Assembly: GCA_900473795.1 (NCBI GenBank)
Contig: UCMT01000052.1
Location: 62,001 to 126,000, forward strand
Reading direction: 5' to 3'
From: Hyphomicrobiales bacterium
GTDB lineage: Bacteria > Pseudomonadota > Alphaproteobacteria > Rhizobiales > Rhizobiaceae
Length of the DNA stretch: 64,000 nt
Under the pieces are notes generated by a model, which had not been told where the DNA came from, made no database searches, and saw nothing but the letters and a program-made list of their open reading frames with translations. Positions within the stretch are counted from its first letter, which is position 1, and each line of letters starts with the position of its first letter. A program made the translations under genes and the position numbers. Shown here piece by piece: positions 1-64,000 of the stretch.

Positions 1-1
1 C

Positions 2-262
2 AGGCAAGTCGAGACGATCCTGGTCAACATCTTTGCGGGCATCAACCGCTGCGACTGGGTGGCCGAGGGCGTGATCAAGGCACTGCGTGAGGTTGGCGTA
101 CCGGTACCGCTCGTCGTGCGCCTCTCCGGCACCAACATGGACGAGGGCCGGCGCATCCTGGCGGAGTCCGGCGAAGACATCATCGTTGCGGAAACGCTGG
201 CCGAGGCCGCCGACAAGGCCGTCGAGGCGTGGCGCGCTTTCAGCGCAAACAAGGCTGCTTGA
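2..262 (+). CDS. mtkA: Malate-CoA ligase beta subunit, C-terminal part (gene begins before the window)
   Basis: This is the last 86 codons of an ADP-forming acyl-CoA ligase beta subunit; the open frame runs from base 2 to a TGA at 260-262. The CoA-ligase motif [19 protein letters not shown] and the later VRLSGTN are visible. In succinyl-CoA synthetase the equivalent is usually NIFGGIVRCD. The AGINRCDW version, as I remember it, is typical of malate thiokinase MtkA, and the downstream alpha subunit also fits MtkB. With MtkB the enzyme would form malyl-CoA from malate, CoA and ATP in the cytoplasm. The alpha gene starts 14 bases later, so the two are co-transcribed. A SucC-type enzyme remains possible because the N-terminal ATP-grasp region is outside the window. 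Confidence 0.8.
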
Positions 263-276
263 GGGAGGCTCCGGAT

Positions 277-1176
277 ATGTCCATTCTACTCGACAAGAAC
301 ACCCGCGTCATCGTTCAGGGCTTCACCGGCAAGATCGGCAGTTTCCACGCCGAGGACATGAAGCGCTATGGCACCAACGTTGTCGGCGGCGTCACCCCCG
401 GCAAGGGCGGCCATACTCATCTCGGCATGCCGGTCTTCAACACGGTGAAGGGCGCTGCGCAGGAAACCGGCGCGGACGCCTCGATCGTCTTCGTGCCGCC
501 GCCCTTTGCGGCCGACTCCATCATGGAAGCGGCGGATGCCGGCATTCGGCTCTGCGTCTGCATCACCGACGGCATTCCCTCCCAGGACATGATCAGGGTC
601 AAGCGATACATGCGGCGCTACCGCTTCGAGGATCGCATGACCCTGATCGGGCCGAACTGCGCCGGCATGATCACGCCCGGCGAGGCGTTGATGGGCATCA
701 TGCCGGGCTCGATTTACCTGCCTGGCCGCATCGGCATCGTCGGCCGTTCGGGCACGCTTGGCTACGAGGCTGCAAGCCAGATGAAGGCGCTCGGCATTGG
801 CGTGTCGACGTCGGTCGGAATCGGCGGCGACCCGGTCAACGGTTCGTCCTTCAAGGACATGCTGGAGTTGTTCGAGCAAGATCCGAACACGGACGCGGTG
901 TTGATGATCGGCGAGATCGGCGGCCCGCAGGAGGCGGAGGCCGCACTCTGGGCGCGCGATCACATGAAGAAGCCGTTGATCGCCTACATCGCAGGCCTTT
1001 CAGCCCCGAAGGGCCGTCGCATGGGCCATGCGGGTGCAATCATCTCTGCCTTTGGGGAATCGGCGCAGGAGAAGGTCGAGCTCCTGAAAAGAGCCGGGGT
1101 TACAATTGTGCCGACGCCGTCTTCGTTCGGCGAGACGGTAGCGGAGGTGTTGTCCGTCATGAACAAGGCGGCCTGA
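277..1176 (+). CDS. mtkB: Malate-CoA ligase alpha subunit
   Basis: A 299-residue CoA-binding alpha subunit of the succinyl/malyl-CoA synthetase family. The CoA-binding loop [10 protein letters not shown] lies at residues 15-24, GPNCAG at 125-130, [10 protein letters not shown] at 156-165, and the phosphorylated histidine is His251 in RMGHAGAII. The insert VKRYMRRY near residue 108 and the stretch [11 protein letters not shown] match MtkB of methylotrophs better than SucD from memory. The start at 277 follows a GAGGGAGG Shine-Dalgarno; an upstream start at 229 would overlap mtkA. Malyl-CoA made here could be cleaved by malyl-CoA lyase to glyoxylate and acetyl-CoA, but no lyase is in the window. 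A perfect hairpin spans the stop codon. Confidence 0.85.
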
Positions 1177-1185
1177 ATGGCCGCC
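1167..1185 (+). terminator. Inverted repeat over the mtkB stop codon
   Basis: A perfect 7-bp stem, GGCGGCC and GGCCGCC, encloses TGAAT, so the mtkB stop codon sits in the loop. C-rich sequence follows rather than a T-run, so intrinsic termination is uncertain; it may instead protect the mRNA 3' end. Confidence 0.4.
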
Positions 1186-1726
1186 CCCCGTGTCCTTGGG
1201 ACTCGGCGGTGCCCGCGAGAAGTCGAGTTCGTGCTGGCGTGACTGCTAAAGCCGCCGAATATGGAGATTTCATGGATGCGGATTGAGAACACACCTTTGG
1301 GTAGGCCGCGCCCTACCCACCCCTCCCAGCAACCACCCGCCGGGGCTGAGCGCGGACTGCCCATCCGGCAGCCATTTCTGCCTTAGCGAGTGTTGTGCGG
1401 ACATGGTCCCTGGGGCAACTTCCGCGTTGAGGAACAGGCCCCCACGCAGCCCAAGAATTTAATAGGGAAGACCGAAAATGCAACAATTCCGACCTGGTCA
1501 GATCGATCCGCGGTCTTCTGGCCGGCCTTGTTCATCATCGCTTCTTCCGTGAATAATCCGGAAATTTCGCCTAAAAGAATTCGGTTTTGGACAAGCCATG
1601 GTCGCAACTGACACGAGTGCAACCGAGTGATCTGTTAGTCACCCAAGGAAAGCGGCCGTAGAGCCGCACAGTCACAAAGGCGCGTCCGGCGTCGTTACCT
1701 CAACAGCATTTATCAGTCCGCCACCT
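1186..1726. other. Long intergenic region before the BCCT gene
   Basis: About 540 bases with no convincing gene on either strand. Short open frames on both strands between 1383 and 1622 mirror each other and look like shadows. No riboswitch or repeat was recognised. Confidence 0.5.
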
Positions 1727-1742
1727 GACCTCTCGAGAGGTC
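1727..1742. promoter_or_regulatory. Perfect 16-bp palindrome upstream of the BCCT gene
   Basis: GACCTCTCGAGAGGTC is a perfect 8+8 inverted repeat without spacer, ending 64 bases before the BCCT start. Its symmetry and position suggest a dimeric repressor or activator site. No regulator gene is adjacent, so the ligand protein is unknown. Confidence 0.45.
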
Positions 1743-1806
1743 GGCCCTGTCGCGGTAGCCGACATTCAAAGGGAACGTCACCACATAAAATCTGGAAGGA
1801 TATAGC

Positions 1807-3378
1807 ATGTCGACTGCAGATAGACTGCGAAGCATAGATCCGGCGGTGTTCTGGCCGGCCATAGCGATAACGGCCGGGTTCATCTCATGGGGAGCGGTGG
1901 CCCCAGATAGCCTCGCCTCGGTCACCCAAGCTACTCTTTCGGCGATCATCAACGGTTTCGGATGGGGCTTTGTTGTCTCGACCGCGTTGTTCCTGGTCTT
2001 TGCCGGGTTCCTGGCGATCAGCCGTTTCGGCAGGATCAGGCTTGGCGCCGATGACGAACTTCCGGAATTCCGGACGGTTTCGTGGGTATGCATGATGTTC
2101 AGCGTCGGCATGGGCATCGGTCTGATGTTCTGGGGCGTTGCCGAGCCAGTTTTCCATTTTGGTGCACCGCCTCACGGGCTGGCGGCCGCGCAAACCAAGG
2201 AAGCTGCGCTGGTCGCGATGAAATATTCCTATTTCCATTGGGCGCTGCACCCTTGGGCGATCTATGCGATTGTCGGACTGGCGATCGCTTACTTCACCTA
2301 CCGCAAAGGCTTGCCAATCCTGATCTCGAGTGCATTCACCCCCTTGCTCGGCAGCGCGGTTAACGGGCCGATCGGTAAGACGATCGATATTCTCGCCGTT
2401 ATCGCCACGCTGTTCGGCACGGCGACATCGCTCGGACTTGGCGCACAGCAGATCAACAGCGGCTTGAATTTTCTCTGGGGAACCGGCGAGGGAACAAGCA
2501 TTGCGCTTGCGATCATCGTGGTGCTGTCGGTGCTGTTTATACTTTCGGCGGTGTCCGGTGTAGGCAAAGGCGTTCAGTTCCTGAGCAACATGAACATGGT
2601 GGTCGCCGCCGCGTTGCTGCTCTTCCTGGCTATCGTCGGGCCGACCATCTTCATCCTCAACACGTTCACCGAAGCGCTTGGCGACTACCTGGCCGATCTC
2701 GTCACCATGTCGTTCCGCACCGCCGCCTTTAGCGACGGTAAATGGCTGGGCAGCTGGACGATCTTCTACTGGGCCTGGTGGGTGTCCTGGGCGCCTTTCG
2801 TCGGCGTGTTCATCGCTCGCATCTCGCGCGGCCGCACCATCCGCGAATTCGTCATCGGCGTTCTGCTCATCCCAAGCGGCGTAACCTTTCTCTGGTTCAC
2901 CATCATGGGTGGCACGGCGCTGCATTCCGAACTGATGGGGATCGGCGGCCTTGTCGAGGCGGTCAACAATAAGGGTGCCGCTATCTCACTGTTTGCCCTG
3001 CTCGAACAATATCCAGGAACAGCGGTCACCTCGTTCGTCGCGATCTTCCTTGTCGCCATCTTCTTCATCTCGGGAGCGGATGCCGCCTCGATCGTGATGG
3101 GCATGCTGTCGTCTCGCGGCACGCTTGAGCCCGCACGCAGCGTTGTCGTCTTGTGGGGCGTCCTTGCAGGAGCGTCGGCCTGCGTGCTGCTGGTGATGGG
3201 AGGCCTGGAAGGCCTGCAGACAGCATCAATCATCGCGGCAGCGCCCTTCCTCGTCGTCATGGTCGGGCTGTGTATCTCCCTTTGGAAAGCGCTGTTGGAC
3301 GACCTCGAAGGGCGGAGCGAACCGGCCCCTCCCCTAGCCGAAAGCCTGCCATTGGCCGCAGCGGTTGCGGCCGAGTAG
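1807..3378 (+). CDS. BCCT-family betaine/carnitine/choline transporter
   Basis: A 523-residue inner-membrane secondary transporter of the BCCT family, which imports quaternary ammonium compounds such as glycine betaine, choline or carnitine with sodium or protons. The family signature MGIGLMFWGVAEPVFHF lies near residue 102, and the tryptophan-rich segment around WAWWVSWAPFVGVFIARIS is near residue 320. About twelve hydrophobic segments are evident and the length is typical. The start at 1807 follows GGAAGGA at six bases. The gene stands alone, with a palindrome upstream and an intrinsic terminator downstream, so it is a single-gene transcript. Substrate cannot be fixed from sequence. The role would be osmoprotection or uptake of a plant-derived betaine. 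Confidence 0.9.
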   Translation: MSTADRLRSIDPAVFWPAIAITAGFISWGAVAPDSLASVTQATLSAIINGFGWGFVVSTALFLVFAGFLAISRFGRIRLGADDELPEFRTVSWVCMMFSVGMGIGLMFWGVAEPVFHFGAPPHGLAAAQTKEAALVAMKYSYFHWALHPWAIYAIVGLAIAYFTYRKGLPILISSAFTPLLGSAVNGPIGKTIDILAVIATLFGTATSLGLGAQQINSGLNFLWGTGEGTSIALAIIVVLSVLFILSAVSGVGKGVQFLSNMNMVVAAALLLFLAIVGPTIFILNTFTEALGDYLADLVTMSFRTAAFSDGKWLGSWTIFYWAWWVSWAPFVGVFIARISRGRTIREFVIGVLLIPSGVTFLWFTIMGGTALHSELMGIGGLVEAVNNKGAAISLFALLEQYPGTAVTSFVAIFLVAIFFISGADAASIVMGMLSSRGTLEPARSVVVLWGVLAGASACVLLVMGGLEGLQTASIIAAAPFLVVMVGLCISLWKALLDDLEGRSEPAPPLAESLPLAAAVAAE

Positions 3379-3407
3379 GTCCCGCTACTCCGTCCATGCG
3401 GCTAGCA

Positions 3408-3440
3408 AACCGCACCTGAATACGACCTTCAGGTGCGGTT
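3408..3440 (+). terminator. Stem-loop terminator after the BCCT gene
   Basis: A perfect 13-bp stem (AACCGCACCTGAA with TTCAGGTGCGGTT) and a 7-base loop begin 30 bases after the stop codon. The tail is CTTGGG, so the T-run is poor, but the stem is long and stable. Confidence 0.7.
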
Positions 3441-3600
3441 CTTGGGCGTGCCGGAAAAATTTGCCCGCTGACCGACACTGGTCGACGCAGACCTCTGCAA
3501 GGCTGACAGGCACGAAGCGTCGTCGGCCGGATTTCTAACGAATGGCCGCGGTTAGCCAGTAACTAAACGCTCCGCCACCAGGTGTGTGTACAGGCCCTGC

Positions 3601-3684
3601 TCAATACCAGCGTCCTCGGCCGTACCAACCGCCGCCGAGCAGGAGAAGAACGAGAACTATGATGAGAAGTGTGGTCGTATCCAT
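3601..3684 (-). CDS. Tiny membrane protein, DUF3309-like
   Basis: A 27-residue peptide. Residues 2-16 (DTTTLLIIVLVLLLL) form one hydrophobic helix, followed by GGGWYGRGRWY at the C terminus. This plan of a Leu/Val helix and a Gly-Trp-Tyr-Arg tail resembles the small DUF3309 proteins common in Rhizobiales. A good Shine-Dalgarno (GAGGAGA) lies six bases before the ATG at 3684, which supports translation despite the small size. Longer in-frame extensions upstream have no ribosome site. It stands alone between the BCCT terminator and the rbs operon. Function is unknown; a stress-related membrane peptide would be a guess. Confidence 0.6.
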   Translation of the reverse strand: MDTTTLLIIVLVLLLLGGGWYGRGRWY

Positions 3685-3864
3685 GCAGGTCTCCTCGAAG
3701 TACCTGACCATCTCCATCGCACTACTTGCACGATGCGCCGGTCGCAATGGGACTCCAACATAACCCAACGTCCACAGCGGGTTTTCGTTCCATCGATCCG
3801 CCGATCGCCTGTGGAGTGGATGCGGTGATGGTGCGCCGCGGAGGCCTCGACATCGACTGACAGG

Positions 3865-4212
3865 GTCCCCCCGCTGCACCCGGATAGACGATAATTGCGT
3901 TCTCGCCCGTCTGATCGTTGACTACATGAGCGCCGCACCGGTCGCGACGTCATCCAGAACGGTTAGCTCCGCCGTGACGCCAGCCTCTCGAAAGGCCCTC
4001 AACGCCATATCACCGACGCTATCGGCGAAAGATCTTGGAGATGAACGAGACCTTCGCGCCTGCTCGCGCCGCAACCGTCTGATTGGCTCCCTTTTTTCCT
4101 CCCGCCCCGATCGCGAAGCCGTTAACGGCGATCGTTTCCCCGACGACCGGCATATGGCGGGCAAGACAGGCCGTGTCGGCAACGAAGATTCCAGGTATCG
4201 AAACCTTCGTCA
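3865..4212 (-). pseudogene. rbsK: Ribokinase remnant with frameshifts and lost C-terminus
   Basis: Three reading frames together spell the first third of a ribokinase. From 4212 come VSIPGIFVADTACLARHMP, VGETIAVNGFAIGAGG, KGANQTVAARAGAKVSFISK. After a shift near 4035-4045 comes DSVGDMALRAFREAGV and VATGAAL. After a second shift near 3925 comes NDQTGENAIIVYPGAAGG. Homology then stops, so the catalytic GAGD anion-hole region and the rest of the roughly 300-residue enzyme are absent. The expected start codon is CTG rather than ATG, although GGAAG sits seven bases upstream. It lies 14 bases after rbsD, the normal operon position. Ribose phosphorylation must come from elsewhere, or the operon serves another sugar. 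Confidence 0.85.
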
Positions 4213-4226
4213 GGCAACACTTCCGA

Positions 4227-4682
4227 TTATGGCGAAACAGGCGGGACAACGCCTTTGGTGAATAGGAAGCAGCCATAGAAGCGCACTTCACCCGTGGTGA
4301 TCACGCAGTACGCCTTCTTTGCAAGATCGTAGAAAGCGAAGCGTTCGATGCCATACATTGGCGACGGCTTTTCCTCCACCGCGTCGATTTCGGCCTGAAC
4401 CTCTGTTTGCACCGCAGGGATTTCGCCCGGACGACCCATCTCTTCCATCCGCCCGGCAGAATTTTGAAGTGGCGTGTCGAGCGGCATGACCGAAAGGATG
4501 GCTCGCACGGCACGCGCCGCAGGTACGTTGTCGATGCTGAGGAGTGTGCCTAGTGAGGTTTGTCGAGCGATTGATGTCGAGGGAAAGTTGGTGTCAGAGA
4601 TCACCACCGTGTCGCCGTGGCCCATCGAGCGCAAGGCATGCAACACGTCGGCGTTCAAGACGGGATCGATATTCTTAAGCAT
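4227..4682 (-). CDS. rbsD: RbsD/FucU-family sugar mutarotase
   Basis: A 151-residue RbsD/FucU family protein. Members interconvert pyranose and furanose or alpha and beta forms of ribose or fucose after import, in the cytoplasm. The N-terminal MLKNIDPVLNADVLHALRSM, the catalytic-type GHGD at residues 22-25, SDTNFPS near residue 29 and the C-terminal GEVRFYGCFLFTKGVV are characteristic. The length favours FucU-like members, which are about 140-150 residues. It follows the permease gene by 31 bases and precedes the broken rbsK, so it belongs to the rbs operon. Whether the sugar is ribose, fucose or another aldose is not settled. Confidence 0.88.
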   Translation of the reverse strand: MLKNIDPVLNADVLHALRSMGHGDTVVISDTNFPSTSIARQTSLGTLLSIDNVPAARAVRAILSVMPLDTPLQNSAGRMEEMGRPGEIPAVQTEVQAEIDAVEEKPSPMYGIERFAFYDLAKKAYCVITTGEVRFYGCFLFTKGVVPPVSP

Positions 4683-4713
4683 CGCGGCTCCTTGTGTGGG
4701 GAAACGGCGGCCT

Positions 4714-5724
4714 TCAGGACGCCGTGATCCGTTCGCGGTACTTGTCGATGATGACCGCCAGGATGATGACGACCCCGGTGATCATCTGGCGCATGAAGTC
4801 GCTCAATCCGAAGAGGATGAGACCATTCGCCAGAACGCCGATGATGCAGGCGCCAAGCAGGGTGCCGACCACGGTGCCACGTCCGCCATTGAGACTGGTG
4901 CCGCCGATGATAACGGCGGCAATCGCATTGAGCTCGAAGCCGATGCCGATGATCGGGCTCGCGATGTTGAGCCGCGCCATGTAGACCATGGCCGCGATCC
5001 CGACCAGCGCGCCAGCGATTGTGAAGGCCGCCACTTTGTAGAACATCAGAGAATGGCCCGCGAGGCGCACGGCTTCCTCGTTGTTGCCGATCCCGTAAAG
5101 CAAGCGGCCGAAGACTGTCTTGGACAGCACGAACCACGCGACCGCAACCAGAACCAGCGCAATGAGAAATACCACCGGCACCCCGACCACCATTTGCGAA
5201 CCAAAGGCATTGAAGCTTGGTGGGAACGAATAGATCGTACGCGCATCGGTCACCTGCAGGGCGGCTCCACGCGCGATGTTGAGCATGCCGAGCGTGACGA
5301 TAAAGGACGGCAGGCCCCAAAACGCGCTGATCCAGCCATTGAGGAAGCCGCAGACCACGCCCGTGCCAATAGCCGCAAGCGTTGCAAGACAAACGGCCTG
5401 GAACACCGAAAGGTCGGGGATGGTCAACACCGTACCCGCCACAACCGCACAAAAGGCAAGCATGGATCCGACCGACAGATCGATGCCGCCGATCAGGATG
5501 ACAAACGTCATGCCAATGGCAAGGATGAGGTTGATCGTGATCTGGGTCAGGATGTTGGAGATATTGTTGGGCGTCAGAAAATGCTCGGTGCTCAACGAGA
5601 AGAATACGATCAGCAGCAGCAGCGCGATCCCTATGCCGGCATCGCGCAGCATCAATTTCATCGACATGCCCGACACCGGAGCCTCTGTGGTGCCGTTCAG
5701 CGTTGTTTTATCAAGTGCTTGCAT
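4714..5724 (-). CDS. rbsC: Sugar ABC transporter permease, RbsC type
   Basis: A 336-residue inner-membrane permease of the carbohydrate uptake class 2 family. Around ten hydrophobic segments are evident. The family motif ILIGGIDLSVGSMLAF sits near residue 75, and GGTSLNGGRGTVVGT near residue 265 is the usual cytoplasmic loop. The ATG at 5724 lies two bases after the rbsA stop and is within the expected family length; the open frame upstream is a shadow of rbsA. It would form the channel with RbsA and receive sugar from the periplasmic protein encoded upstream. Confidence 0.93.
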   Translation of the reverse strand: MQALDKTTLNGTTEAPVSGMSMKLMLRDAGIGIALLLLIVFFSLSTEHFLTPNNISNILTQITINLILAIGMTFVILIGGIDLSVGSMLAFCAVVAGTVLTIPDLSVFQAVCLATLAAIGTGVVCGFLNGWISAFWGLPSFIVTLGMLNIARGAALQVTDARTIYSFPPSFNAFGSQMVVGVPVVFLIALVLVAVAWFVLSKTVFGRLLYGIGNNEEAVRLAGHSLMFYKVAAFTIAGALVGIAAMVYMARLNIASPIIGIGFELNAIAAVIIGGTSLNGGRGTVVGTLLGACIIGVLANGLILFGLSDFMRQMITGVVIILAVIIDKYRERITAS

Positions 5725-5726
5725 CG

Positions 5727-7292
5727 TCAGTGCCCCGTCTGTCTTCGTTCGCCCTGGTAGGCATAGGTCAAAATCTTTTCCTCGGAGAAACCTGCGCGCG
5801 GCACTTCGCCGACGATGCGGTGCTGCGACATCACCATGATCCGGTCGCAAAGTGTCATCAGTTCCGGCAGCTCGGAAGAGACGACCAGCAAAGCCAGGCC
5901 CTTTTCGGCGAGCCTGCGGATCAGCGCATAGATTTCCGCCTTGGCCCCGACATCGACACCCCGGGTCGGCTCGTCGAGCAGCAGGACCTGTGGATTGCGC
6001 GCCAGCCACTTGGCCAGAACCACCTTCTGCTGATTGCCGCCAGAAAGCGTGGCTGCATGCCTCGAGGGACCGCCATATTTGAGCTTCAGATCCGCGCCGA
6101 ACTGTTGCGTCATGGTATTTTCCATCTTGCGGTCGAGCAGGCCGACCCGTGAGATGCTGGACAGAGACGCAAGCGTGACGTTGGCAGCTATCGGCATCGT
6201 CAGAATCAGGCCTTCTTCCTTGCGGTCTTCGGTCACGAAGCCGATACCGGCCTGGATCGCTTCGCGGGGCGAGCGAAACGTGGCCGGCTTGCCATCTCTC
6301 AGAAGCGTTCCCGAGAGCGGCTGCTCGGCCGCGAAGATGGCGCGAAGCAATTCCGTCCGGCCCGAGCCCACTAGGCCTGCGATTCCCAGAATTTCGCCCT
6401 TGTGCAGATCAAGCGATATACCGTCCGCATGGGGCGATTGAGCATGGCGGAAATTAACGAGCGAGAGTGTGATGTCCTGCCCTGCGCTGGATATCGCCTC
6501 ACTTGCCATTTCCTTCTGCAACTGCTGCCCCACCATACCCCGCACGAGTTCGTCATGGCTGGTCTCGCCGATCCGGCGAGAAAAGACAGTCTCGCCGTTG
6601 CGCAGAACTGTGACGCGGTCACAGATCCGGAAGATCTCATCCAGATGATGCGAGACGAAGATCACGGAGACGCCGCGGCTGCGCAGATCGTTGATGATGG
6701 CAAAAAGCCGATCCGTCTCGCGGGACGTCAGCGTCGCGGTCGGCTCGTCGAGAATGAGGACACGGCTCTCGGTCATCAGCGCACGGGCGACTTCAACCAA
6801 CTGGCGGTGCGCGATGCCGAGACGCTCCACCGGCCAACGGACGTCGATATCCTTCAGGCCAATGGCATCGAGGGCGCCGCGGGCGCGTGCATTCATGTCG
6901 TTGCGCTTGACCACGCCAAACAAATTGCGCGGCAGGTGCTCGATGAAGATGTTTTCCGCAACGGAAAGGAAGGGAAGCAGGTTGAATTCCTGATGCACGA
7001 CCTGAAGTCCCCGCGCCTTCGCATCGCGGGGTGTATGGGGCTCATAGGCTTCACCCGCCAGACTGATTGCACCTGAATCGGGTTTCACGATGCCGCAGAG
7101 GACCTTGATCAGGGTGGACTTGCCAGCACCGTTCTCGCCGATGAGCCCGTGTACCTCGCCGGGCGCAACGGACAATGTCACGCCATTCAGCGCAACTGTG
7201 CCGCCGAAACGTTTGCGGACGTCATGCAGGTCAAGAATGGGTAGACGCGATGCGCCCGTCTGGTGCGCCACGCCGGAATCCGTATATGTCAT
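5727..7292 (-). CDS. rbsA: Sugar ABC transporter ATPase, RbsA type
   Basis: A 521-residue protein with two fused ATPase domains, as usual for ribose-type transporters. The first domain has Walker A GENGAGKST near residue 54 and Walker B LILDEPTATL near residue 181. The second has the degenerate Walker A GLVGSGRTE near residue 311, the signature LSGGNQQKVVLAK near residue 420 and Walker B LLLDEPTRGVD. A degenerate second ATP site is normal for this family. The Shine-Dalgarno GAGGGGG lies five bases before the ATG. It is the second gene of the operon, 61 bases after rbsB. Confidence 0.95.
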   Translation of the reverse strand: MTYTDSGVAHQTGASRLPILDLHDVRKRFGGTVALNGVTLSVAPGEVHGLIGENGAGKSTLIKVLCGIVKPDSGAISLAGEAYEPHTPRDAKARGLQVVHQEFNLLPFLSVAENIFIEHLPRNLFGVVKRNDMNARARGALDAIGLKDIDVRWPVERLGIAHRQLVEVARALMTESRVLILDEPTATLTSRETDRLFAIINDLRSRGVSVIFVSHHLDEIFRICDRVTVLRNGETVFSRRIGETSHDELVRGMVGQQLQKEMASEAISSAGQDITLSLVNFRHAQSPHADGISLDLHKGEILGIAGLVGSGRTELLRAIFAAEQPLSGTLLRDGKPATFRSPREAIQAGIGFVTEDRKEEGLILTMPIAANVTLASLSSISRVGLLDRKMENTMTQQFGADLKLKYGGPSRHAATLSGGNQQKVVLAKWLARNPQVLLLDEPTRGVDVGAKAEIYALIRRLAEKGLALLVVSSELPELMTLCDRIMVMSQHRIVGEVPRAGFSEEKILTYAYQGERRQTGH

Positions 7293-7353
7293 GAGAACCC
7301 CCTCGAAAAGAGAGCCGCACCGGAGACGACCGGTGCGGCGCGAGTTGTCGGGG

Positions 7354-8286
7354 CTACTTCACGTTGTCTTTGGTAACGAGTTCGATGTTGGTCTTGACCC
7401 AGCCTTCGAGCTTAGGTCCGCCGGCCACGACTTCGAGTGCCTTGTCGATCGCGTCAGCCGCCATCTGCGAGCCGAACTGGTCTACCGTCGCCAGCAGCTT
7501 GCCATCCTTCACAAGCGGTGCGACAGCCGGCACATTGTCGAAGCCGACAACCTTGATGTCGGAACGACCGGCAGCGTCCAGCGCCTTGATGACGCCGATG
7601 GCCATCGAGTCGTTGGCGGCCAAAACACCCTGGATGTCGGGATGGGCGGTCAGCATGGTCGAAAAGACGGAATTGGCTTCTTCCGTTTCCCAATGCGCGG
7701 TCCTGGAATCGAGCAGATCAAGCTTGCCTTCGGCGATCGCATCCTCGAAACCAAGCTTGCGCTGGGCGGCGTTGTCAGCCCCAGGATTACCTTCAAGGAT
7801 GACGACCTTGCCTCCAGCGCCGAGTGACTTGGCGAGGGCTTCGCCGACCATCTTGGCGCCACCCCGATTGTCCGGACCAACGAAGGCGAGATCGATGCCC
7901 GCATCCTTCTTCGCCTGCTCATCGAGCGAGACGTCGAAGTTGACGACGGTGATTCCGGCATCCATTGCTTTCTTGAGCGGGGCGACCATCGCGCGGGAGT
8001 CGGCCGGCGCAATGACGATAGCGTCAACGCCTTGAGTGATGAAATTCTCCACGCCGTTCAGCTGGCTTTCAAAATCCGTTTCATTCTGCATGCCGATGGC
8101 CTTGAGCTCGTAGTCACCGCGCTTCTTTTCGTGAGCTTCGGCGCCTTCCAGCATGTTCTTGAAGAAGTCATTGGCAAGCGACTTCATCACAAGACCGACC
8201 ACCGGCTTGTCGGCCGCGGACGCGGCTGTCGGCAGTGCGGCTGCAACAGAGAGCGCAATAATAGACGCAGCTGTAAAGAATTTCAT
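7354..8286 (-). CDS. rbsB: Periplasmic sugar-binding protein, RbsB type
   Basis: A 310-residue type I periplasmic binding protein. A signal peptide covers about residues 1-25 (hydrophobic core ASIIALSVAAALP, cleavage after ASA). The mature part starts with DKPVVGLVMKSLANDFF, a typical ribose-binding N terminus, and contains VVGFDNVP near residue 245. The ATG at 8286 is chosen because GGAGGAG is five bases upstream; the GTG two codons earlier would abut it. It is the first gene of the operon, downstream of two LacI-type operators. The protein would capture the sugar in the periplasm. Substrate is inferred from gene order only. Confidence 0.93.
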   Translation of the reverse strand: MKFFTAASIIALSVAAALPTAASAADKPVVGLVMKSLANDFFKNMLEGAEAHEKKRGDYELKAIGMQNETDFESQLNGVENFITQGVDAIVIAPADSRAMVAPLKKAMDAGITVVNFDVSLDEQAKKDAGIDLAFVGPDNRGGAKMVGEALAKSLGAGGKVVILEGNPGADNAAQRKLGFEDAIAEGKLDLLDSRTAHWETEEANSVFSTMLTAHPDIQGVLAANDSMAIGVIKALDAAGRSDIKVVGFDNVPAVAPLVKDGKLLATVDQFGSQMAADAIDKALEVVAGGPKLEGWVKTNIELVTKDNVK

Positions 8287-8325
8287 GACCACTCCTCCTT
8301 TGATCCAACGGCCCTCCAGCCGTCA

Positions 8326-8339
8326 ATGAAACGTTTCAT
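8326..8339. promoter_or_regulatory. LacI-type operator 1 in the rbs control region
   Basis: ATGAAACGTTTCAT is a perfect 14-bp palindrome with the central CG typical of LacI-family sites. It lies 39 bases upstream of the rbsB start, where bound repressor could block transcription. Confidence 0.85.
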
Positions 8340-8392
8340 AGCGTGTATGAGAACGTGAGTATGAGGTATTCGGAAAAACCCGTCCGGTCAAT

Positions 8393-8406
8393 ATGAAACG
8401 TTTCAT
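8393..8406. promoter_or_regulatory. LacI-type operator 2, between rbsB and the regulator
   Basis: This is a second exact copy of ATGAAACGTTTCAT, 67 bp from the first and 66 bases before the regulator start. Two identical sites about 6.4 helical turns apart could allow looping and autoregulation. Confidence 0.85.
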
Positions 8407-8472
8407 TGCCATAAAATAACGCCTTCGACGCAGAATTGTGCTAACACCGCCGGAAGTGAGCGTTTGGAGATC

Positions 8473-9477
8473 ATGTTGAATCCGACTGTCAAGGATGTAG
8501 CGAGAGAGGCTAGGGTTTCTGTTGGAACCGTGTCTCGCGTGCTGGCCAGAAATGAAACTGTAAATCCGGGGATCCGACAACGGGTGGAAGAGGTTATCGA
8601 AAGGCTGGGATACAGACCGAGCAGCCTTGGCAGGAGCCTGAGACTGAACAAGTCGGATATTATCGGTCTCATCATCCCTGACATCACGAATCCTTTTTTC
8701 GCGGAACTGGCCAAGCATTTGGAAACCCTCGCCTCGGCTGCGGGGTACTCTGTCTTGTTGGCGAACACCCATGATGATCCAAAAGCCGAGTGCAAGCAGG
8801 TTCAGAGCCTGCTCGGCCGCGTGCCTGCCGGGATTGTCATCGCGCCGGTCAGCGGCAGCCTGGTTGGAGGAATTTTGCCCGATGGCCTGGTGAGCGTTAC
8901 AATAGACCGCCCATTGACCGGGCATTCGCTGGTAGCGGTCGACAATTTCGAGGGTGGTCGTTTAGCGGCAAGCCACCTTCTGGAGCTCGGTCATCGCAGG
9001 ATCGGCTACATCAGTGGTCCCTCTACAACAGACGTATCTATACAGCGTCTGAACGGCTTTCGGGGCCGAATCGAGGAGGCGTCCTCCGACCGGGAGCAGG
9101 ATCTGGTCCAACTGACAGTTCTCGAAGGAAATTTTGACTACAAGTCTGGAGAGGCGATTGGACGAAAGCTCCTGCAGGGAAACGTGGGCCGGCGCCCGAC
9201 GGCAATCGCTACCGCGAACGATCAGCAGGCTATCGGCCTCCTGCGCGCTTCACGGGACCTGGGCATCCGTGTGCCGGAGGACCTATCCATCGTCGGGTTT
9301 GACGACATTCCGCTGGCGTCTCTTGTTCTACCCCGTTTGACAACGGTTCGTCAGCCGATCGAGGAGATTGCGGAAATCGCCATCCGCGCGCTTCTTGGAA
9401 GGGGACCGATTGTGGGACCGATCGCGCTGAGACCGGCTCTCGTCGAAAGAGACTCGACAGCGCCGCCCGCTTATTGA
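8473..9477 (+). CDS. rbsR: LacI-family repressor of the rbs operon
   Basis: A 334-residue LacI-family regulator. The helix-turn-helix TVKDVAREARVSVGTVSRVL and the hinge-type YRPSSLGRSLRLNKS make up the first 60 residues. The effector domain begins with IIGLIIPDITNPFFAEL and includes VSIVGFDD-like VGFDDIPLASL near residue 275. It is transcribed away from rbsB with the two operators between them, so it almost certainly represses the operon until sugar binds. The ATG at 8473 is three bases after GGAG; TTG at 8476 would give better spacing, so the exact start is unsure by one codon. Confidence 0.9.
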   Translation: MLNPTVKDVAREARVSVGTVSRVLARNETVNPGIRQRVEEVIERLGYRPSSLGRSLRLNKSDIIGLIIPDITNPFFAELAKHLETLASAAGYSVLLANTHDDPKAECKQVQSLLGRVPAGIVIAPVSGSLVGGILPDGLVSVTIDRPLTGHSLVAVDNFEGGRLAASHLLELGHRRIGYISGPSTTDVSIQRLNGFRGRIEEASSDREQDLVQLTVLEGNFDYKSGEAIGRKLLQGNVGRRPTAIATANDQQAIGLLRASRDLGIRVPEDLSIVGFDDIPLASLVLPRLTTVRQPIEEIAEIAIRALLGRGPIVGPIALRPALVERDSTAPPAY

Positions 9478-9602
9478 ACCAGTGCACAACCGGGACGCTG
9501 ATACGCCTATCGCCAACCCTTATTCTGCGCGGGTTACCTTCTGGAAAGTCGGCATGACCCGCCCGCCAACAATCGGGTTGGACCCTACTGGCTATGATTT
9601 AA

Positions 9603-10085
9603 CTATGAGATGGCAATGATCTCGACCTCTTGACCGCCTACGCCCACGATATCTCCAACAGATTTGCCTATCAGAAACTTTGCCACCGGGGACACGAAGG
9701 AAATCGATCCGGCCTTGGGATCCGCTTCATCCTCTCCCACGATACGATATGTCTGCACGCGCCCATCGCTACGGCTGAAGGTCACTGTACTTCCAAAAGC
9801 AACGGTATCAATGGAAGTTGGATCGGGGACAACCTGCGCCGTGCGAACTCTTACCGCAAAATAGCGCGTATCACGCAACGGATTAGCTGCTTGCCGCCGC
9901 CGTTCGTTTACGTCGTCGATCATGCTCGTCGCATCGTAGGCTTCGCGAGCTTGTTGCAATTGCAACTCCAGAGCCTTCAATCCCGCTTCCGTAACAAGAT
10001 TCGGATGAGGTGAAATAGGACGGTCAGGCAAGAGGGTTTCCGAAGCAGTTTCGGAACTCTCTTCCTTGGTGAAGGCAACGCTCAA
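9603..10085 (-). CDS. GreA/GreB-family transcription elongation factor
   Basis: A 160-residue protein with Gre organisation. The N-terminal part includes NLVTEAGLKALELQLQQARE, a coiled-coil-like helix. The C-terminal FKBP-like domain starts near residue 92 with TVAFGSTVTFSRSDGRVQTY, then IVGEDEADPKAGSISF, and ends with GKSVGDIVGVGGQEVEI. Gre factors enter the RNA polymerase secondary channel and stimulate cleavage of backtracked RNA. The TTG at 10085 is preferred over an upstream ATG-like start because GGAG lies eight bases before it and the resulting MSVAFTKEES N terminus fits relatives. It is not the housekeeping greA, which is usually about 158 residues with a different N terminus; a specialised paralogue is likely. 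Confidence 0.8.
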   Translation of the reverse strand: MSVAFTKEESSETASETLLPDRPISPHPNLVTEAGLKALELQLQQAREAYDATSMIDDVNERRRQAANPLRDTRYFAVRVRTAQVVPDPTSIDTVAFGSTVTFSRSDGRVQTYRIVGEDEADPKAGSISFVSPVAKFLIGKSVGDIVGVGGQEVEIIAIS

Positions 10086-10394
10086 TTTCGCACTCCGATC
10101 AGGCGCGGTATACTCTTCCGGCGTGCGGGGCGATTTGCCCCACACGTTTGTCAAAACAATGTATACACTGACAATAAACGAACCGCCAATCTTGACCCAT
10201 CGGTCGCCGACGCGATCTTGTTCTACGAAGTTTTCCGGTCGTCGCGGGCAAGTGTGAAGAGGCAGTATCCGTCCATTTCTGCGCAGCGCGCGAGCCAGCG
10301 AGCGGCATGAGATCCGGGCTTTTCCGAACCCCGCCGAGCACTCGGGAGACGGACCCTCGACAGTGCGGACTAGAAAAACGCGGTTCTCAATCTC

Positions 10395-11600
10395 CTATCC
10401 TACGTAGCTACGCTTTCGGAATGGGAGCGCCAACCGCCCGAGTGTGATGCCCCAATTGAGAATGGCAATAACCAAAGTCGTCTTCAGCAGAGCAGATAAA
10501 CCCAGGTAAACAATGACCTTGCCCGCAATAAACGGATAGCCGAACACGCCAATAAAATAGGAAAGGCTGAAAAGCAGCAAGGCTTGGGGAGTTTGGCCTG
10601 CTGGCGCCTGATTTGCCGCCAGACCGTTAATGACTGAATAGGTAAGGCCATATCCGACGCCCAGAATGATGGCAGCGAGCAGGTAGGTCGGGCCTGAGTC
10701 GACAAGTTCTATGAACATCAAAATCGAAACGACAATCAGACCCGTGAGCACGCTGGATGAAATCAAAGGGTCGCGTTTTACGACGAAACCGGCCACGAGC
10801 AGGCGGCAGGTAATCGCCGCGCTCATGAAGCCCAAAAAGAACAACGAATAATCGAGCTTATGCGCTGCGGCAAAGCTGGTCTGGAAGCTTGACAACCCGC
10901 CAAAGATGCAGCCGCCCAATCCCACCATGATGATAGGAAAAATCGCTTTGGAACGAAGAACCTCGCCTGCTGCGGCACGGTCAATCCGGCAAACCGGAGC
11001 TGCGCCTGTGTAGCTACGACGAAGCGGACCATCTAGGATGAAGAAAAACAAGCCGCCCACGAGCGCCGCTATGGCTGCGATGCCGAACGCCGTCTCTACG
11101 GGAAGGCCCAAGGACGACACGGCGCGCGCCACCAGAGGGCCGGTTCCGATGCCGCTCATCATGCTCCCGGAGAGGAGAGCGAAAAATTTTATCCGGTGAG
11201 CCGGCTCGACTAGTCTGGCGACTATGATCGGGCCCAATGTATAAAATATCCCTCAACCGATTCCGAGCATCAGGCCGCATATAAGCATCGCCGTTCCCAT
11301 GCCTGGCGCCACTGCGAATCCCCCACACGAAAGTGCAAGAAAAAGACTTGCTACGCCAATGGATTTCGCAAACCCCAACCAATCAGTAAGGTGGCCGGAC
11401 AGAACAACTGACAAGATGGTGCTGATCATCATGACGGAAATGACCGTTCCCGCAGTCCCCTCATTTCCGCCATGATGAGACATGAGCAACGACAGAAGGA
11501 AGGTCGTGCCGTAGGGGACCGACAGAAGATAGGCGGCAAAGCAGAATATGCCGAACAATCGGGTTGGAGCAGGTGCATCGTCGGAGATATTGGTGGCCAT
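10395..11600 (-). pseudogene. MFS transporter interrupted by one in-frame TGA
   Basis: The frame from ATG 11600 to the stop at 10395 would encode a 401-residue, roughly twelve-helix MFS transporter, but codon 116 is TGA (11253-11255). The sequence either side reads MLGIG-stop-GIFYTLGPIIVARL without any shift, so one TGG-to-TGA change explains it. The N part has MFS features such as SGHLTDWLGFAKSIGVASL. The downstream 280-codon part could start at TTG 11237 but would lack the first helices. It lies opposite an XRE-cupin regulator at 12006, which may control it. Substrate unknown. A sequencing error is the alternative. Confidence 0.8.
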
Positions 11601-12005
11601 GCGTGGTTACTTCCTTCAAAAAAAGAATCTGAACAATTTTCAAAAGCTTCGAGCAACAATGGCTTGGAGCGAGCCATGTCTTCGCAAGAGGCGGCAGAAG
11701 AAGCTCACTCGTCCTCGAGACCGGGAGCCTTTACGCATTGTCGGCCTTCCTTGCCGGGCCGTGCCATCGAAACAGCTGCCAACAAAGACGGGCTGGCCCT
11801 GAACTGACCAGTTGCGAAGAACGGCATCCAGGAATTTCCAAGTACGGGGGAATGTGGTTTGTGATCCACGTCATGGGCGGGCTCCTTCGAGATCGCCTGA
11901 TGATTTGCATTTTTGCGTACCGAACAAGTCCTTTTCTTTTTCTTCTTAACATATTGATTTTTATTGCGATGCTGTGATTATGTTGTGGTATTCTAAACAA
12001 CCGAA
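11601..12005. other. Divergent intergenic region, MFS / XRE-cupin
   Basis: About 405 bases between two genes transcribed away from each other. The last 100 bases before 12006 are distinctly AT-rich (around 11930-11995), as expected of a promoter region. No clear palindrome or gene was found. Confidence 0.5.
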
Positions 12006-12566
12006 ATGGAAGCGTCTGTGTCTGTAGATATCGGTAGCCGGCTGAGGTTCGTGAGGATCCAGCATAATCTCTCTCAACGCGAGCTGGCCAAACGCGCGGG
12101 CGTCACCAATTCGACGATTTCGCTGATCGAATCCAATTCATCCAACCCCTCAGTGGGCGCACTGAAGCGGATATTGGACGGCATTCCGATCGGCCTCGCG
12201 GAGTTCTTCGCCTTCGAGCCGGGAAAGCCAAAGAAAGCATTTTATGCGGCCGAGGAGTTGGTCGAGATCGGAAAGGGCAAGATCTCCTATCGCCAGGTTG
12301 GCGAAAATCTCTTCGGACGCAGTCTGCAGATTTTGGCGGAGTGCTATCAGCCGGGCGCAGACACCGGTAAGGTTCCGCTTGTTCACGAGGGAGAAGAGGG
12401 AGGCATCGTTCTGCGTGGACGCCTTGAAGTTACCGTCGACGATGAACGACGCATTCTCGGCCCAGGAGACGCTTACTATTTTGAAAGCCGCCGGCCGCAT
12501 CGCTTCCGCTGTGTCGGATCGTCAGTCTGCGAAGTTGTCAGTGCATGTACGCCGCCGAGTTTCTAG
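12006..12566 (+). CDS. XRE-family regulator with C-terminal cupin domain
   Basis: A 186-residue regulator. Residues 9-65 form an XRE helix-turn-helix (IGSRLRFVRIQHNLSQREL, then VTNSTISLIES). Residues 110-180 form a small cupin barrel (VPLVHEGEEGGIVLRGRLEV, LGPGDAYYFESRRPHRF). PuuR-like members of this class sense polyamines or amino acids through the cupin. It is divergent from the damaged MFS gene, whose loss may leave this regulator without its neighbour target. There is an alternative GTG start four codons inside. The ligand cannot be predicted. Confidence 0.88.
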   Translation: MEASVSVDIGSRLRFVRIQHNLSQRELAKRAGVTNSTISLIESNSSNPSVGALKRILDGIPIGLAEFFAFEPGKPKKAFYAAEELVEIGKGKISYRQVGENLFGRSLQILAECYQPGADTGKVPLVHEGEEGGIVLRGRLEVTVDDERRILGPGDAYYFESRRPHRFRCVGSSVCEVVSACTPPSF

Positions 12567-12744
12567 CGCTGCAACTTTTAAATTGGAGGTGAGCTTGCCT
12601 TGCCTGCTTACGTGCGGCTCCTGACGGGATTCGGATCGAGGATGAGGGCGTGCCATTTTGGTTTTGTTCATGTCAGCACACCTGCTTGCATGCCCCGGTC
12701 CGACTACGCGTTGGTCGCATTGGATTCGCAGATTTGTGTGCCGC

Positions 12745-12909
12745 TCAACCGGCGAATCTTTCCATATTAAAGCCACTAGTGGCGGGCGTGACGTTCAGGC
12801 GACCTGTCTTTACCAGCATTGCGTCCGCGTGGCTGGTGGTGGTCAGCATGACGACGAAGCCGACGGCGATCGCGAACCCGAATGCAAGATAGAATGTCTT
12901 CCAGGGCAT
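12745..12909 (-). CDS. Small secreted or membrane-anchored peptide, unknown
   Basis: A 54-residue product with a hydrophobic N-terminal segment (YLAFGFAIAVGFVVML, about residues 7-22) followed by TTTSHADAML, which looks like a signal-peptide cleavage region. The mature part would be about 25 residues (LVKTGRLNVTPATSGFNMERF). GGGAG lies eight bases before the ATG at 12909, supporting translation from there instead of from upstream extensions. It follows the Hint-domain gene in the same direction after 64 bases and may be co-transcribed with it. I do not recognise the family. Confidence 0.55.
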   Translation of the reverse strand: MPWKTFYLAFGFAIAVGFVVMLTTTSHADAMLVKTGRLNVTPATSGFNMERFAG

Positions 12910-12973
12910 GGATAGGACTCCCGTTAACAACACTTTGAACATACAATTCCATGAAAAGTTCCCTACCAACAGT

Positions 12974-13792
12974 TCAGCCAACCAGTTGCCCTGCCCGTGT
13001 CGCAATCCGCTCGAAGATGTCACGAACGGGTTCTCGAATCTGAAGCGCGCGACGTACCGGAGGCGGTAGCAGCGCCTTAAGGTGCTCCCGGCCGGAGACA
13101 AGGCTAGCGATTGGCGCGCAAGGCGTCATGTCCGTATGCGAAGCAAAGGGATAGAGGCGCGCGAATTCGGCGAAGTTGGTGAAATCCTCGTGGTTGCGCG
13201 TCTGGAGCAGAAAGGTTTCGGCGGGAGCGCCTTCCGCCAGGATCACATCGTGGGTGTCGAGCACGATATGAAAATACTCGATCGCATCGCGGTCTGCTGG
13301 CACAACGGGTGTGATCGAAATGCCGTTGACCAGATCTTTCGCTCTGATGAGAACGCCGTCAATCAAGAGTGCGTGGCCGGGAGAGAGATAGAGGTCCCGA
13401 TGGGGCGTGCGATCATCGAGGGCGTGCCGTGCAACGCGGATTGGTATCACGCTGTTCCACGACTGGCCGCTAGGGTGGTAGACACGGTGGCCGATCCATT
13501 TGATCGCCCTGGTTTCACCACGCACCGTTTCGACGAGATCGCCGGCGTGAAGATCCTCAATACAGATTTCGCCTGTCGGGGTCTTAAGAGACGTACCTCG
13601 CATAAAGCACATTGGGTTGCCTCCAGACCCGCCACGAGACTTCCCAGACTTGCTCTCGTTTTTCCACCACATCTTTCCCTTGGCCTGAGCCAATAACGGA
13701 AACATTGCTACTGCCGCGCTCATTGCCCCTGCCAGGCCGAGGAAACGGCGCCGAGGCCGGTTAGCGCCGACTTTTGGTTCGTGATTTGGCAC
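12974..13792 (-). CDS. Tat-exported Hint-domain protein
   Basis: A 272-residue protein with a twin-arginine signal (RPRRRFLGLAGAMSAA, about residues 12-27). Its Hint (Hedgehog/intein) domain starts at a catalytic-type cysteine in CFMRGTSLKTPTGEICIEDL near residue 62. Later Hint motifs are LSPGHALLIDGVLIRAKDLV near residue 143 and FHIVLDTHDVILAEGAPAETF near residue 174. Hint domains cleave or rearrange the peptide bond before the Cys. Here only about 60 residues precede it, so self-processing would release little beyond the signal region. The GTG start at 13792 follows GGAGGGAAGG. Function unknown; such proteins are frequent in Rhizobiales and Rhodobacterales. Confidence 0.8.
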   Translation of the reverse strand: MPNHEPKVGANRPRRRFLGLAGAMSAAVAMFPLLAQAKGKMWWKNESKSGKSRGGSGGNPMCFMRGTSLKTPTGEICIEDLHAGDLVETVRGETRAIKWIGHRVYHPSGQSWNSVIPIRVARHALDDRTPHRDLYLSPGHALLIDGVLIRAKDLVNGISITPVVPADRDAIEYFHIVLDTHDVILAEGAPAETFLLQTRNHEDFTNFAEFARLYPFASHTDMTPCAPIASLVSGREHLKALLPPPVRRALQIREPVRDIFERIATRAGQLVG

Positions 13793-14213
13793 GGCCCTTC
13801 CCTCCAAAGTGTCCAGACCCCAAGTTGAGCAGTCTGCTTCAATTCCCGCCACCAGAACATCACCCAATTCGTTGGTGTTCTGGAAGCGTCAAGCCTATCT
13901 TCTGGCGCTTAGCACCGCCTTTCGGGGGCCATTTTTGAGGGTTGCAATCGGTCCCCGTCGCTGAGCCTGTTGAACATTCGAGCGAAGCGGCGAAACTCGA
14001 ACCCTCCTCCTACGAACAAACCTCCAGCCCGCAGCAGGGGACTGTGGTCGCTGCTTACTGCCAGAGAGCCTCGGTGATTAGGTCATCAGCGGCCGGATCG
14101 CCGTGAGAACCGAGTGGATTTGATTGCGCGCTGCAGGGGATTTCCCGCGGCCGTAGATTTTTCGCGGAACGATCGGACTCCGCGGACGTTTGCTTATGCA
14201 AGGAGTGCGACCG
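13793..14213. other. Intergenic region containing a remnant also seen at the window's right end
   Basis: No intact gene in 421 bases. On the minus strand the stretch 13909-14010 reads GGFEFRRFARMFNRLSDGD, closely matching EFRRFAGMFRRLRN encoded at 63787-63830. The 39-base DNA segment at 13962-14000 shares about 31 of 38 positions with 63795-63832. It looks like the tail of a dispersed gene family or repeat. Confidence 0.5.
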
Positions 14214-14543
14214 ATGAAAAAGAAGATGGTCGAAGCGACGGTAAAGGTCCGCGGTAAACGTGTGGCCGTTGGGATCATGAATACGAAACAAGCGCTCGAT
14301 ATGCCTGCAGAAGAAGGCATGAAATTCAGCCACCCCGCCGGAAAGCCGGGAGAGACGGATGTACTTCTTAGTCGAAAAGAGCTCAAGCAGGCTCTAAGGC
14401 AACGTCCCAATCAGCGGCTGAAGCGGTCACTCGACGCAACAACGCCGCCCGAGATGGAATTTGAACCTATCAATGAACTCCTCGAAGAGATGGAGCAGGA
14501 GGATATCCCACAGCGCGAGAAAGAAAAAAAGCGGAAGTCATGA
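14214..14543 (+). CDS. Hypothetical basic/acidic protein
   Basis: A 109-residue protein without membrane segments. It begins MKKKMVEATVKVRGKRVAVG and has a charged C-terminal third (INELLEEMEQEDIPQREKEK) that is likely helical. AAGGAG lies eight bases before the ATG at 14214, so the earlier in-frame starts at 14190 and 14196 are less likely. No domain is recognised. It is an isolated gene; an intrinsic terminator sits 240 bases downstream. Confidence 0.6.
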   Translation: MKKKMVEATVKVRGKRVAVGIMNTKQALDMPAEEGMKFSHPAGKPGETDVLLSRKELKQALRQRPNQRLKRSLDATTPPEMEFEPINELLEEMEQEDIPQREKEKKRKS

Positions 14544-14659
14544 TCGAAAAAGACGTGTCCGCGAGCGCGCGTGCCATCATCGCGAGGTCGAAGAGATCAC
14601 AATGGCAATAGCATCGAAAGTTGGCGCGGATGCACTTGTTTCGATCTCGAACCCATTAA

Positions 14660-14785
14660 TAAACTTAATTGTTAGCGATCGCTCATTGAGGAACAATTCG
14701 CGGCGCCCGGTCGCTTGGCAGTCGGATCGGGCGCTGTGAGGAAAATCTATTGGCCTCTTCCTTCCCCTGGAGGAGGCCATTTTTT
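14660..14785 (+). ncRNA. Candidate small RNA with two hairpins and terminator
   Basis: Between the gene ending at 14543 and the convergent SDR gene lies an AT-rich stretch (14656-14675) followed by two stable hairpins. The first pairs GCGCCCG (14703-14709) with CGGGCGC (14728-14734). The second is a strong intrinsic terminator ending in TTTTTT. No convincing reading frame covers 14660-14785. It could be an independent small RNA of about 110 nt or merely the 3' UTR of the upstream gene. The 5' end is a guess. Confidence 0.4.
14752..14785 (+). terminator. Intrinsic terminator
   Basis: A 10-bp stem (GGCCTCTTCC with GGAGGAGGCC, one G-T wobble) and a 7-base loop are followed by ATTTTTT. This is one of the clearest rho-independent terminators in the window, acting on plus-strand transcripts. 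Confidence 0.85.
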
Positions 14786-14853
14786 GTCCCGCGTCGCCAA
14801 GTTCGAGCTATCAAGCGTTGCCGACAGTGCGATCTCTCGCGAAAGCTCCCACC

Positions 14854-15612
14854 CTAGTGGGCGGTATAGGCTCCATCTACAAGATGGTAGCTTCCAGAGA
14901 TGAAACTAGCTTGGTCCGACAAGAGGAAGCAAACAAGAGCGGCGACCTCTTGCGGCGTGCCACGTCTAGCCATCGGCTGAAGGGCGACCATGCGACGGGT
15001 GCTCGCTGTGTCTGAATGGTCCAATAGAAGTGGCGTTTCGATCCAGCCAGGACCCACAGCATTGATGCGAACGCCCATTCTGGCGTACTCAATTGCCGCT
15101 ACCTTCGTGAGTCCGACAACGCCATGTTTGGCGGCGGTGTAGGCCGATGCTGTTGGCAATCCAACACAACCAAGGATGGAGGACATGTTGACGATAGCGC
15201 CTCCGCTATTTTGCACCATCGCGGCGATTTCATACTTCATGCAGTAGAAAACGCCGCTGAGATTGACATTTAGCAATCTGTGCCACTCGTCAAGCGGATA
15301 GTCCGCCGTCGCTTTTCTAACGCCATCGGTGCCCGCATTGTTGACCGCCAAATGCAGCGCGCCGCATCTGTCGATAACAAATTCGACGAGCCTTTCCACG
15401 GCCTCAGGGTCGCTGACATCGACTGCAAGGTGGTGAGCCTGGCCCCCGAGCGAGCGTATCTCGGCGGCAACAGTCTGCGCAGCGTCTGCATTGAGATCGG
15501 CAACGACAACTTCGGCCCCTTCTTCTGCGAGTTGTCTCGATACAGCCGCGCCTATGCCCGAACCTGCGCCGGTTACAAGTGCTACTTTCCCGTCGAAGCC
15601 AAGTTTCATCAT
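14854..15612 (-). CDS. Short-chain dehydrogenase/reductase (classical SDR)
   Basis: A 252-residue cytoplasmic NAD(P)-dependent oxidoreductase. The Rossmann motif TGAGSGIG is at residues 14-21, NNAG near residue 91, the catalytic Ser near residue 142 (NMSSILG), and YTAAK near residues 155-159. VVADLNADAA after the second strand has an Asp at the strand end, which favours NAD over NADP. The ATG at 15612 is preceded by AGAAGG at six bases. Nothing adjacent indicates its substrate; the gene is transcribed alone toward the terminator at 14785. Confidence 0.85.
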   Translation of the reverse strand: MMKLGFDGKVALVTGAGSGIGAAVSRQLAEEGAEVVVADLNADAAQTVAAEIRSLGGQAHHLAVDVSDPEAVERLVEFVIDRCGALHLAVNNAGTDGVRKATADYPLDEWHRLLNVNLSGVFYCMKYEIAAMVQNSGGAIVNMSSILGCVGLPTASAYTAAKHGVVGLTKVAAIEYARMGVRINAVGPGWIETPLLLDHSDTASTRRMVALQPMARRGTPQEVAALVCFLLSDQASFISGSYHLVDGAYTAH

Positions 15613-15883
15613 GTCCACCCTTCTTGTTTGTTTTGATCCAGTCGAGCAGACGCGGATGGTCGGTGCAAGAAGTTTCATCAGACAGCGAGCGGGCCTCCTC
15701 ATCTCTTGGAGAACCTCAGTAGTCTCTCGGATCGGTAGCCGCGTGCCTGTACGCGGCCGTGGGCGTTTAAACAGTGTGCCCTCGAAGCTGCCCAATGCAA
15801 CGTCCCAACGAAGCGTGAGACTTGGTTCATTGGCGCTGGAATGTTAAAGACGAGATCGATGAGCGACTGCTGAGCAGGTAAAA

Positions 15884-16474
15884 ATGGACAGTGATGATAT
15901 CGCACGCCGGGCGTTCGTGCTCGGCGGTCTCGCTTTGATGGCTTCGGGATGTACCTCAGCAATAAGGCGGCTAGGGGAGCCTATTTCGATGGCGTTCGCA
16001 GCGGCGCCTGATCGTCGCTACCGTCGCCGGCATGTGCGCTATCAGGGAAACGAGCCGCCCGGAACAATCGTTGTCGATACATCGCAACGCTATCTTTATG
16101 CCGTTGAGCAAGGCGGCTGGGCCATGCGCTACGGCATTGGCGTCGGAGAGGAGGGGCGCACACTGAAGGGTAAGGCCACCATTGGACGCAAGGCCGTTTG
16201 GCCCTCGTGGACACCCACCGCCAATATGATAAGGCGCAAACCTCATTTGCAACAATATGCCTCCGGCGTGACCGGCGGTCCGCACAATCCGCTTGGTGCC
16301 TCCGCACTTTACCTCTACCGCGGCGGGCAGGACACGATGTTCCGGCTGCACGGAACGAACGAGCCGTGGACGATAGGCCAGGCGGTATCGAGTGGATGCA
16401 TTCGTCTGACAAATGAAGACATCATGGATCTTTATGAGCGTACCCCTTTGGGAACGACGGTATCGGTGATCTGA
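15884..16474 (+). CDS. L,D-transpeptidase (YkuD domain), probable lipoprotein
   Basis: A 196-residue exported protein. The N terminus ARRAFVLGGLALMASGC is a lipoprotein-type signal with a possible twin arginine and Cys23 as the lipidated residue. The YkuD domain runs from about residue 60 (GTIVVDTSQRYLYAVEQGG) to the end. The catalytic motif is HGTNEPWTIGQAVSSGCIR, with the nucleophilic Cys near residue 170. These enzymes make 3-3 peptidoglycan crosslinks or attach proteins to peptidoglycan in the periplasm; rhizobia carry many paralogues. Single gene, no obvious operon. Confidence 0.88.
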   Translation: MDSDDIARRAFVLGGLALMASGCTSAIRRLGEPISMAFAAAPDRRYRRRHVRYQGNEPPGTIVVDTSQRYLYAVEQGGWAMRYGIGVGEEGRTLKGKATIGRKAVWPSWTPTANMIRRKPHLQQYASGVTGGPHNPLGASALYLYRGGQDTMFRLHGTNEPWTIGQAVSSGCIRLTNEDIMDLYERTPLGTTVSVI

Positions 16475-16662
16475 TAATGTGTGCGTCTGCAGATTCAGTA
16501 TTGAAAGCGATGCAACGTGTCCTAGTTGTCGTCAGACAGCTCGGTGAGGGCAACCCGACGCTAGCTGTGTTCTTTTTGCACTAGGCGCCGGTGTAATTCG
16601 TCCGTATTACTGTAAGCGTTGCCTTCGATAATCTGAATCCGTGTTGAGGAGAGGAGTACTTG

Positions 16663-16800
16663 ATGAGCAGAATTCTGATCGTGATTGTAGCCTTGTTTTC
16701 CGTTGCCAGTTTGAGTGCATGCGGAGCAATTGGCAAAGGCAAGGGGAAATCCCCGCCGCCGGCCGTCGATACAGTGGAACCGGCGCCGGTCTATAAGTGA
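16663..16800 (+). CDS. Small lipoprotein
   Basis: A 45-residue precursor. Residues 1-19 form a signal (ILIVIVALFSVAS) with lipobox LSAC and Cys20 as the acylation site. The mature 26-residue part is GAIGKGKGKSPPPAVDTVEP followed by APVYK. A very strong Shine-Dalgarno (GAGGAGAGGAG) precedes the ATG. Short lipoproteins with a KGK and proline-rich tail ending in YK are common in Rhizobiaceae; their role is unknown, though the size recalls LptM-like helper lipoproteins. An imperfect hairpin follows at 16818-16841. Confidence 0.75.
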   Translation: MSRILIVIVALFSVASLSACGAIGKGKGKSPPPAVDTVEPAPVYK

Positions 16801-16934
16801 CCGCAACTCTGATCCATGGGGAAGGGCTTCTTGCCCTCCCCCACCATGCAATCGGCTGAACGGACAGGGTCGCGTGCGGCCCTGCCACTCAGATCGGAGA
16901 AAGCCTGCTGCGTAAAGGGTTCGGGAGACAGAGC

Positions 16935-17510
16935 GTGGCAATAGCGCTCACAACACGACGAATAGCGATCGCAGTCATGCTGGCATTATCGGCCGCAGCC
17001 TGCCAGACGCAAGACAAGCAACCTGAACCGCGTTTTGTTTCGGATGCTCGCCCCGCCTTTGAAAACAAAGAAAGCTGGTATTTCATCGAATTCCGCTCTC
17101 GCTACGCCCTCAGCTATGGCCATTCCTATGTGATCTTCGGACGCGCAGGTGCGGCTGGGGAGATGATTGATCCGGAGGTCGCAGGCCTCGCCCCTGCTAC
17201 GGCTAGTACGACGCCCTATGTCCTGGGCCATTTTTTGCCGGTGCCGGCCGAGACTGGAGCAAGCGATGGTGACTTGGAAGAGGAGTACCGGTCGGCAAGC
17301 TGGCGCGTTATGTTGACCGAAGCCCAGTACAAAAAAACCGTTGCCCACATACGGCAGCTGAAGGCAAAATCCCGGTTCTGGCAGGCGTCGGTCTACAATT
17401 GCAACGCTTTTGTCGCGGACATTGCACGCTCCATGGGGTATAAAGCCCCCAGTATCTGGCTCAGGCCCCAACAATTCATTACGAAACTTCGAGAGATGAA
17501 CGTGGGGTGA
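16935..17510 (+). CDS. Lipoprotein with a possible permuted papain-like fold
   Basis: A 191-residue protein with a lipoprotein signal (IAIAVMLALSAAAC, Cys23). Residues around 47-66 read SWYFIEFRSRYALSYGHSYV and carry a His after a tyrosine-rich strand. Residues around 152-165 read ASVYNCNAFVADIA and carry a Cys in the NCN context. The order His first, then NC near the C terminus, matches permuted NlpC/P60-like (DUF4105-type) cysteine peptidases, which act on the cell envelope. That assignment is an inference from motif order. The GTG start is seven bases after GGGAG. Confidence 0.65.
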   Translation: MAIALTTRRIAIAVMLALSAAACQTQDKQPEPRFVSDARPAFENKESWYFIEFRSRYALSYGHSYVIFGRAGAAGEMIDPEVAGLAPATASTTPYVLGHFLPVPAETGASDGDLEEEYRSASWRVMLTEAQYKKTVAHIRQLKAKSRFWQASVYNCNAFVADIARSMGYKAPSIWLRPQQFITKLREMNVG

Positions 17511-17575
17511 GTGCGGCCCGCTGACTCCTTGTGCGCCACGTTGATGGCAGATCACAGAAAGGCCGGTGACCCAAA

Positions 17576-18169
17576 TTGAACGTGTCCGTAGCTGCGGCTG
17601 GCGAGATCGTCTGGATGATTGGCATCGTCGTCTGGTATGCAATTCGGTATCCTTTCGAACGTCGCGCAAAGCGCGTGCGGATCGTCAGTCACCGCCGTTC
17701 TGGTCTGGACAGGCTTGCGCTTGCGTCAGCCCTTTTCGGCCTCGCCATTTTGCCAGCATTTTATGTCGTGACTGGTATCCCGAGGGCTGCCGACTATCCG
17801 GCCCGCTCCTGGGCCATCTTTGTCGGCGCATTGATGTTTGCTCTTGCAATGTGGATCTTTCGGCGAACCCACAAGGAACTTGGTCGGAACTGGTCCGTCA
17901 CGCTGGAGATCCGTGACCGCCACGAACTGGTGTGTGAGGGACCATACGCCCTCATCCGCCACCCCATGTATACTTCATTCCTGCTCATGGGACTTGGACA
18001 GGCGTTCTTGCTTTCAAATTGGATCGCCGGACCGGCAGGCATTGTCGGCTTTGTAGTGCTTTTTTTTGCTCGAGCGGACAAGGAGGAGCGTATGATGTTG
18101 GAGATTTTCGGCTCACGGTATCGCGACTATATGGGCAGAACCAAGCGAATTATCCCTTATTTGTATTAG
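17576..18169 (+). CDS. Isoprenylcysteine carboxyl methyltransferase-like membrane protein
   Basis: A 197-residue membrane protein with about five hydrophobic segments. The C-terminal half carries the ICMT/PEMT signature: LVCEGPYALIRHPMYTSF near residue 122, then EERMMLEIFGSRYRDYMGRT near residue 171. Bacterial members use SAM to methylate small or lipid substrates rather than prenylated proteins. The start is TTG 17576 or GTG 17582. It ends eight bases before an E2-like acyltransferase gene, which in turn overlaps an SDR gene, so the three are almost certainly one transcript and may act on one lipid-like substrate. Confidence 0.8.
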   Translation: MNVSVAAAGEIVWMIGIVVWYAIRYPFERRAKRVRIVSHRRSGLDRLALASALFGLAILPAFYVVTGIPRAADYPARSWAIFVGALMFALAMWIFRRTHKELGRNWSVTLEIRDRHELVCEGPYALIRHPMYTSFLLMGLGQAFLLSNWIAGPAGIVGFVVLFFARADKEERMMLEIFGSRYRDYMGRTKRIIPYLY

Positions 18170-18177
18170 AGGTGGAC

Positions 18178-18966
18178 ATGATGCGAGGACGAGCCCTCAA
18201 GCTTTCCGCACCACGGCGCCTCGTCGGAGATCTGATGCGATTCTCGATCGGGATCCCCCGTGTCACGGTGCAGCGCCAGATGAACCTTCGCCCTCTTCAA
18301 AGGGCGCGAATGACAGGGCAAAGCAAACCATCCTGGACGGTACTTTTCTTAAAGGGATACGCGCTCCTTGCCCGAGAGATGCCAGAGCTTCGGCGCGCTT
18401 ACGTCAAGTTCCCCAGACCCCAGCTCTATGAATACCCAGTCAGCGTAGCGTCCGTTGCCCACGAACGCGAGTATGACGGAGAGCGAGTCGTGCTACTAAG
18501 TACGATCAAGTGTCCAGAACGCTCATCCGTCACAGAACTGGAGGCTTTGATTCACGCGACCCGAACCCGTCCAATAGTAGAGATCAAGGAGTTCCGGCGC
18601 GCGTTGAAAATCGCTCATGCGCCGGGGCCAATCCGATGGCTTCTCATGTGGCTCGGCTTGAATATTGCGCAGAAGCGCGCACACTATTTCGGCACCTTCC
18701 AGTTGTCGGTTTATTCCGGCCTCGGGGCAGAATCGCTCAACCCCCTGACGCCTTTGACAACCCTTCTCAATTACGGCCCGATCTGCGAAGACGGGTCGGT
18801 AAACGTTCGCATCCACTATGATCATAGAGTGATGGATGGCGCGAATGTCGCGCGGGCGTTGGAGCGCTTCGAACAGATCTTAAACAATGAGGTTGCGGGT
18901 GAACTCACGAACCTTGCTCAAAGTGGCGCCTTCTCCGAGGCAACGCTCCCGGGCGCAACGTTATGA
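18178..18966 (+). CDS. Stand-alone 2-oxoacid dehydrogenase E2-like acyltransferase domain
   Basis: A 262-residue protein corresponding only to the catalytic (CAT-fold) domain of E2 acyltransferases. The active-site motif HRVMDG is at residues 216-221, with His216 and the DG that follows conserved. There is no lipoyl domain, no E1/E3-binding domain and no linker, so it cannot be an ordinary component of pyruvate dehydrogenase. Stand-alone CAT domains transfer acyl groups from CoA. It sits eight bases after the ICMT-like gene and overlaps the next gene by four bases (ATGA), implying translational coupling. The start may be the second ATG, 18181. Confidence 0.75.
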   Translation: MMRGRALKLSAPRRLVGDLMRFSIGIPRVTVQRQMNLRPLQRARMTGQSKPSWTVLFLKGYALLAREMPELRRAYVKFPRPQLYEYPVSVASVAHEREYDGERVVLLSTIKCPERSSVTELEALIHATRTRPIVEIKEFRRALKIAHAPGPIRWLLMWLGLNIAQKRAHYFGTFQLSVYSGLGAESLNPLTPLTTLLNYGPICEDGSVNVRIHYDHRVMDGANVARALERFEQILNNEVAGELTNLAQSGAFSEATLPGATL

Positions 18967-19814
18967 CGTCGCACGGCAATGTTCGCATGGCCGTTGTTGT
19001 GGTTGGCGCGTCCCGGGGCATTGGCACGGAAGTCGCCAAAATTGCTGCTGCGGAGGGCACTCCAGTCGTGCTCGTCGCACGTTCGCATGAAGCGCTGTGG
19101 GCAGCCGCTGCAGAGGTGCGCCAAAGGGGAGGCGAGGCATTCGCGTTGGAGCTCGATATTGTGGCAGGCGATGCGACCGCGCGCCTGCAGGATTTTCTCA
19201 CCACTAACGGCTTGGTCTGCGATGTATTGGTCAACAGCGCCGGGTATGGTTTACGTGGAGCAGCCACGGCACTTCCGCTGAAGGATCAGCTTGGTATCAT
19301 CGACCTCAACATCCGTGCCCTTAGTGACCTGACACTCCACTTCCTCCCAGGAATGGTTGCCCGCGGCCATGGTGGCGTGCTCAATCTTGCCTCTGTAGCC
19401 AGCTTCACACCTGGGCCCAATATGGCCGTCTACTACGCCAGCAAAAGCTTCGTACGATCTTTTTCGGAGGCACTACATCAGGAATTGCGCGGCACTGGTG
19501 TGACAGTCACATGTGTTGCTCCCGGCCCTGTCGCCACAGAATTCCTCGAAAGGTCCGGCGCCAATAAGGCACCGCTGTTTAGAGTATTGCCCAAGCTGAA
19601 GTCGGAATATGTGGCCGAACGGGCGTGGAAGGGCTTCAAGTCCCGTCGTCGCCTCGTCGTGCCAAGCCTCTCAGCCAAGCTGGTCGCACTTGCCGCTGCG
19701 CTGATTCCACATGCAATAATGCTTCCGTTAATCGCCCGATTGCAACGAAGAAGCAGTGATCCCTGCCCTTGTGGCTCGGGTAAGCAATACAGAAAATGCT
19801 GCGGGGCGCGCTAA
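18963..19814 (+). CDS. SDR oxidoreductase fused to a C-terminal SEC-C zinc motif
   Basis: A 283-residue protein. Residues 10-205 form a short-chain dehydrogenase: VGASRGIG near residue 14, NSAGYG near residue 92, LASVAS near residue 142 and the catalytic YYASK near residue 159. A hydrophobic stretch (LVALAAALIPHAIMLPLIA, about residues 240-260) follows. The last 18 residues, DPCPCGSGKQYRKCCGAR, are a textbook SEC-C metal-binding motif as found at the end of SecA. An SDR ending in SEC-C is unusual. ATGA overlap with the E2-like gene indicates coupling. Confidence 0.82.
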   Translation: MTSHGNVRMAVVVVGASRGIGTEVAKIAAAEGTPVVLVARSHEALWAAAAEVRQRGGEAFALELDIVAGDATARLQDFLTTNGLVCDVLVNSAGYGLRGAATALPLKDQLGIIDLNIRALSDLTLHFLPGMVARGHGGVLNLASVASFTPGPNMAVYYASKSFVRSFSEALHQELRGTGVTVTCVAPGPVATEFLERSGANKAPLFRVLPKLKSEYVAERAWKGFKSRRRLVVPSLSAKLVALAAALIPHAIMLPLIARLQRRSSDPCPCGSGKQYRKCCGAR

Positions 19815-19839
19815 TTCTATAAGCCATTTGATAACGAGG

Positions 19840-20913
19840 TCAGTACCCCGTCATTTCCAGATAGCCCTGCCCCTCTGCACTTCCTTCGAATGTCACTGGT
19901 CCCTCCCAGTATGGGGTCGTGGTTGCCATCCATGCCTGGTCATTCAAAGGCCTAGTTGTGACGTCGAACCCGCGCGCCGGAATCCGGATGCGCCAGGCCA
20001 CTGGAATGTCCTTGTCCCCCACACGCGCAATGCGGACTGGTATGATCTCCAGCGATCCGGCTGGCAAGGGAGTGGGTTTACCCTGCTGGGAAATCCAGTT
20101 CGCGGATGTGTAGCCGCTGCGAGCGTCGCTGAGCCGAAACGCCATTACCTTCTCGCCGGAGTTCAGATGGAGAGAAAACCATTCCCATCCGATCTGGTCC
20201 TTGGCTAGGGGCTGCGAGGACCATTCCCGATCAAGCCATGCCTTCCCGCGGACGCGAACAGTCTTCGCGTCGATATCGACAGACCCGGAGACTTCGTAAA
20301 AGGGTTGCGAATAATAGTAACTCGCCTGCCCCGCCGCCGATTTCACCGAATAGCCCTGGTCTCCCTGCAGCACGAGAGGACCGTTGGCCGAGAGTTCGAG
20401 CGTGTAGCTGAAATCCTTCCCGGTCGCGTGCAGGCTGACTTTGTCGAGCTGATCGGCTCCCGAATTTGATAGGCCCTTCATTTCCCAGTCGTCAATCCAG
20501 GCGAAAAACGGCTCGGCCCCGACACCTGCCTGACCGACGCCTCCACGAGCAAGCCGTTCGGCCACGACATGCTTCTCTTTCGTGGTAATCGCGGCATGGC
20601 CTATCCAGATCTGCGGGTCTGACCATCCGCTCTTTGTCTTTGGCGCAAGCGCGGAACGAAAGAGTGTCCACTGAACGCCCAACGCCGTCCCGTCCTCTGC
20701 CCGAAGGTTCGCCGTGACGTACCACCATTCGATCCGGAAATCGGGATGGGGACCGTGATCGGCGGGAAACTCGAGCCGACCGCCTGGATGGGGGATTGCG
20801 AAACCGTCCGCAGTTGAGCCGAGCCCGGCAAACCCTTGCGGGATAGCGGCTTTCGAAAGGACGAGAACCAAGGTTGCGGTCAGCAGGCTCGCCACGATAT
20901 ATCTAACGTTCAT
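19840..20913 (-). CDS. attH: AttH-like lipocalin-domain protein
   Basis: A 357-residue exported protein with an N-terminal signal segment (VASLLTATLVLVLSKAA). The CrtC/AttH lipocalin-like domain begins near residue 40 with GGRLEFPADHGPHPDFRIEWWYVTANL, cited here only for the core EWWYVTANL, and later has KAWLDREWSSQPL. AttH is the periplasmic or secreted member of the AttEFGH ABC system first described in Agrobacterium; the carotenoid hydratase CrtC shares the fold. The ATG at 20913 overlaps the end of the permease gene by 11 bases. Order ATPase, permease, AttH confirms the system. Ligand unknown; lipids or hydrophobic compounds are plausible. Confidence 0.85.
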   Translation of the reverse strand: MNVRYIVASLLTATLVLVLSKAAIPQGFAGLGSTADGFAIPHPGGRLEFPADHGPHPDFRIEWWYVTANLRAEDGTALGVQWTLFRSALAPKTKSGWSDPQIWIGHAAITTKEKHVVAERLARGGVGQAGVGAEPFFAWIDDWEMKGLSNSGADQLDKVSLHATGKDFSYTLELSANGPLVLQGDQGYSVKSAAGQASYYYSQPFYEVSGSVDIDAKTVRVRGKAWLDREWSSQPLAKDQIGWEWFSLHLNSGEKVMAFRLSDARSGYTSANWISQQGKPTPLPAGSLEIIPVRIARVGDKDIPVAWRIRIPARGFDVTTRPLNDQAWMATTTPYWEGPVTFEGSAEGQGYLEMTGY

Positions 20914-23314
20914 TGGCAAACACCCTCAGCAGATCCGATGGTGCGATCGTCGCCAGACGTCTGAGCGGTACGAAGATGGACACGATCGCCGCAGCTAGCG
21001 CCACCATTCCGAGGATCAGCCAATCCATCGGGAAAATCCGCATCGGGAGACGCCAGCCGAAAGCTTCGACATTGACAATTGACAGCAGCACCCAGGCCAG
21101 CGCAAGGCCGACAGGCAGGGCGGCAATAAAGGTGGCGAGCCAGAGCGCCAAAGTGCGCAACACTTCGAGTAGGGCGAGGTCGCGCCGCCTGATCCCCATA
21201 GCCCAGACTGGCGCAAGCTGAGGCAGCCGAACGCCCGAAAGCGTCAGCAGGCTGGAGAACATCGCAAAGCCCGCAACACCGAGTGTGAAGGCATTGAGCG
21301 CACCGGTCACCACAAATGTCCGATCGAAGACAGCGCGGGATTGCCGTTTCAAGGAAGTTTGGTCAATGACGTTTTCGGCCGCCAAGCCAAATTCAGATGT
21401 CAGGCGCTCCTTCAACTCCGGGGCATCCGCCGGGGGAACACGCACGCCGTATCGCAGTTTCGAAACATCGGGGTAGTGCGCGGCCAACGCGTCTATTCCC
21501 ACGATAACCTGCCCTTTCGGATTGCCGTAGTCGGAATAGACCCCGACGATCGGCACCTCCCATCCGCCGGGCAAGACGAGACGATTTCCGATACCAAGAC
21601 CCTTCCGGCGCCAGAACTGCTCGTTGATAAGTGCACCCTGCCCCGCCGCTATACGATCCCACACATCGACAGTACCGGACAGGAGTGGCCAGTTATCTCG
21701 GTAAGTGGGATCGTCTGCCGCCGCGCCAAAGATCTCCAGTCTGTCCCCAAGCACCTCGCCTTCCACGCTCCAGATGGGAACCACCGATGTCGAACGGGCC
21801 GGCAGCCATGCCCGCAACCTGGATGCCTCGCGTTCGTCGCGCGCCGTGACATAAAGCTCTGCCGCGAGCCGCTGGTCGAGCCACCCGATGAAGGTCAGGC
21901 GGAAGCTGGACACCATCGTGCCGACGCCGACATTGGCTGCCAGAGCGAGCAGGAGCGCCATCAGCGCCAGGCTCAACCCCGGCAGTTGCTGGCGTGTATC
22001 GGCCCAAAACCAGGTAACGAGTGCCCGCGACGAGCGCTTCTGCAGGACTGCAAGACAAGCGGACAGCACTCCGGGAAGCATCAGGGCTGCTCCCAGCAGC
22101 AGACATCCAAGAACAGCGAACCCAACCATCAGCCCGTGCCCGAACGTGGCCAAAGCGCCTGACATCATCAGCAAGAGCAGGCCAGCCGCAAGCTGCAGCC
22201 GGATTCCGACTGCCGTCGCACGCACCCAGGCGCGCGGCTGCGCCGCGGTCAGCAATGGCATACTGCGGACCCGCCAGAGGCTCTCAGCCGATGAGAGGAT
22301 CGTTCCGGCAATCGCCATTGCCAGACCGGTTGCCCACCATGAGAGGCGGATGGACAGCGCGGGCGGCACGCTTGCTCCGTAGAGGCCCTGCAGAGTTGCC
22401 GCCACGCCCGGCAGCAACAGGGAGGCGACGATATATCCGATTCCCACGCCCACGACCCCGGCAACGAACGCCAGCACCAGAAGCTCCGTCACCAGCAGCA
22501 GGGTCAGCGAAGACAGAGGGAGCCCCAGCGAGCGCAAGGTCCGAAAGGTCGCTCGGCGCTGCTCGAAGGCAAGACCGACCGTCGCGTAGACGATGAAAAG
22601 CCCGACAACAAAGGCGAGAAACCCGAAAGCGGTCAGGTTGAGGTGAAAACTATCGGTGAGCTGCGCGACATCGGGTCGGTCTCCCGGCTCCTTCATTGCG
22701 ATCTCGGGGGCGAGCGTGCCGAGCGAAGGCAGATCCGGGCGTTGTTCCAACGCAACGAGGAGCCGGCTCAGTTGACCGCGCCTTTTAAGAGTGCTTTCGG
22801 CGATGCCTATATCGGTGAATGCGGCTCCGTCCGGCATATCGGGCGAAATCCGGAGCTGCATCTGGGTGTGACCCTTGAGCTTCAGAGCCGTCCCCTGCGA
22901 GACGATGAGGACGCCGGGCTGCGACATGAAGGCGGTGAGATCGCTCGTGCGTCCGGTTTCGAAGCCGCCTGCTTTCGCCGGCATTGTCAGCGGATCGATG
23001 CCGATCAGCCGCACGCGCGTGTTTCCAACGCGATGGTCACCCTCGATGACAGGGGAAACATTCCAGCCTGCTCGCCTCAATTGGACGTAGGTACTTTGCG
23101 GGATGGAATCGCCGCGGCGTGGCACGAGTTGCGTCAACTCCTTCTGATCAAGCACCGAGGCGGCCCGCGCGTAGCTCGCCCGGGCCTCGGCGTTGATCGC
23201 CTGGACCCCCGACCACAGCGCGGTCGCCAGAGAAAGCCCGAGGACAAGGGTGGCGAGCTGCAGGGGGCGATGACGCCAATGTGCGAGGAGGGCCGTAGCG
23301 GCGGTCCAGAGCAT
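20903..23314 (-). CDS. FtsX-like ABC permease, AttF-AttG type (fused)
   Basis: An 803-residue inner-membrane protein with two FtsX/MacB-type permease halves. An N-terminal helix (LATLVLGLSLATALW) precedes a large periplasmic domain up to about residue 230. A core of several helices then includes VVGLFIVYATVGLAFEQR and RTLRSLGLP. A second periplasmic domain occupies about 480-680, and terminal helices run to the end (WLATFIAALPVGLALAWVLL). In some organisms the two halves are separate AttF and AttG. The ATG overlaps the attE stop by one base (TGATG). Such permeases usually drive extraction of lipids or lipoproteins, not solute import. Confidence 0.85.
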   Translation of the reverse strand: MLWTAATALLAHWRHRPLQLATLVLGLSLATALWSGVQAINAEARASYARAASVLDQKELTQLVPRRGDSIPQSTYVQLRRAGWNVSPVIEGDHRVGNTRVRLIGIDPLTMPAKAGGFETGRTSDLTAFMSQPGVLIVSQGTALKLKGHTQMQLRISPDMPDGAAFTDIGIAESTLKRRGQLSRLLVALEQRPDLPSLGTLAPEIAMKEPGDRPDVAQLTDSFHLNLTAFGFLAFVVGLFIVYATVGLAFEQRRATFRTLRSLGLPLSSLTLLLVTELLVLAFVAGVVGVGIGYIVASLLLPGVAATLQGLYGASVPPALSIRLSWWATGLAMAIAGTILSSAESLWRVRSMPLLTAAQPRAWVRATAVGIRLQLAAGLLLLMMSGALATFGHGLMVGFAVLGCLLLGAALMLPGVLSACLAVLQKRSSRALVTWFWADTRQQLPGLSLALMALLLALAANVGVGTMVSSFRLTFIGWLDQRLAAELYVTARDEREASRLRAWLPARSTSVVPIWSVEGEVLGDRLEIFGAAADDPTYRDNWPLLSGTVDVWDRIAAGQGALINEQFWRRKGLGIGNRLVLPGGWEVPIVGVYSDYGNPKGQVIVGIDALAAHYPDVSKLRYGVRVPPADAPELKERLTSEFGLAAENVIDQTSLKRQSRAVFDRTFVVTGALNAFTLGVAGFAMFSSLLTLSGVRLPQLAPVWAMGIRRRDLALLEVLRTLALWLATFIAALPVGLALAWVLLSIVNVEAFGWRLPMRIFPMDWLILGMVALAAAIVSIFVPLRRLATIAPSDLLRVFANER

Positions 23315-23970
23315 CAGACGATCTTTCCGCCGCTGAGATGAACCTTGCGGTCGAGCCTCTGCGCCAATCTTGAAGAATGCGTCACCATTAGCAGCGCGGC
23401 GCCGGCACTCTTGGTCAGCGACAGCATGATGCCGATCACGGCATCTCCGGTCGATTCGTCGAGATTTCCGGTCGGTTCGTCGGCGAGAACCAGTGGCGGG
23501 CGGGCGGCCAGTGTCCTGCCGATCGCCACCCTCTGCTGTTGGCCTCCGGACAGCTGCTCGGGGTATCGAGAAAGAAGCGCCTCAATCCCCAGCCGCCCCA
23601 CAAGCTCCCTCTCCCACTCCCGGTCGTGCCGTCCGGCGAGCTTAGCATGAAAGGAAATGTTGGCTGCGACGTCGAGCGACGGAATCAGATTGAACTGTTG
23701 GAACACCAGCCCGACCGCCTCACGCCGGTACTCCGCCCTTCCGCGATCATCCAGTGCGGCAATATCTCGGCCGGCTGAAAGGATCTGCCCGGTATCGGGA
23801 TGGTCAAGACCGCCCGCAAGGTGCAGCAGCGTGCTCTTGCCGCTTCCTGACTCTCCGGTCAGCGCGACACTCTCCCCGGCGTCGAGATCGAAATCGATGC
23901 CCTTCAGGATTTCGAGACGTCCCTCGGCGGTGGTGTATGATTTGCTGACGTTTCGCAGTGAGAGCAGCAT
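23314..23970 (-). CDS. attE: ABC transporter ATPase, AttE type (LolD-like)
   Basis: A 218-residue cytoplasmic ATPase of the LolD/MacB subfamily. Walker A is GESGSGKST near residue 41, the signature is LSGGQQQRVAIGRTL near residue 140 and Walker B is LVLADEPTGNLD near residue 160. It powers the FtsX-like permease encoded directly downstream. The ATG at 23970 is chosen over TTG 23988; neither has a strong Shine-Dalgarno, so the start is uncertain by six codons. It is the first gene of the three-gene attE-FG-H unit. Confidence 0.88.
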   Translation of the reverse strand: MLLSLRNVSKSYTTAEGRLEILKGIDFDLDAGESVALTGESGSGKSTLLHLAGGLDHPDTGQILSAGRDIAALDDRGRAEYRREAVGLVFQQFNLIPSLDVAANISFHAKLAGRHDREWERELVGRLGIEALLSRYPEQLSGGQQQRVAIGRTLAARPPLVLADEPTGNLDESTGDAVIGIMLSLTKSAGAALLMVTHSSRLAQRLDRKVHLSGGKIV

Positions 23971-24300
23971 TCGGCACGGATCGATCAAGGTAAGGACGTG
24001 AATGTATGTAGGCCTGGCGATCAGGTTTGTAACCCGTGTCGGGTGGCTATTTTAGCAAAGACCAAGCGACGCTTGCAGTATCGTCAACTTTGGCCACATC
24101 AAGGTATTCGAACGCGCGTCCATCACTTTTGGGAACTTCCTACCGTGGACGTCCTGGTGGGATCAGAACCATGGACCGTTTGAACTGCACATCGAGTTGG
24201 CAGCGATGTCGGATGCAAATGTCCCGGCGCGGAACGGCACGCGCAATGTGGCGCTTGCTTCAGGAAGGAATTCCGTAGAGCAGCCGGCGTTTGCGTGCTC
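23971..24300. other. Intergenic region upstream of attE
   Basis: About 330 bases between the attE start and the end of a convergently read secreted-protein gene. It must hold the att promoter. An open frame at 24036-24278 has no ribosome site or family resemblance. Nothing else seen. Confidence 0.5.
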
Positions 24301-24810
24301 TTAATGGTTTCTGGTCAATCGAATGTCGCTCGTCACCACGTCCGTTCCCGTATTGAGATCCTTGTCGGTGGTACGCAGTCTGAGGCGATTGCCGCCGACC
24401 TTTTCGATCGTCATCTTGGCGGAGCGGTCGCCGTTGGTTTCACGGCCCCAGCGTACCGCAAGGTCGATTGAATTCCGTGTGCGCGTCCCCGACAGCGTCG
24501 ACGTCACTCCTGATGGCCCAAGATAAGTCCCGCTATATCTTGGGCCACTCGCTTGAATGTCTGCGGACACTGTTCGGCGCACAACCACGAGGCCACGGCA
24601 CGAGCCCCTCATCGCGAGCGAGGTGCCGGCGGCCTTGGTTTCGAAATCGCACGATACATTCAACGGGGAGGACCCGATCCTCATTGTGATCGTGCCCGTG
24701 CCTGACCACCGACCACGCAGCGACCGCAGGAATCCAGCTTCGTCGGCCAGGGCAGGGTGGGTCAGAGCCGTCAAGGCCAGGGTCGCGACACGGATCCATG
24801 ATGTCTTCAT
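24301..24810 (-). CDS. Secreted protein of unknown function
   Basis: A 169-residue precursor with a signal peptide (RVATLALTALTHPALA, cleavage after ALADE region near residue 23). The mature part begins AGFLRSLRGRWSGTGTITMR. It contains two cysteines (VSCDFETKAAG and RGSCRGLVV) that could form a disulphide in the periplasm. The WSGTGTI beginning and repeated short strands suggest a small beta-barrel. The ATG at 24810 is chosen because the signal peptide starts there; the Shine-Dalgarno is weak and the longer open frame upstream lacks protein character. Function unknown. Confidence 0.7.
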   Translation of the reverse strand: MKTSWIRVATLALTALTHPALADEAGFLRSLRGRWSGTGTITMRIGSSPLNVSCDFETKAAGTSLAMRGSCRGLVVVRRTVSADIQASGPRYSGTYLGPSGVTSTLSGTRTRNSIDLAVRWGRETNGDRSAKMTIEKVGGNRLRLRTTDKDLNTGTDVVTSDIRLTRNH

Positions 24811-25283
24811 TGGACTTCGCCTTTGCCCAGGTGGAGGCCAACATCCTGAACCGTCGGCGCAATGGGGCTGCGGAACACTTCCATAACGACGAAGCGTCGG
24901 GCGCGCAGCCTGGTTGGTTGTCCGCGGGAGAAGAGCCCCGGCGAGCCCGGGCTCTCGGATGTTACCGCAAGTTACTTCACGCAGACGATCTTGCCGCCCT
25001 TGGCTGCTAGCTGAACGCCCACCTATTCGTGAGCCGCTCAATGGATGATCCTTCCACAATTCCAGCAAGCGCTGCAGAGAGAGAACCAAAGGTCGCGCCC
25101 AATTGTTCCGGAGTGAGGGAAATTCGCCGCGGACCCTAGGCTATTTTTGATGGGGGGTCCCTCGATCATCATCCGCTCCCGCTGATGGGTGTTACTTCGG
25201 CGCGGAATACGGCCGCTTCCTTGCGCGTCGATACTGCCCCCTTTGATCGAAGGCAAAACGCCGTGAAGCAATTGCGGGCAGAC
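24811..25283. other. Intergenic region, no intact gene
   Basis: About 470 bases. On the minus strand 24974-25024 could encode VGVQLAAKGGKIVCVK ending in TAA, perhaps the tail of a lost small gene, but there is no start region. Nothing else seen. Confidence 0.45.
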
Positions 25284-26615
25284 TCAGTCTTTCCAAGCAA
25301 TCTTCGTTGATTCTTCAGCTTCGACGGGTGACGGCTCCCACCCAAACACACTGCGGCCGCCAAATCGCGAGGAATTGTTGAACTCCCCGGCGACGATTTC
25401 TTTCAGGTCGGGACCGGTCACATAGCGTTCGAGTTCCCGCGACTGATCGTCGAGCCGCTTGAGCGCCTGCAACTCCTCGTCGCGCCCTAGGCGGCCCTTT
25501 CTCACTGCCGACTTCATGACATTGATCGTCTCGTCATAGACCTTCAATGGCACAGGAAACGGATGACGATCCTTCCCGCCGTGCGCCAAGGAAAAACGCG
25601 CGGGATCAGAAAAACGATAAGGCGCGCCATGAATGACTTCCGCAACCATGGCCAAGGCCTTCACCGTCCTTGCACCGACACCCGGGGTTAACAAAAGGCT
25701 CTCGAAATCAACCGGCCCACGATCGGCAGCCGCCGCCAGATTGCCGTGCAGGCGGCGCATGTTCACATCTTTCTGGCGAACATCGTGATGTGCAGGCATG
25801 ATAAGGTGCGGCAACATCGGTTGTGTATCGATCGCCGGAGAATTCCACGTCGCACACTCCGCCTCAAGCGCGCAAACTTCCCGAACGATCCCATCCGGCC
25901 CTAAAGACGCAAGCAGATCCAATTGTCCTTTCCGAGACAGGTTGGCACGGTGGTCGGCAAGATTGACGATCTGTCCCTGATCCCTGCCCTCGATCGCAGC
26001 ATGAGGAGAATCGATGAAGCTGGTCAGCCCTTCGGACAACCAGTGATACCTCCGAGCCTGCCGGCGGTCATCGTTCATTCCTTGTTGCACCACGACCCAT
26101 TTGCCATCGTCGGTGACGATAAAACCATGCAGATAGAGATCATAGCCATCCTGAACGGCTGCACTGTCGACCTTTGCAACGAGCCGGCTTGTGGTTGCAA
26201 GTGACAAACCATCAATGCCAACCCGGTCGCCGATGACGGCCAGCTCATCCGGCGTTTTCCGCGATTGCGCCCCACGGCCCCCACAAACATGAATTCCAAG
26301 TTCGCCGGATAGAGGTGTCAAACCACGCTTCAAGGCGCCGATCACACTCGTGGTGATGCCGGAAGAGTGCCAGTCCATCCCCATGACGGAGCCAAAGGAC
26401 TGAAACCAGAACGGGCTTGCCAGTCTCCGTAGAAACTCGTCGCGCCCGTAGTGCTGAACAATCGCTTCGGTAATGACGGCGCCAAGACGGGTCATCCGGT
26501 CGCCGAGCCACTTAGGCACTCGCCCGCCGTGCAAGGGAAGATCAGCGCTGCCTGCCCGGTGTGCCAAGAAATCCGCTCCCCGTGTTTTCCAATGTTTTGC
26601 GCCAATAGCGCTCAA
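25284..26615 (-). CDS. DUF763 protein
   Basis: A 443-residue cytoplasmic protein of the DUF763 family. Conserved blocks are RAGSADLPLHGGRVPKWL near residue 20, MDWHSSGITTSVIGALK near residue 79 and a helix-hairpin-helix-like segment LLLTPGVGARTVKALAMVAE near residue 307, followed by FSLAHGGKDRHPFPVPL. The helix-hairpin-helix suggests nucleic-acid contact, and the family is often proposed to act in DNA repair, but its activity is not established. The start is TTG 26615 without a clear Shine-Dalgarno; family members usually begin close to the RAGSADLP block, so the start is uncertain. It stands alone. Confidence 0.85.
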   Translation of the reverse strand: MSAIGAKHWKTRGADFLAHRAGSADLPLHGGRVPKWLGDRMTRLGAVITEAIVQHYGRDEFLRRLASPFWFQSFGSVMGMDWHSSGITTSVIGALKRGLTPLSGELGIHVCGGRGAQSRKTPDELAVIGDRVGIDGLSLATTSRLVAKVDSAAVQDGYDLYLHGFIVTDDGKWVVVQQGMNDDRRQARRYHWLSEGLTSFIDSPHAAIEGRDQGQIVNLADHRANLSRKGQLDLLASLGPDGIVREVCALEAECATWNSPAIDTQPMLPHLIMPAHHDVRQKDVNMRRLHGNLAAAADRGPVDFESLLLTPGVGARTVKALAMVAEVIHGAPYRFSDPARFSLAHGGKDRHPFPVPLKVYDETINVMKSAVRKGRLGRDEELQALKRLDDQSRELERYVTGPDLKEIVAGEFNNSSRFGGRSVFGWEPSPVEAEESTKIAWKD

Positions 26616-26759
26616 ATTCGCGTAATTCGCCTATAGCCGTGATTATCATATCAGTCTCCCTTGAGCGAATTCCACCGTGTGGTGCTGAGATCATCAGGTT
26701 CTTGGCGGACCTTGACGCCGAAATGCAAGGGGCGGTCCGCCGCTTTTGCGGTGCCTACG

Positions 26760-27046
26760 CGTCCCCTCGCGGAAGAACGCCCCCAAGACCATCAGATGCC
26801 GCCCTTGCTCATCGATGAATTTCTTCATGTCGTAGCTGGGATCTCCGAACCCATTGCGCGAATGTCATTCTGAATCTGTTTGATCCGCTCTTTCAATGGT
26901 ATCGCCTGCCTGGCGCGTTTGACTTCGTTTCGCAGTGCAATCCGCACCGCTTCGGTCTTGTCCGGCACCTTGATGTCCTGTTGGACTTGCTGCGCCAGCG
27001 CGCTCACATCATTGTCGCGAACATAGAGAGACACCAATTCTTTCAC
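26760..27046 (-). pseudogene. VapB-family (PSK-type) antitoxin with shifted C-terminus and no toxin
   Basis: From GTG 27046 the frame gives 73 residues, including SLYVRDNDVSALAQQVQQ, KTEAVRIALRNEVKRA and PLKERIKQIQNDIRAMG. This is the ribbon-helix-helix region and linker of a VapB antitoxin whose partners are PIN-domain toxins. It then ends SEIPATT at 26825. In the next frame the expected ending YDMKKFIDEQG appears at once, so a one-base shift near 26835 seems to have cut the toxin-binding tail. No VapC gene follows; about 130 bases on, the DUF763 region begins. A solitary antitoxin with an altered tail is the other reading. Confidence 0.6.
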
Positions 27047-27071
27047 GATTTTTCGCAAATTGGCCGGCTCT

Positions 27072-27081
27072 AATGTACATT
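27072..27081. promoter_or_regulatory. Palindrome upstream of the antitoxin gene
   Basis: AATGTACATT is a perfect 10-bp palindrome 26 bases upstream of the likely antitoxin start. Antitoxins of this class bind short GTAC/TATA-centred palindromes in their own promoter, so this may be the autoregulatory site. Confidence 0.4.
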
Positions 27082-27115
27082 CAATGCTGCGGCATGGACA
27101 CCACCAGCAGACAAC

Positions 27116-27150
27116 AAAAAACCGGCCGCGGAACGCGCGGCCGGTTTTTT
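27116..27150 (-). terminator. Bidirectional intrinsic terminator after the phasin gene
   Basis: A perfect 15-bp stem has a six-A arm on one side and six-T arm on the other (core ACCGGCCGCG with CGCGGCCGGT) and a 5-base loop. It starts 27 bases after the phasin stop, and also faces the antitoxin side. Confidence 0.85.
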
Positions 27151-27176
27151 CAGAATTTGATTTTTGGCCGAAAACC

Positions 27177-27527
27177 TTACGCGACGGCTGACCTGACGGC
27201 AGCCGTCGCCTTGGCGACCGGTGCTTGGAGTGGCTTGTAAACATCCTTGGCGAGATCGGCATACATTTCGCCGAGCTTCGTGGCTTCGGCGACATAACCT
27301 TCGTAAGCCGACTTCACGTATTTGGTCTGCAGTTCGAAAGCAGCTTCGACGCTCTTGACGGTGCTGATTTTCTCAACGTGAGCAACGCTGTCTCCAAAAG
27401 CCTTCTTGGAATAGTCGGCGGCTTCCGTGGCGATCGCTTGAAAAGCCTTTGTCCACGCTGAATAGCTCTTCAACACCGCATCCAGCGTTTCTTTGCTTGT
27501 CTTATTTGCATCTTCGAAATTGAACAT
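27177..27527 (-). CDS. Phasin-family protein
   Basis: A 116-residue, alanine-rich helical protein of the phasin family (Phasin_2/PhaP-like). FEDANKTSKETLDAVLKSYS near residue 3, SVEAAFELQTKYVKSAYEGY near residue 58 and a C-terminal KATAAVRSAVA tail are typical. Phasins coat polyhydroxybutyrate granules and limit their size, and some are stress-linked. GAGGAG lies seven bases before the ATG at 27527. It is a single-gene transcript ended by a strong terminator. No PHB genes are nearby. Confidence 0.88.
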   Translation of the reverse strand: MFNFEDANKTSKETLDAVLKSYSAWTKAFQAIATEAADYSKKAFGDSVAHVEKISTVKSVEAAFELQTKYVKSAYEGYVAEATKLGEMYADLAKDVYKPLQAPVAKATAAVRSAVA

Positions 27528-28184
27528 CAGGCTGCTCCTCTTTTGACGCCTTACAACGATAGTCACCCTATATGCACTGCACAATAGAGTCAATGTATAC
27601 GTGCAATGCTATAAAGCACTGTTATTGCAATGGCCCGATGAAGATCGGGGATTGTATCGCCTTTTAGAAGAAGAATTAACAGATTAACGAATAAAAGTAT
27701 CACCTTACAAATGAAATTGACATCAATATTACGTATGAGTCAAAAAGAATGAACGCACTTGCAATCCGCGTTTGGCGCTCGACGTGCGGTTTTGCCGTTT
27801 TACCTCGATTGTCCTTGGGGCAATCCTTGAAGGTCATGATCTCCTGGTATTCGGGCTTCTCTTGAAATGAAGATGTAGATCACGAACTCATTGTAGGTCT
27901 GCGGCGAGTGCGGCCGCATGTTTCCCGAAGAGCCGCTCGACGCGGGGATGTCAAGACGTCGACTGCTTTGGCGCAATAAAGGTCGGCTTCTCAATTGCTC
28001 ACCTTGAAACAATTACAACCGCGGACCCTGCAATTTTTCGGGCTGACAGGCTCAGAAATCATATGTCTGGCCAGCGGGACTCGCTTCAACTTAAGGGAGC
28101 ACCCCGAACGCACAAATCGGCCCTTCCGGGGCAAGCCATCCACCCACCGCAGCGGACGGCTTGTTCCGAAGAGGTCCGTGCAAC
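27528..28184. other. Long intergenic region upstream of the phasin gene
   Basis: About 650 bases, noticeably AT-rich at 27600-27740, where the phasin promoter must lie. Open frames at 27800-28272 show no family resemblance or ribosome sites. Nothing further seen. Confidence 0.5.
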
Positions 28185-29702
28185 TCAGTTCTTGACGGTG
28201 TCCTCGAGGAAAAACCGCCCGAGCGGGTTCTGGTCGAAGTTCGCGATATTTTTGCGCGAAACGTTGATGTAGGGGCTGTAGTAGAGATCGATCCAGTGGA
28301 CGTCGTCCTTGGCCATCTTCTGGATATCCACATACATCGCCTCGCGCTTGGCCGGATCGAGTTCCAGGCGGGCGGCAGCCACCAAGTCCTTAACTTTGTC
28401 ATTCTTGTAGCGGGTCATATAGTTCATGTTGGTGTCGTGACCGAGCACGAAGGTCGTCTTTTGGTCGGGGTCCAGAATGTCGTTGGTCCAGTACATCACG
28501 GAGATATCGTAGTCGCCGGCGACCAGCATATCCCAGCTCTGGCTCGGATCGACCTTCTGCAGGTTGACCGTGACGCCAGCCTTCTGAAGCTGCTGCTGCA
28601 GGAGAACAGCGATCTGCTCGTCGACCTCGTTCCCGGCATTGACGATGTAGTTGAGCGACAAATCCGACGCTCCGGCCTCCGCCAGCATCGCCTTGGCCTT
28701 TTCCGGGTCATAGGGGTACTGATAGTTGCCGTCATAGTGGTAGAGAGAGCCCTTCGGGATATAGGAGTATGCGACCTCGCCAAGCCCGAAAGTCACGGTG
28801 TCGACGATCGCCTTCTTGTCGATCGCCATGTCGAGCGCCTGGCGGACTTCCTTCTTGGCGAGCGCACCGTGCTCATGGTTGATCAGAAGATGATCCTCGC
28901 GGGTTGATGTGTCGATGTGAACATCAAGGTTCGGATCCTTCTTCAGCTCCTCCACGCGCGAGAACGGCACGAAGATCGCCGTGTCCAGCTCACCCGCCTG
29001 AACATTCAGCATGCGGGTATTGTCGTCGGGCACGGAGATCCACTCGACACCCTCGAGCTTCACGCGGTCCGCCTGCCAGAAATTCGGGTTCTTTTCGAGG
29101 ATGACGCGGTCACCGCGACGCCATTCCTTGACGGTGAAGGCTCCGGATGATGCGGTCGGTTTTTCGGCGAAAGCTTCCTCGCCTTCAACTTCCAGGGCCT
29201 TCTTCGACAGCACTGAAACGTTCGGCAGCGCCAATGTCGACAGGAACGGGGCGGATGCCGTCTTCTGCTTGACAACGAGCGTGCGGTCGTCGGCGGCTTC
29301 CGCCGTTTCGACGATCTTGTAGCTGTCGCTCCACAGCGAGCCTTCGTTGTCGCGAATGCGCAGCAGGCTGAAGGCGGCGTCTGCGGCGGTGATCTTTGAA
29401 CCGTCGGAGAATTTCGCGTCGCGGATCTTGAACGTATAGGTCAGGCCGTCATCGGACACCGTCCAGCTTTCGGCCAAGCCGGGCTCCAGCTTGGTACCGG
29501 TCTTATCGACGCGGATCAGCACGTCGAAGACATTGGAGAAAACCCAGTTATCGACGTTCTGCGCCGACTTGATCGGGTCGAACGTGGTCGAGTCCTCGCG
29601 GCGGCCGATGGTGAGCACCCCCGCGGCTTCGGCGATGCTTGCTCCGAATGTGACCACGGCAAGCACCGTGGCTATGCTTAAACTCTTCCATCTGCTGTTC
29701 AT
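28185..29702 (-). CDS. Peptide ABC transporter substrate-binding protein (family 5)
   Basis: A 505-residue periplasmic binding protein of the DppA/OppA family. The signal peptide covers about residues 1-27 (ATVLAVVTFGASIAEA). The mature N terminus GVLTIGRREDSTTFDPIKSAQ and the later LEPGLAESWTVSDDGLTYTF are standard family blocks. It is the last gene of the unit pip-dppB-dppC-dppDF-dppA, which is unusual because binding proteins are normally first. The ATG at 29702 is placed six codons after the fused ATPase stop region, preceded by AAAGGGA. The ligand would be a short peptide or, by analogy with the PipR system, an amino-acid-derived plant compound. Confidence 0.9.
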   Translation of the reverse strand: MNSRWKSLSIATVLAVVTFGASIAEAAGVLTIGRREDSTTFDPIKSAQNVDNWVFSNVFDVLIRVDKTGTKLEPGLAESWTVSDDGLTYTFKIRDAKFSDGSKITAADAAFSLLRIRDNEGSLWSDSYKIVETAEAADDRTLVVKQKTASAPFLSTLALPNVSVLSKKALEVEGEEAFAEKPTASSGAFTVKEWRRGDRVILEKNPNFWQADRVKLEGVEWISVPDDNTRMLNVQAGELDTAIFVPFSRVEELKKDPNLDVHIDTSTREDHLLINHEHGALAKKEVRQALDMAIDKKAIVDTVTFGLGEVAYSYIPKGSLYHYDGNYQYPYDPEKAKAMLAEAGASDLSLNYIVNAGNEVDEQIAVLLQQQLQKAGVTVNLQKVDPSQSWDMLVAGDYDISVMYWTNDILDPDQKTTFVLGHDTNMNYMTRYKNDKVKDLVAAARLELDPAKREAMYVDIQKMAKDDVHWIDLYYSPYINVSRKNIANFDQNPLGRFFLEDTVKN

Positions 29703-29722
29703 GGTCACTGTTCCCTTTGTTG

Positions 29723-31447
29723 CTATTGCGTGCTGATGAGTGATCGGAATCGAAGGGCCCGCGGCGTCTTCGACTCGCTGCGCGGCGGCAAATCTCCTTG
29801 TGGCAATGGCTTGTCCGGGTCGATGTCGGGAATGGCGCTAATCAGCGCCGCCGTATAGGCGTGGCGCGGGTTGGCAAACACAACGTTGCAGCGACCTTCC
29901 TCGACGATTTCGCCGCGATGCATAACGACGACCCGGTCGCAGAGATTGCGGACGATGGCGAGATCATGGGCGATGAAGAGCAACGTCAGGTTCATCCGCA
30001 CCTTGAGATCGCGAAACAGCTCGATGATCTGCGACTGGATGGTGACATCGAGGGCAGCGACGCATTCATCGGCGATGATCAGCTTCGGATTGACGGCGAG
30101 CGCTCGCGCGATACCGGCGCGCTGGCACTGCCCGCCGCTCATGCTGCGTGGAAGGCGGGTCGCGAATGAGCGGTCCAGTTCGACAAGATCGAGCAATTCG
30201 CCGATCCTATTCGAAATGCCCACCTGTGACGTGTTGCCTTGCACCGCCAGAACTTCGGCAAGCATGTCGCCGATGGTCAGGCGCGGGTTGAGGGCGTTGT
30301 AGGGATCCTGAAACACCATGGCCGCCTCGGTCCGCAGTTTTGCCAGTGTCAGACGTCTCTGCTGGGCAAGATCAGATCCCTCAAAGCTAATGTGGCCAGA
30401 CGTCAGCGGCGTGAGCCCGAGAATGGCGCGGGCCAGCGTACTCTTGCCGGAACCGCTTTCGCCAACGATGCCGACGGTCTCGCCCGGCATGATCCGCAAG
30501 CTGACACCATTGACGGCGGAGATGTTCATTTTGCCTTTCTTGAAAAGACCCAGACCCGGCGTCGGAAAACGCACCACCAGATCGTCGATTTCCAGTAGGG
30601 GTCGTGCGGTCATTTGCGGCGCAACCTGCGTGACCGCCATCACGCCGCCCTCCTCCGGCATCGACGGATGGCTTTTCAAAAGGCTGGCCGTATAGGCATG
30701 CTGCGGCTCGGCAAGAACGCGGCGCTTGGGACCCTTTTCCAGAAGCTGGCCGTTGCGCAGCACGGCGATGCTGTCGCAGGTCTGGGCGACGATGCCGAGA
30801 TCATGAGTGATCAGGATGATTGACAGACCGCGTTTGTCGCGCAGGTCCAACAGCAGACGCAGGATCTGCGCCTGGATGGTGACGTCGAGCGCCGTGGTCG
30901 GCTCGTCGGCGATCAGGATTTTCGGATTGCAGGACAGAGCTATAGCGATCATGGCACGCTGGCGCATGCCGCCGGAGAGCTCGTGCGGATAACTGTCAAA
31001 TTGCCTCTCGGGATGAGGAAACCCGACCTGGCCGAGGATATCGACCGCAGCAAGCCGTGCCTGGTCGCGGCCAAAGCCCTGATGATAGCGGATACCTTCG
31101 GCGATCTGGTCGCCAATACGCATGACAGGATCCAGATGGCTGGTCGGGTTTTGGAAGATCATGCCGATCTCCACCCCGCGCACTGCGCGCATCACATCTT
31201 CATCGAGCGCCAACAGGTCCCTGCCCCCGAGCAGAACAGAGCCGCCGGTGATGGCGATCGCGGGGGAAGGCAAAAGTTTGACAAGCGCGCGGCAGATCAT
31301 GCTCTTGCCAGAGCCGCTTTCGCCGACCAATCCGAGGATTTCACCCCTGCAGAGGTCGAAGGAGACGGCATCGATAAGCGTACGGGTTTCGCCGTCGATC
31401 GAAACTCTTGCCGTCAGGTCGCGGACGGAAAGAACCGGGCCGGTCAT
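29723..31447 (-). CDS. Fused peptide ABC transporter ATPases (DppD-DppF)
   Basis: A 574-residue protein with two complete oligopeptide-type ATPases in one chain. Domain 1 (about 1-265) has Walker [10 protein letters not shown] near residue 35, signature [15 protein letters not shown] and DEPTTALD. Domain 2 (about 290-555) has Walker [10 protein letters not shown] near residue 330, signature [15 protein letters not shown] and DECVAALD. In most operons these are separate genes. Walker B of domain 2 has DEC rather than DEP, a mild deviation. The ATG overlaps the permease stop as ATGA. It powers import through the two permeases encoded upstream. Confidence 0.92.
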
Positions 31448-32298
31448 TCGTTCACTCCCAGCCATTCGCCAAGACCATCGCCCAGGAGGCTAAAGCCGAA
31501 GGCCAGTACGACGATGGACAGGCCCGGGAACAGCGTGATCCACCAGGCCGTGGTGATGAAGCTCTGGCCCTCGGCCACCATCACACCCCATTCGGCGAGC
31601 GGCGGCTGAACGCCAAGGCCGAGATAGCTGATCGCCGCGCCATTGAGCAGCACAAGCACTGCATCCGACATGGAAAAGACAATGGAGCCGGCAACCGCAT
31701 TCGGCAGGAGGTGGCGGAACATGATGCGAGCGCGGCCAAAACCAAGGCTGACGGCGGCCACCGCATAGTCGCTGCTTTTCAACACCAGCATCTGCGCTCG
31801 GATCAACCGCGCATAGGAGACCCAGCCGACCAGGGCCATGGCGATATAGAAGCTCGACAGTCCCGGTCCGAGGATGGCGATGATCGACAGCATCAGCACA
31901 AGAAAGGGAAAAGCGAGGACTATGTCGACCAGCCGCATGAAGACCGTATCGACAAAGCCGCCGAAGAAGCCCGCAACAGTACCGATGAAGGTACCGATGA
32001 GAAATGGAAAGATGACGCCGATGACGGCGATCTGCAGGTCGACGCGGGTGCCCCAGATGACGCGCGAGAGAATATCCCGGCCAAAATTGTCGGTGCCAAA
32101 GGGATGGTCAAGCGACGGCATGGCGAGACGGACGGCTGCGTCCTGATAGATCGGGTCATAGGGTGCGATCAACGGCGCGGCGAGGGCGACAGCCAGGAAT
32201 AGTCCGAGTATTCCAGCGCCGATCGTCCACGTCATATGCCGGCCGAGGAAACGGCTCCAGGGCACGTTGACGCGGGTGGCCGTAGCAGCTGAGGTCAT
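31444..32298 (-). CDS. Peptide ABC transporter permease, DppC type
   Basis: A 284-residue inner-membrane permease. It has an N-terminal helix (WTIGAGILGLFLAVALAAPL), the block FGTDNFGRDILSRVIWGTRV near residue 92, and the EAA loop with ARIMFRHLLPNAVAGSI near residue 195. About six helices are evident. It overlaps both neighbours by four bases (ATGA), showing tight translational coupling with DppB and the fused ATPase. It forms the transport channel with the DppB protein. Confidence 0.92.
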   Translation of the reverse strand: MTSAATATRVNVPWSRFLGRHMTWTIGAGILGLFLAVALAAPLIAPYDPIYQDAAVRLAMPSLDHPFGTDNFGRDILSRVIWGTRVDLQIAVIGVIFPFLIGTFIGTVAGFFGGFVDTVFMRLVDIVLAFPFLVLMLSIIAILGPGLSSFYIAMALVGWVSYARLIRAQMLVLKSSDYAVAAVSLGFGRARIMFRHLLPNAVAGSIVFSMSDAVLVLLNGAAISYLGLGVQPPLAEWGVMVAEGQSFITTAWWITLFPGLSIVVLAFGFSLLGDGLGEWLGVNE

Positions 32299-33233
32299 AG
32301 CCGGACCCTCGGATCCAGGCTGACCGTGACGATGTCGGCGAAGAAATTGACGAGAACCGTGGCGCAGGCAAAAACCATGGCGACACCCTGCACCACCATG
32401 TAATCGCGCGAGAAGATGGCCCGCACCAACAGTTGCCCCATCCCAGGAAGGGCAAAGACCGTTTCGACGACGACGGTGCCGCCGATGAGCCAGCCGGTAT
32501 TGACGGCCAGCAGATTGACTGTCGGCACCAGCGAGTTTGGCAGGACATGCCGCCAGAAGACGATGTTTTCCGGCATGCCGCGCGCTCGTGCCGCAGTCGC
32601 AAGATCGGATTTCAACGCGACGATCATCGCCGCCCTCAGGCTTCGTGTCAGCACCGCCGAGAGCGACAGCGCGATGGTCAGGCTAGGCAGAGCGAGATGC
32701 GCCAGCTTGTCGCCGATTGTTTCGCCATAACCCGACACCGGAAAGATGCCGAGCCGGACCGAAAACAGGATGATTAGCATTAGCGCCAGCCAGAAGGGCG
32801 GAAAACCGATCCCAAATGTGGAGACGATCCGCACCGCATGATCCGCAAGACGGCCGTTGTTGCGCGCTGCGATCGCAGACATCGGCACTGCGATCAGGAT
32901 AGACAGGAGAACGCTCGTGAGGACCAGGGACAGGGTCGGCTCAATACGGGTGGCGATCAGCTTCAACACGTCGATCTTGTACAGAATCGACTTGCCCATT
33001 TCCCCTTTGCCGAGATTTTCGAGAAAATAGAAATATTGCAGCCACAGCGGCTCGTCGAGGCCGTATTGCGCTCGGATGCGGGCAATTGCCGTCGGCGTAG
33101 AGCGGGTGCCTAGCAGTACGCGAGCCGGATCGCCGGGAATGAGGCGCACCAGAATGAAGGTTATGATGCTGATCCCAAAAAGCACCGGCAGGAACTGCAC
33201 TGGCCGGAACAGGACGAACCTATATCGGTGCAT
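32295..33233 (-). CDS. Peptide ABC transporter permease, DppB type
   Basis: A 312-residue inner-membrane permease. The first helix region VQFLPVLFGISIITFILVRLIPGDP is cited for its core FGISIITFILVRLIPGDP. Further features are the loop RSTPTAIARIRAQYGLDEPL and the EAA region ARGMPENIVFWRHVLPNSLV near residue 200. The ATG at 33233 is preferred to GTG 33245 because AAAGGTG precedes it at a good distance. It lies 55 bases after the iminopeptidase gene in the same direction, so peptide import and proline release appear to share a transcript. Confidence 0.92.
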   Translation of the reverse strand: MHRYRFVLFRPVQFLPVLFGISIITFILVRLIPGDPARVLLGTRSTPTAIARIRAQYGLDEPLWLQYFYFLENLGKGEMGKSILYKIDVLKLIATRIEPTLSLVLTSVLLSILIAVPMSAIAARNNGRLADHAVRIVSTFGIGFPPFWLALMLIILFSVRLGIFPVSGYGETIGDKLAHLALPSLTIALSLSAVLTRSLRAAMIVALKSDLATAARARGMPENIVFWRHVLPNSLVPTVNLLAVNTGWLIGGTVVVETVFALPGMGQLLVRAIFSRDYMVVQGVAMVFACATVLVNFFADIVTVSLDPRVRL

Positions 33234-33287
33234 GCGCGTGCACACCTTTCTGCCACCGGATCTCAGCCGCCATCGGCTTTTGTGTCA

Positions 33288-34181
33288 TCATGATGCCGCC
33301 CCGCGTCGTGACAGGAAATCAAGTAAGGCCGGATAGTAGGCCTGCGGATTCTCGTAGAACGGCATGTGGCTCGCGTTGGCAAACACCGTCAACTCCGCAT
33401 TCGGCAGACCGAGCTTCATGCGAAGCGCGCAGGCCGGCGTTAGTTCGTCGTGTTCGCCACAAGTAATCAGAACCGGGACCGTAATTTTCGGCAGGTCCGG
33501 GACGCGATTCCAGTCCTTCAGGTTGCCGGTGTAGAGAAACTCGTTTGGTCCCTGCATGGTGCCGTAGGGACCCATGTTCCAGTCGTCCAGCGACCGCTTG
33601 ACCGGGGCCGGCCAGATAGAGAGGCGGCAGACGTGCCGGTAGTTGAGGATGGTGATCGCTGCCAGATATTCCGGATGATCGATCGTCCCCTGCGCCTCGT
33701 GCTTCTGCATCATGGCAATCGTTTCGGACCCCAGGGCCGCGCGCAGGCGCTCGAGTTCCTGAACCAGATGCGGTATGTCGGCGACCGTATCTTCGAGGAT
33801 CAGCGTTTTCAGGTTCTCCGGATAGGTCAGCGCATAGTCGATGGCAAGCCAGCCACCCCAGGAATGGCCGAGCATATGCACCTTGCCAAGGTTCAGTGCC
33901 TTGCGCACCGTCTCGGCTTCCTCGACATAACGGCCGATCGTCCAAAGGCCACTATCCGCCGGACGGTCTGATGCGCCAGTGCCGAGTTGATCGAAGGCGA
34001 CGATGCGGTACCCCTCGTCGACGAGGCAGGAATGCGCCTCGCGCAAGTAGTCGCATGGTAGCCCCGGTCCGCCGTTCAGGCAGAACACCACCTCGTCGCC
34101 GGTTCCGAAGGAATATGCGACGACCTTGAAGCCATCAACCTCGACCTCAAAGCGCTCGTCGGGCTTGATCTCCCGCCACAT
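33288..34181 (-). CDS. pip: Proline iminopeptidase (alpha/beta hydrolase), copy 1
   Basis: A 297-residue cytoplasmic S33-family hydrolase that removes N-terminal proline from peptides. The oxyanion-hole motif is NGGPG near residue 36 (HGGPG is usual, so His is replaced by Asn). The nucleophile elbow is GHSWGG near residue 104. The acid is likely the Asp in GEHDELTP near residue 242, and the catalytic His is in ASHMPF near residue 270. It is the first gene of the peptide ABC operon and is divergent from a LuxR solo gene, with 138 bases between. This arrangement is the hallmark of PipR/OryR-type systems, in which the LuxR protein activates pip. Confidence 0.9.
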   Translation of the reverse strand: MWREIKPDERFEVEVDGFKVVAYSFGTGDEVVFCLNGGPGLPCDYLREAHSCLVDEGYRIVAFDQLGTGASDRPADSGLWTIGRYVEEAETVRKALNLGKVHMLGHSWGGWLAIDYALTYPENLKTLILEDTVADIPHLVQELERLRAALGSETIAMMQKHEAQGTIDHPEYLAAITILNYRHVCRLSIWPAPVKRSLDDWNMGPYGTMQGPNEFLYTGNLKDWNRVPDLPKITVPVLITCGEHDELTPACALRMKLGLPNAELTVFANASHMPFYENPQAYYPALLDFLSRRGAAS

Positions 34182-34277
34182 TCCGGTCTCCGAAAAAATC
34201 GCTTGCCCATCTTTTGAGCATGGCTAATTTTTAGCGGAATATCGGTTCTGCGCCAGCTATAAGAAGTGATAGGATCG

Positions 34278-34287
34278 CTGCCGGCAG
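34278..34287. promoter_or_regulatory. Candidate lux-box-like palindrome between pip and luxR
   Basis: CTGCCGGCAG is a perfect 10-bp palindrome 32 bases upstream of the luxR start, in the divergent control region. Lux boxes are usually 18-20 bp with weaker outer arms, so this could be a core. It could instead be chance in GC-rich DNA. Confidence 0.35.
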
Positions 34288-34319
34288 GTTCAATCGCATG
34301 TATGACTTGGAGTTCAGCT

Positions 34320-35099
34320 ATGCTTGACGATATCGGTGAGATCAGACAGCGTTTCTCGGCAGAAGCCACACTTGAGGGCCGCATCGATCAGGTGTTTGAA
34401 GCAATGAAACGGCTGGGATTTGATGCGCTGATCTACGACTATACGCCGGTGCCCTATGATTTGGCCGGCGACTTGATGATCCCGTCGCTGTTGAAGCTCC
34501 GCAACATTTCCAACGACATGCACGAATACTGGTGCGAACGCGGCTATTTCCGCATCGATCCCGTCCAGCAACTTGCGCTGCGCACGACGACGCCCTTCTT
34601 CTGGAACTACGACAGGAATGCCGGCACGCTGATCAATCGCTTCATGAACGAGGAGACGGCCCCGGTGGCGCATTATCTGCGCGAGCGCGACATGTCGTGC
34701 GGCGTGACAGTACCCGTGCACATGCCGCGCGGCGCCTATGCCACCGTGACGGGCCTGCGTCTCGGCGACAAGCGCGATTTCGAACGGGATGCCGGCCATG
34801 TGCTTGCCGATTTTGGCCTGCTCGCCCATGTTTTCCATGAAACCGCCTATCCGGTTTTTGACCGGGACACACGGGCATCGACGAAGATGCGGTTGACCGA
34901 ACGCGAGCGGGAATGCCTGCGCTACTCGGCCGAAGGCCTCTCCGCCAAAGAGATCTCGCGGATCATCGATCGTTCGGTACCAACCGTGGTCATGCACCTC
35001 AATGCAGCGGCGAAGAAACTCGGCGCCAAGAACCGGACCCAAGCCGTGGTGCGCGCCACCCACTATCGCCTGCTCGACGACACATCCTATTACTTATGA
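34320..35099 (+). CDS. LuxR-family solo regulator of the plant-associated (PipR/OryR) type
   Basis: A 259-residue quorum-sensing-type regulator. Residues 20-175 form an autoinducer-binding domain and 192-247 a GerE/LuxR helix-turn-helix (LTERERECLRYSAEGLSAKE). Counting from the invariant Asp80 (TraR Asp70, in RIDPV), the residues at TraR positions 57 and 61 are Met67 and Trp71 rather than Trp and Tyr; Trp95 matches TraR Trp85. Met57/Trp61 is the known signature of LuxR solos of plant-associated bacteria, which respond to plant-derived compounds instead of AHLs. No luxI gene is present. GGAG lies seven bases before ATG 34320. Flanking proline iminopeptidase genes on both sides are its likely targets. 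Confidence 0.9.
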   Translation: MLDDIGEIRQRFSAEATLEGRIDQVFEAMKRLGFDALIYDYTPVPYDLAGDLMIPSLLKLRNISNDMHEYWCERGYFRIDPVQQLALRTTTPFFWNYDRNAGTLINRFMNEETAPVAHYLRERDMSCGVTVPVHMPRGAYATVTGLRLGDKRDFERDAGHVLADFGLLAHVFHETAYPVFDRDTRASTKMRLTERERECLRYSAEGLSAKEISRIIDRSVPTVVMHLNAAAKKLGAKNRTQAVVRATHYRLLDDTSYYL

Positions 35100-35165
35100 T
35101 AGCTGCCGATCCCGGCGCACCCGCATTATGGTTTCCCCATCTTGAGCGAATGGATGGAGAAGAAC

Positions 35166-36074
35166 GTGGCGACGGTGGCTGTTGAGGAAGGTTTCATGCC
35201 ATTTCGCGAAAACCGTACATGGTATCGCGTCAGCGGATCGATCGGTTCTCCCCTGCTGCCGCTGGTGGTCGCCCATGGTGGCCCCGGCTGCACGCATGAT
35301 TATGTCGATTCCTTCAAGGATATCGCAGCCCTCGATGGCCGCCCCGTCATCCATTACGACCAGCTCGGCAATGGCAACTCCACGCGACTTCCGGAGAAAG
35401 GCCCGGACTTTTGGACGGTGTCGCTGTTTCTCGAGGAACTCGACGCGCTTTTGAGCCACCTCGGTATTGCCAGCCGCTATGCCTTCCTCGGGCAGTCCTG
35501 GGGCGGCATGCTCGGCGCGGAACACGCCGTGCGCCAGCCGGAAGGTCTGAAGGCACTCGTGATTGCCAATTCGCCGGCCAATATGCACACGTGGGTGGCC
35601 GAGGCCAACCGCCTGCGCCGCGACCTGCCGCAGGTGGTGCAGGATACACTGCTGAAGCACGAGGAAGCCGGTACCCTGACCGACCCGGACTATCTCGCCG
35701 CCTCTCGGGTGTTCTACGCCCGCCATGTCTGCCGCGTCGTGCCCTGGCCGCCCGAAGTGGCTCGCACCTTTGCGATTATGGATGTGGACAACACCGTCTA
35801 CCGCAACATGAACGGCCCGACCGAATTCCATGTCATCGGCACGATGAAGGACTGGACCATCGAGGATCGCCTGTCACAGATCTCAGCGCCGACTCTGTTG
35901 ATCTCCGGGCGTCATGACGAAGCAACCCCGGAGGTCGTTCGCCCATACGCGGACAATGTTCCCGATTGCCGCTGGGTGGTGTTCGAAGACTCCAGCCATA
36001 TGCCGCATGTCGAGGAAAAAGCCCTTTGCCTTGCGACTGTCTCAGACTTTCTCAAGCTGCATGACGAAAGTTGA
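35166..36074 (+). CDS. pip: Proline iminopeptidase (alpha/beta hydrolase), copy 2
   Basis: A 302-residue S33-family hydrolase. The oxyanion motif [11 protein letters not shown] is near residue 38, the nucleophile elbow GQSWGG near residue 108, the likely acid Asp in SGRHDEATP near residue 252, and the catalytic His in SSHMPH near residue 281. GTG 35166 is chosen because GGAG lies six bases upstream; ATG 35154 and TTG 35142 are in-frame alternatives with poor ribosome sites. It follows the LuxR gene by about 65 bases in the same direction. It differs clearly from copy 1 in sequence and keeps the canonical His of HGGPG, so the two may have different peptide or amide substrates. Confidence 0.88.
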
Positions 36075-36476
36075 ATGTAATTTCGTTTCCGGGGGACGTA
36101 CACTTATCAATCACCTTCGCACCATTCTTCCTGAGGTGGGCTCGTCTTCGCCCGCTTGTTGAGGCTCCGTCCGCGCGGATATCGATCTTTTGCCACGACA
36201 TCCGATGGATTACGTTGAAGGGACTGATCAGTCGTCGAAGACTGCAAACCGGGGGCACCCAGCAGCGCCCCGATCCGACGGCTGCCGCACCGCGAACGCA
36301 GGCGGCGGCTGGAGCCGATCCTTATGGGCCGCGGCGGCGCCATTCGCCTTGTCGAAGAGATGGAGGCCAATGGTGGGATGTTCGTCTGCCGCCCTGCGAT
36401 CTACGCCTCGAGGGATCGTCGCCGCCAATTGGCATGTTGCAGCGTCGGCGAGCCGCGATCGAAACAGCTCCGGACA
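36075..36476. other. Intergenic region between convergent genes
   Basis: About 400 bases between the second iminopeptidase gene and the end of the response regulator gene. Open frames on both strands have no recognisable product. No clear terminator was found. Confidence 0.45.
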
Positions 36477-37199
36477 CTACTTTCCATCAAGCCACTCTTG
36501 CAGCTCTGCCTCAGCCCGCTCCAGAGCGCTGTAATTCAGGAGTTTGCGCAGGAAAGCGACTGTGACGGCGCGGGCGCGGAGATTGAAGCGGCCATCCTCG
36601 TGGTCGTCGCCGGCCGTCTGGTACACGTCGAGCTTGTCGTATAGCTGCTGCAAGCGGTTCTGCACGCTGCGCAGCGAGAGACCCCGGCGTTTGGCGATGG
36701 CCCGGTCCGTGAGGCCAAGCGCGATATCAACGAGGATCTCATATTCGGAATCGGTGAAGCCGTTCGTCTGGCCGAGGCTCTTCTGCTGCAAGCCCCTCAC
36801 CTCGCGGTCGATGACGCATTGGCTCTCGATGAAGATCGAGCGTAGCGCAAGCTTCAGCCGCTCGTCGGAGGCAGATTTCAGCACATAGCCATAGGCGGCG
36901 CCGTCCGGCACGATGCGGGAGACGCCGCGCACATAGGCCTCGTCCGAATAATTCGACCAGAACAGGATGCGGGTCTCCGGCCGCTCCTTCCAAATCGTGC
37001 GCGCCGCCTCGATGCCGTTGCGGCTCGCCATCTGCAGGTCCATGACGATGTGCGCCGACTTGTGGTCGCGGGCGAGCTTCTCGCCGACGGTTCCATTCTC
37101 CGCCTCGATCACCGTGTCGCATTCCGGGAGGGCCGCGTGGACCGCCTCGTGCAGATAGGACCGGTGCAGCGGGTCGTCCTCGACGATCAGAACCTTCAT
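36477..37199 (-). CDS. Response regulator, receiver plus LuxR-type HTH
   Basis: A 240-residue cytoplasmic regulator. The receiver domain has the acidic pair in IVEDD at residues 7-9, phosphoacceptor Asp54 in VMDLQM and Lys108 in YVLKSAS. A NarL/LuxR-type helix-turn-helix follows at about residues 148-200 (FTDSEYEILVDIALGL, then SLRSVQNRLQQLYDKL). A C-terminal extension of about 35 residues (LLNYSALERAEAELQEWL) is helical. It lies 13 bases downstream of the histidine kinase gene. The pair faces away from the sugar ABC operon at 38730 and probably controls it. Confidence 0.9.
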   Translation of the reverse strand: MKVLIVEDDPLHRSYLHEAVHAALPECDTVIEAENGTVGEKLARDHKSAHIVMDLQMASRNGIEAARTIWKERPETRILFWSNYSDEAYVRGVSRIVPDGAAYGYVLKSASDERLKLALRSIFIESQCVIDREVRGLQQKSLGQTNGFTDSEYEILVDIALGLTDRAIAKRRGLSLRSVQNRLQQLYDKLDVYQTAGDDHEDGRFNLRARAVTVAFLRKLLNYSALERAEAELQEWLDGK

Positions 37200-37212
37200 C
37201 TCGCCTATCTCC

Positions 37213-38451
37213 TCAATTCGGCCCGCTCGCCGGGTCCTGCGGCACGAGCGGCAGCACGACGCGCACCACAGTCCCGCAATTGTTGTAGCCGGGCACGGTC
37301 GTGAAGCGCGCCGAGATGAGCCGCGCACGGGTCTTCATGTTGTCGATGCCTCCGCCGATCCGTCCACGCGTCTTGGCGAGCCCGGTCCCGTCGTCGGAGA
37401 TTTCGATCGACAGCCGGTCGTCGCCGGTCTCGAGCCGCACCATCACGGCCAGTGGGGCAGCATGTCGCACCGCATTATTGATCGCCTCCTGCGCGATACG
37501 GAAAAGCGCGACGCTGACGGTCGGTTCCAGTCGCTCCAGAGCGCCGTTCGTCTCGTCGACGAGGCTCCATTCGATGCCCGATCCGGTGTCGCGGGTCGAT
37601 CGGTCCAGATGATGTTCGATCGCTTGGGCGAGGCCGAAGAGCTGGAGCACCGAAGGTTTTGCCTGCTCGATGATCTGCCTCAGGTCCTGCATGCAATGCT
37701 GCAGGGAACGGGAGATGGGCTCTAGCGCCTCTGGCGGCACCTCGACGTTGCGCGACAGCCGATCGATCCGGCGGGCGAGCCGCGTCAGGTCTGCAAGCGT
37801 CTGGTCGTGCAGATCCATGCCGATCCGCTGGCGTTCCTGCTCCAGTGCTTCGGTAAGCTTCAGCGCGCCTTGCCGCAACCCCTCCTCGCGGGCGCGGGCT
37901 TCTGCCTCCACAATGGCTGAGCGTTGCGCCTGCTCGGCCGCCTGCAGAGCGAAGAAATAGGGCGTCAGCAGGTCGGCGATGATGCGGGCGCGTTCGATAT
38001 CGTCCATCGTATAAACGCCCGCTGTTTGCGACGAACAGGAGAGCGCCGCGATGATCGTACCCTGCACCTTCATCGGCACATGCAGGCGGCTGCGCAGCGA
38101 TTGTTCGACGATCGGCCGTTTGAAGGCGCCCTCGAAGTGGAAACGCGGGTCCGACATGGCGTCGTCTGCAAGGAGAAAATCCACCTCGCCCCGGAGCAGC
38201 GAGCGGATGGGGCTGTTGACTACGGGCGCGCCGGCAAGGTCGCCCCAAGCGGTCTCGATGCCCGTCTCGTAGGCCGTGTGGTAGTTGCCACCCTCAAGGA
38301 GTACACAGACATCGAGATGGTCGTGCGGAATTATATGAGCGACCTCGGCCGCGACCGAACGGATGGCCGAGCGGAAATCGAGCTGGCCCGCGAGCAGCCG
38401 GGAAATGCCGAGATAGTGGTCGAACATGGCTGCGGGTGCGAGATGCAGCAT
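37213..38451 (-). CDS. Soluble GAF-domain histidine kinase (HisKA_3 type)
   Basis: A 412-residue kinase with no membrane helix, so it senses in the cytoplasm. Residues 20-170 form a GAF domain (SLRSRLHVPMKVQGTIIAAL). A coiled coil around 175-210 leads to the HisKA_3 dimerisation helix ERQRIGMDLHDQTLADL with His215 as the phosphorylated residue. The HATPase domain has EAINNAVRHA near residue 323 and SDDGTGL near residue 358. A strong GAGGAGG lies eight bases before the ATG. It is co-transcribed with the response regulator and divergent from the sugar ABC operon, 278 bases away. The GAF ligand is unknown. Confidence 0.9.
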   Translation of the reverse strand: MLHLAPAAMFDHYLGISRLLAGQLDFRSAIRSVAAEVAHIIPHDHLDVCVLLEGGNYHTAYETGIETAWGDLAGAPVVNSPIRSLLRGEVDFLLADDAMSDPRFHFEGAFKRPIVEQSLRSRLHVPMKVQGTIIAALSCSSQTAGVYTMDDIERARIIADLLTPYFFALQAAEQAQRSAIVEAEARAREEGLRQGALKLTEALEQERQRIGMDLHDQTLADLTRLARRIDRLSRNVEVPPEALEPISRSLQHCMQDLRQIIEQAKPSVLQLFGLAQAIEHHLDRSTRDTGSGIEWSLVDETNGALERLEPTVSVALFRIAQEAINNAVRHAAPLAVMVRLETGDDRLSIEISDDGTGLAKTRGRIGGGIDNMKTRARLISARFTTVPGYNNCGTVVRVVLPLVPQDPASGPN

Positions 38452-38729
38452 TTTCGGTTCCTCCTCAAGACGGCAGGCTCCTCAACCCGCCGCGATCGCT
38501 TCGCAGTAAACGCCGCTGAAGCAGCGTCGTCTTGCATAAACCCGCAGCTTGTTTTGCAAAACCCGCAAACGACTTGCCGCCTCGCCCCTGTACAGGCCGC
38601 TCAATCTCCCGCATCCTGCCTTTACTGAGGGGAGGAAGCTCAGTGCAAGAACAATTTTCACTCAGACCCATTTTGGGCAGGCAGGAGTGAAGCGATCCGC
38701 CGACCAGCGCGATCATGAGGGAGAGAGAC

Positions 38730-39746
38730 ATGACAATCCGTAAGATGCTTCTGGCATCAGCCGCTATCGCTTGCGCCGCGATGCCCGTTTCCGCCTTTGC
38801 TGACACGTCGACCAAAAAGATCGCCCTTTCCAACAACTACGCGGGGAACTCCTGGCGCCAGGCCATGTTGACGAGCTGGGAAAAGGTGACCGGCGAAGGC
38901 GTGAAAGCCGGCGTCGTTGCCGCAGCCGACGCTTTCACTACCGCCGAGAACCAGGCGACGGAACAGGCCGCGCAGATCCAGAACATGATTCTGCAGGGTT
39001 ACGACGCGATCGTACTGAACGCCGCCTCGCCGACGGCGCTAAACGGCGCGGTCAAGGAAGCCTGCGATGCCGGCATCACCGTCGTTTCCTTCGACGGCAT
39101 CGTGACCGAACCCTGCGCCTGGCGCATCGCCGTCGACTTCAAAGAAATGGGCCGCAGCCAGGTGGAGTACCTGTCGAAGAAACTCCCGGATGGCGGCAAC
39201 CTGCTTGAGATCCGGGGCCTTGCCGGTGTCTTCGTCGACGACGAGATCTCGGCGGGCATCCACGAGGGCGCCAAACAGTTCCCGCAGTTCAAGATTGTCG
39301 GCTCCGTACATGGAGACTGGGCGCAGGACGTGGCGCAGAAGGCTGTTGCGGGCATCCTGCCCAGCCTGCCCGACATCGTCGGCGTGGTGACGCAAGGCGG
39401 CGACGGTTATGGTGCCGCACAGGCAATTGCTGCGACCGACCGGAAGATGCCGATCATTGTCATGGGCAACCGCGAAGACGAACTGAAGTGGTGGAAGGAG
39501 CAGAAGGACGCGAAGGGCTACGAGACCATGTCCGTGTCCATCGCGCCGGGCGTCTCCACGCTCGCCTTCTGGGTGGCCCAGCAGATCCTTGACGGCAAAG
39601 AGGTCAAGAAGGACCTTGTCGTGCCTTTCCTGCGCATCGACCAGGACAATCTCGAAACGAACCTCGCCAATACCCAGGCCGGTGGCGTTGCCAACGTGGA
39701 ATACACGCAGGAAGACGCAATCAAGGTCATAGAGTCGGCCAAGTAA
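38730..39746 (+). CDS. Periplasmic sugar-binding protein (type I, RbsB-like)
   Basis: A 338-residue precursor with a signal peptide (LLASAAIACAAMPVSAFA, cleavage near residue 25). The mature N terminus KKIALSNNYAGNSWRQAML and QNMILQGYDAIVLNAASPTA mark it as a Peripla_BP_4 sugar-binding protein. The ATG at 38730 follows GAGGGAGAGAG. It is the first gene of a five-gene unit: binding protein, ATPase, two permeases and an SMP-30 lactonase. The terminal lactonase suggests an aldose that is oxidised to its lactone after import. The divergent kinase/regulator pair is the likely control. Confidence 0.92.
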   Translation: MTIRKMLLASAAIACAAMPVSAFADTSTKKIALSNNYAGNSWRQAMLTSWEKVTGEGVKAGVVAAADAFTTAENQATEQAAQIQNMILQGYDAIVLNAASPTALNGAVKEACDAGITVVSFDGIVTEPCAWRIAVDFKEMGRSQVEYLSKKLPDGGNLLEIRGLAGVFVDDEISAGIHEGAKQFPQFKIVGSVHGDWAQDVAQKAVAGILPSLPDIVGVVTQGGDGYGAAQAIAATDRKMPIIVMGNREDELKWWKEQKDAKGYETMSVSIAPGVSTLAFWVAQQILDGKEVKKDLVVPFLRIDQDNLETNLANTQAGGVANVEYTQEDAIKVIESAK

Positions 39747-39815
39747 ATTTTCCGGCGAAAGCCGCGCGACCGCGAATGCGCGCGGCATTCTTTGCGAGCA
39801 GATGTGGCGGGCAGT

Positions 39816-41267
39816 ATGAATGGCATTCAGAAGGCGGTGATCGCGGTTGATGGCGCCAAGGTGAGTTTCGGCGCGGTCAAGGCACTCGACGGCGTCACGC
39901 TCCGCGTCATGCCGGGTGAATGCGTGGGGCTCGTCGGACACAATGGAGCCGGCAAGTCTACGATCGTCAGCGTGATCAACGGCGGCCTCACACCACAGGT
40001 AGGAAGCGTCGCGAGCGATGGTGAGCGGCTTGAGCGCTACGGCATCAACGCCGCCCGGGTCCGCGGTGTGCGCTGCGTCTTCCAGGAGCTCTCGCTCTGC
40101 CCCAACCTGTCCATCGTCGAGAACACGCGCATCATGCATCGCGACCTCGGTGGCTTCGGTTGGCGGACGCGCGCCGAAAAAATCATCGAGCAGAGCCTCG
40201 ACACGGTCTTTCCCGGCCATAACATCGGCAGCAGTCGGGCCGTCGGCGACCTTTCAATTGCTGAGCGGCAGATGGTCGAGATCGCCATGGCTTTTTCCGA
40301 CGCCGGCATTGCGCCGCGGCTGGTGATCCTCGACGAACCGACCTCGTCGCTCGATGCAAGCCTTGCGCGCCAGATGCTCGACCATGTCCGTCGTTTCGTC
40401 GCCGCAGGCGGGTCCGTCATCTTTATCTCGCATATCCTGCATGAGATCCTCGAAACCTCCGACCGCATCGTCGTCATGAAGGACGGACGCGTCGTCGCCG
40501 AACGTCCGGCGCATGGCTTTGACCACCACGGCCTCGTGGAAGCCATGGGCACCGTTGCGAAGGAGGAGACCGGGCAGCGTTCGTCGCGCGAACAGCCTAC
40601 CGCTCCGCTCATCCTGTCCCATCAGGCGGCGGGCCTTTCCTTCACGGCGCACGAGGGTGAGATCATCGGATTGGCGGGTTTGGCGGGCCACGGGCAGACC
40701 GAGCTGCTGCTCGCCTTGCATGCCGCCCAGTCAAGTAACTGGCGGCCCGAGCGCGATCCGCTTGTCACCTTCGTTGCGGGCGACCGCCGTCTTAACGGCG
40801 TCTTCGAACTGTGGAGCATCCTGCGAAACTTCTCCATCGCCTCGCTCGGCGACCTGTCCCGGCGCGGCCTGATCCTCGCACAAGAAGAGGAGACGAAAGG
40901 CGCCGACTGGAAGCGGCGGATCGAGATCCGCACGCCCGATTTGGACAACCGAATCCTGTCGCTTTCCGGGGGCAACCAGCAGAAGGTTCTCTTCGCCCGC
41001 GCGCTTGCGACGCGCGCACGGATCGTATTGATGGACGACCCGATGCGCGGCGTCGACGTCGGAACCAAGCAGGAGGTCTACAAGATCATCCGCGAGGAAG
41101 CCGCGCGCGGCCGCACCTTCGTCTGGTACTCGACGGAGATGGACGAGGTGCGCCTCTGCGACCGCGTCTACGTCTTCCGCGAAGGCCGCATCATGGACGA
41201 ACTCGCTGCCGACGCCGTCAACGAAACAAACATCATCGCCGCCTCCTTCTCGGGGGTCCCCGCATGA
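39816..41267 (+). CDS. Sugar ABC transporter ATPase (two-domain, RbsA-like)
   Basis: A 483-residue double ATPase. Domain 1 has Walker A GHNGAGKST near residue 41, an atypical signature LSIAERQMVEIAM near residue 147 and Walker B LVILDEPTSSLD. Domain 2 lacks a proper Walker A (GLAGLAGHGQTELL) but has LSGGNQQKVLFARAL near residue 385 and Walker B IVLMDDPMRGVD with DDP in place of DEP. One canonical and one degenerate site is usual in this family. The end overlaps the next gene by four bases (ATGA). Confidence 0.92.
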   Translation: MNGIQKAVIAVDGAKVSFGAVKALDGVTLRVMPGECVGLVGHNGAGKSTIVSVINGGLTPQVGSVASDGERLERYGINAARVRGVRCVFQELSLCPNLSIVENTRIMHRDLGGFGWRTRAEKIIEQSLDTVFPGHNIGSSRAVGDLSIAERQMVEIAMAFSDAGIAPRLVILDEPTSSLDASLARQMLDHVRRFVAAGGSVIFISHILHEILETSDRIVVMKDGRVVAERPAHGFDHHGLVEAMGTVAKEETGQRSSREQPTAPLILSHQAAGLSFTAHEGEIIGLAGLAGHGQTELLLALHAAQSSNWRPERDPLVTFVAGDRRLNGVFELWSILRNFSIASLGDLSRRGLILAQEEETKGADWKRRIEIRTPDLDNRILSLSGGNQQKVLFARALATRARIVLMDDPMRGVDVGTKQEVYKIIREEAARGRTFVWYSTEMDEVRLCDRVYVFREGRIMDELAADAVNETNIIAASFSGVPA

Positions 41268-42211
41268 CGTTCCGGCTCTCGTCCGACGCCATGCGTCTTG
41301 CCATTCCCGCCCTGTCGCTGACCTTGCTGCTCGCAGCCGTCTTCTGGCTGCAGCCGCGCGCCATGAGCTATGTCGGGCTCAACCTGCTGTTCAACCTGGC
41401 TGTGCCCATTGCGCTTGCGACGATCGCCCAGATGATCGTGATGGCCGTGAACGACCTCGATCTCTCGATGGGCACCTTCGTTAGCTTCATCGCCTGCGTA
41501 ACTGCTACCTTTCTACGGGATACCCCCGTGACCGGCGTACTGATCCTCGTCGGCGCGATCGCAACCTATGCCGGGCTCGGCGTTGTGATCCATTTGCGCA
41601 ACCTGCCGTCCATCGTCGTGACCCTCGGCATGAGCTTCGTCTGGGGCGGCCTTGCCGTACTGCTGCTGCCGGCACCGGGCGGGCAGTCGCCGGACTGGGT
41701 GCGCTGGCTGATGACCGTCAAGCCACCGCTGGCGCCAATGGCCATCGTCGCCAGCATCATCATCGCCGCCGTCGCCCATCTTGTCGTCATGCGGTCCTCG
41801 CTCGGCGTGCTGATCCGAGGCATCGGAGGCAACCCGCGCTCAGTCGAGCGCGCCGGATGGTCAATTGTCGCGGCGCGCGGCGCTGCTTATGGCCTTGCTG
41901 GCTTCTTCGCGGTGCTAGCTGGCATCGCCCTCGTCGGTCTGACCACCTCAGCCGATGCCAACATCGCGCTGCGCTACACGCTGCTATCGATCGCCGGTGT
42001 GATCCTCGGCGGCGGCGAATTCATCGGCGGCCGCGTCTCCCCTATCGGTGCTGTCATAGGCGCGCTGACGCTGACGCTCGCCGGCTCGTTCCTGTCCTTC
42101 CTGCGCATCTCGGCGGACTGGCAGATCGGGGCTCAGGGCGCGATCCTGATCATCGTGCTCGCGTTTCGCCTGATGCTGAACCGCCTCGAGAAGCAGGAGA
42201 AAGGCCGATGA
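41264..42211 (+). CDS. Sugar ABC transporter permease 1 (RbsC family)
   Basis: A 315-residue inner-membrane permease with around nine hydrophobic segments. The family motif appears as VMAVNDLDLSMGTFVSFIA near residue 63, in place of GGIDLSVG, and the conserved loop as AGVILGGGEFIGGRVSPIG near residue 243. It overlaps the ATPase gene and the next permease gene by four bases each (ATGA). Two different permeases suggest a heterodimeric channel, unlike the homodimer expected for the rbs operon at 4714. Confidence 0.9.
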   Translation: MTFRLSSDAMRLAIPALSLTLLLAAVFWLQPRAMSYVGLNLLFNLAVPIALATIAQMIVMAVNDLDLSMGTFVSFIACVTATFLRDTPVTGVLILVGAIATYAGLGVVIHLRNLPSIVVTLGMSFVWGGLAVLLLPAPGGQSPDWVRWLMTVKPPLAPMAIVASIIIAAVAHLVVMRSSLGVLIRGIGGNPRSVERAGWSIVAARGAAYGLAGFFAVLAGIALVGLTTSADANIALRYTLLSIAGVILGGGEFIGGRVSPIGAVIGALTLTLAGSFLSFLRISADWQIGAQGAILIIVLAFRLMLNRLEKQEKGR

Positions 42212-43158
42212 CCCCCCTCCTGCGCCTTTTCGGAAAACCCTGGATCTGGTCATGGCTTGCCTCCTTTATCGTCTGGTTTCTGACGATCATGGTGACGCTC
42301 GGCGCCAGCACAATCGGCGTGTCCCAGGCCGCGCTCACTTTCGCCGCCTTCTCCGTCATCGTCGGCCTCGGCCAGATGTTCGTCATCACGCTGGGGCCTG
42401 GCAACATCGATCTCTCGGTTCCCGCCACCATGACGTTTGCCGGCACGGTGGCGCTGAAGCTGATGAATGTCGAAAACGGCATGATACTGCCGGGCCTCCT
42501 TGCCACCATCGTCATCGGCCTCGTCGTCGGCCTGTGCAACTATTCGCTCATCAAGGCGCTGCGAATTCCGCCGATCATCGCGACGCTTTCCATGAGTTTC
42601 ATCGTGCAGTCCGCCGCGATTTGGACGAACCGGGGATTGCGCATCAAGCCTCCGAGCGTGCTTGCGGACTTCGCCACGTCGAACACGCTCGGCGCGCCGA
42701 ATGTGGCGATCGTCGCGCTCCTCCTCTCGATCCTCGCCTGGTTCTTGCTCGAGAAGACGATCTACGGGCGCTGGATCTCGGCGATCGGTCAGAGCATGCC
42801 GGCCGCGCGCATGGCCGGCATACCGGTCGACGGCGTGCGCTTCGTCACCTACCTCTTCTGCGCCGTGCTTGCATCGGTCGCAGGCTATCTGCTCGCCTGC
42901 TTCTCCGGCGGCGCGGCGCTCAACATGGGCTCGGAATATCTTCTGATGTCGATCGCCGTCGTCGTGATCGGCGGCACGGCGGTCGCCGGCGGCGATTCCA
43001 ACGTGCCGGGCATCTGGGGCGCTTCGCTCTTCATGTTTCTGGTCGTTTCCATGCTCAACACCTACGGACTCGGCGCGGGCATCCGCCTCATCATGACCGG
43101 TCTCATCATCATCAGCGTCATCATGCTCGCCGGCGGTCGCCGAGCCGGCATGCGATAA
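42208..43158 (+). CDS. Sugar ABC transporter permease 2 (RbsC family)
   Basis: A 316-residue inner-membrane permease with about nine hydrophobic segments. The family motif is FVITLGPGNIDLSVPATMTF near residue 60 and the loop IGGTAVAGGDSNVPGIWGA near residue 254. Start ATG overlaps the first permease stop. It probably pairs with permease 1. Sequence divergence between the two is clear, so this is not a recent duplication. Confidence 0.9.
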   Translation: MTPLLRLFGKPWIWSWLASFIVWFLTIMVTLGASTIGVSQAALTFAAFSVIVGLGQMFVITLGPGNIDLSVPATMTFAGTVALKLMNVENGMILPGLLATIVIGLVVGLCNYSLIKALRIPPIIATLSMSFIVQSAAIWTNRGLRIKPPSVLADFATSNTLGAPNVAIVALLLSILAWFLLEKTIYGRWISAIGQSMPAARMAGIPVDGVRFVTYLFCAVLASVAGYLLACFSGGAALNMGSEYLLMSIAVVVIGGTAVAGGDSNVPGIWGASLFMFLVVSMLNTYGLGAGIRLIMTGLIIISVIMLAGGRRAGMR

Positions 43159-43172
43159 CCGGAAAGACCGCC

Positions 43173-44081
43173 ATGGCCGACATCTACGAAATTCACGACC
43201 CGCGCTTCCGGCAGATGATCGTGCCGAGTGCCGGTCTCGACGAGCTCTACTCCGGCTGCCGCTGGGCAGAAGGCCCCGTCTGGTTCAGCGACGCGAACCA
43301 GCTCCTGTGGAGCGACATTCCCAACCAGCGCATGTTGCGATGGACGCCCGAGAGCGGTGTCTCCGTCTATCGGCAACCGTCCAACTTCACCAACGGCCAT
43401 ACGCGCGACAGGCAGGGACGGCTCATCTCCTGCGAGCATGGTACGCGCCGCGTCACGCGCACCGAGGTCGATGGCTCGATCACCGTGCTCGTCGACCGTT
43501 TCGAGGACGCGCGGCTCAATTCGCCGAACGACGTGGTGGTGAAGTCCGACGGCACGATCTGGTTCACCGATCCCACTTACGGCATCATGTCGGACTACGA
43601 AGGCTATCGCGCCGAGCCGGAGCAACCGACCCGCAACGTCTACCGGCTCGATCCGACAACCGGCGAGCTTGCTTCGGTCGTCACGGATTTCATCCAACCG
43701 AACGGCCTCGCCTTCTCACCAGACGAGGAAATCCTCTACGTGGCGGATTCGGCAGCAAGCCATGACGCAAGCCTGCCGCGTCACATCCGCGCTTTTGACG
43801 TGGTCGATGGCAGACGGCTCGCGAACAGCCGCGTGTTCTGCCTCATCAACAACGGCATTCCGGACGGCATCCGCACAGACATGGACGGGAACCTCTGGTC
43901 GAGCGCCGGCGATGGCGTGCATTGCTTCGACCCAACGGGCAAACTGATCGGCAAGATCCGCGTACCGCAGATCGTCGCGAACCTCACCTTCGGCGGGCCG
44001 AGACGCAACCGTCTGTTCATCGCGGCTACCTGCTCGATCTACTCACTTTACGTCGCCGCGACGGGCTCTCAGTTGCCCTAA
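43173..44081 (+). CDS. SMP-30/gluconolactonase-family protein
   Basis: A 302-residue six-bladed beta-propeller hydrolase. The metal and catalytic blocks are visible: EGPVWF near residue 34, SPNDVVVKSDGTIWFTDPTYG near residue 115 (cited for NDVVV and FTDP), and NGLAFSPDEEILYVADS near residue 178. Members open sugar lactones, binding one divalent metal. It is the last gene of the sugar ABC unit, 14 bases after the second permease. Hydrolysis of an aldonolactone would follow dehydrogenation of the imported sugar, but no dehydrogenase gene is adjacent. Confidence 0.9.
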   Translation: MADIYEIHDPRFRQMIVPSAGLDELYSGCRWAEGPVWFSDANQLLWSDIPNQRMLRWTPESGVSVYRQPSNFTNGHTRDRQGRLISCEHGTRRVTRTEVDGSITVLVDRFEDARLNSPNDVVVKSDGTIWFTDPTYGIMSDYEGYRAEPEQPTRNVYRLDPTTGELASVVTDFIQPNGLAFSPDEEILYVADSAASHDASLPRHIRAFDVVDGRRLANSRVFCLINNGIPDGIRTDMDGNLWSSAGDGVHCFDPTGKLIGKIRVPQIVANLTFGGPRRNRLFIAATCSIYSLYVAATGSQLP

Positions 44082-44706
44082 AATCATTATGCTCGCCTAG
44101 ATGGGATCGATCCAAAAACCCGATCCCGATACGGCATGACCAATCAGTTACGGGACTTGCGACGAGATTGCCGGCATTGATGTGGATTTTGAAGGAGTGC
44201 CTCGAAGCGCGCGCGTGTTGCTCGAAATCATCAGTGCGTCGCTTGGCGAGATCGCTCAGTCGACAGGCAGGAGCAGCTCCGAGAATCCGCGGTTTCGGGG
44301 CCTTCAATCTTATGGCGTCAGCCCGCTGATTTACCAGAAGGGGTTTTCGCAATCTTGGAAATGCGACTGATGGGAAGTGGCCCAAGGGCGGGAGGATCAT
44401 CGTGATCTCACGCCGCGGATCTCCAGCCTAGTGAACACTCTGACGTCAGTAAGACCCGGTTGACGCGGCAGACGGCGTGGGCTTTCAGGCTTGCTCTTTC
44501 AGGGCTTTGACGAATGCGCCAACTGATGGATCGGATCGGTTGTCGGCAAGAGGCGTTCAAAACCCGCCGCGACGCCTGCGCGTTTGCCTGACAGTAGAGG
44601 TCGGTGGTCACGCGTGACCTTGTCAAAGGCCGGAATCGATGCTCGTCATTTTGTGGAGGACGTGTATAGTTCGATCCCACAACTATCAGTTAAACGGATT
44701 TCATCA
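44082..44706. other. Long intergenic region after the sugar operon
   Basis: About 625 bases without a convincing gene. Open frames at 44182-44370 (plus) and 44408-44680 (minus) have no family resemblance and no ribosome sites. No terminator is evident. It begins a stretch of small, partly damaged genes that runs to 46800. Confidence 0.45.
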
Positions 44707-45225
44707 ATGTTGTTCATACTCAAACGTCGTCGCGGACCTTTGGCTGCGTGTGTGGCAGTCGCACTGTTGCAAGTCGGTGCTGCCATGGCAGCCCCATCCA
44801 ATCGCATCTTTTATGACGCCGCGCTTTGCAATCCACCCTATTCCTTGACATCGGCATCCTCGATCTACGACGCCGCTGAAGAGCTGGCAAAGCCGGAGAC
44901 GTCGTCACTTGGTGCCGCAATTTACAAGATCCCGCAACAGATCGGCCAGGACGGGCTTCAAAGCAACGAAGTGTTTTTCGCCAACTCCGCCGTCGGCATA
45001 TTGATCGAGGGGCTCCACGCAGATGAGCTGGCAGCGAAATACGACCTGAAGCCAGAAACATCAGACATACTGGGCACTTCCAGCAAGGGATACGCCCGAC
45101 AGCTCTCGGAAGAACGACAGCCCGCTCCGGGTCTAGCCGGCCCGGGTAAGGTTTCGATCGTGGCGCGTGAAGGTGATGGCCTGCCGGGGAAGACCTTGCT
45201 GGCTTGTGAATTTGTTGCGGATTGA
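44707..45225 (+). CDS. Secreted hypothetical protein
   Basis: A 172-residue precursor with a signal peptide (RRRGPLAACVAVALLQVGAA, cleavage after AMA near residue 27). The mature part starts APSNRIFYDAALCNPPYSLT and has only two cysteines (ALCNPP and LLACEF), which could form a disulphide. The ATG at 44707 starts at the signal peptide; upstream extensions have no protein character. Family not recognised. The next gene begins 76 bases later in the same direction. Confidence 0.6.
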   Translation: MLFILKRRRGPLAACVAVALLQVGAAMAAPSNRIFYDAALCNPPYSLTSASSIYDAAEELAKPETSSLGAAIYKIPQQIGQDGLQSNEVFFANSAVGILIEGLHADELAAKYDLKPETSDILGTSSKGYARQLSEERQPAPGLAGPGKVSIVAREGDGLPGKTLLACEFVAD

Positions 45226-45301
45226 ACAGTTATTCTACCGAGCCCGCGTGGCCCTGTGGCGCACCAGGGCCCTGTTGGGGCGACGCGGCACAGCTTGGCC
45301 G

Positions 45302-45634
45302 ATGACGGTGGAGGTGTCGCATCACATCGATGCATCCGAGCCTGACGCTGAGGGGTTTTGTGATTACCATTACGAGTACGATGTGTTTGAATTCACAGAC
45401 GGGGTGGTGACTTTTCTGGCGCGCGCATACAGCGACGAGCCCGAAAAAGTGGCAATGATGACGCGGACCGAAGGGAAAGGCTATCGTCATCTGACAAGGC
45501 GGGATGTGCACCATCCGCTGTTTCTCGAGGCCGCAGCCTACCTTCGCACCGTCGGCAAATCCGACCTCGATTGGCTGGACAGACGCAGCGGTGCCTATGT
45601 CCCGTTGACGCCGGATAGAGGAAAGAGACAATGA
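45302..45634 (+). CDS. Hypothetical protein
   Basis: A 110-residue soluble protein beginning MTVEVSHHIDASEPDAEGFC. It is rich in aromatic and acidic residues in the first half (DYHYEYDVFEFTDGVV) and ends YVPLTPDRGKRQ. The strand-rich middle FTDGVVTFLARAYSDEPEKV suggests a small alpha/beta fold. No domain is recognised. It may share a transcript with the two small genes downstream. Confidence 0.6.
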   Translation: MTVEVSHHIDASEPDAEGFCDYHYEYDVFEFTDGVVTFLARAYSDEPEKVAMMTRTEGKGYRHLTRRDVHHPLFLEAAAYLRTVGKSDLDWLDRRSGAYVPLTPDRGKRQ

Positions 45635-45746
45635 TTCTATTACGTGCGGCTTTAGAAAAGAGAGCCAGCAACGAGCAGCTACGTGACGCTCTCGCGATCG
45701 TTTTTCGTTGTACAAGATGCTGTGAAGATCATTGATGGGAGGGTAA

Positions 45747-45956
45747 ATGCTATTTCAAACGGTGGTCGTCGCAGCCTTCCTTCTCACTTTGCTCGCTCTG
45801 CTCATGTTTATTTGGCCGCGCCGGGAACGTCTCCGCAGGATTTTAGCCGGCGGCGCAGCTTCCTATGTCGGCGGCGAGTACGTCGACGGCGACGGCCATT
45901 CCCCACATGCCAGCGGGGGTGATGGCGGCGGCGACGGGGGAAGTGGCGATTGCTGA
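45747..45956 (+). CDS. Small membrane protein with Gly/Asp-rich tail
   Basis: A 69-residue protein. One N-terminal helix (VVVAAFLLTLLALLMFIW, residues 6-23) is followed by the basic PRRERLRRIL, placing the rest in the cytoplasm. The C terminus is a low-complexity tail of Gly, Asp and Ser (SGGDGGGDGGSGDC). GGGAGGG precedes the ATG closely. Its stop overlaps the beginning of the next frame by seven bases. Function unknown. Confidence 0.6.
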   Translation: MLFQTVVVAAFLLTLLALLMFIWPRRERLRRILAGGAASYVGGEYVDGDGHSPHASGGDGGGDGGSGDC

Positions 45957-46218
45957 CGAAACACCTCCATTCTGTCGGAACCTGCCCGCTATGCGACCAT
46001 CAGGGTCGCCTCTATCTTCAAAAGGACCTGACCTCTCTGACGCTCTACGCTCATTGCGAGGAATGCGAGTGTGGCGCCCGGAAACCCGAGGACCTTTTCC
46101 TCATGGCGGGTTTCTGACGCTGCTGGAGGACTATGACACCGAAGACCCGACCATGGAGGAAATCTCCCGTTCGGTTTGGGCCGACCTCGCCCTCCTGCCG
46201 TCCGAGCGTAGGCATTGA
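45950..46218 (+). pseudogene. Small zinc-ribbon protein gene, frameshifted
   Basis: From TTG 45950, with GGGGGA upstream, the frame encodes TKHLHSVGTCPLCDHQGRLY, then LTLYAHCEECECG, giving two CxxC pairs typical of a zinc ribbon. It stops at 46117. In the neighbouring frame, protein-like sequence continues as GGFLTLLEDYDTEDPTMEEI and SRSVWADLALLPSERRH to 46218. A one-base change between about 46060 and 46110 best explains this. Either half could still be translated alone; the first contains the whole metal site. Confidence 0.6.
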
Positions 46219-46490
46219 CAGTGCAGAAGAGCGCAGTCCTACGATGCCAGAGAGGCTGAGCCTTTGAAGCGACGCAAGCTTATGATGCTAACGCAGCCGA
46301 TGAAGGAAATCGCGCCGGGCACGACCAACCTCATCTGTGAGGGCTTGGCCGCAACCTTGCAAGGGCAGCGTCGGAGCCTGCGAACATGGCATTTCGGTTA
46401 CGGTCATTCATCAACAGTGTGAATCGATTGGTCGCAATCGATTCACGTGAGGCGTTGGGCGGCGAGTCCGGTTTGGGCGCCTCCAGGCTC

Positions 46491-46800
46491 ATGCACCGGT
46501 ATCGCTATCGTCTCCATGTCCAACGCATCGACCCCACCGCGAACAGGGCGCGCTTCTATGTGCTATCGATCGAGCTAACACTATTACGCAATATATCCCT
46601 GGTTCGAAACTGGGGCAGGATGGGAACGCGGGATAGGAGCGCATGCATTTCTTCGAGAATGAAAAAAGCAGGCCCTCACCTTCTTCCTCGATGTTCTCCG
46701 CGAAAGACGGAAGAAAGGCATCGACCCGCCGCTCTCTGTGGAAATCATCGCCTTTGATTGCGGTTTAAAGTATTGCGCAGATGACAACGATCCCCGGTGA
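46491..46800 (+). pseudogene. WGR-domain protein gene, frameshifted
   Basis: Three frames assemble into one WGR-domain protein. Frame 1 (46491 on) gives YRLHVQRIDPTANRARFYVL and SLVRNWGRMGTR, the WGR motif itself. Frame 2 gives ERMHFFENEK around 46640-46670. Frame 3 gives ALTFFLDVLRERRKKGIDPP and SVEIIAFDCGLKYCADDNDPR, ending with TGA at 46798-46800. Two shifts near 46632 and 46672 (an A-run) would restore a single protein of about 100 residues. WGR domains bind nucleic acids and are common as short proteins in rhizobial accessory DNA. Confidence 0.75.
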
Positions 46801-46838
46801 TGACAAGGATTTGGAGTCAACATGAGGGGAAAACATCA

Positions 46839-47117
46839 ATGACAACGACGAATGAAATCGCGGATAAGGTCGCAGGCGATCACGGCCTGACCAAAGTTCA
46901 AAGCAAGGCTATCGTAGAGGCCGTGTTTGCGGCGATCACCACGGCCGCCTCTTCAGGCGCCGAGACATCTATCCCTGGCTTCGGCAAATTCAAGCTCAAG
47001 CACACGCCGGAGCGCGACGCGCGCAATCCGGCGACCGGCGCCACGATCAAAGTGGCCGCTGCAAAGAAGCTGGCCTTTACGCCTGCCAAGGCATTGAAGG
47101 ACGCGTTGAACAAGTGA
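46839..47117 (+). CDS. HU-family DNA-binding protein
   Basis: A 92-residue histone-like protein. It opens with TTTNEIADKVAGDHGLTKVQ, has SIPGFGKFKLKHTPERDARN for the DNA-contacting arm and ends KLAFTPAKALKDALNK. The RNPxTG core reads RNPATG as usual for HU/IHF. GAGGGG precedes the ATG at 46839. HU bends DNA and compacts the nucleoid. It forms a single-gene unit ended by a GC-rich hairpin. It is probably an accessory copy, since the housekeeping hupB is usually next to lon. Confidence 0.9.
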   Translation: MTTTNEIADKVAGDHGLTKVQSKAIVEAVFAAITTAASSGAETSIPGFGKFKLKHTPERDARNPATGATIKVAAAKKLAFTPAKALKDALNK

Positions 47118-47138
47118 TCCGTTGGATTTGGAAGAGCA

Positions 47139-47160
47139 GCCCCGCCTTTTTTGGCGGGGC
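47139..47160 (+). terminator. Terminator hairpin after the HU gene
   Basis: GCCCCGCC pairs with GGCGGGGC around a TTTTTT loop, 21 bases after the HU stop. The sequence after it (GCTTGTTG) has only a weak T-run. Confidence 0.7.
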
Positions 47161-47898
47161 GCTTGTTGCCATCAGTCCCGGTTAGGTCGGCAACAGATCA
47201 ACGAGAGAAGCCGTCCTCGCCTTCAACCTCCATAAGAGTGGCGTACATCGGTGCTGGGAAGCTTGGATCGTCGCGCTTGGCGGCTGAACTGATCGTGTAA
47301 GGAGCTTGTCGGCGAGGTCGGGCAGCAGGACTACAATCAGACCTTGCCGTGAGCAACGAATTCATCCCAATTCAGCTTGCGCCTGCCTTTGCCTGCCTGG
47401 CTTTAGAGCAATAGGCTGGCTGGTCAGTCGGATAGGTCGACTGAAAATCCTTCCGTACATCGCCCCGGCAGTTTTACCCGATCTGAACCGCAGAGTTGAT
47501 GTCGGCTGGCAATTTTTTTGCGCGTCACCTTTGAGATAACAGTGAGCGCAACTTGCTCGCCATCAGCCAACCCCGGCCTTGGTGTCGGGTATTCGAACTT
47601 GCTCAATATTTAAGCGATGCCGCCGAAATAGGCTATTATTTGGCCACCATACCAAGGCCCCGGCTAGTGCGACCTGTCTAAGTATCTGAATCTACATCGA
47701 GAGGAAGTTTTCGTCATCTGGCACGTCGTTTGCTTGCATTGTGGTAAGCCCGAGCAGACACCGCCGGTGACGCCCAATGTCGCGCGTCAGAAGCAAAGTT
47801 GCTGAACTTGGAAGCGCTGATCGCTGATGAGCGCGCGTTGTTCGTGGCATTTCCAGCATCAACGACTAATGGCGCAGTGCGACGCGCCGGGAGAAGCA
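47161..47898. other. Long intergenic region upstream of the NarK gene
   Basis: About 740 bases with no gene that can be supported. Short frames at 47306-47606 on both strands lack ribosome sites and family resemblance. No clear FNR-type palindrome was found before the NarK gene. Confidence 0.45.
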
Positions 47899-49167
47899 AT
47901 GTCCCTTGTTCGCCAGAGTCACAAGACATCTTCAAAGGAACAGGCTCGTGCCCTGTGGGTCTCCACAGGGGCCTTCACGATCTGCTTTGCCGTGTGGACG
48001 ATTTTTTCGATCATCGGCGTGCGCATCAAAGACGAGCTTGGCCTCAGCGAAGTGCAATTTGGCCTCTTGATCGGCATGCCGATCCTCACCGGCTCGCTGA
48101 TCCGCATCGTTCTCGGTATCTGGACCAACCGCTATGGCGGCCGGCTCGTCTACACCCTCACCATGCTGGCCGCAGCACTCGCCACCTTCCTGCTCGCTCA
48201 TGCGACCACCTATCCTCAGATGCTGGTCGCAGGGCTTGGCGTCGGCTTGGCCGGTGGCTCCTTTGCCGTCGGTGTCGCCTATGTGTCGCCCTTCTTCCCG
48301 CCGGAAAAACAAGGCACCGCGCTTGGCGTCTTCGGCGCCGGCAATGTCGGGGCGGCGGTGACCAAGTTCCTCGCACCGCTACTTCTGGTTCCCTTCGGCT
48401 GGCAGGTGGTCGCTGAAGTCTGGGCTGGCGTGCTCTTGCTGACCGCACTTGTCTTCTGGTTCTCGACCGAAGACGACCCGCAGTTCAGCGTTCGCCGCAA
48501 TTGCGGCGGGTCGCAAAAGAGCTTTTTCACGGAGTTCGAGCCGCTCAAAAACATCCAGGTTTGGCGTTTCGCGCTCTACTACTTCTTCGCTTTCGGCGGA
48601 TTCGTGGCACTCGCCCTTTGGCTGCCGCGTTACCTAGTCGGCGCCTACGATTTCCGCATCGAAACGGCGGGCATGATCGCGGCGGCCTATTCGATCCCCG
48701 GCAGCATCTTCCGCGCCTATGGCGGCGTGCTTTCCGATAAGATTGGCGCGCGCAAGATCATGTATGCCATGTTCGCCGTATCGGCAGTCGCAACGCTCAT
48801 TCTTTCCGTGCCCGCCGGCGTGGCTGGAATGCCGATCGTCGTCACTCCGGTCGCCTTCGTCGGCGTGATCTTCGTGCTCGGCTTCTGCATGAGCCTAGGC
48901 AAAGCGGCCGTCTACAAGCACATTCCCGCCTATTATCCCGCTCATGTCGGCGCCGTCGGCGGCGTGGTGGGCATGATGGGAGGCCTCGGCGGCTTCATCC
49001 TGCCGATCGCGTTCGGGTTCCTGAAAGACGCTACTGGTCTCTGGTCAAGCAGCTTCATGCTGCTCTTCGCGATCGTCGCGGTTTCGTTCATCTGGATGAA
49101 CACCTCGATCCGGCAATTCAAGCGGCGCGCCGGTGAGGGCTTGTTGGCCGGTTCCTTTGCCCGATAG
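47899..49167 (+). CDS. narK: NarK-type nitrate/nitrite MFS transporter
   Basis: A 422-residue MFS protein with twelve predicted helices. The first nitrate signature reads GLAGGSFAVGVAYVSPFFPP near residue 115, followed by KQGTALGVFGAGNVGAAVT. The second reads VGMMGGLGGFILPIAFG near residue 360. These place it with NarK/NasA carriers that import nitrate or exchange nitrate for nitrite. GGGAG lies five bases before ATG 47899. No nitrate reductase or nas genes are in the window, so it works with enzymes encoded elsewhere. A near-perfect terminator follows. Confidence 0.9.
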   Translation: MSLVRQSHKTSSKEQARALWVSTGAFTICFAVWTIFSIIGVRIKDELGLSEVQFGLLIGMPILTGSLIRIVLGIWTNRYGGRLVYTLTMLAAALATFLLAHATTYPQMLVAGLGVGLAGGSFAVGVAYVSPFFPPEKQGTALGVFGAGNVGAAVTKFLAPLLLVPFGWQVVAEVWAGVLLLTALVFWFSTEDDPQFSVRRNCGGSQKSFFTEFEPLKNIQVWRFALYYFFAFGGFVALALWLPRYLVGAYDFRIETAGMIAAAYSIPGSIFRAYGGVLSDKIGARKIMYAMFAVSAVATLILSVPAGVAGMPIVVTPVAFVGVIFVLGFCMSLGKAAVYKHIPAYYPAHVGAVGGVVGMMGGLGGFILPIAFGFLKDATGLWSSSFMLLFAIVAVSFIWMNTSIRQFKRRAGEGLLAGSFAR

Positions 49168-49273
49168 TTGTTCCCAATGGTGCCGCATGGCGGCTCCCGA
49201 AGACCGCATGGCGGCACAACAATGGAGCCAAATCATTCGTTTCCCCGCAGGGATTGCCAAAACCCTGCTTACT

Positions 49274-49302
49274 GCCCGGCACCTGGTGCCGGGCTTTTTT
49301 TT
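49274..49302 (+). terminator. Intrinsic terminator after narK
   Basis: A perfect 9-bp stem, GCCCGGCAC with GTGCCGGGC, and a 3-base loop are followed directly by eight Ts. It is the best rho-independent terminator in the window. Confidence 0.93.
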
Positions 49303-49546
49303 GATCTGGTCTGGCGCCAAGGGCGCTTCCTCATTGAATATTGACGCCCCTACAGATGAACCAGCCGGGCTGTCGCCAAGATCAGCGTGCGTCATCGCTG
49401 CGACGCTATATGGAGGTCCTTGGCGGCATATTGGAGATCACGACGCGCATCCTCGTGACGCTCTGCGGCGCGCAAGATTCCCTTTATCGTGCTGACGGCA
49501 ATCGTTCTGGGCTGTGCGAGACGACTCGAATAGCCGTCGGCAACTC

Positions 49547-49711
49547 TCACATTGGGCGTGGGGTGGCAATGAATTGGTAGTAGGACCAGACCGTGACCAG
49601 CGCCGCGGTGATAGCGAGCCAAATCAACGCCTTTTTCATCCCTGGGGTGACCGTCCTCGGCTGCTTCTGTAGCTTACGCTTGCGAAATTTGATGATGTTG
49701 TTGTCGTTCAT
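49547..49711 (-). CDS. Small single-helix membrane protein
   Basis: A 54-residue protein. A basic N-terminal half (IIKFRKRKLQKQPRTVTPGM) is followed by one helix (ALIWLAITAALVTVWSYYQF, residues 28-47) and a short outside tail. The arrangement suggests a cytoplasmic N terminus. GAGGA lies five bases before the ATG at 49711. It reads in the same direction as the proline-rich gene upstream. Family not recognised; such short basic membrane proteins are common in rhizobia. Confidence 0.65.
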   Translation of the reverse strand: MNDNNIIKFRKRKLQKQPRTVTPGMKKALIWLAITAALVTVWSYYQFIATPRPM

Positions 49712-49834
49712 ATTGGTCCTCGTCGATGTCCCAAATTCCATACCACAGGAAACGCTACCGGCAGAGCCATCAGGGGTCAAAAAACTCTCGCGGCCACGCA
49801 TCGGCGATCGCCGCTTTAAATGGCGATCGTTTCA

Positions 49835-50008
49835 TCACACTGCATCGTGCGCAGTCGCTGCGGATCCCGCCGAAGGAGCGTTTTCGAAAAAGTTCGAGAC
49901 GCTGGGGCGGGTCGGGTCCTCATCCGGATTCGGCGGTGGCTCTTCGTCGGGACGGCGATCCGGATCGGGTTCCTCGACAGGTCGGTCGGGCTCTCCGATC
50001 GGCGGCAT
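49835..50008 (-). CDS. Short proline/acid-rich protein
   Basis: A 57-residue product rich in Pro, Asp and Glu (PPIGEPDRPVEEPDPDRRPD, then EEPPPNPDEDPTRPSVSNFF). The same frame stays open upstream to about 50070 without a usual start, so the true N terminus may be longer. An AAGGAG lies near 50070 with no ATG, GTG or TTG in this frame after it. Proline-rich acidic short proteins of this look occur in Rhizobium genomes. The plus-strand Gly/Ser-rich frame over the same bases is judged to be the shadow. Confidence 0.5.
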   Translation of the reverse strand: MPPIGEPDRPVEEPDPDRRPDEEPPPNPDEDPTRPSVSNFFENAPSAGSAATAHDAV

Positions 50009-50090
50009 GGGCGGAAGTGACCCCGGATCGTCAGGGCCGGGATTTACGGGTGTGCTCGCAGGTAGATCTCCTTAGTGGATTTCTCGCAGA

Positions 50091-50118
50091 CGAAAAACCC
50101 CGCCAAAGCGGGGTTTCG
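50091..50118 (-). terminator. Intrinsic terminator of the alr-dadA-ridA operon
   Basis: On the minus strand AAACCCCGC pairs with GCGGGGTTT around a 4-base loop and TTTT follows. It lies 35 bases after the ridA stop. Confidence 0.88.
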
Positions 50119-50152
50119 TTTCTGGGGTGGCCGGACTGAAGCGGTTGTCGCC

Positions 50153-50533
50153 TCAATCGAGCGCGATGACCGCCTCTATCTCGACCTTTGCGCCCTTCGG
50201 GAGGGCTTTGACCTCATAGCACGCGCGTGCAGGAAAGGGCTTGCTGAAGAAGCCTGTATAGACCTTGTTGATTTCGGCGAAATGGCTGAGATCGGTTAGC
50301 AGAACGGTCGTCTTGACCGTGTTCCTGAGGCTGGTGCCAGCGGCGGCCGCGATGGCGGCGAGGTTCTTGAGGCACTGGTCGGCCTGGGCGATCGCATCGT
50401 CCGAGTTGAACTCCCCGGTCGCCGGATCAATCGGCAACTGGCCCGAGACGAACAGCAGGTTGCCGACCTTGATCGCCTGCGAGAAGGGTCCGACAGCGCC
50501 GGGCGCGTCATTCGTATGGATTTCCTGGATCAT
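50153..50533 (-). CDS. ridA: RidA-family reactive imine deaminase
   Basis: A 126-residue RidA (YjgF/YER057c/UK114) protein, which hydrolyses reactive enamines and imines such as 2-aminoacrylate to keto acids in the cytoplasm. GPFSQAIKVGNLLFVSGQLP is at residues 15-34, and the active-site Arg is in FPARACYEVKALPKGAKVEI near residue 104. AGAGAGG lies six bases before the ATG at 50533. As the third gene after alr and dadA it would clear imines made when the dehydrogenase oxidises D-amino acids. A terminator follows. Confidence 0.93.
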   Translation of the reverse strand: MIQEIHTNDAPGAVGPFSQAIKVGNLLFVSGQLPIDPATGEFNSDDAIAQADQCLKNLAAIAAAAGTSLRNTVKTTVLLTDLSHFAEINKVYTGFFSKPFPARACYEVKALPKGAKVEIEAVIALD

Positions 50534-50569
50534 GTTTTGCCTCTCTGCAAGGTGGTTGAATAAAGCCAT

Positions 50570-51820
50570 TCAGGCATAACGCGCTATTGCCAGGTCGGTG
50601 GCGTCGATATCCGGCCTGCGGCCGGTGACGAGATCGGCAATCACCCGCGCCGAGCCGGAGCTCATCGTCCAGCCGAGCGTGCCGTGGCCGGCGTTGAGGA
50701 AGAGGCCGGCGATCTTGGTCGGTCCGATCACCGGTGTTCCATCCGGCGTCATCGGTCGCAGGCCCGACCAAAATGTAGCCTTGCTGACATCACCGCCGGG
50801 GAAGAGATCCATGACCGAATGTTCCAGCGCGCGGCGGCGAGCTTGGCCGAGATCGTTGGTATAGCCGGAAATTTCCGCCATACCGCCGACGCGGATACGG
50901 TCCCCGAGCCGCGTGATGGCGATCTTGTAGGTCTCGTCCATCACCGTCGATTCCGGAGCACGCAAGGCATCGGTGATCGGAATGGTCAGGGAATAGCCTT
51001 TGACGGGATAGACCGGCAGCTTGAGGTCGTAGCGCTTCAGGAGCAGTGGAGAATAGCTGCCGAGCGCGACGACGACGGCATCGGCACGCAGCTTCTCGCG
51101 GTTGGTCACGACGCCACGCACCCGGCCGCTTTCGATATCCAGACCATTGATTTCCGTGCCCCAGGAGAAGCGTACGCCAAACCCTTCTGCCTTCTTCGCC
51201 AGCCCATTGGCGAATTTGAAGCAATCGCCGGTTTCGTCCTTTGGCGTCAAAAGGCCGCCGACGATCTTGTCGCGCACATGTTTAAGCGCCGGCTCGACGC
51301 GGATGCAGCCGTCGCGGTCGAGCACTTCGTAGGGAATGCCGTCGGCGGCAAGCGCCTTGACGTCCTTGCCCGACGCGTCAAGTTGCTGCTGTGTGCGGAA
51401 CAGTTGCAGCGTGCCCCGCATGCGTTCGTCATAGGCGATGCCGGTTTCGGCGCGCAGCGCGGCGAGCGAAACGCGGCTGTAGTCCGCAAGCCGCAGCATT
51501 CGGCTCTTGTTGATGGCGTAGCGTTTTGATGTGCAGTTGGAGAGCATCTTAGCCAGCCAGGACAGCATGGCGGTATCGACCTTCGGGCGCAGGATCAACG
51601 GCGCGTGCTGCATGAAGAGCCACTTCATCGCCTTCATGGGAATGCCGGGAGCGGCCCAGGGCGAGCAATAGCCGAACGAGACTTCGCCGGCATTGGCAAA
51701 GCTGGTCTCCAGCGCCGGACCAGGCTGGCGATCAACAACGGTCACCTCGTGTCCGGACTTGGCAAGCTGATAGGCCGACGTCACCCCGATGATGCCGGCG
51801 CCAAGAACGATAACTTTCAT
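50570..51820 (-). CDS. dadA: D-amino acid dehydrogenase (FAD-dependent)
   Basis: A 416-residue membrane-associated flavoenzyme that oxidises D-alanine and other D-amino acids to keto acids and ammonia, passing electrons to the respiratory chain. The FAD-binding GxGxxG is [18 protein letters not shown] at the N terminus. Family blocks include [20 protein letters not shown] near residue 39 and [19 protein letters not shown] near residue 345. It lies 24 bases downstream of the alanine racemase gene, so L-alanine would be racemised and then oxidised. Confidence 0.94.
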
Positions 51821-51844
51821 AATGCCCTCACTGGAAAGACAGGT

Positions 51845-52972
51845 TTACCGGTATCGCCGCTGATAGCGATTGCCGAGACCGGTCAGGATTTCGTACGAAA
51901 TGGTTCGTGCGTCGCGGGCGACGTCCTCGAGCGTCTGGTGGGGACCGAGGACTTCCACGAGGCTGCCGAGTGTCAGCCGGCCTTCCGGCAAGGCGGTGAT
52001 ATCGACGGTTATGCTGTCCATGGAGACGCGGCCGACGATCGGCAGGCGGATGCCGTCGCAATACACGGCGCCCTTGCCGCTGAGGCTGCGCAGCAGGCCG
52101 TCAGCGTAACCAGCGGCAATGGTCGCGAGGCGGGTTACGCCCTGGGTGACATGGGTGCCGCTGTAGCCAACGCGGACGTCAGCCGGCACGGTCCGCACCT
52201 GCACTACAGCGACATCGAGATGCACGACCGGCTCCATCGGGTTCGGCTGGCCAACCGTCGGCGCGCCGCCATAGAGCGCGATTCCGGGACGGGCGAGAGT
52301 ACCGTGATAGGCATCGCCCAGGAAAATACCGCCCGAATTGGCAAAGCAGACGTCGAACTCGGAAAACTCTTCCGCAACGCGGTTCATCTCAGCAAGCTGG
52401 TCGCCATTCTGCTCGCTGTCGGCATCATCGGCCGAGGCAAGATGGCTCATGATGAACAGGATCTCGATCATACCGGAGGTTTTCAGAAGGGTGGCAATGG
52501 CCGTTCGTTCTTCCGGCGGTACGCCAAGGCGCGACATGCCGGTATCGAACTGCAGCACAGCCGGCAGACGGCGCTTCAGGCGCTCAGCTTCGCCGGCCCA
52601 TTGGTGCAAGTGTTCCAGCGAATTTATTACGGGAATGATGCCCGCTTCGGCGCAGGCACACTCATTGCCGGGCTGCAGACCGTTCAGCACAAAGACCTGC
52701 GCGTCGCCGGAGAGAAGCGGCCGGAGTCGCAACGCCTCGAAAAATTGGGCGACAAAGAAATGTCGGCAACCATAGCCATAGAGCGCCTCGCTGACGTGTT
52801 CAACACCGAGTCCATACGCATCGGCCTTGACCACGGCGGCCGCACGCGCCGGCGCAACTTCCGCCGACAGCTTCTCGTAGTTCCGGGCAAGGGCGCCAAG
52901 GTTGATGGTGAGATATCCTGAGGCACCTTCCGTGGCGGGGCGGAGCTGATGATCCAAAATCGCGCTCTCCAA
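51845..52972 (-). CDS. dadX: Alanine racemase (catabolic type)
   Basis: A 375-residue PLP enzyme that interconverts L- and D-alanine. The cofactor lysine is Lys49 in VVKADAYGLG and the second catalytic residue is Tyr270 in VRVGYSGTHV. Both are intact. TTG 52972 is chosen since GGAG lies six bases upstream and the product then has the usual family length; the frame is open up to 53113 but that part overlaps the divergent regulator. As the first gene before dadA it is the catabolic DadX type, not the cell-wall enzyme. The operon is probably activated by the divergent Lrp-type regulator in the presence of alanine. Confidence 0.93.
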   Translation of the reverse strand: MESAILDHQLRPATEGASGYLTINLGALARNYEKLSAEVAPARAAAVVKADAYGLGVEHVSEALYGYGCRHFFVAQFFEALRLRPLLSGDAQVFVLNGLQPGNECACAEAGIIPVINSLEHLHQWAGEAERLKRRLPAVLQFDTGMSRLGVPPEERTAIATLLKTSGMIEILFIMSHLASADDADSEQNGDQLAEMNRVAEEFSEFDVCFANSGGIFLGDAYHGTLARPGIALYGGAPTVGQPNPMEPVVHLDVAVVQVRTVPADVRVGYSGTHVTQGVTRLATIAAGYADGLLRSLSGKGAVYCDGIRLPIVGRVSMDSITVDITALPEGRLTLGSLVEVLGPHQTLEDVARDARTISYEILTGLGNRYQRRYR

Positions 52973-53094
52973 TTGCGTCTCCAGTCGACGCGAACCTATT
53001 GAAAGGATCGTGAAATTGCCGACGAAACAGTGATTGATTATTGCTTGAAACCATGATTTTTGAAAGAAACGACGAAGATTTGGAATAATCAGCG

Positions 53095-53559
53095 ATGACG
53101 TCCCTGGATGCAATTGACCGCAACATTCTAAGGCTCCTGCGCCTCGATGCGCGCATGAGCAACGCGCGTCTGGCGGTCGAAGTCGGCCTGTCCCCGTCGG
53201 CCTGCCTCAGGCGGATCAAACTGATGGAGCAAAGCGGCGTGATTCGCGGCTACACCGCGCTGGTGGACGCGTCGAATGCCGAGAAGGCCATCGCTGTGAT
53301 CATCAACATCACGCTTGAACGGCAGACAGAAGACCGTCTCGACCGCTTCGAGGCTGCTGTGCGCAAGCATCCCGAAATCCGCGAGTGTTTTCTGATGACG
53401 GGCGGCTCGGACTACCTTCTGCGCGTCGAGGTGGCCAACGCTGCGGAGTTCGAGCGGATTCACAAGGAAATCCTATCGACCCTTCCGGGCGTACTGCGAA
53501 TTCATTCGAGCTTCTCGATCCGAAACGTGCTGGCAACGCGGACAAACAGGCAACGGTAA
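53095..53559 (+). CDS. Lrp/AsnC-family regulator of the alanine operon
   Basis: A 154-residue Lrp-type protein. Residues 4-60 form the helix-turn-helix (LDAIDRNILRLLRLDARMSN, then LSPSACLRRIKLMEQSGVI), and residues 68-145 the RAM ligand-binding domain (TGGSDYLLRVEV near residue 100). It is divergent from alr-dadA-ridA with 122 bases between, the standard place for the alanine-responsive DadR-type activator. The 122-base gap holds no perfect palindrome; Lrp sites are degenerate. Confidence 0.9.
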   Translation: MTSLDAIDRNILRLLRLDARMSNARLAVEVGLSPSACLRRIKLMEQSGVIRGYTALVDASNAEKAIAVIINITLERQTEDRLDRFEAAVRKHPEIRECFLMTGGSDYLLRVEVANAAEFERIHKEILSTLPGVLRIHSSFSIRNVLATRTNRQR

Positions 53560-54146
53560 TCACCTGTCGACGTCTTTGGGGAAGAAGGCAGGCATTCGTG
53601 CAATCCCTCAGGATGAGGGTCTGGCGTCGGTTTTCACGTTCCAGACCAGCCCATGATCCGCAAAGCCGACTCCAAGCTAACCTGGTGGAGTGGCCGCCGC
53701 GCCGCGCTGCGACGACGATCTCTGTGAAGCCGTTCTGAAAGCGTCGGGAATGGTGCGGCGACCTTGAACTGCTTGGCGCTCTCTGGGTGCGAGACTCGAT
53801 GCATATCTCGACGCTTTTTCTGCAACATCAGTTCTCTATTTGTGCTGTGCGCGCAGATGGATCGTCCAAGATGGAAATTGCAAACGCCTATTGGGTTGTT
53901 TTGATCGAAGTTGGTCAATAGGCAGGACATCGTACCCATCGCCACCAGCCATGGATTGACGGCCTGCCCCACCGCCGCACTAAACCATTCGACAATTTTT
54001 CAATTGCTGCAGGAGGTGCGCAGCATTTGGCGTCCGCTCAAGAAACACGACGGGCGGTTGGAAGCGGTAGCCTGACAATCACCCGACGCTACGACGCGAC
54101 TTCGCCAATCCCCGCTGCTGTTGGCCCGCCCCTCGGGCCGTGCGGT
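53560..54146. other. Long intergenic region between Lrp and the second peptide operon
   Basis: About 590 bases between convergent units. A minus-strand frame at 53634-53972 includes HRVSHPESAKQFKVAAPFP, somewhat protein-like but without a family. An 8-bp inverted repeat, CTGTTGGC at 54118-54125 and GCCAACAG near 54150, overlaps the end of the ATPase gene. Nothing else was supported. Confidence 0.4.
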
Positions 54147-54929
54147 TCAGCCAACAGCTACTTCGCGCGGAGGTTTGGTGGCAACATATCCTCTGCTGCC
54201 ATCAAGTAGGTTTCTCGTGTAGGGATGAGCAACGTCGCCTCGAAACAGACTTGACCTCGTTGTGACCTCTACGAAAATTCCATCATGCATCACAGCGATA
54301 CGATCACAAAGATGCGCGATGACCGCCATGTCGTGACTGACGAGGACATAGGTCAGATTCTCGCGCTCGCGGAGGTCTTTGAGGAGATTGAGAATTTCAG
54401 CCTGGATAGACACATCCAGGGCCGATGTCGGTTCGTCCAGGAGCAGAATCCGTGGCTTCAGGATCAATGCACGGGCGATTGCCACCCTCTGGCGCTGTCC
54501 ACCGGACAGCTGATGCGGAAAACGATAGCGGAAATTGTGCGACAGGCCCACATCGCGCAACACTTCCTCTATTCGTTCATGCCGCCGGTCCATTCCCTGA
54601 ATTTCCAGAGGCTCAAGCAATGTTCGCCCAATCGTGTGGCGAGGGTGGATCGACCCGAACGGATCCTGAAACACCATTTGCTGCTTGGCGAGCTGGCTTT
54701 TCGTCCGTTTCGGATCGGCGCCCTCGCCATCGATGACGATCGAGCCACTCCAGTTCTTGATTCTTCCGGCCAGCGCTCCCAGAACGGTGGACTTGCCGCA
54801 CCCGCTTTCTCCGACGAGGCCAAATGTCTCGCCTTTCGCGACCTCGAACGAGACATCCCGCAGGACCTTCAGCGCATTATGCCCATGGCCATAGGATACA
54901 GCGAGATTTTCTACCTTGATCATCGTCAT
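54147..54929 (-). CDS. Peptide ABC transporter ATPase, DppF type
   Basis: A 260-residue ATPase of the oligopeptide family. Walker A is GESGCGKST near residue 41, the signature LSGGQRQRVAIARAL near residue 142 and Walker B LLLDEPTSALD near residue 162. The C-terminal VAHPYTRNLLDG is the family tail. Its ATG starts one base after the stop of the DppD-type gene (TGAGATG). It is the last gene of the second peptide-type operon. Confidence 0.92.
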   Translation of the reverse strand: MTMIKVENLAVSYGHGHNALKVLRDVSFEVAKGETFGLVGESGCGKSTVLGALAGRIKNWSGSIVIDGEGADPKRTKSQLAKQQMVFQDPFGSIHPRHTIGRTLLEPLEIQGMDRRHERIEEVLRDVGLSHNFRYRFPHQLSGGQRQRVAIARALILKPRILLLDEPTSALDVSIQAEILNLLKDLRERENLTYVLVSHDMAVIAHLCDRIAVMHDGIFVEVTTRSSLFRGDVAHPYTRNLLDGSRGYVATKPPREVAVG

Positions 54930-54930
54930 C

Positions 54931-55776
54931 TCAGGTCTCCAGCCAGAGTGGATCGCGTTTGAGGACTTCGAGCCTGTCGCGCGGGTGTTCCAGGCTTGGA
55001 AGTGCGTTCAGCAGACCGCGGGTATAGGGATGGGTCGCATGTTCGAGATTTTCCGCGTCGATGGTTTCGACTATCCGCCCCGCATACATGATGATCACCC
55101 GATCGCAGAAGCTCCGCACCAGATTGAGATCGTGCGAGATGAAGATCAGGCCGATATTGCGCTCGGTGACCAAGTCATCGAGGATGCTGAGAACCTGCTG
55201 GCGCACCGTCACATCCAGGGCGGATGTCGGCTCGTCGGCAATGATCAGCGACGGCGATGAAATCAGCATCATTGAGATCATGATCCGTTGTCCCATGCCG
55301 CCCGACACTTCGTGCGGATAGAGCGCGTAGACGCGTTCCGGATTGCGGATATTCACTCTTTCCAGCATGGCGACGGTTCGCGCACGCGCCTCACGCCGGG
55401 AGACGCGCTCGTGCAGTATGACTGTTTCCGCGATCTGCTCGCCGACCGTCATGACGGGATTGAGCGAGTATTTCGGATCCTGCAGAATCATCGATATACG
55501 GCTGCCGCGAATGTTTCGCATCTGTTGTTCGCTCGCGCCCAGGAGATCGATATCTTCGAACTGCATCTTGTCGGCCGTGACAACGGCGCCAGGAGGCTGA
55601 AGCTGCATGATCGCTCGCCCGGTCGTACTTTTTCCAGAGCCGGATTCACCGATGATCCCGACTTTTTCCCGGCCAACCCTGAATGAGACGTTTCTGACGG
55701 CCTTGACCGAACCCGACAGGGCCGGAAACTGCACGGACATGTTTTCGATGGACAGGATGTTCTGGTTATCAAGCAT
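54931..55776 (-). CDS. Peptide ABC transporter ATPase, DppD type
   Basis: A 281-residue ATPase. Walker A is GESGSGKST near residue 46, the signature is VSGGMGQRIMISMML near residue 153 and Walker B LIIADEPTSALD near residue 173. The family tail HPYTRGLLNALPSLEHP is present. The ATG at 55776 overlaps the end of the DppC-type gene by eight bases, so translation is coupled to it. It works with the DppF-type protein encoded next. Confidence 0.92.
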   Translation of the reverse strand: MLDNQNILSIENMSVQFPALSGSVKAVRNVSFRVGREKVGIIGESGSGKSTTGRAIMQLQPPGAVVTADKMQFEDIDLLGASEQQMRNIRGSRISMILQDPKYSLNPVMTVGEQIAETVILHERVSRREARARTVAMLERVNIRNPERVYALYPHEVSGGMGQRIMISMMLISSPSLIIADEPTSALDVTVRQQVLSILDDLVTERNIGLIFISHDLNLVRSFCDRVIIMYAGRIVETIDAENLEHATHPYTRGLLNALPSLEHPRDRLEVLKRDPLWLET

Positions 55777-56680
55777 TTCTCGGATCCATGATGTCGCGCA
55801 GGCCATCGCCAAGCAGATTGAACGCCAGGCTCACGACGAGGATGGCAACGCCGGGAACGGTGGTCAGCCACCAGGCGTCTAGCAGATATTGCCGCCCCGA
55901 GGCAGCCATGGCGCCCCATTCGGGCATTGGCGGCTGCGCTCCGAGGCCGAGGAAGCCCAAGCCCGCCGCCGTCAGGATGATGCTCGACATATTCAAGGTC
56001 AGGCGGATGATGATGGACGGCGCGCAGAGCGGGACGATGTGGTGCAACAGGACGCGGCCCATGCCCGCCCCCTGCAGCTCGGCGGCAACCACGAAATCGG
56101 CGTGGCGGAAGGTCAGCGTTTCAGCGCGCGCCAACCGGGCGATCGGCGGCCATACCGTCAAGGCGATGGCGATCACCGCGTTTTCGATGCCTGGACCGAG
56201 GGCTGCGGAGAAAGCCAGCGCCAGAACGAGGCTCGGGAACGATAGAAAGATGTCGGTGATGCGCATCAGAATGGTATCGACCCAGCCGCCGAGATAACCG
56301 GCCGTCGCACCGATGACGAATCCGATCGGCGCCACGATGACGGTGACGAGAATGCTGATATAGAGGGTCGTGCGTGCACCGTAGACGAGCCTCGAATACA
56401 CATCGCGGCCGAATTCATCCGTGCCAAACCAGTTGGCCAAGGATGGGGGCTTCAATGCAAAAGCCAGATCTTGGGCAATCGGATCGTGGGTCGAAAGCAG
56501 CGGCGCCAGCGCAGAAATAACGACAAGGACCGCCACGACGATCAATCCGCCCAAGGCAAGGGGATTGCCGACCAGACTGAGCCACAGCACGTAGGCCTTA
56601 TGCAGGCGAGCCTGCCGCGTCGACGAAAAATCCTCGCTGATCAGTCAGTCGTGCAGGTCGGCGAAATATCGTGTTGTCAT
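55769..56680 (-). pseudogene. Peptide ABC permease, DppC type, with an in-frame TGA at codon 12
   Basis: From ATG 56680, five bases after the DppB stop, the frame reads MTTRYFADLHD, then TGA (56645-56647), then LISEDFSSTRQARLHKAYVLW and on without a shift to 55769. The TGA stands where Trp would be expected, so one TGG-to-TGA change is enough. All membrane helices and the FGTDEFGRDVYSRLVYGART block lie after the stop. GTG 56590, with AAGG five bases upstream, would give 273 residues containing the whole channel. The gene may therefore be a dead allele, a reinitiating functional gene, or a sequencing error. It sits fourth from the end of an otherwise intact operon. Confidence 0.75.
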
Positions 56681-56684
56681 GGTT

Positions 56685-57746
56685 TTACCGGGTGCGTGGG
56701 TCGAGGAAGCGATAGACGATGTCCGAGAGCAGATTGATCGCAATCGATATGATGCCGATCAGAAGCACGCTTCCGAGAACCGCATTCATGTCTGCGAAGA
56801 ACAGGGCCGACGTAAGGTACTGGCCAAGCCCCGGCCAGGCGAACACCGTCTCGATCAGCACCGTGCCGTCGAGCAACCCGCAATAGGCGAGCGCCACGAT
56901 CGTCAACAGCTGGACGCGAATATTACGAAAGGCATGTCGCCAGATGATGGCGCGCTGGCCAAGCCCCTTTGCCTTTGCGGTCAGGATATATTCCTGGCGA
57001 AGCTGCTCGAGCATGAAGCTGCGGCTCATCCGGCTGAGATAGGCCATGGCCGCATAGCCAAGGATCAGCGCCGGTGCCAGGACATGATGCAAGACGTCGA
57101 AGAACACACCCCATTCGCCCGCAATGACCGCATCGATCAGCAGGGAGTGGGTCGGCCCCTCGACAAGCCCCTCATTGAAGACATCGATGCGGCCGCTTCC
57201 GGGTATGAGCCCGAACTTGGCGTAGAAGATGAGAATGACGATTGTTCCCAGCCAGAATATCGGCGTCGAATGGCCGAGCAGCCCAACAATCCGTGCGATA
57301 TGATCAACCCATGTGCCTTTGCGGACAGCCGAGATGATCCCGAGAGGTATGCCGAACACGGCCCCGATGATCGTCGCAAGCGTCGCCAGCTCGAGTGTTG
57401 CCGGAAAGACCCGGGCAAGATCGCTTGAGACGGCATTCTTGGTGACGTTCGATTGCCCGAAATCCAGTCGCGCGACATTGCCGAGATAAGTCGCGAACTG
57501 CTCGTAGAGCGGTCTGTCGAGACCCATCTGCTCGTAGACCCGATCGTAGGTCGCCTGGTCTGCCTGGTCGCCAATGACAGCGATGACCGGATCGGCCGGC
57601 ACCATGCGGCCGATGACGAACGTAAGGATCAGGAGACCCAGCAATGTCGTCAGGATGACGGCAAAGGACTTTGCCAGCTTTTGCACGCCCGACAGAACGG
57701 CAGAGCCGGCTGAAGAGCGCGTGTCATGTGTCTGCGCGATGCTCAT
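56685..57746 (-). CDS. Peptide ABC transporter permease, DppB type
   Basis: A 353-residue inner-membrane permease. The first helix is SFAVILTTLLGLLILTFVIG, followed by RMVPADPVIAVIGDQADQAT and the family block DFGQSNVTKNAVSSDLARVF near residue 95. The EAA loop has AKGLGQRAIIWRHAFRNIRV near residue 255. The N terminus is about 25 residues longer than usual. It follows the binding-protein gene by 25 bases and precedes the damaged DppC gene. Confidence 0.92.
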   Translation of the reverse strand: MSIAQTHDTRSSAGSAVLSGVQKLAKSFAVILTTLLGLLILTFVIGRMVPADPVIAVIGDQADQATYDRVYEQMGLDRPLYEQFATYLGNVARLDFGQSNVTKNAVSSDLARVFPATLELATLATIIGAVFGIPLGIISAVRKGTWVDHIARIVGLLGHSTPIFWLGTIVILIFYAKFGLIPGSGRIDVFNEGLVEGPTHSLLIDAVIAGEWGVFFDVLHHVLAPALILGYAAMAYLSRMSRSFMLEQLRQEYILTAKAKGLGQRAIIWRHAFRNIRVQLLTIVALAYCGLLDGTVLIETVFAWPGLGQYLTSALFFADMNAVLGSVLLIGIISIAINLLSDIVYRFLDPRTR

Positions 57747-57771
57747 GTCCGTTTTCCTTGATCGAGCAAGA

Positions 57772-59373
57772 TCATTCGTCCTTGGACACGGTATCCCAGC
57801 GGGTCAACCAGGTAGAATGTCCAACATAGCCCTTGACCTCCTTGCGCACCGCCTTGGCATCCGTTCTGCGAAACGACGTTACGAGTGCCGGCGATGACGC
57901 CAGATAAGCCGTGTTGATCTTGGTGTAGAGTTCCGTGCGTTTCGACTGATCGGTCTCATGTGCCGCGGCCACAACCATCTCCTGTATGTCCTTGGGCACA
58001 TCCCACGCTGTGCGCCAGGCATTCAAACCCGTTAGCTTGGCTTCGTCCGCATTGTTGGCATTCGTCGCATAGGATTGAAGGACCGCATGGGGATCCGGCA
58101 GACGCTCGCCGGAACGCGCGGAGAATATCTCGAAGTCGCGGCTGCGAAACTTGCCGATGTGATCGCCACCTTGGAGATCGAGCTTGATGCCCGCCTTGGC
58201 GGCATTGGCCTGCAGCGATTGAGCAACTTCGTATTCCGGCGTCACCGGGGTTGCATAATAGACCTTGGAAAAGCCGTCCGGATATCCAGCCTCTGCCAGC
58301 AACTGCTTGGCTTTTTCGATATCCAGTTTGTAGGGATTTTCGTCGATGGATCCGGGAAGGCCCGCCGGAACGATCGTCTGCTGCTTGACGCCGTAATATT
58401 TCATGACAGTGCCGGCCAGACCGTCATAATCGATGAGATGGCGAAAAGCTTCGCGGACTTTCGGGTTCGAAAGAATTTCATCTTTCTGGTTCAGTGCAAG
58501 ATAGTAAAACCCAAATCCGGGCGTCTTCTGGATCGTGACTTTGCCGCCCTCATCGAGAGCGTTAAGGTCGGTTGACGACAGCCGCGTGGCAACATCGACA
58601 TCGCCGGCTTCAAGCTGCAATCGCTGCGCCGCCGATTCCGGCAGATGGCGAAGAATGACGCGCCGCATCTTCGGCTCACCCTGCCAATAGTCCTTAAAGG
58701 CTTCGGCAATGAGAAGGTCATTGGAGCGCCAGGTGCGCAACGAATAGGGACCGGAGCCCGCGTCGTTGGTCTGCAGGAATTCGCGGCCCATGTCGGCATT
58801 CTTCTCGTGCTGCGCCAGGAGAGCACTGTCGAGAATCGATGTCGAAAAACTTGCTAGCGAAAAAAGGATGAGGTTCGGGCTCCACACTTCCGGTGTCTGA
58901 AGCACAAGTGTCACGTCATCCGTCGCCTTGATCAGGCTGTCGACATTGTCTTCCTTGAACCCCCACTGACGCAGGTCGACGGACGGCGCCAGACCAAGCT
59001 TGACCAGGCGGCGCAACGACCATTCGACATCCTTTGCAGTCAGTGCATTGCCCGAATGAAATTTGACGCCCGACCGGATCTTGAATGTGAACGTCTTGCC
59101 ATCGTCAGAAACCGTCCAGCTTTCTGCAAGTCCGGGTGCCGGCTGCGTGATATTGTCGGCGGGAAGAACGACAAGACGCTCGTAGAGATTGGCGACCACT
59201 TCGGCCGCTTCAAGCTGGTTGATCTCGTTCGGATCAAGCCCGCGCATCGACGACATCGTCAATGCGATGACGAGCTGGTCTTCCGGCGTTGCCGCTGTGG
59301 CGGCGATAGGCGCGGCCAGAATTGCAGCGGCCATCGCCGTCGTCATCAAAAAATGGCGCCTTAGCATTTCCAT
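57772..59373 (-). CDS. Peptide ABC transporter substrate-binding protein (family 5)
   Basis: A 533-residue periplasmic binding protein with a signal peptide (LMTTAMAAAILAAPIAATAA). The early blocks DQLVIALTMSSMRGLDPNEI and PAPGLAESWTVSDDGKTFTF are family-typical. GGGAGGAG lies five bases before ATG 59373. As the first gene it heads the unit binding protein-DppB-DppC-DppD-DppF. The divergent GntR, DapA-like and dehydratase genes suggest that the imported compound could be a sugar acid or amide rather than a peptide, since transporters of this family also carry such ligands. That is inference from gene context. Confidence 0.9.
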   Translation of the reverse strand: MEMLRRHFLMTTAMAAAILAAPIAATAATPEDQLVIALTMSSMRGLDPNEINQLEAAEVVANLYERLVVLPADNITQPAPGLAESWTVSDDGKTFTFKIRSGVKFHSGNALTAKDVEWSLRRLVKLGLAPSVDLRQWGFKEDNVDSLIKATDDVTLVLQTPEVWSPNLILFSLASFSTSILDSALLAQHEKNADMGREFLQTNDAGSGPYSLRTWRSNDLLIAEAFKDYWQGEPKMRRVILRHLPESAAQRLQLEAGDVDVATRLSSTDLNALDEGGKVTIQKTPGFGFYYLALNQKDEILSNPKVREAFRHLIDYDGLAGTVMKYYGVKQQTIVPAGLPGSIDENPYKLDIEKAKQLLAEAGYPDGFSKVYYATPVTPEYEVAQSLQANAAKAGIKLDLQGGDHIGKFRSRDFEIFSARSGERLPDPHAVLQSYATNANNADEAKLTGLNAWRTAWDVPKDIQEMVVAAAHETDQSKRTELYTKINTAYLASSPALVTSFRRTDAKAVRKEVKGYVGHSTWLTRWDTVSKDE

Positions 59374-59442
59374 GGAAACTCCTCCCGAGGGACCCCTCAC
59401 CGGCCCGACAAACCAAAAATTTCGTATCGACATCGATCTGAA

Positions 59443-59458
59443 ATCTGGTATATCAGAT
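59443..59458. promoter_or_regulatory. Probable GntR (FCD-type) operator in the divergent promoter region
   Basis: ATCTGGTATATCAGAT is a 16-bp near-palindrome (14 of 16 positions symmetrical) with a TGGTATAnCA-like centre, typical of FadR/FCD GntR sites. It lies 70 bases from the binding-protein start and 39 from the GntR start. Confidence 0.7.
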
Positions 59459-59496
59459 CTCACAGAATGTAACGGACGTCAACGGGGGAATTGCAA

Positions 59497-60207
59497 ATGA
59501 AGGAAGAGGCCGGCGCGCCGCCGCACAACGAGCGGATCGAAAAGCTCGATCCGCGCTTCTTGACGACGCTCCGCGATCACGTCCACCGCACGCTTCGAAG
59601 CGCGATCTTGTCGGGTCGATTTGGCGTCAACGAGCGCGTGAACGAGCGACAACTCGCCGAGCAACTCGGTGTGAGCACGACGCCGATCAAAGAAGCGTTG
59701 CGCCAGCTTGAGGCCGAGGGGCTGGTCGAGACTTTGCCGCGCCGGGGCGTGCTCATCCGCTTCAACGCGAACTGGGCCGAGGAAATGATCCTGGCGCGCG
59801 CAGCGCTTGAATCGATGATTGCCCACTTGGCTGCAAAACGGCTGACGAAGCCCGCGGCGGTCGACATTCAGGCCACTATCAATCTCATGGTGAAGGCGAC
59901 AAAGGATGGTGCCGCTGACGATCTGATCGCGTTGAACGAGACCTTCCACGAACAGATCCACACAGCGTCCCAGTGCCAATATCTGGCGCGGATGATCGAG
60001 CGGCAGCGGTTCTACGACGCCAGCATCCGGCGCATCATCCACTCTGATCCTGCCGAACGCGAGATTGCGCTCAACGAACATTCTGCAATCGCGGCTGCCA
60101 TCATTGCTGGAGATACCGATAGATCCGAGCGCGTCATGCGCGATCATGTCGTCCGGTCCGGGGAGAAATATCTGAAGATCGTTTTCAAAAACAAAGAGGA
60201 AATTTGA
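59497..60207 (+). CDS. GntR-family regulator (FCD ligand domain)
   Basis: A 236-residue regulator. The N-terminal winged helix-turn-helix covers about residues 22-90 (ERQLAEQLGVSTTPIKEALR, then LEAEGLVETLPRRGVLI). The helical FCD domain follows, with metal-type residues in NETFHEQIH near residue 150 and the C-terminal HSAIAAAIIAGDTDRSERVM and RDHV. The start ATG 59497 follows GGGGGA. It shares a control region with the divergent ABC operon and is one base from the DapA-like gene, so it probably regulates both. Confidence 0.9.
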   Translation: MKEEAGAPPHNERIEKLDPRFLTTLRDHVHRTLRSAILSGRFGVNERVNERQLAEQLGVSTTPIKEALRQLEAEGLVETLPRRGVLIRFNANWAEEMILARAALESMIAHLAAKRLTKPAAVDIQATINLMVKATKDGAADDLIALNETFHEQIHTASQCQYLARMIERQRFYDASIRRIIHSDPAEREIALNEHSAIAAAIIAGDTDRSERVMRDHVVRSGEKYLKIVFKNKEEI

Positions 60208-60208
60208 C

Positions 60209-61129
60209 GTGAGCGAAGGTGTTGCGAGAATTCGACAAGCCCTGACAGGCATATCCGGTGTGCCCGTGACACCCTACGCCGCCGACGGAAGTGTCGATGC
60301 TGCCAAGCTGAAAGCGCTGATTGAGAAACTGACGGCAGCGCGGGTCCACAATCTGATGGCGGCCGGCAATACCGGGGAATTCTTCACTCTGTCGCTCGAT
60401 GAAGTCCGCCTGGTCCATCGCACGACGATCAAGGCGGCGGCCGGCAAGACGCTGGTCAGCGCTGCCGTCGGCAGGTCCCTGACCGAAGCAAAGGCGTTGG
60501 CGCACGACGCGATCGCCGAGGGCGTGGACGCCATCATGGGGCATCATCCGATGGATCCTTTTGCCGGTCCGGCCTATCAGGCGAAGTATTTCCTGGAGCT
60601 GGCCGATAGCTGCAGCGTGCCGGTGATCGCCTATGTCCGGAGCGACACGTTTTCCGTCGCCGATTTCCGAAAACTGGCACTTCATCCGAACATAGCCGGA
60701 ATCAAGTTTGCGTCGGGGAATTTGATGCTGCTTGCCGAAGTGATCCGTTCGACAAAGGATGCGCCGGCGATCTGGGTCTGCGGGCTCGCGGAGGGTTGGG
60801 CACCGGCATTCTACGCCATGGGCGCCCGCGGGTTCACCTCCGGACTGGTGAATGTCTTCCCCGAACGCTCCCATGCAATCCACCGCGCTCTGGAAACCGG
60901 CAACTATGCTCAGGCCCGGGAATTGATCGACGGGATCGCCGGATTCGAGGCGATGCGGACCAAATACCTCAATGGCGCCAACGTCACCGTTGTCAAGGAA
61001 GCTCTCGGGATGCTCGGAAGCGACGTCGGTCCGGTAAGATTGCCGGGCGTGGAGGCCTTGGACGAGCGGGAACGGAAGAGCCTGAGGGAAATCGTCGATC
61101 GCATCGACGGCGAAACGCGCGCGGCCTGA
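60209..61129 (+). CDS. DapA-family (dihydrodipicolinate synthase-like) aldolase or dehydratase
   Basis: A 306-residue TIM-barrel enzyme of the DHDPS/NAL family. The Schiff-base lysine is Lys166 in IAGIKFASGN and the catalytic Tyr is Tyr142 in IAYVRSD. The GTTGE motif of true DHDPS is replaced by GNTGEFFTL at residues 53-61, so this is a catabolic paralogue such as a 5-dehydro-4-deoxyglucarate or KDG-type enzyme and not lysine biosynthesis. The GTG start has AGAGGA eight bases upstream and lies one base after the GntR stop. It precedes a sugar-acid dehydratase, whose 2-keto-3-deoxy product it could use. Confidence 0.85.
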   Translation: MSEGVARIRQALTGISGVPVTPYAADGSVDAAKLKALIEKLTAARVHNLMAAGNTGEFFTLSLDEVRLVHRTTIKAAAGKTLVSAAVGRSLTEAKALAHDAIAEGVDAIMGHHPMDPFAGPAYQAKYFLELADSCSVPVIAYVRSDTFSVADFRKLALHPNIAGIKFASGNLMLLAEVIRSTKDAPAIWVCGLAEGWAPAFYAMGARGFTSGLVNVFPERSHAIHRALETGNYAQARELIDGIAGFEAMRTKYLNGANVTVVKEALGMLGSDVGPVRLPGVEALDERERKSLREIVDRIDGETRAA

Positions 61130-61142
61130 CCGGAGAATGGAA

Positions 61143-62282
61143 ATGCACATTACTGCTCTGAAAACGTTCATGCAGCGCGTGGACGACCGCCCCCGTCTTC
61201 TGGTCAAGATCGAGACCAACGAAGGCATCTCGGGATGGGGGGAGGCCTATAATCACGGCCCGGACTGGGCGCTCCCGCCCTTGCTCGACTACCTGTTTCG
61301 CCAGATCGAAGGCGAAGATCCGCGTCGCGTCGAATACCTGATCCTCAAGCTCAATCAGCAGTCCCGCTTTCCGCCAGGCGCCTTGGGACTGGCCGCGATT
61401 TCGGCGATCGACCACGCATTGTGGGATATTGCCGGAAAGGCTGCCGGCCTGCCGGTCTATATGCTCTTGGGAGGCAACGTCCGCGACCGCGTAAAAGTCT
61501 ACTGCGGCGTCTACACGGCGCCCGATCCGGAGGCTGCCCTGGACCAGACGCTTCAGCTGAACGAGGATTTTGGATACACCGCGTTCAAGCTCAGCCCCTA
61601 CAGACGCGATCTTCACAACAGCCGGTGGGGCGAATTGGTCAAGGAAACCGGCGACTATTTTGGCAAAATCCGCGAAATCACGCCGTCGCATTTCGAGTTC
61701 GCCTTCGATGCTCATGCGAAGATTTACGAGCCGTATCAGGCTGTGCAGCTGGCAGCCGCAATCGCGCCCTATGACCCGCTTTTCTATGAAGAGCCGATCC
61801 GGCCGGAACACATTCCCGCGTGGACCGAACTCAAATCGAAGGTGACGGTGCCCCTTGCAACGGGAGAGTCTCTCTACAATCGCTTTGAATTCCTGGCGCT
61901 CCTGACCGCGCGCGGTGCGGATATCATTCAGCCGGATATCTGCGTGGTCGGTGGAGTGACCGAAATGCGACGGATCGCGGCGATCGCCGAAGCGCATTAC
62001 GTAACCGTTGCACCCCACAATCCGATGGGGCCGCTTGCAACAGCGGTTAATATCCATTTCTGCGCCGCGCAGCCTAATTTCAAAATTCTCGAGTACAAGC
62101 CGCATCTGCACGCTCCTTGGGCGCTCGACCCCTATCTTCCGGTGGACGGTCACATGCAGCTTCGTCCAGATCGCCCCGGTTGGGGCATCGAAATCGACGA
62201 GAAAGCGTTGGCCAGGGAAGATTACATCCACTGGGAGCGCAAAATCACCACGAAACCGGACGGTTCAACCGCGTATCCATGA
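61143..62282 (+). CDS. Enolase-superfamily sugar-acid dehydratase (galactonate dehydratase-like)
   Basis: A 379-residue mandelate racemase/muconate lactonizing family enzyme. Metal ligands are Asp189, Glu216 or 217 (FYEEP) and Glu242 (TGES). His191, two residues after Asp189 (FDAHAK), and His292 (APHNPMGP) are the acid/base pair. The DxH arrangement is that of galactonate dehydratase (DgoD) and relatives. The expected reaction is dehydration of an aldonic acid to a 2-keto-3-deoxy acid. ATG 61143 is chosen over 61137 because GGAG is then seven bases away. It is 13 bases after the DapA-like gene. Confidence 0.87.
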   Translation: MHITALKTFMQRVDDRPRLLVKIETNEGISGWGEAYNHGPDWALPPLLDYLFRQIEGEDPRRVEYLILKLNQQSRFPPGALGLAAISAIDHALWDIAGKAAGLPVYMLLGGNVRDRVKVYCGVYTAPDPEAALDQTLQLNEDFGYTAFKLSPYRRDLHNSRWGELVKETGDYFGKIREITPSHFEFAFDAHAKIYEPYQAVQLAAAIAPYDPLFYEEPIRPEHIPAWTELKSKVTVPLATGESLYNRFEFLALLTARGADIIQPDICVVGGVTEMRRIAAIAEAHYVTVAPHNPMGPLATAVNIHFCAAQPNFKILEYKPHLHAPWALDPYLPVDGHMQLRPDRPGWGIEIDEKALAREDYIHWERKITTKPDGSTAYP

Positions 62283-62439
62283 CGGAAGCATTCCTCCAGA
62301 CACTTTCCCGCCCGTGCACGAACAGGTCGGTGCGCCGCTGCGACTGTCGCCAATCGCGCGAGGGGAAGAACCCTTCGCCCTGAGCCGGGCCGCTCGACGG
62401 AGCACGAGGGTCGTGACGTGGCGCAGGTGGCAGCCCAGT

Positions 62440-62906
62440 CAGGCCGCCTGATGCTTGCTCGGGTTACGACGTGGACGACCGCAGGCCTTTCCCCACGACC
62501 GCTTTCACCGCTGCAGTGATCAGGGGACTGCTGGGAACAGCAAGTATGAGACCCGCGCGCGGCACATCTGTCGACGCAATGTGCTCTGCAATCTCCTGCG
62601 GATTTCTCTCTTCTGCGAAGCTTCGGTGGACGACCACGAGAGGATCGAGAGTCGCTGCGATCCGCGCAAACGCCTTGGAGAGGCGTCGATAAAATGTCGT
62701 GTCAGGGCGAACCATCAGCACTTCGATGCGCAGCAAACCGCGATGAGCGTCAGGAAGGGTGCGCGGGTAGTTCAACGTGCGTGCGGCAACAATCACCTTC
62801 GCGGCCAATTCGGACGAACGCCGCCGCGACCGTTCACCCCCCGCTCGACTGTTGCGGTTCCCACGACTGCATGGATGGCGATATCTCGATAGTTCGACCT
62901 GCTCAT
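62440..62906 (-). pseudogene. LacI-family regulator remnant, frameshifted and truncated
   Basis: From ATG 62906 one frame gives RSNYRDIAIHAVVGTATVER and GRGGVRP, a LacI helix-turn-helix. A second frame from about 62805 gives AAKVIVAARTLNYPRTLPDA, ARIAATLDPLVVVHRSFAEE and AGLILAVPSSPLITAAVKAV, part of the effector domain. A third frame after about 62490 gives VVHVVT. The remaining half of the usual 340 residues is missing. At least two single-base shifts and a truncation are needed. It lies next to the sugar-acid genes and may be the lost regulator of a former neighbour. Confidence 0.8.
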
Positions 62907-63163
62907 TGCCGATTCCTTGTGTAAGGCATCAGCCCTATATTTGACCGCACGCGCGTGACATGTCACGGAATCATATTCTGTGTCCCCCAACCATTTCGCC
63001 GTTCCTGCGCCCTAAAAAGCCAGGATTTTTCAGGGCATTGTCTCGATCGAGTGATCAAGCGCATTCGGGCAGATTGCGATGACATGCAACAGCTTCAGAG
63101 CTTGTCTTTGCCGAATCATTCGCTCAACGCTAGAAGCTGGGCAAGACCAATCGGGACGCCGCC

Positions 63164-63790
63164 TTGAAGACCATCGCTATTGATTTCGAAACAGCCAACG
63201 AGCAGCGTGGCAGCGCCTGTTCCGTTGGTCTGGCGTGGATCGAGGATGGCGAGGTTGTGCGGGTCGAAGAGCGACTGATCCGCCCGAAGGACATGCGCTT
63301 TTCCTCCTTCAACGTTGCTATTCATGGTATCCGGCCGGAGCATGTGGAGGATGCCAGCGAATTCCCGGAGGTGATGGACGAGTTCGCCGACGATTTTCGC
63401 GGCGCGACCATGGTAGCCCACAATGCAGCCTTCGATTTCAGCGTCTGGCGCTCCTGTCTCGATCTCTACCGGCAGGGCTATCCGGAACTGTCCTATCTCT
63501 GCTCGGTGAAGATGGCGCAAAAGGTCTGGCCACATCTCGGCTCGCACAAGCTCAACATCCTCGCCAGCCATCTGGGCCTGACCTTCAAGCATCACAACGC
63601 AGCCGAAGACGCGGTGATATGTGCCGAGGCGGCGATTGCTGCTACCCGGTCTCTGCGCGTTTCGCATGTCCGCGACATTCCGGCAGTGATCGGCATGAGG
63701 GCCGGCCGGCTGTTTGCCGGCGGCTACGACGCCTGTACTTGCAGAAAAAATGATCCAGTCGCCCGTCGGAGGACGGCTGGGGTGTGCTAG
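63164..63790 (+). CDS. DnaQ-like 3'-5' exonuclease
   Basis: A 208-residue DEDD-type exonuclease. ExoI is AIDFETAN with Asp7 and Glu9, ExoII is MVAHNAAFDFSVW near residue 84, and ExoIII is KHHNAAEDAVICAEA near residue 144. All four acidic residues and the His are present, so it should be active. Stand-alone domains of this type trim DNA or RNA and are not the polymerase III epsilon subunit. The start is TTG 63164, with only a weak ribosome site. The tail CTCRKNDPVARRRTAGVC differs in character and may be an extension from a later mutation. Confidence 0.85.
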   Translation: MKTIAIDFETANEQRGSACSVGLAWIEDGEVVRVEERLIRPKDMRFSSFNVAIHGIRPEHVEDASEFPEVMDEFADDFRGATMVAHNAAFDFSVWRSCLDLYRQGYPELSYLCSVKMAQKVWPHLGSHKLNILASHLGLTFKHHNAAEDAVICAEAAIAATRSLRVSHVRDIPAVIGMRAGRLFAGGYDACTCRKNDPVARRRTAGVC

Positions 63791-63987
63791 TTCCTGAGCC
63801 TGCGAAACATTCCGGCAAAGCGGCGAAACTCTACCTCTTCACCCTCGAACCAAGCGTCCAGCCCACAATAGGCGACCGCCGGAGCGGCCGGGTTGCCTAT
63901 GCGGTGATGAGCTTTGGCGGGGCATGTTGCAGACGAAACCGTCGACCTATACGTTCTGCGTCGCGGCAAGCGGCCGCGGGCGATCAA
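63787..63987 (-). CDS. Possible small protein sharing a C-terminal motif with the remnant at 13909
   Basis: A 66-codon frame from TTG 63987 ends GLDAWFEGEEVEFRRFAGMF then RRLRN. Its last 14 residues match the minus-strand remnant at 13909-14010 (EFRRFARMFNRLS), which argues that this end is or was coding. The N-terminal half (RGRLPRRRTYRSTVS) is less convincing and the start is uncertain. It overlaps the exonuclease end by four bases on the opposite strand. The true 5' part may lie in another frame or beyond the window. Confidence 0.35.
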   Translation of the reverse strand: MIARGRLPRRRTYRSTVSSATCPAKAHHRIGNPAAPAVAYCGLDAWFEGEEVEFRRFAGMFRRLRN

Positions 63988-64000
63988 CGATAAGATCTCA

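Follow-up and report, generated by a model that had tools for sequence, protein, structure and literature searches.

LuxR solos that respond to plant compounds and are encoded next to proline iminopeptidase (pip) genes have been described in several bacteria. XccR, OryR, PsoR and NesR are tabulated with the gene order pip/transporter - luxR - pip (PMC4338825, PMC10134790). In the system of Pseudomonas GM79 (PipR-AapA-F-PipA) two pip genes are arranged in a layout described as 'similar to' that of nesR, and both enzymes were assayed (PMC4981722). Likewise, koyR is reported to be bracketed by two pip genes (PMC11064500). The layout with a peptidase gene on either side of luxR is already published, in these reports for PipR, NesR and KoyR, and the earlier note on this DNA is wrong in counting a single pip gene for the known systems.

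We analysed a 64-kb stretch of DNA (the window, taken at its full length) that carries a locus of this kind. The following features were assigned:

28185..29708, minus strand: AapF-like binding protein of a peptide-type ABC importer (match to AapF in the PDB, 7kz8/7kz9)
29723..31465, minus strand: fused double ABC ATPase of the importer (ABC_tran twice, oligo_HPY)
31444..32298, minus strand: OppC-type importer permease (BPD_transp_1, OppC_N)
32295..33245, minus strand: OppB-type importer permease (BPD_transp_1, BPD_transp_1_N)
33288..34181, minus strand: pip1, AapA-like S33 aminopeptidase with NGGPG and GHSWGG (TIGR01250; NGGPG side of the peptidase tree)
34203..34220, no strand: conserved second dyad, TTGCYCA-N5-TGRGCA, situated between box 1 and pip1 (seen on aligning 25 upstream regions)
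34254..34273, minus strand, towards pip1: box 1, operator-like site with its dyad at 34257-34272 (identical in 75 of 81 rows)
34320..35099, plus strand: luxR solo of the NesR/PipR type, 259 aa, with M67, W71, D80 and W95 (Autoind_bind and GerE; tree and residues)
35086..35105, plus strand, towards pip2: box 2, operator-like site with its dyad at 35087-35102, overlapping the luxR stop codon
35166..36074, plus strand, in an open frame from 35142: pip2, PipA-like proline iminopeptidase with HGGPG and GQSWGG (7a6g match; HGGPG side of the peptidase tree; start-codon comparison)

The pip1 gene apparently heads an operon that continues with the two permeases, the fused double ATPase and the binding protein, and therefore the functional unit extends down to 28185. 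Relatives were collected by scanning genome contigs with the LuxR protein, which yielded 83 loci, of which 80 were kept. In a gene-order comparison of these loci, all seven genes were present in the same order and orientation in 80 of 80, a result that applies to the nearest relatives of the LuxR query. Since all fetched loci have this layout, a chance arrangement is not at issue, and the arrangement is not the oddity that it had seemed. In a plasmid collection, two annotations as 'proline iminopeptidase-family hydrolase' were found under the match in 18 of the 20 matches listed (of 419 matching records). The locus is an ordinary, well-preserved rhizobial member of a known plant-sensing LuxR-solo module.

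Among the described systems, NesR (Sinorhizobium/Ensifer, SMc04032) shows no clear difference to the locus. It has the order pip/peptide transporter - nesR - pip (PMC10134790), its group is tabulated with W57M and Y61W (PMC4338825), and nesR of Ensifer aridi LMR001 is reported to adjoin a pip gene (PMC8877191). All seven genes are carried by a Sinorhizobium locus (L065) and by LMR001 (L061), and the LuxR protein is 74-76% identical to the copies of these two loci, on which the sequence comparison is based. The GM79 system has the same gene order, with the aapA-F operon divergent from pipR-pipA, two peptidase types, a binding protein of the AapF family and a box about 71 bp before the pipA start, as before pip2 here (PMC4981722). 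It differs in several points: the LuxR protein of the window is 47-49% identical to those of loci L106-L109, which we term pseudomonad-type because the binding protein of L106 scores 1029 bits against AapF; Met is present here at TraR position 57, in place of Trp in PipR; the ATPases are fused in one gene; the box sequence is a different one; and the upstream box is strongly conserved and intergenic, while the GM79 site overlaps the pipR coding sequence. KoyR of Klebsiella michiganensis LDS17 shares pip genes on both sides, lux-box-like repeats in both promoters, adjacent ABC transporter genes and Met57/Trp61 (PMC11064500), but it is gammaproteobacterial and is likened by description, not by sequence. 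The same holds for OryR, XccR and XagR of Xanthomonas, described with the Met/Trp pocket pair and a neighbouring pip gene (PMC10134790, PMC4338825), and with an APC-type transporter gene alongside in place of the ABC importer (PMC4981722).

The best-supported reading of the locus is the GM79 model, that is import, LuxR binding, activation of the peptidase genes and consumption of the signal, as proposed in PMC4981722. It is quite probable that we deal with a rhizobial NesR/PipR-type plant-responsive module of this kind. By analogy to GM79, the compound taken up by the ABC importer would come from the plant, would probably be peptide-like or an amide, and would bind to the LuxR solo. LuxR would then bind to two sites, box 1 ahead of the pip1-importer operon and box 2 ahead of pip2, and activate both operons, and the two aminopeptidases would degrade the signal or related compounds. 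Since the box before the pip1-importer operon is strongly conserved, direct control of the importer is predicted, with import as positive and hydrolysis as negative feedback. Two reports count against this explanation: in GM79 the effect of PipR on the aapA promoter was small (PMC4981722), which does not favour strong control of the importer operon, and PsrR of Kosakonia is described as unresponsive to root macerate or HEHEAA (PMC7301841).

Comparison of both intergenic regions revealed one motif shared by the two sides of luxR. Read towards the adjacent peptidase gene, the two boxes of the window agree in 17 of 20 bases, compared to 6 of 20 in the opposite sense, and thus each box points at its own peptidase. 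All 20 bases of box 1 agree in 75 of 81 rows, and 19 of 20 do so in the remaining six; when 25 rows are aligned, 18 of the 20 box columns show no variation, versus 4 of 118 columns in the rest of the same intergenic stretch. Box 2 matches with 16-18 of 20 bases in the expected orientation in 78 of 81 rows, two rows have 15 matches in opposite orientation, and in one row it was not found (10/20). The dyads are imperfect, 10 of 16 positions being symmetric. We consider both boxes to be operator-like, putative lux-box-like sites in the pip promoters. The pip2 start is more likely the GTG at 35166 than the TTG at 35142 or the ATG at 35154: selection by the ribosome-binding site in 77 relatives resulted in GTG in 68, ATG in seven and TTG in two of them, and the chosen start keeps a conserved distance from the box upstream of pip2 across these relatives. 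The centre of dyad 2 is located 71.5 bp upstream of this GTG, and in 54 of the 77 relatives with measurable distance the centre of the 20-mer precedes the chosen start by 69.5 to 71.5 bp. In GM79 the pipA repeat is centred at −71.5, and its mutation abolished activation (PMC4981722). For KoyR both boxes were described already (PMC11064500); no rhizobial account of the two boxes was found in the passages of the literature that were consulted.

In the 64-kb window two box matches are present versus 0.01 expected. Allowing up to two mismatches, only the two module sites were found in the whole 6.39-Mb genome. The relaxed dyad CTATNANNNNTNATAG also returned the two module boxes only, and its reversed control occurred three times per strand. 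As a further consensus operator was not found in the genome, the circuit looks self-contained, judged by this sequence pattern. Among 26 genomes of the genus, luxR is present in 11 and the binding protein in the same 11; each of these has exactly two boxes (up to two mismatches), and all 22 are located beside luxR. No box was detected at this threshold in the other 15 genomes, and the reversed-pattern control gave 11 scattered sites. The pip1 gene is present in 10 of the 11 luxR genomes, the one without it being G400 (L115). In the family (199 genomes, luxR in 23), a threshold of one mismatch gave 28 sites in 18 genomes; 27 of them adjoin luxR and one is found in a genome without luxR (G570), and 14 sites were obtained for the reversed pattern. 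At this threshold, a box is missing from six of the 23 genomes with luxR; their LuxR proteins are among the more divergent ones, and matches occur at two or three mismatches.

These counts bear on the possibility that the regulator acts well beyond the module, through sites weaker than the consensus. Such a wide regulon would be in agreement with reports that S. meliloti and E. aridi mutated in nesR show broad stress and symbiosis phenotypes (PMC5977203, PMC8877191) and with the prediction that the NesR regulon comprises about eight genes (PMC4560400), all of which count against the module reading: a purely local regulon leaves the phenotypes and the predicted regulon not directly explained. 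There are also two weaker matches, with three mismatches, elsewhere in the genome. However, allowing three mismatches gives 4 sites in total (the two of the module and these two) versus 14 for the reversed-pattern control, at two mismatches and with the relaxed dyad the module sites stand alone, and the nesR phenotypes may be indirect. We consider a wide regulon rather unlikely.

Both peptidases belong to the proline iminopeptidase family TIGR01250 (NCBIfam), with 271 bits for pip1 and 265 bits for pip2 at a curated cut-off of 168, which confirms the divergent NGGPG pip and the downstream HGGPG pip that had been noticed around luxR. The motifs are NGGPG and GHSWGG in pip1, and HGGPG and GQSWGG in pip2. 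In a peptidase tree built from 33 fetched loci and the window (58 proteins), 27 HGGPG rows form one side (support 100), and the other side holds 30 NGGPG rows and one without a readable motif. NGGPG and HGGPG do separate two peptidase types (one row unread), and the earlier view that the two peptidases are of different types is borne out. The second motif was rejected as a marker of type, as luxR-proximal copies in L139, L150 and L154 combine NGGPG with GQSWGG. Alphaproteobacterial loci have both types, and so do pseudomonad-type loci. pip2 closely resembles proline iminopeptidases of solved structure (7a6g, 474 bits), and the best match of pip1 reaches 169 bits. By orthology, pip1 is the AapA-like and pip2 the PipA-like enzyme.

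Table 1 of PMC4981722 shows a preference for alanine for AapA of GM79; PipA cleaves proline and, to a slightly lesser degree, alanine. With leaf macerate, the response of GM79 rose about 2-fold when either peptidase was lost and about 6-fold when both were (PMC4981722). One could assume separate jobs, with one peptidase trimming the signal to its active form and the other being nutritional. The old separation of the two enzyme types (27 HGGPG versus 30 NGGPG rows and one unread) and the different specificities of the GM79 orthologues (PMC4981722) would fit, but single losses in GM79 shift the response in the same way and the double loss shifts it further, and the position of pip1 in the importer operon and the same box for both genes fit a shared role. 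We regard separate jobs as improbable. From the roles put forward in the earlier note, 'two substrates' is in agreement with the GM79 assays, and a split into a signal-modifying and a nutritional enzyme is disfavoured, the losses acting alike (PMC4981722).

The luxR gene, read from the ATG at 34320, encodes a protein with the domains Autoind_bind (PF03472, 99.5 bits) and GerE (PF00196, 53.6 bits). Met67, Trp71, Asp80 and Trp95, as pointed out before, were read off the translation and the register was confirmed by alignment. M67 and W71 precede D80 by 13 and 9 residues, just as W57 and Y61 of TraR precede D70 (invariant residues according to PMC4338825). A tree was calculated from 29 module LuxRs, two distant relatives and the LuxRs of five other loci in this genome; the seven non-module LuxRs represent six different ones, since L003 and L004 are one ORF. 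All module LuxRs, including the pseudomonad-type proteins, form one side of the tree (100/98), a grouping that comes with a long-branch warning and holds among these rows, none of which is a named OryR, XccR, NesR or TraR protein. At TraR position 61 all 29 module rows have Trp and all 7 others (six different) have Tyr; position 57 is Met in 26 of 29 module rows, Trp in L106 and L108 and Phe in L151. The pseudomonad-type rows L106-L109 have Trp at both positions, as reported for PipR (PMC7301841, PMC4981722). By its pocket residues and gene context, and as far as the tree goes, the protein groups with the plant-associated LuxR solos (OryR/NesR/PipR); the assignment as a plant-type solo stands in this respect, but the Met/Trp pair is no mark of PipR, which has Trp/Trp.

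No luxI gene is present at the locus (contig C44), and the only LuxI-type gene of the genome sits on another contig. An AHL-responsive solo that hears AHL from elsewhere in the genome or from neighbours, with peptidases and importer as its ordinary peptide-nutrition genes, could draw on this single synthase, on the retained AHL-pocket residues D80, P81 and W95 (D70, P71 and W85 of TraR) and on the binding of ExpR/AHL to the S. meliloti nesR promoter, which is AHL input at another level (PMC5977203), but it is very improbable given that the synthase lies on C55 beside another LuxR, that the residues at positions 57 and 61 are the Met/Trp pair of the non-AHL group, that OryR- and PipR-type proteins are reported as unresponsive to AHLs (PMC4981722), and that the module LuxRs are separated from the other LuxRs of the genome in the tree, long-branch warning included.

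For the module reading, the nature of the imported compound is of interest. The binding protein matches AapF in the PDB (7kz8/7kz9) with 813 bits over residues 27-507. The legend in PMC11168924 identifies 7KZ9 as AapF from Pseudomonas sp. PDC86 together with HEHEAA; a close AapF homologue without HEHEAA binding is also reported (PMC10134790). A ligand related to HEHEAA is plausible for the binding protein of the window.

To the nearest relatives we added a survey of 35 further loci. pip2 is located downstream of luxR in 22 of them, and 18 of these 22 have a downstream box match (up to 4 mismatches), the misses being L106-L109. Seven loci contain the importer and pip1 and no downstream pip2. 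All seven show an upstream box match and none a downstream box; L141 has just about 360 bp after luxR. As six of the seven form one clade, independent events leading to loci without pip2 are few. Three of the seven (L139, L150, L154) carry a second pip1-like gene in tandem. In L119 (Shinella) a D-aminopeptidase gene is found behind luxR, and in L154 an S58 peptidase gene is convergent to luxR. In L145, L146 and L152 pip2 is divergent, an unrelated importer is located downstream, and the box match is on the importer side. L111 has neither pip nor box, and L113 and L114 are outgroup LuxRs. These arrangements suggest that box position follows the flanking operons. The reversed-control sites (11 in the genus, 14 in the family), the six luxR genomes of the family without a box at up to one mismatch and the one-clade loci without pip2 were also counted against the best explanation.

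Tentatively, and with less than an even chance of being right, the variants may be read as a closed local circuit: the Rhizobiaceae LuxR solo would have exactly two operators per genome, gained and lost together with the flanking hydrolase operons, and a second aminopeptidase would be maintained by selection and come from varying sources, namely PipA behind luxR, a tandem AapA-like enzyme in the importer operon (L139, L150, L154) or perhaps unrelated aminopeptidases beside luxR (L119, L154).

The LuxR of the window appeared nearer to the copies from Rhizobium than to those from loci with which it has the importer in common. In tests with 38 loci and the window, a group of the window and the importer-sharing loci was rejected in the LuxR tree (p-AU 0.003) and supported by the importer tree; for LuxR, the test did not reject the larger clade seen in the importer tree (p-AU 0.0525), and tests for pip1 and pip2 gave 0.075 to 0.41. 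We do not claim receptor exchange inside the module, since the grouping was picked after the identities had been seen.

What had seemed odd about the locus is set right by our analysis: in the rhizobial loci examined, the module usually has a pip gene on either side of luxR. New here are the two oriented boxes, which are unique in the genome and a modest addition to a known system. They can serve as a simple sequence marker of the system, and they make it testable whether NesR-type regulators act on their own module only or globally, as the nesR phenotypes suggest. If the closed local circuit with a variable second aminopeptidase is true, signal hydrolysis would be the conserved part of the circuit, rather than any particular enzyme.

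Upstream of luxR, the alignment revealed a second palindromic element in addition to box 1, the operator-like site on the pip1 side of the gene:

34203-34220, second conserved dyad TTGCYCA-N5-TGRGCA, between pip1 and box 1

This dyad is kept in most of the 25 rhizobial rows in the alignment. In a genome-wide pattern search allowing up to two mismatches, 10 sites were found, versus 1 for the control, and the only exact match in the genome is the site at 34203-34220. For nesR, a related LuxR solo gene, binding of ExpR/AHL to the promoter is reported (PMC5977203).

Comparison with relatives showed that LuxR (34320-35099) changes fastest among the module proteins. Its tree departs in places from that of the importer (28185-33245), and tests of this disagreement gave a mixed outcome.

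The genes past pip2 (36477-41267) fall outside the conserved module. On the minus strand they look like genes for a sensor kinase and a response regulator, and on the plus strand like those of a sugar-type ABC importer; the gene at 38715, the single one checked by domain search, matched Peripla_BP_4.

In some related loci the place of pip2 behind luxR is taken by another gene or pip2 is missing there. On a Shinella sp. HZN7 plasmid (L119) this place is occupied by a D-aminopeptidase gene (8860-10422), and no box was found on the downstream side of luxR in this locus. Three further loci (L139, L150, L154) have luxR without pip2 downstream, and their importer operon starts with a tandem pair of NGGPG peptidase genes (about 5999-7894); L154 carries an additional, convergent S58 peptidase gene (8848-9933).

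Another locus, L111 (6450-8746), encodes a LuxR of this type (44% identical, with the Met/Trp pair). Its gene is adjoined by an amino acid permease gene, and no recognisable pip was found near it in this locus. The L111 genome and the pseudomonad-type rows have a family code in common, and L111 is an exception to the adjacent-pip rule.
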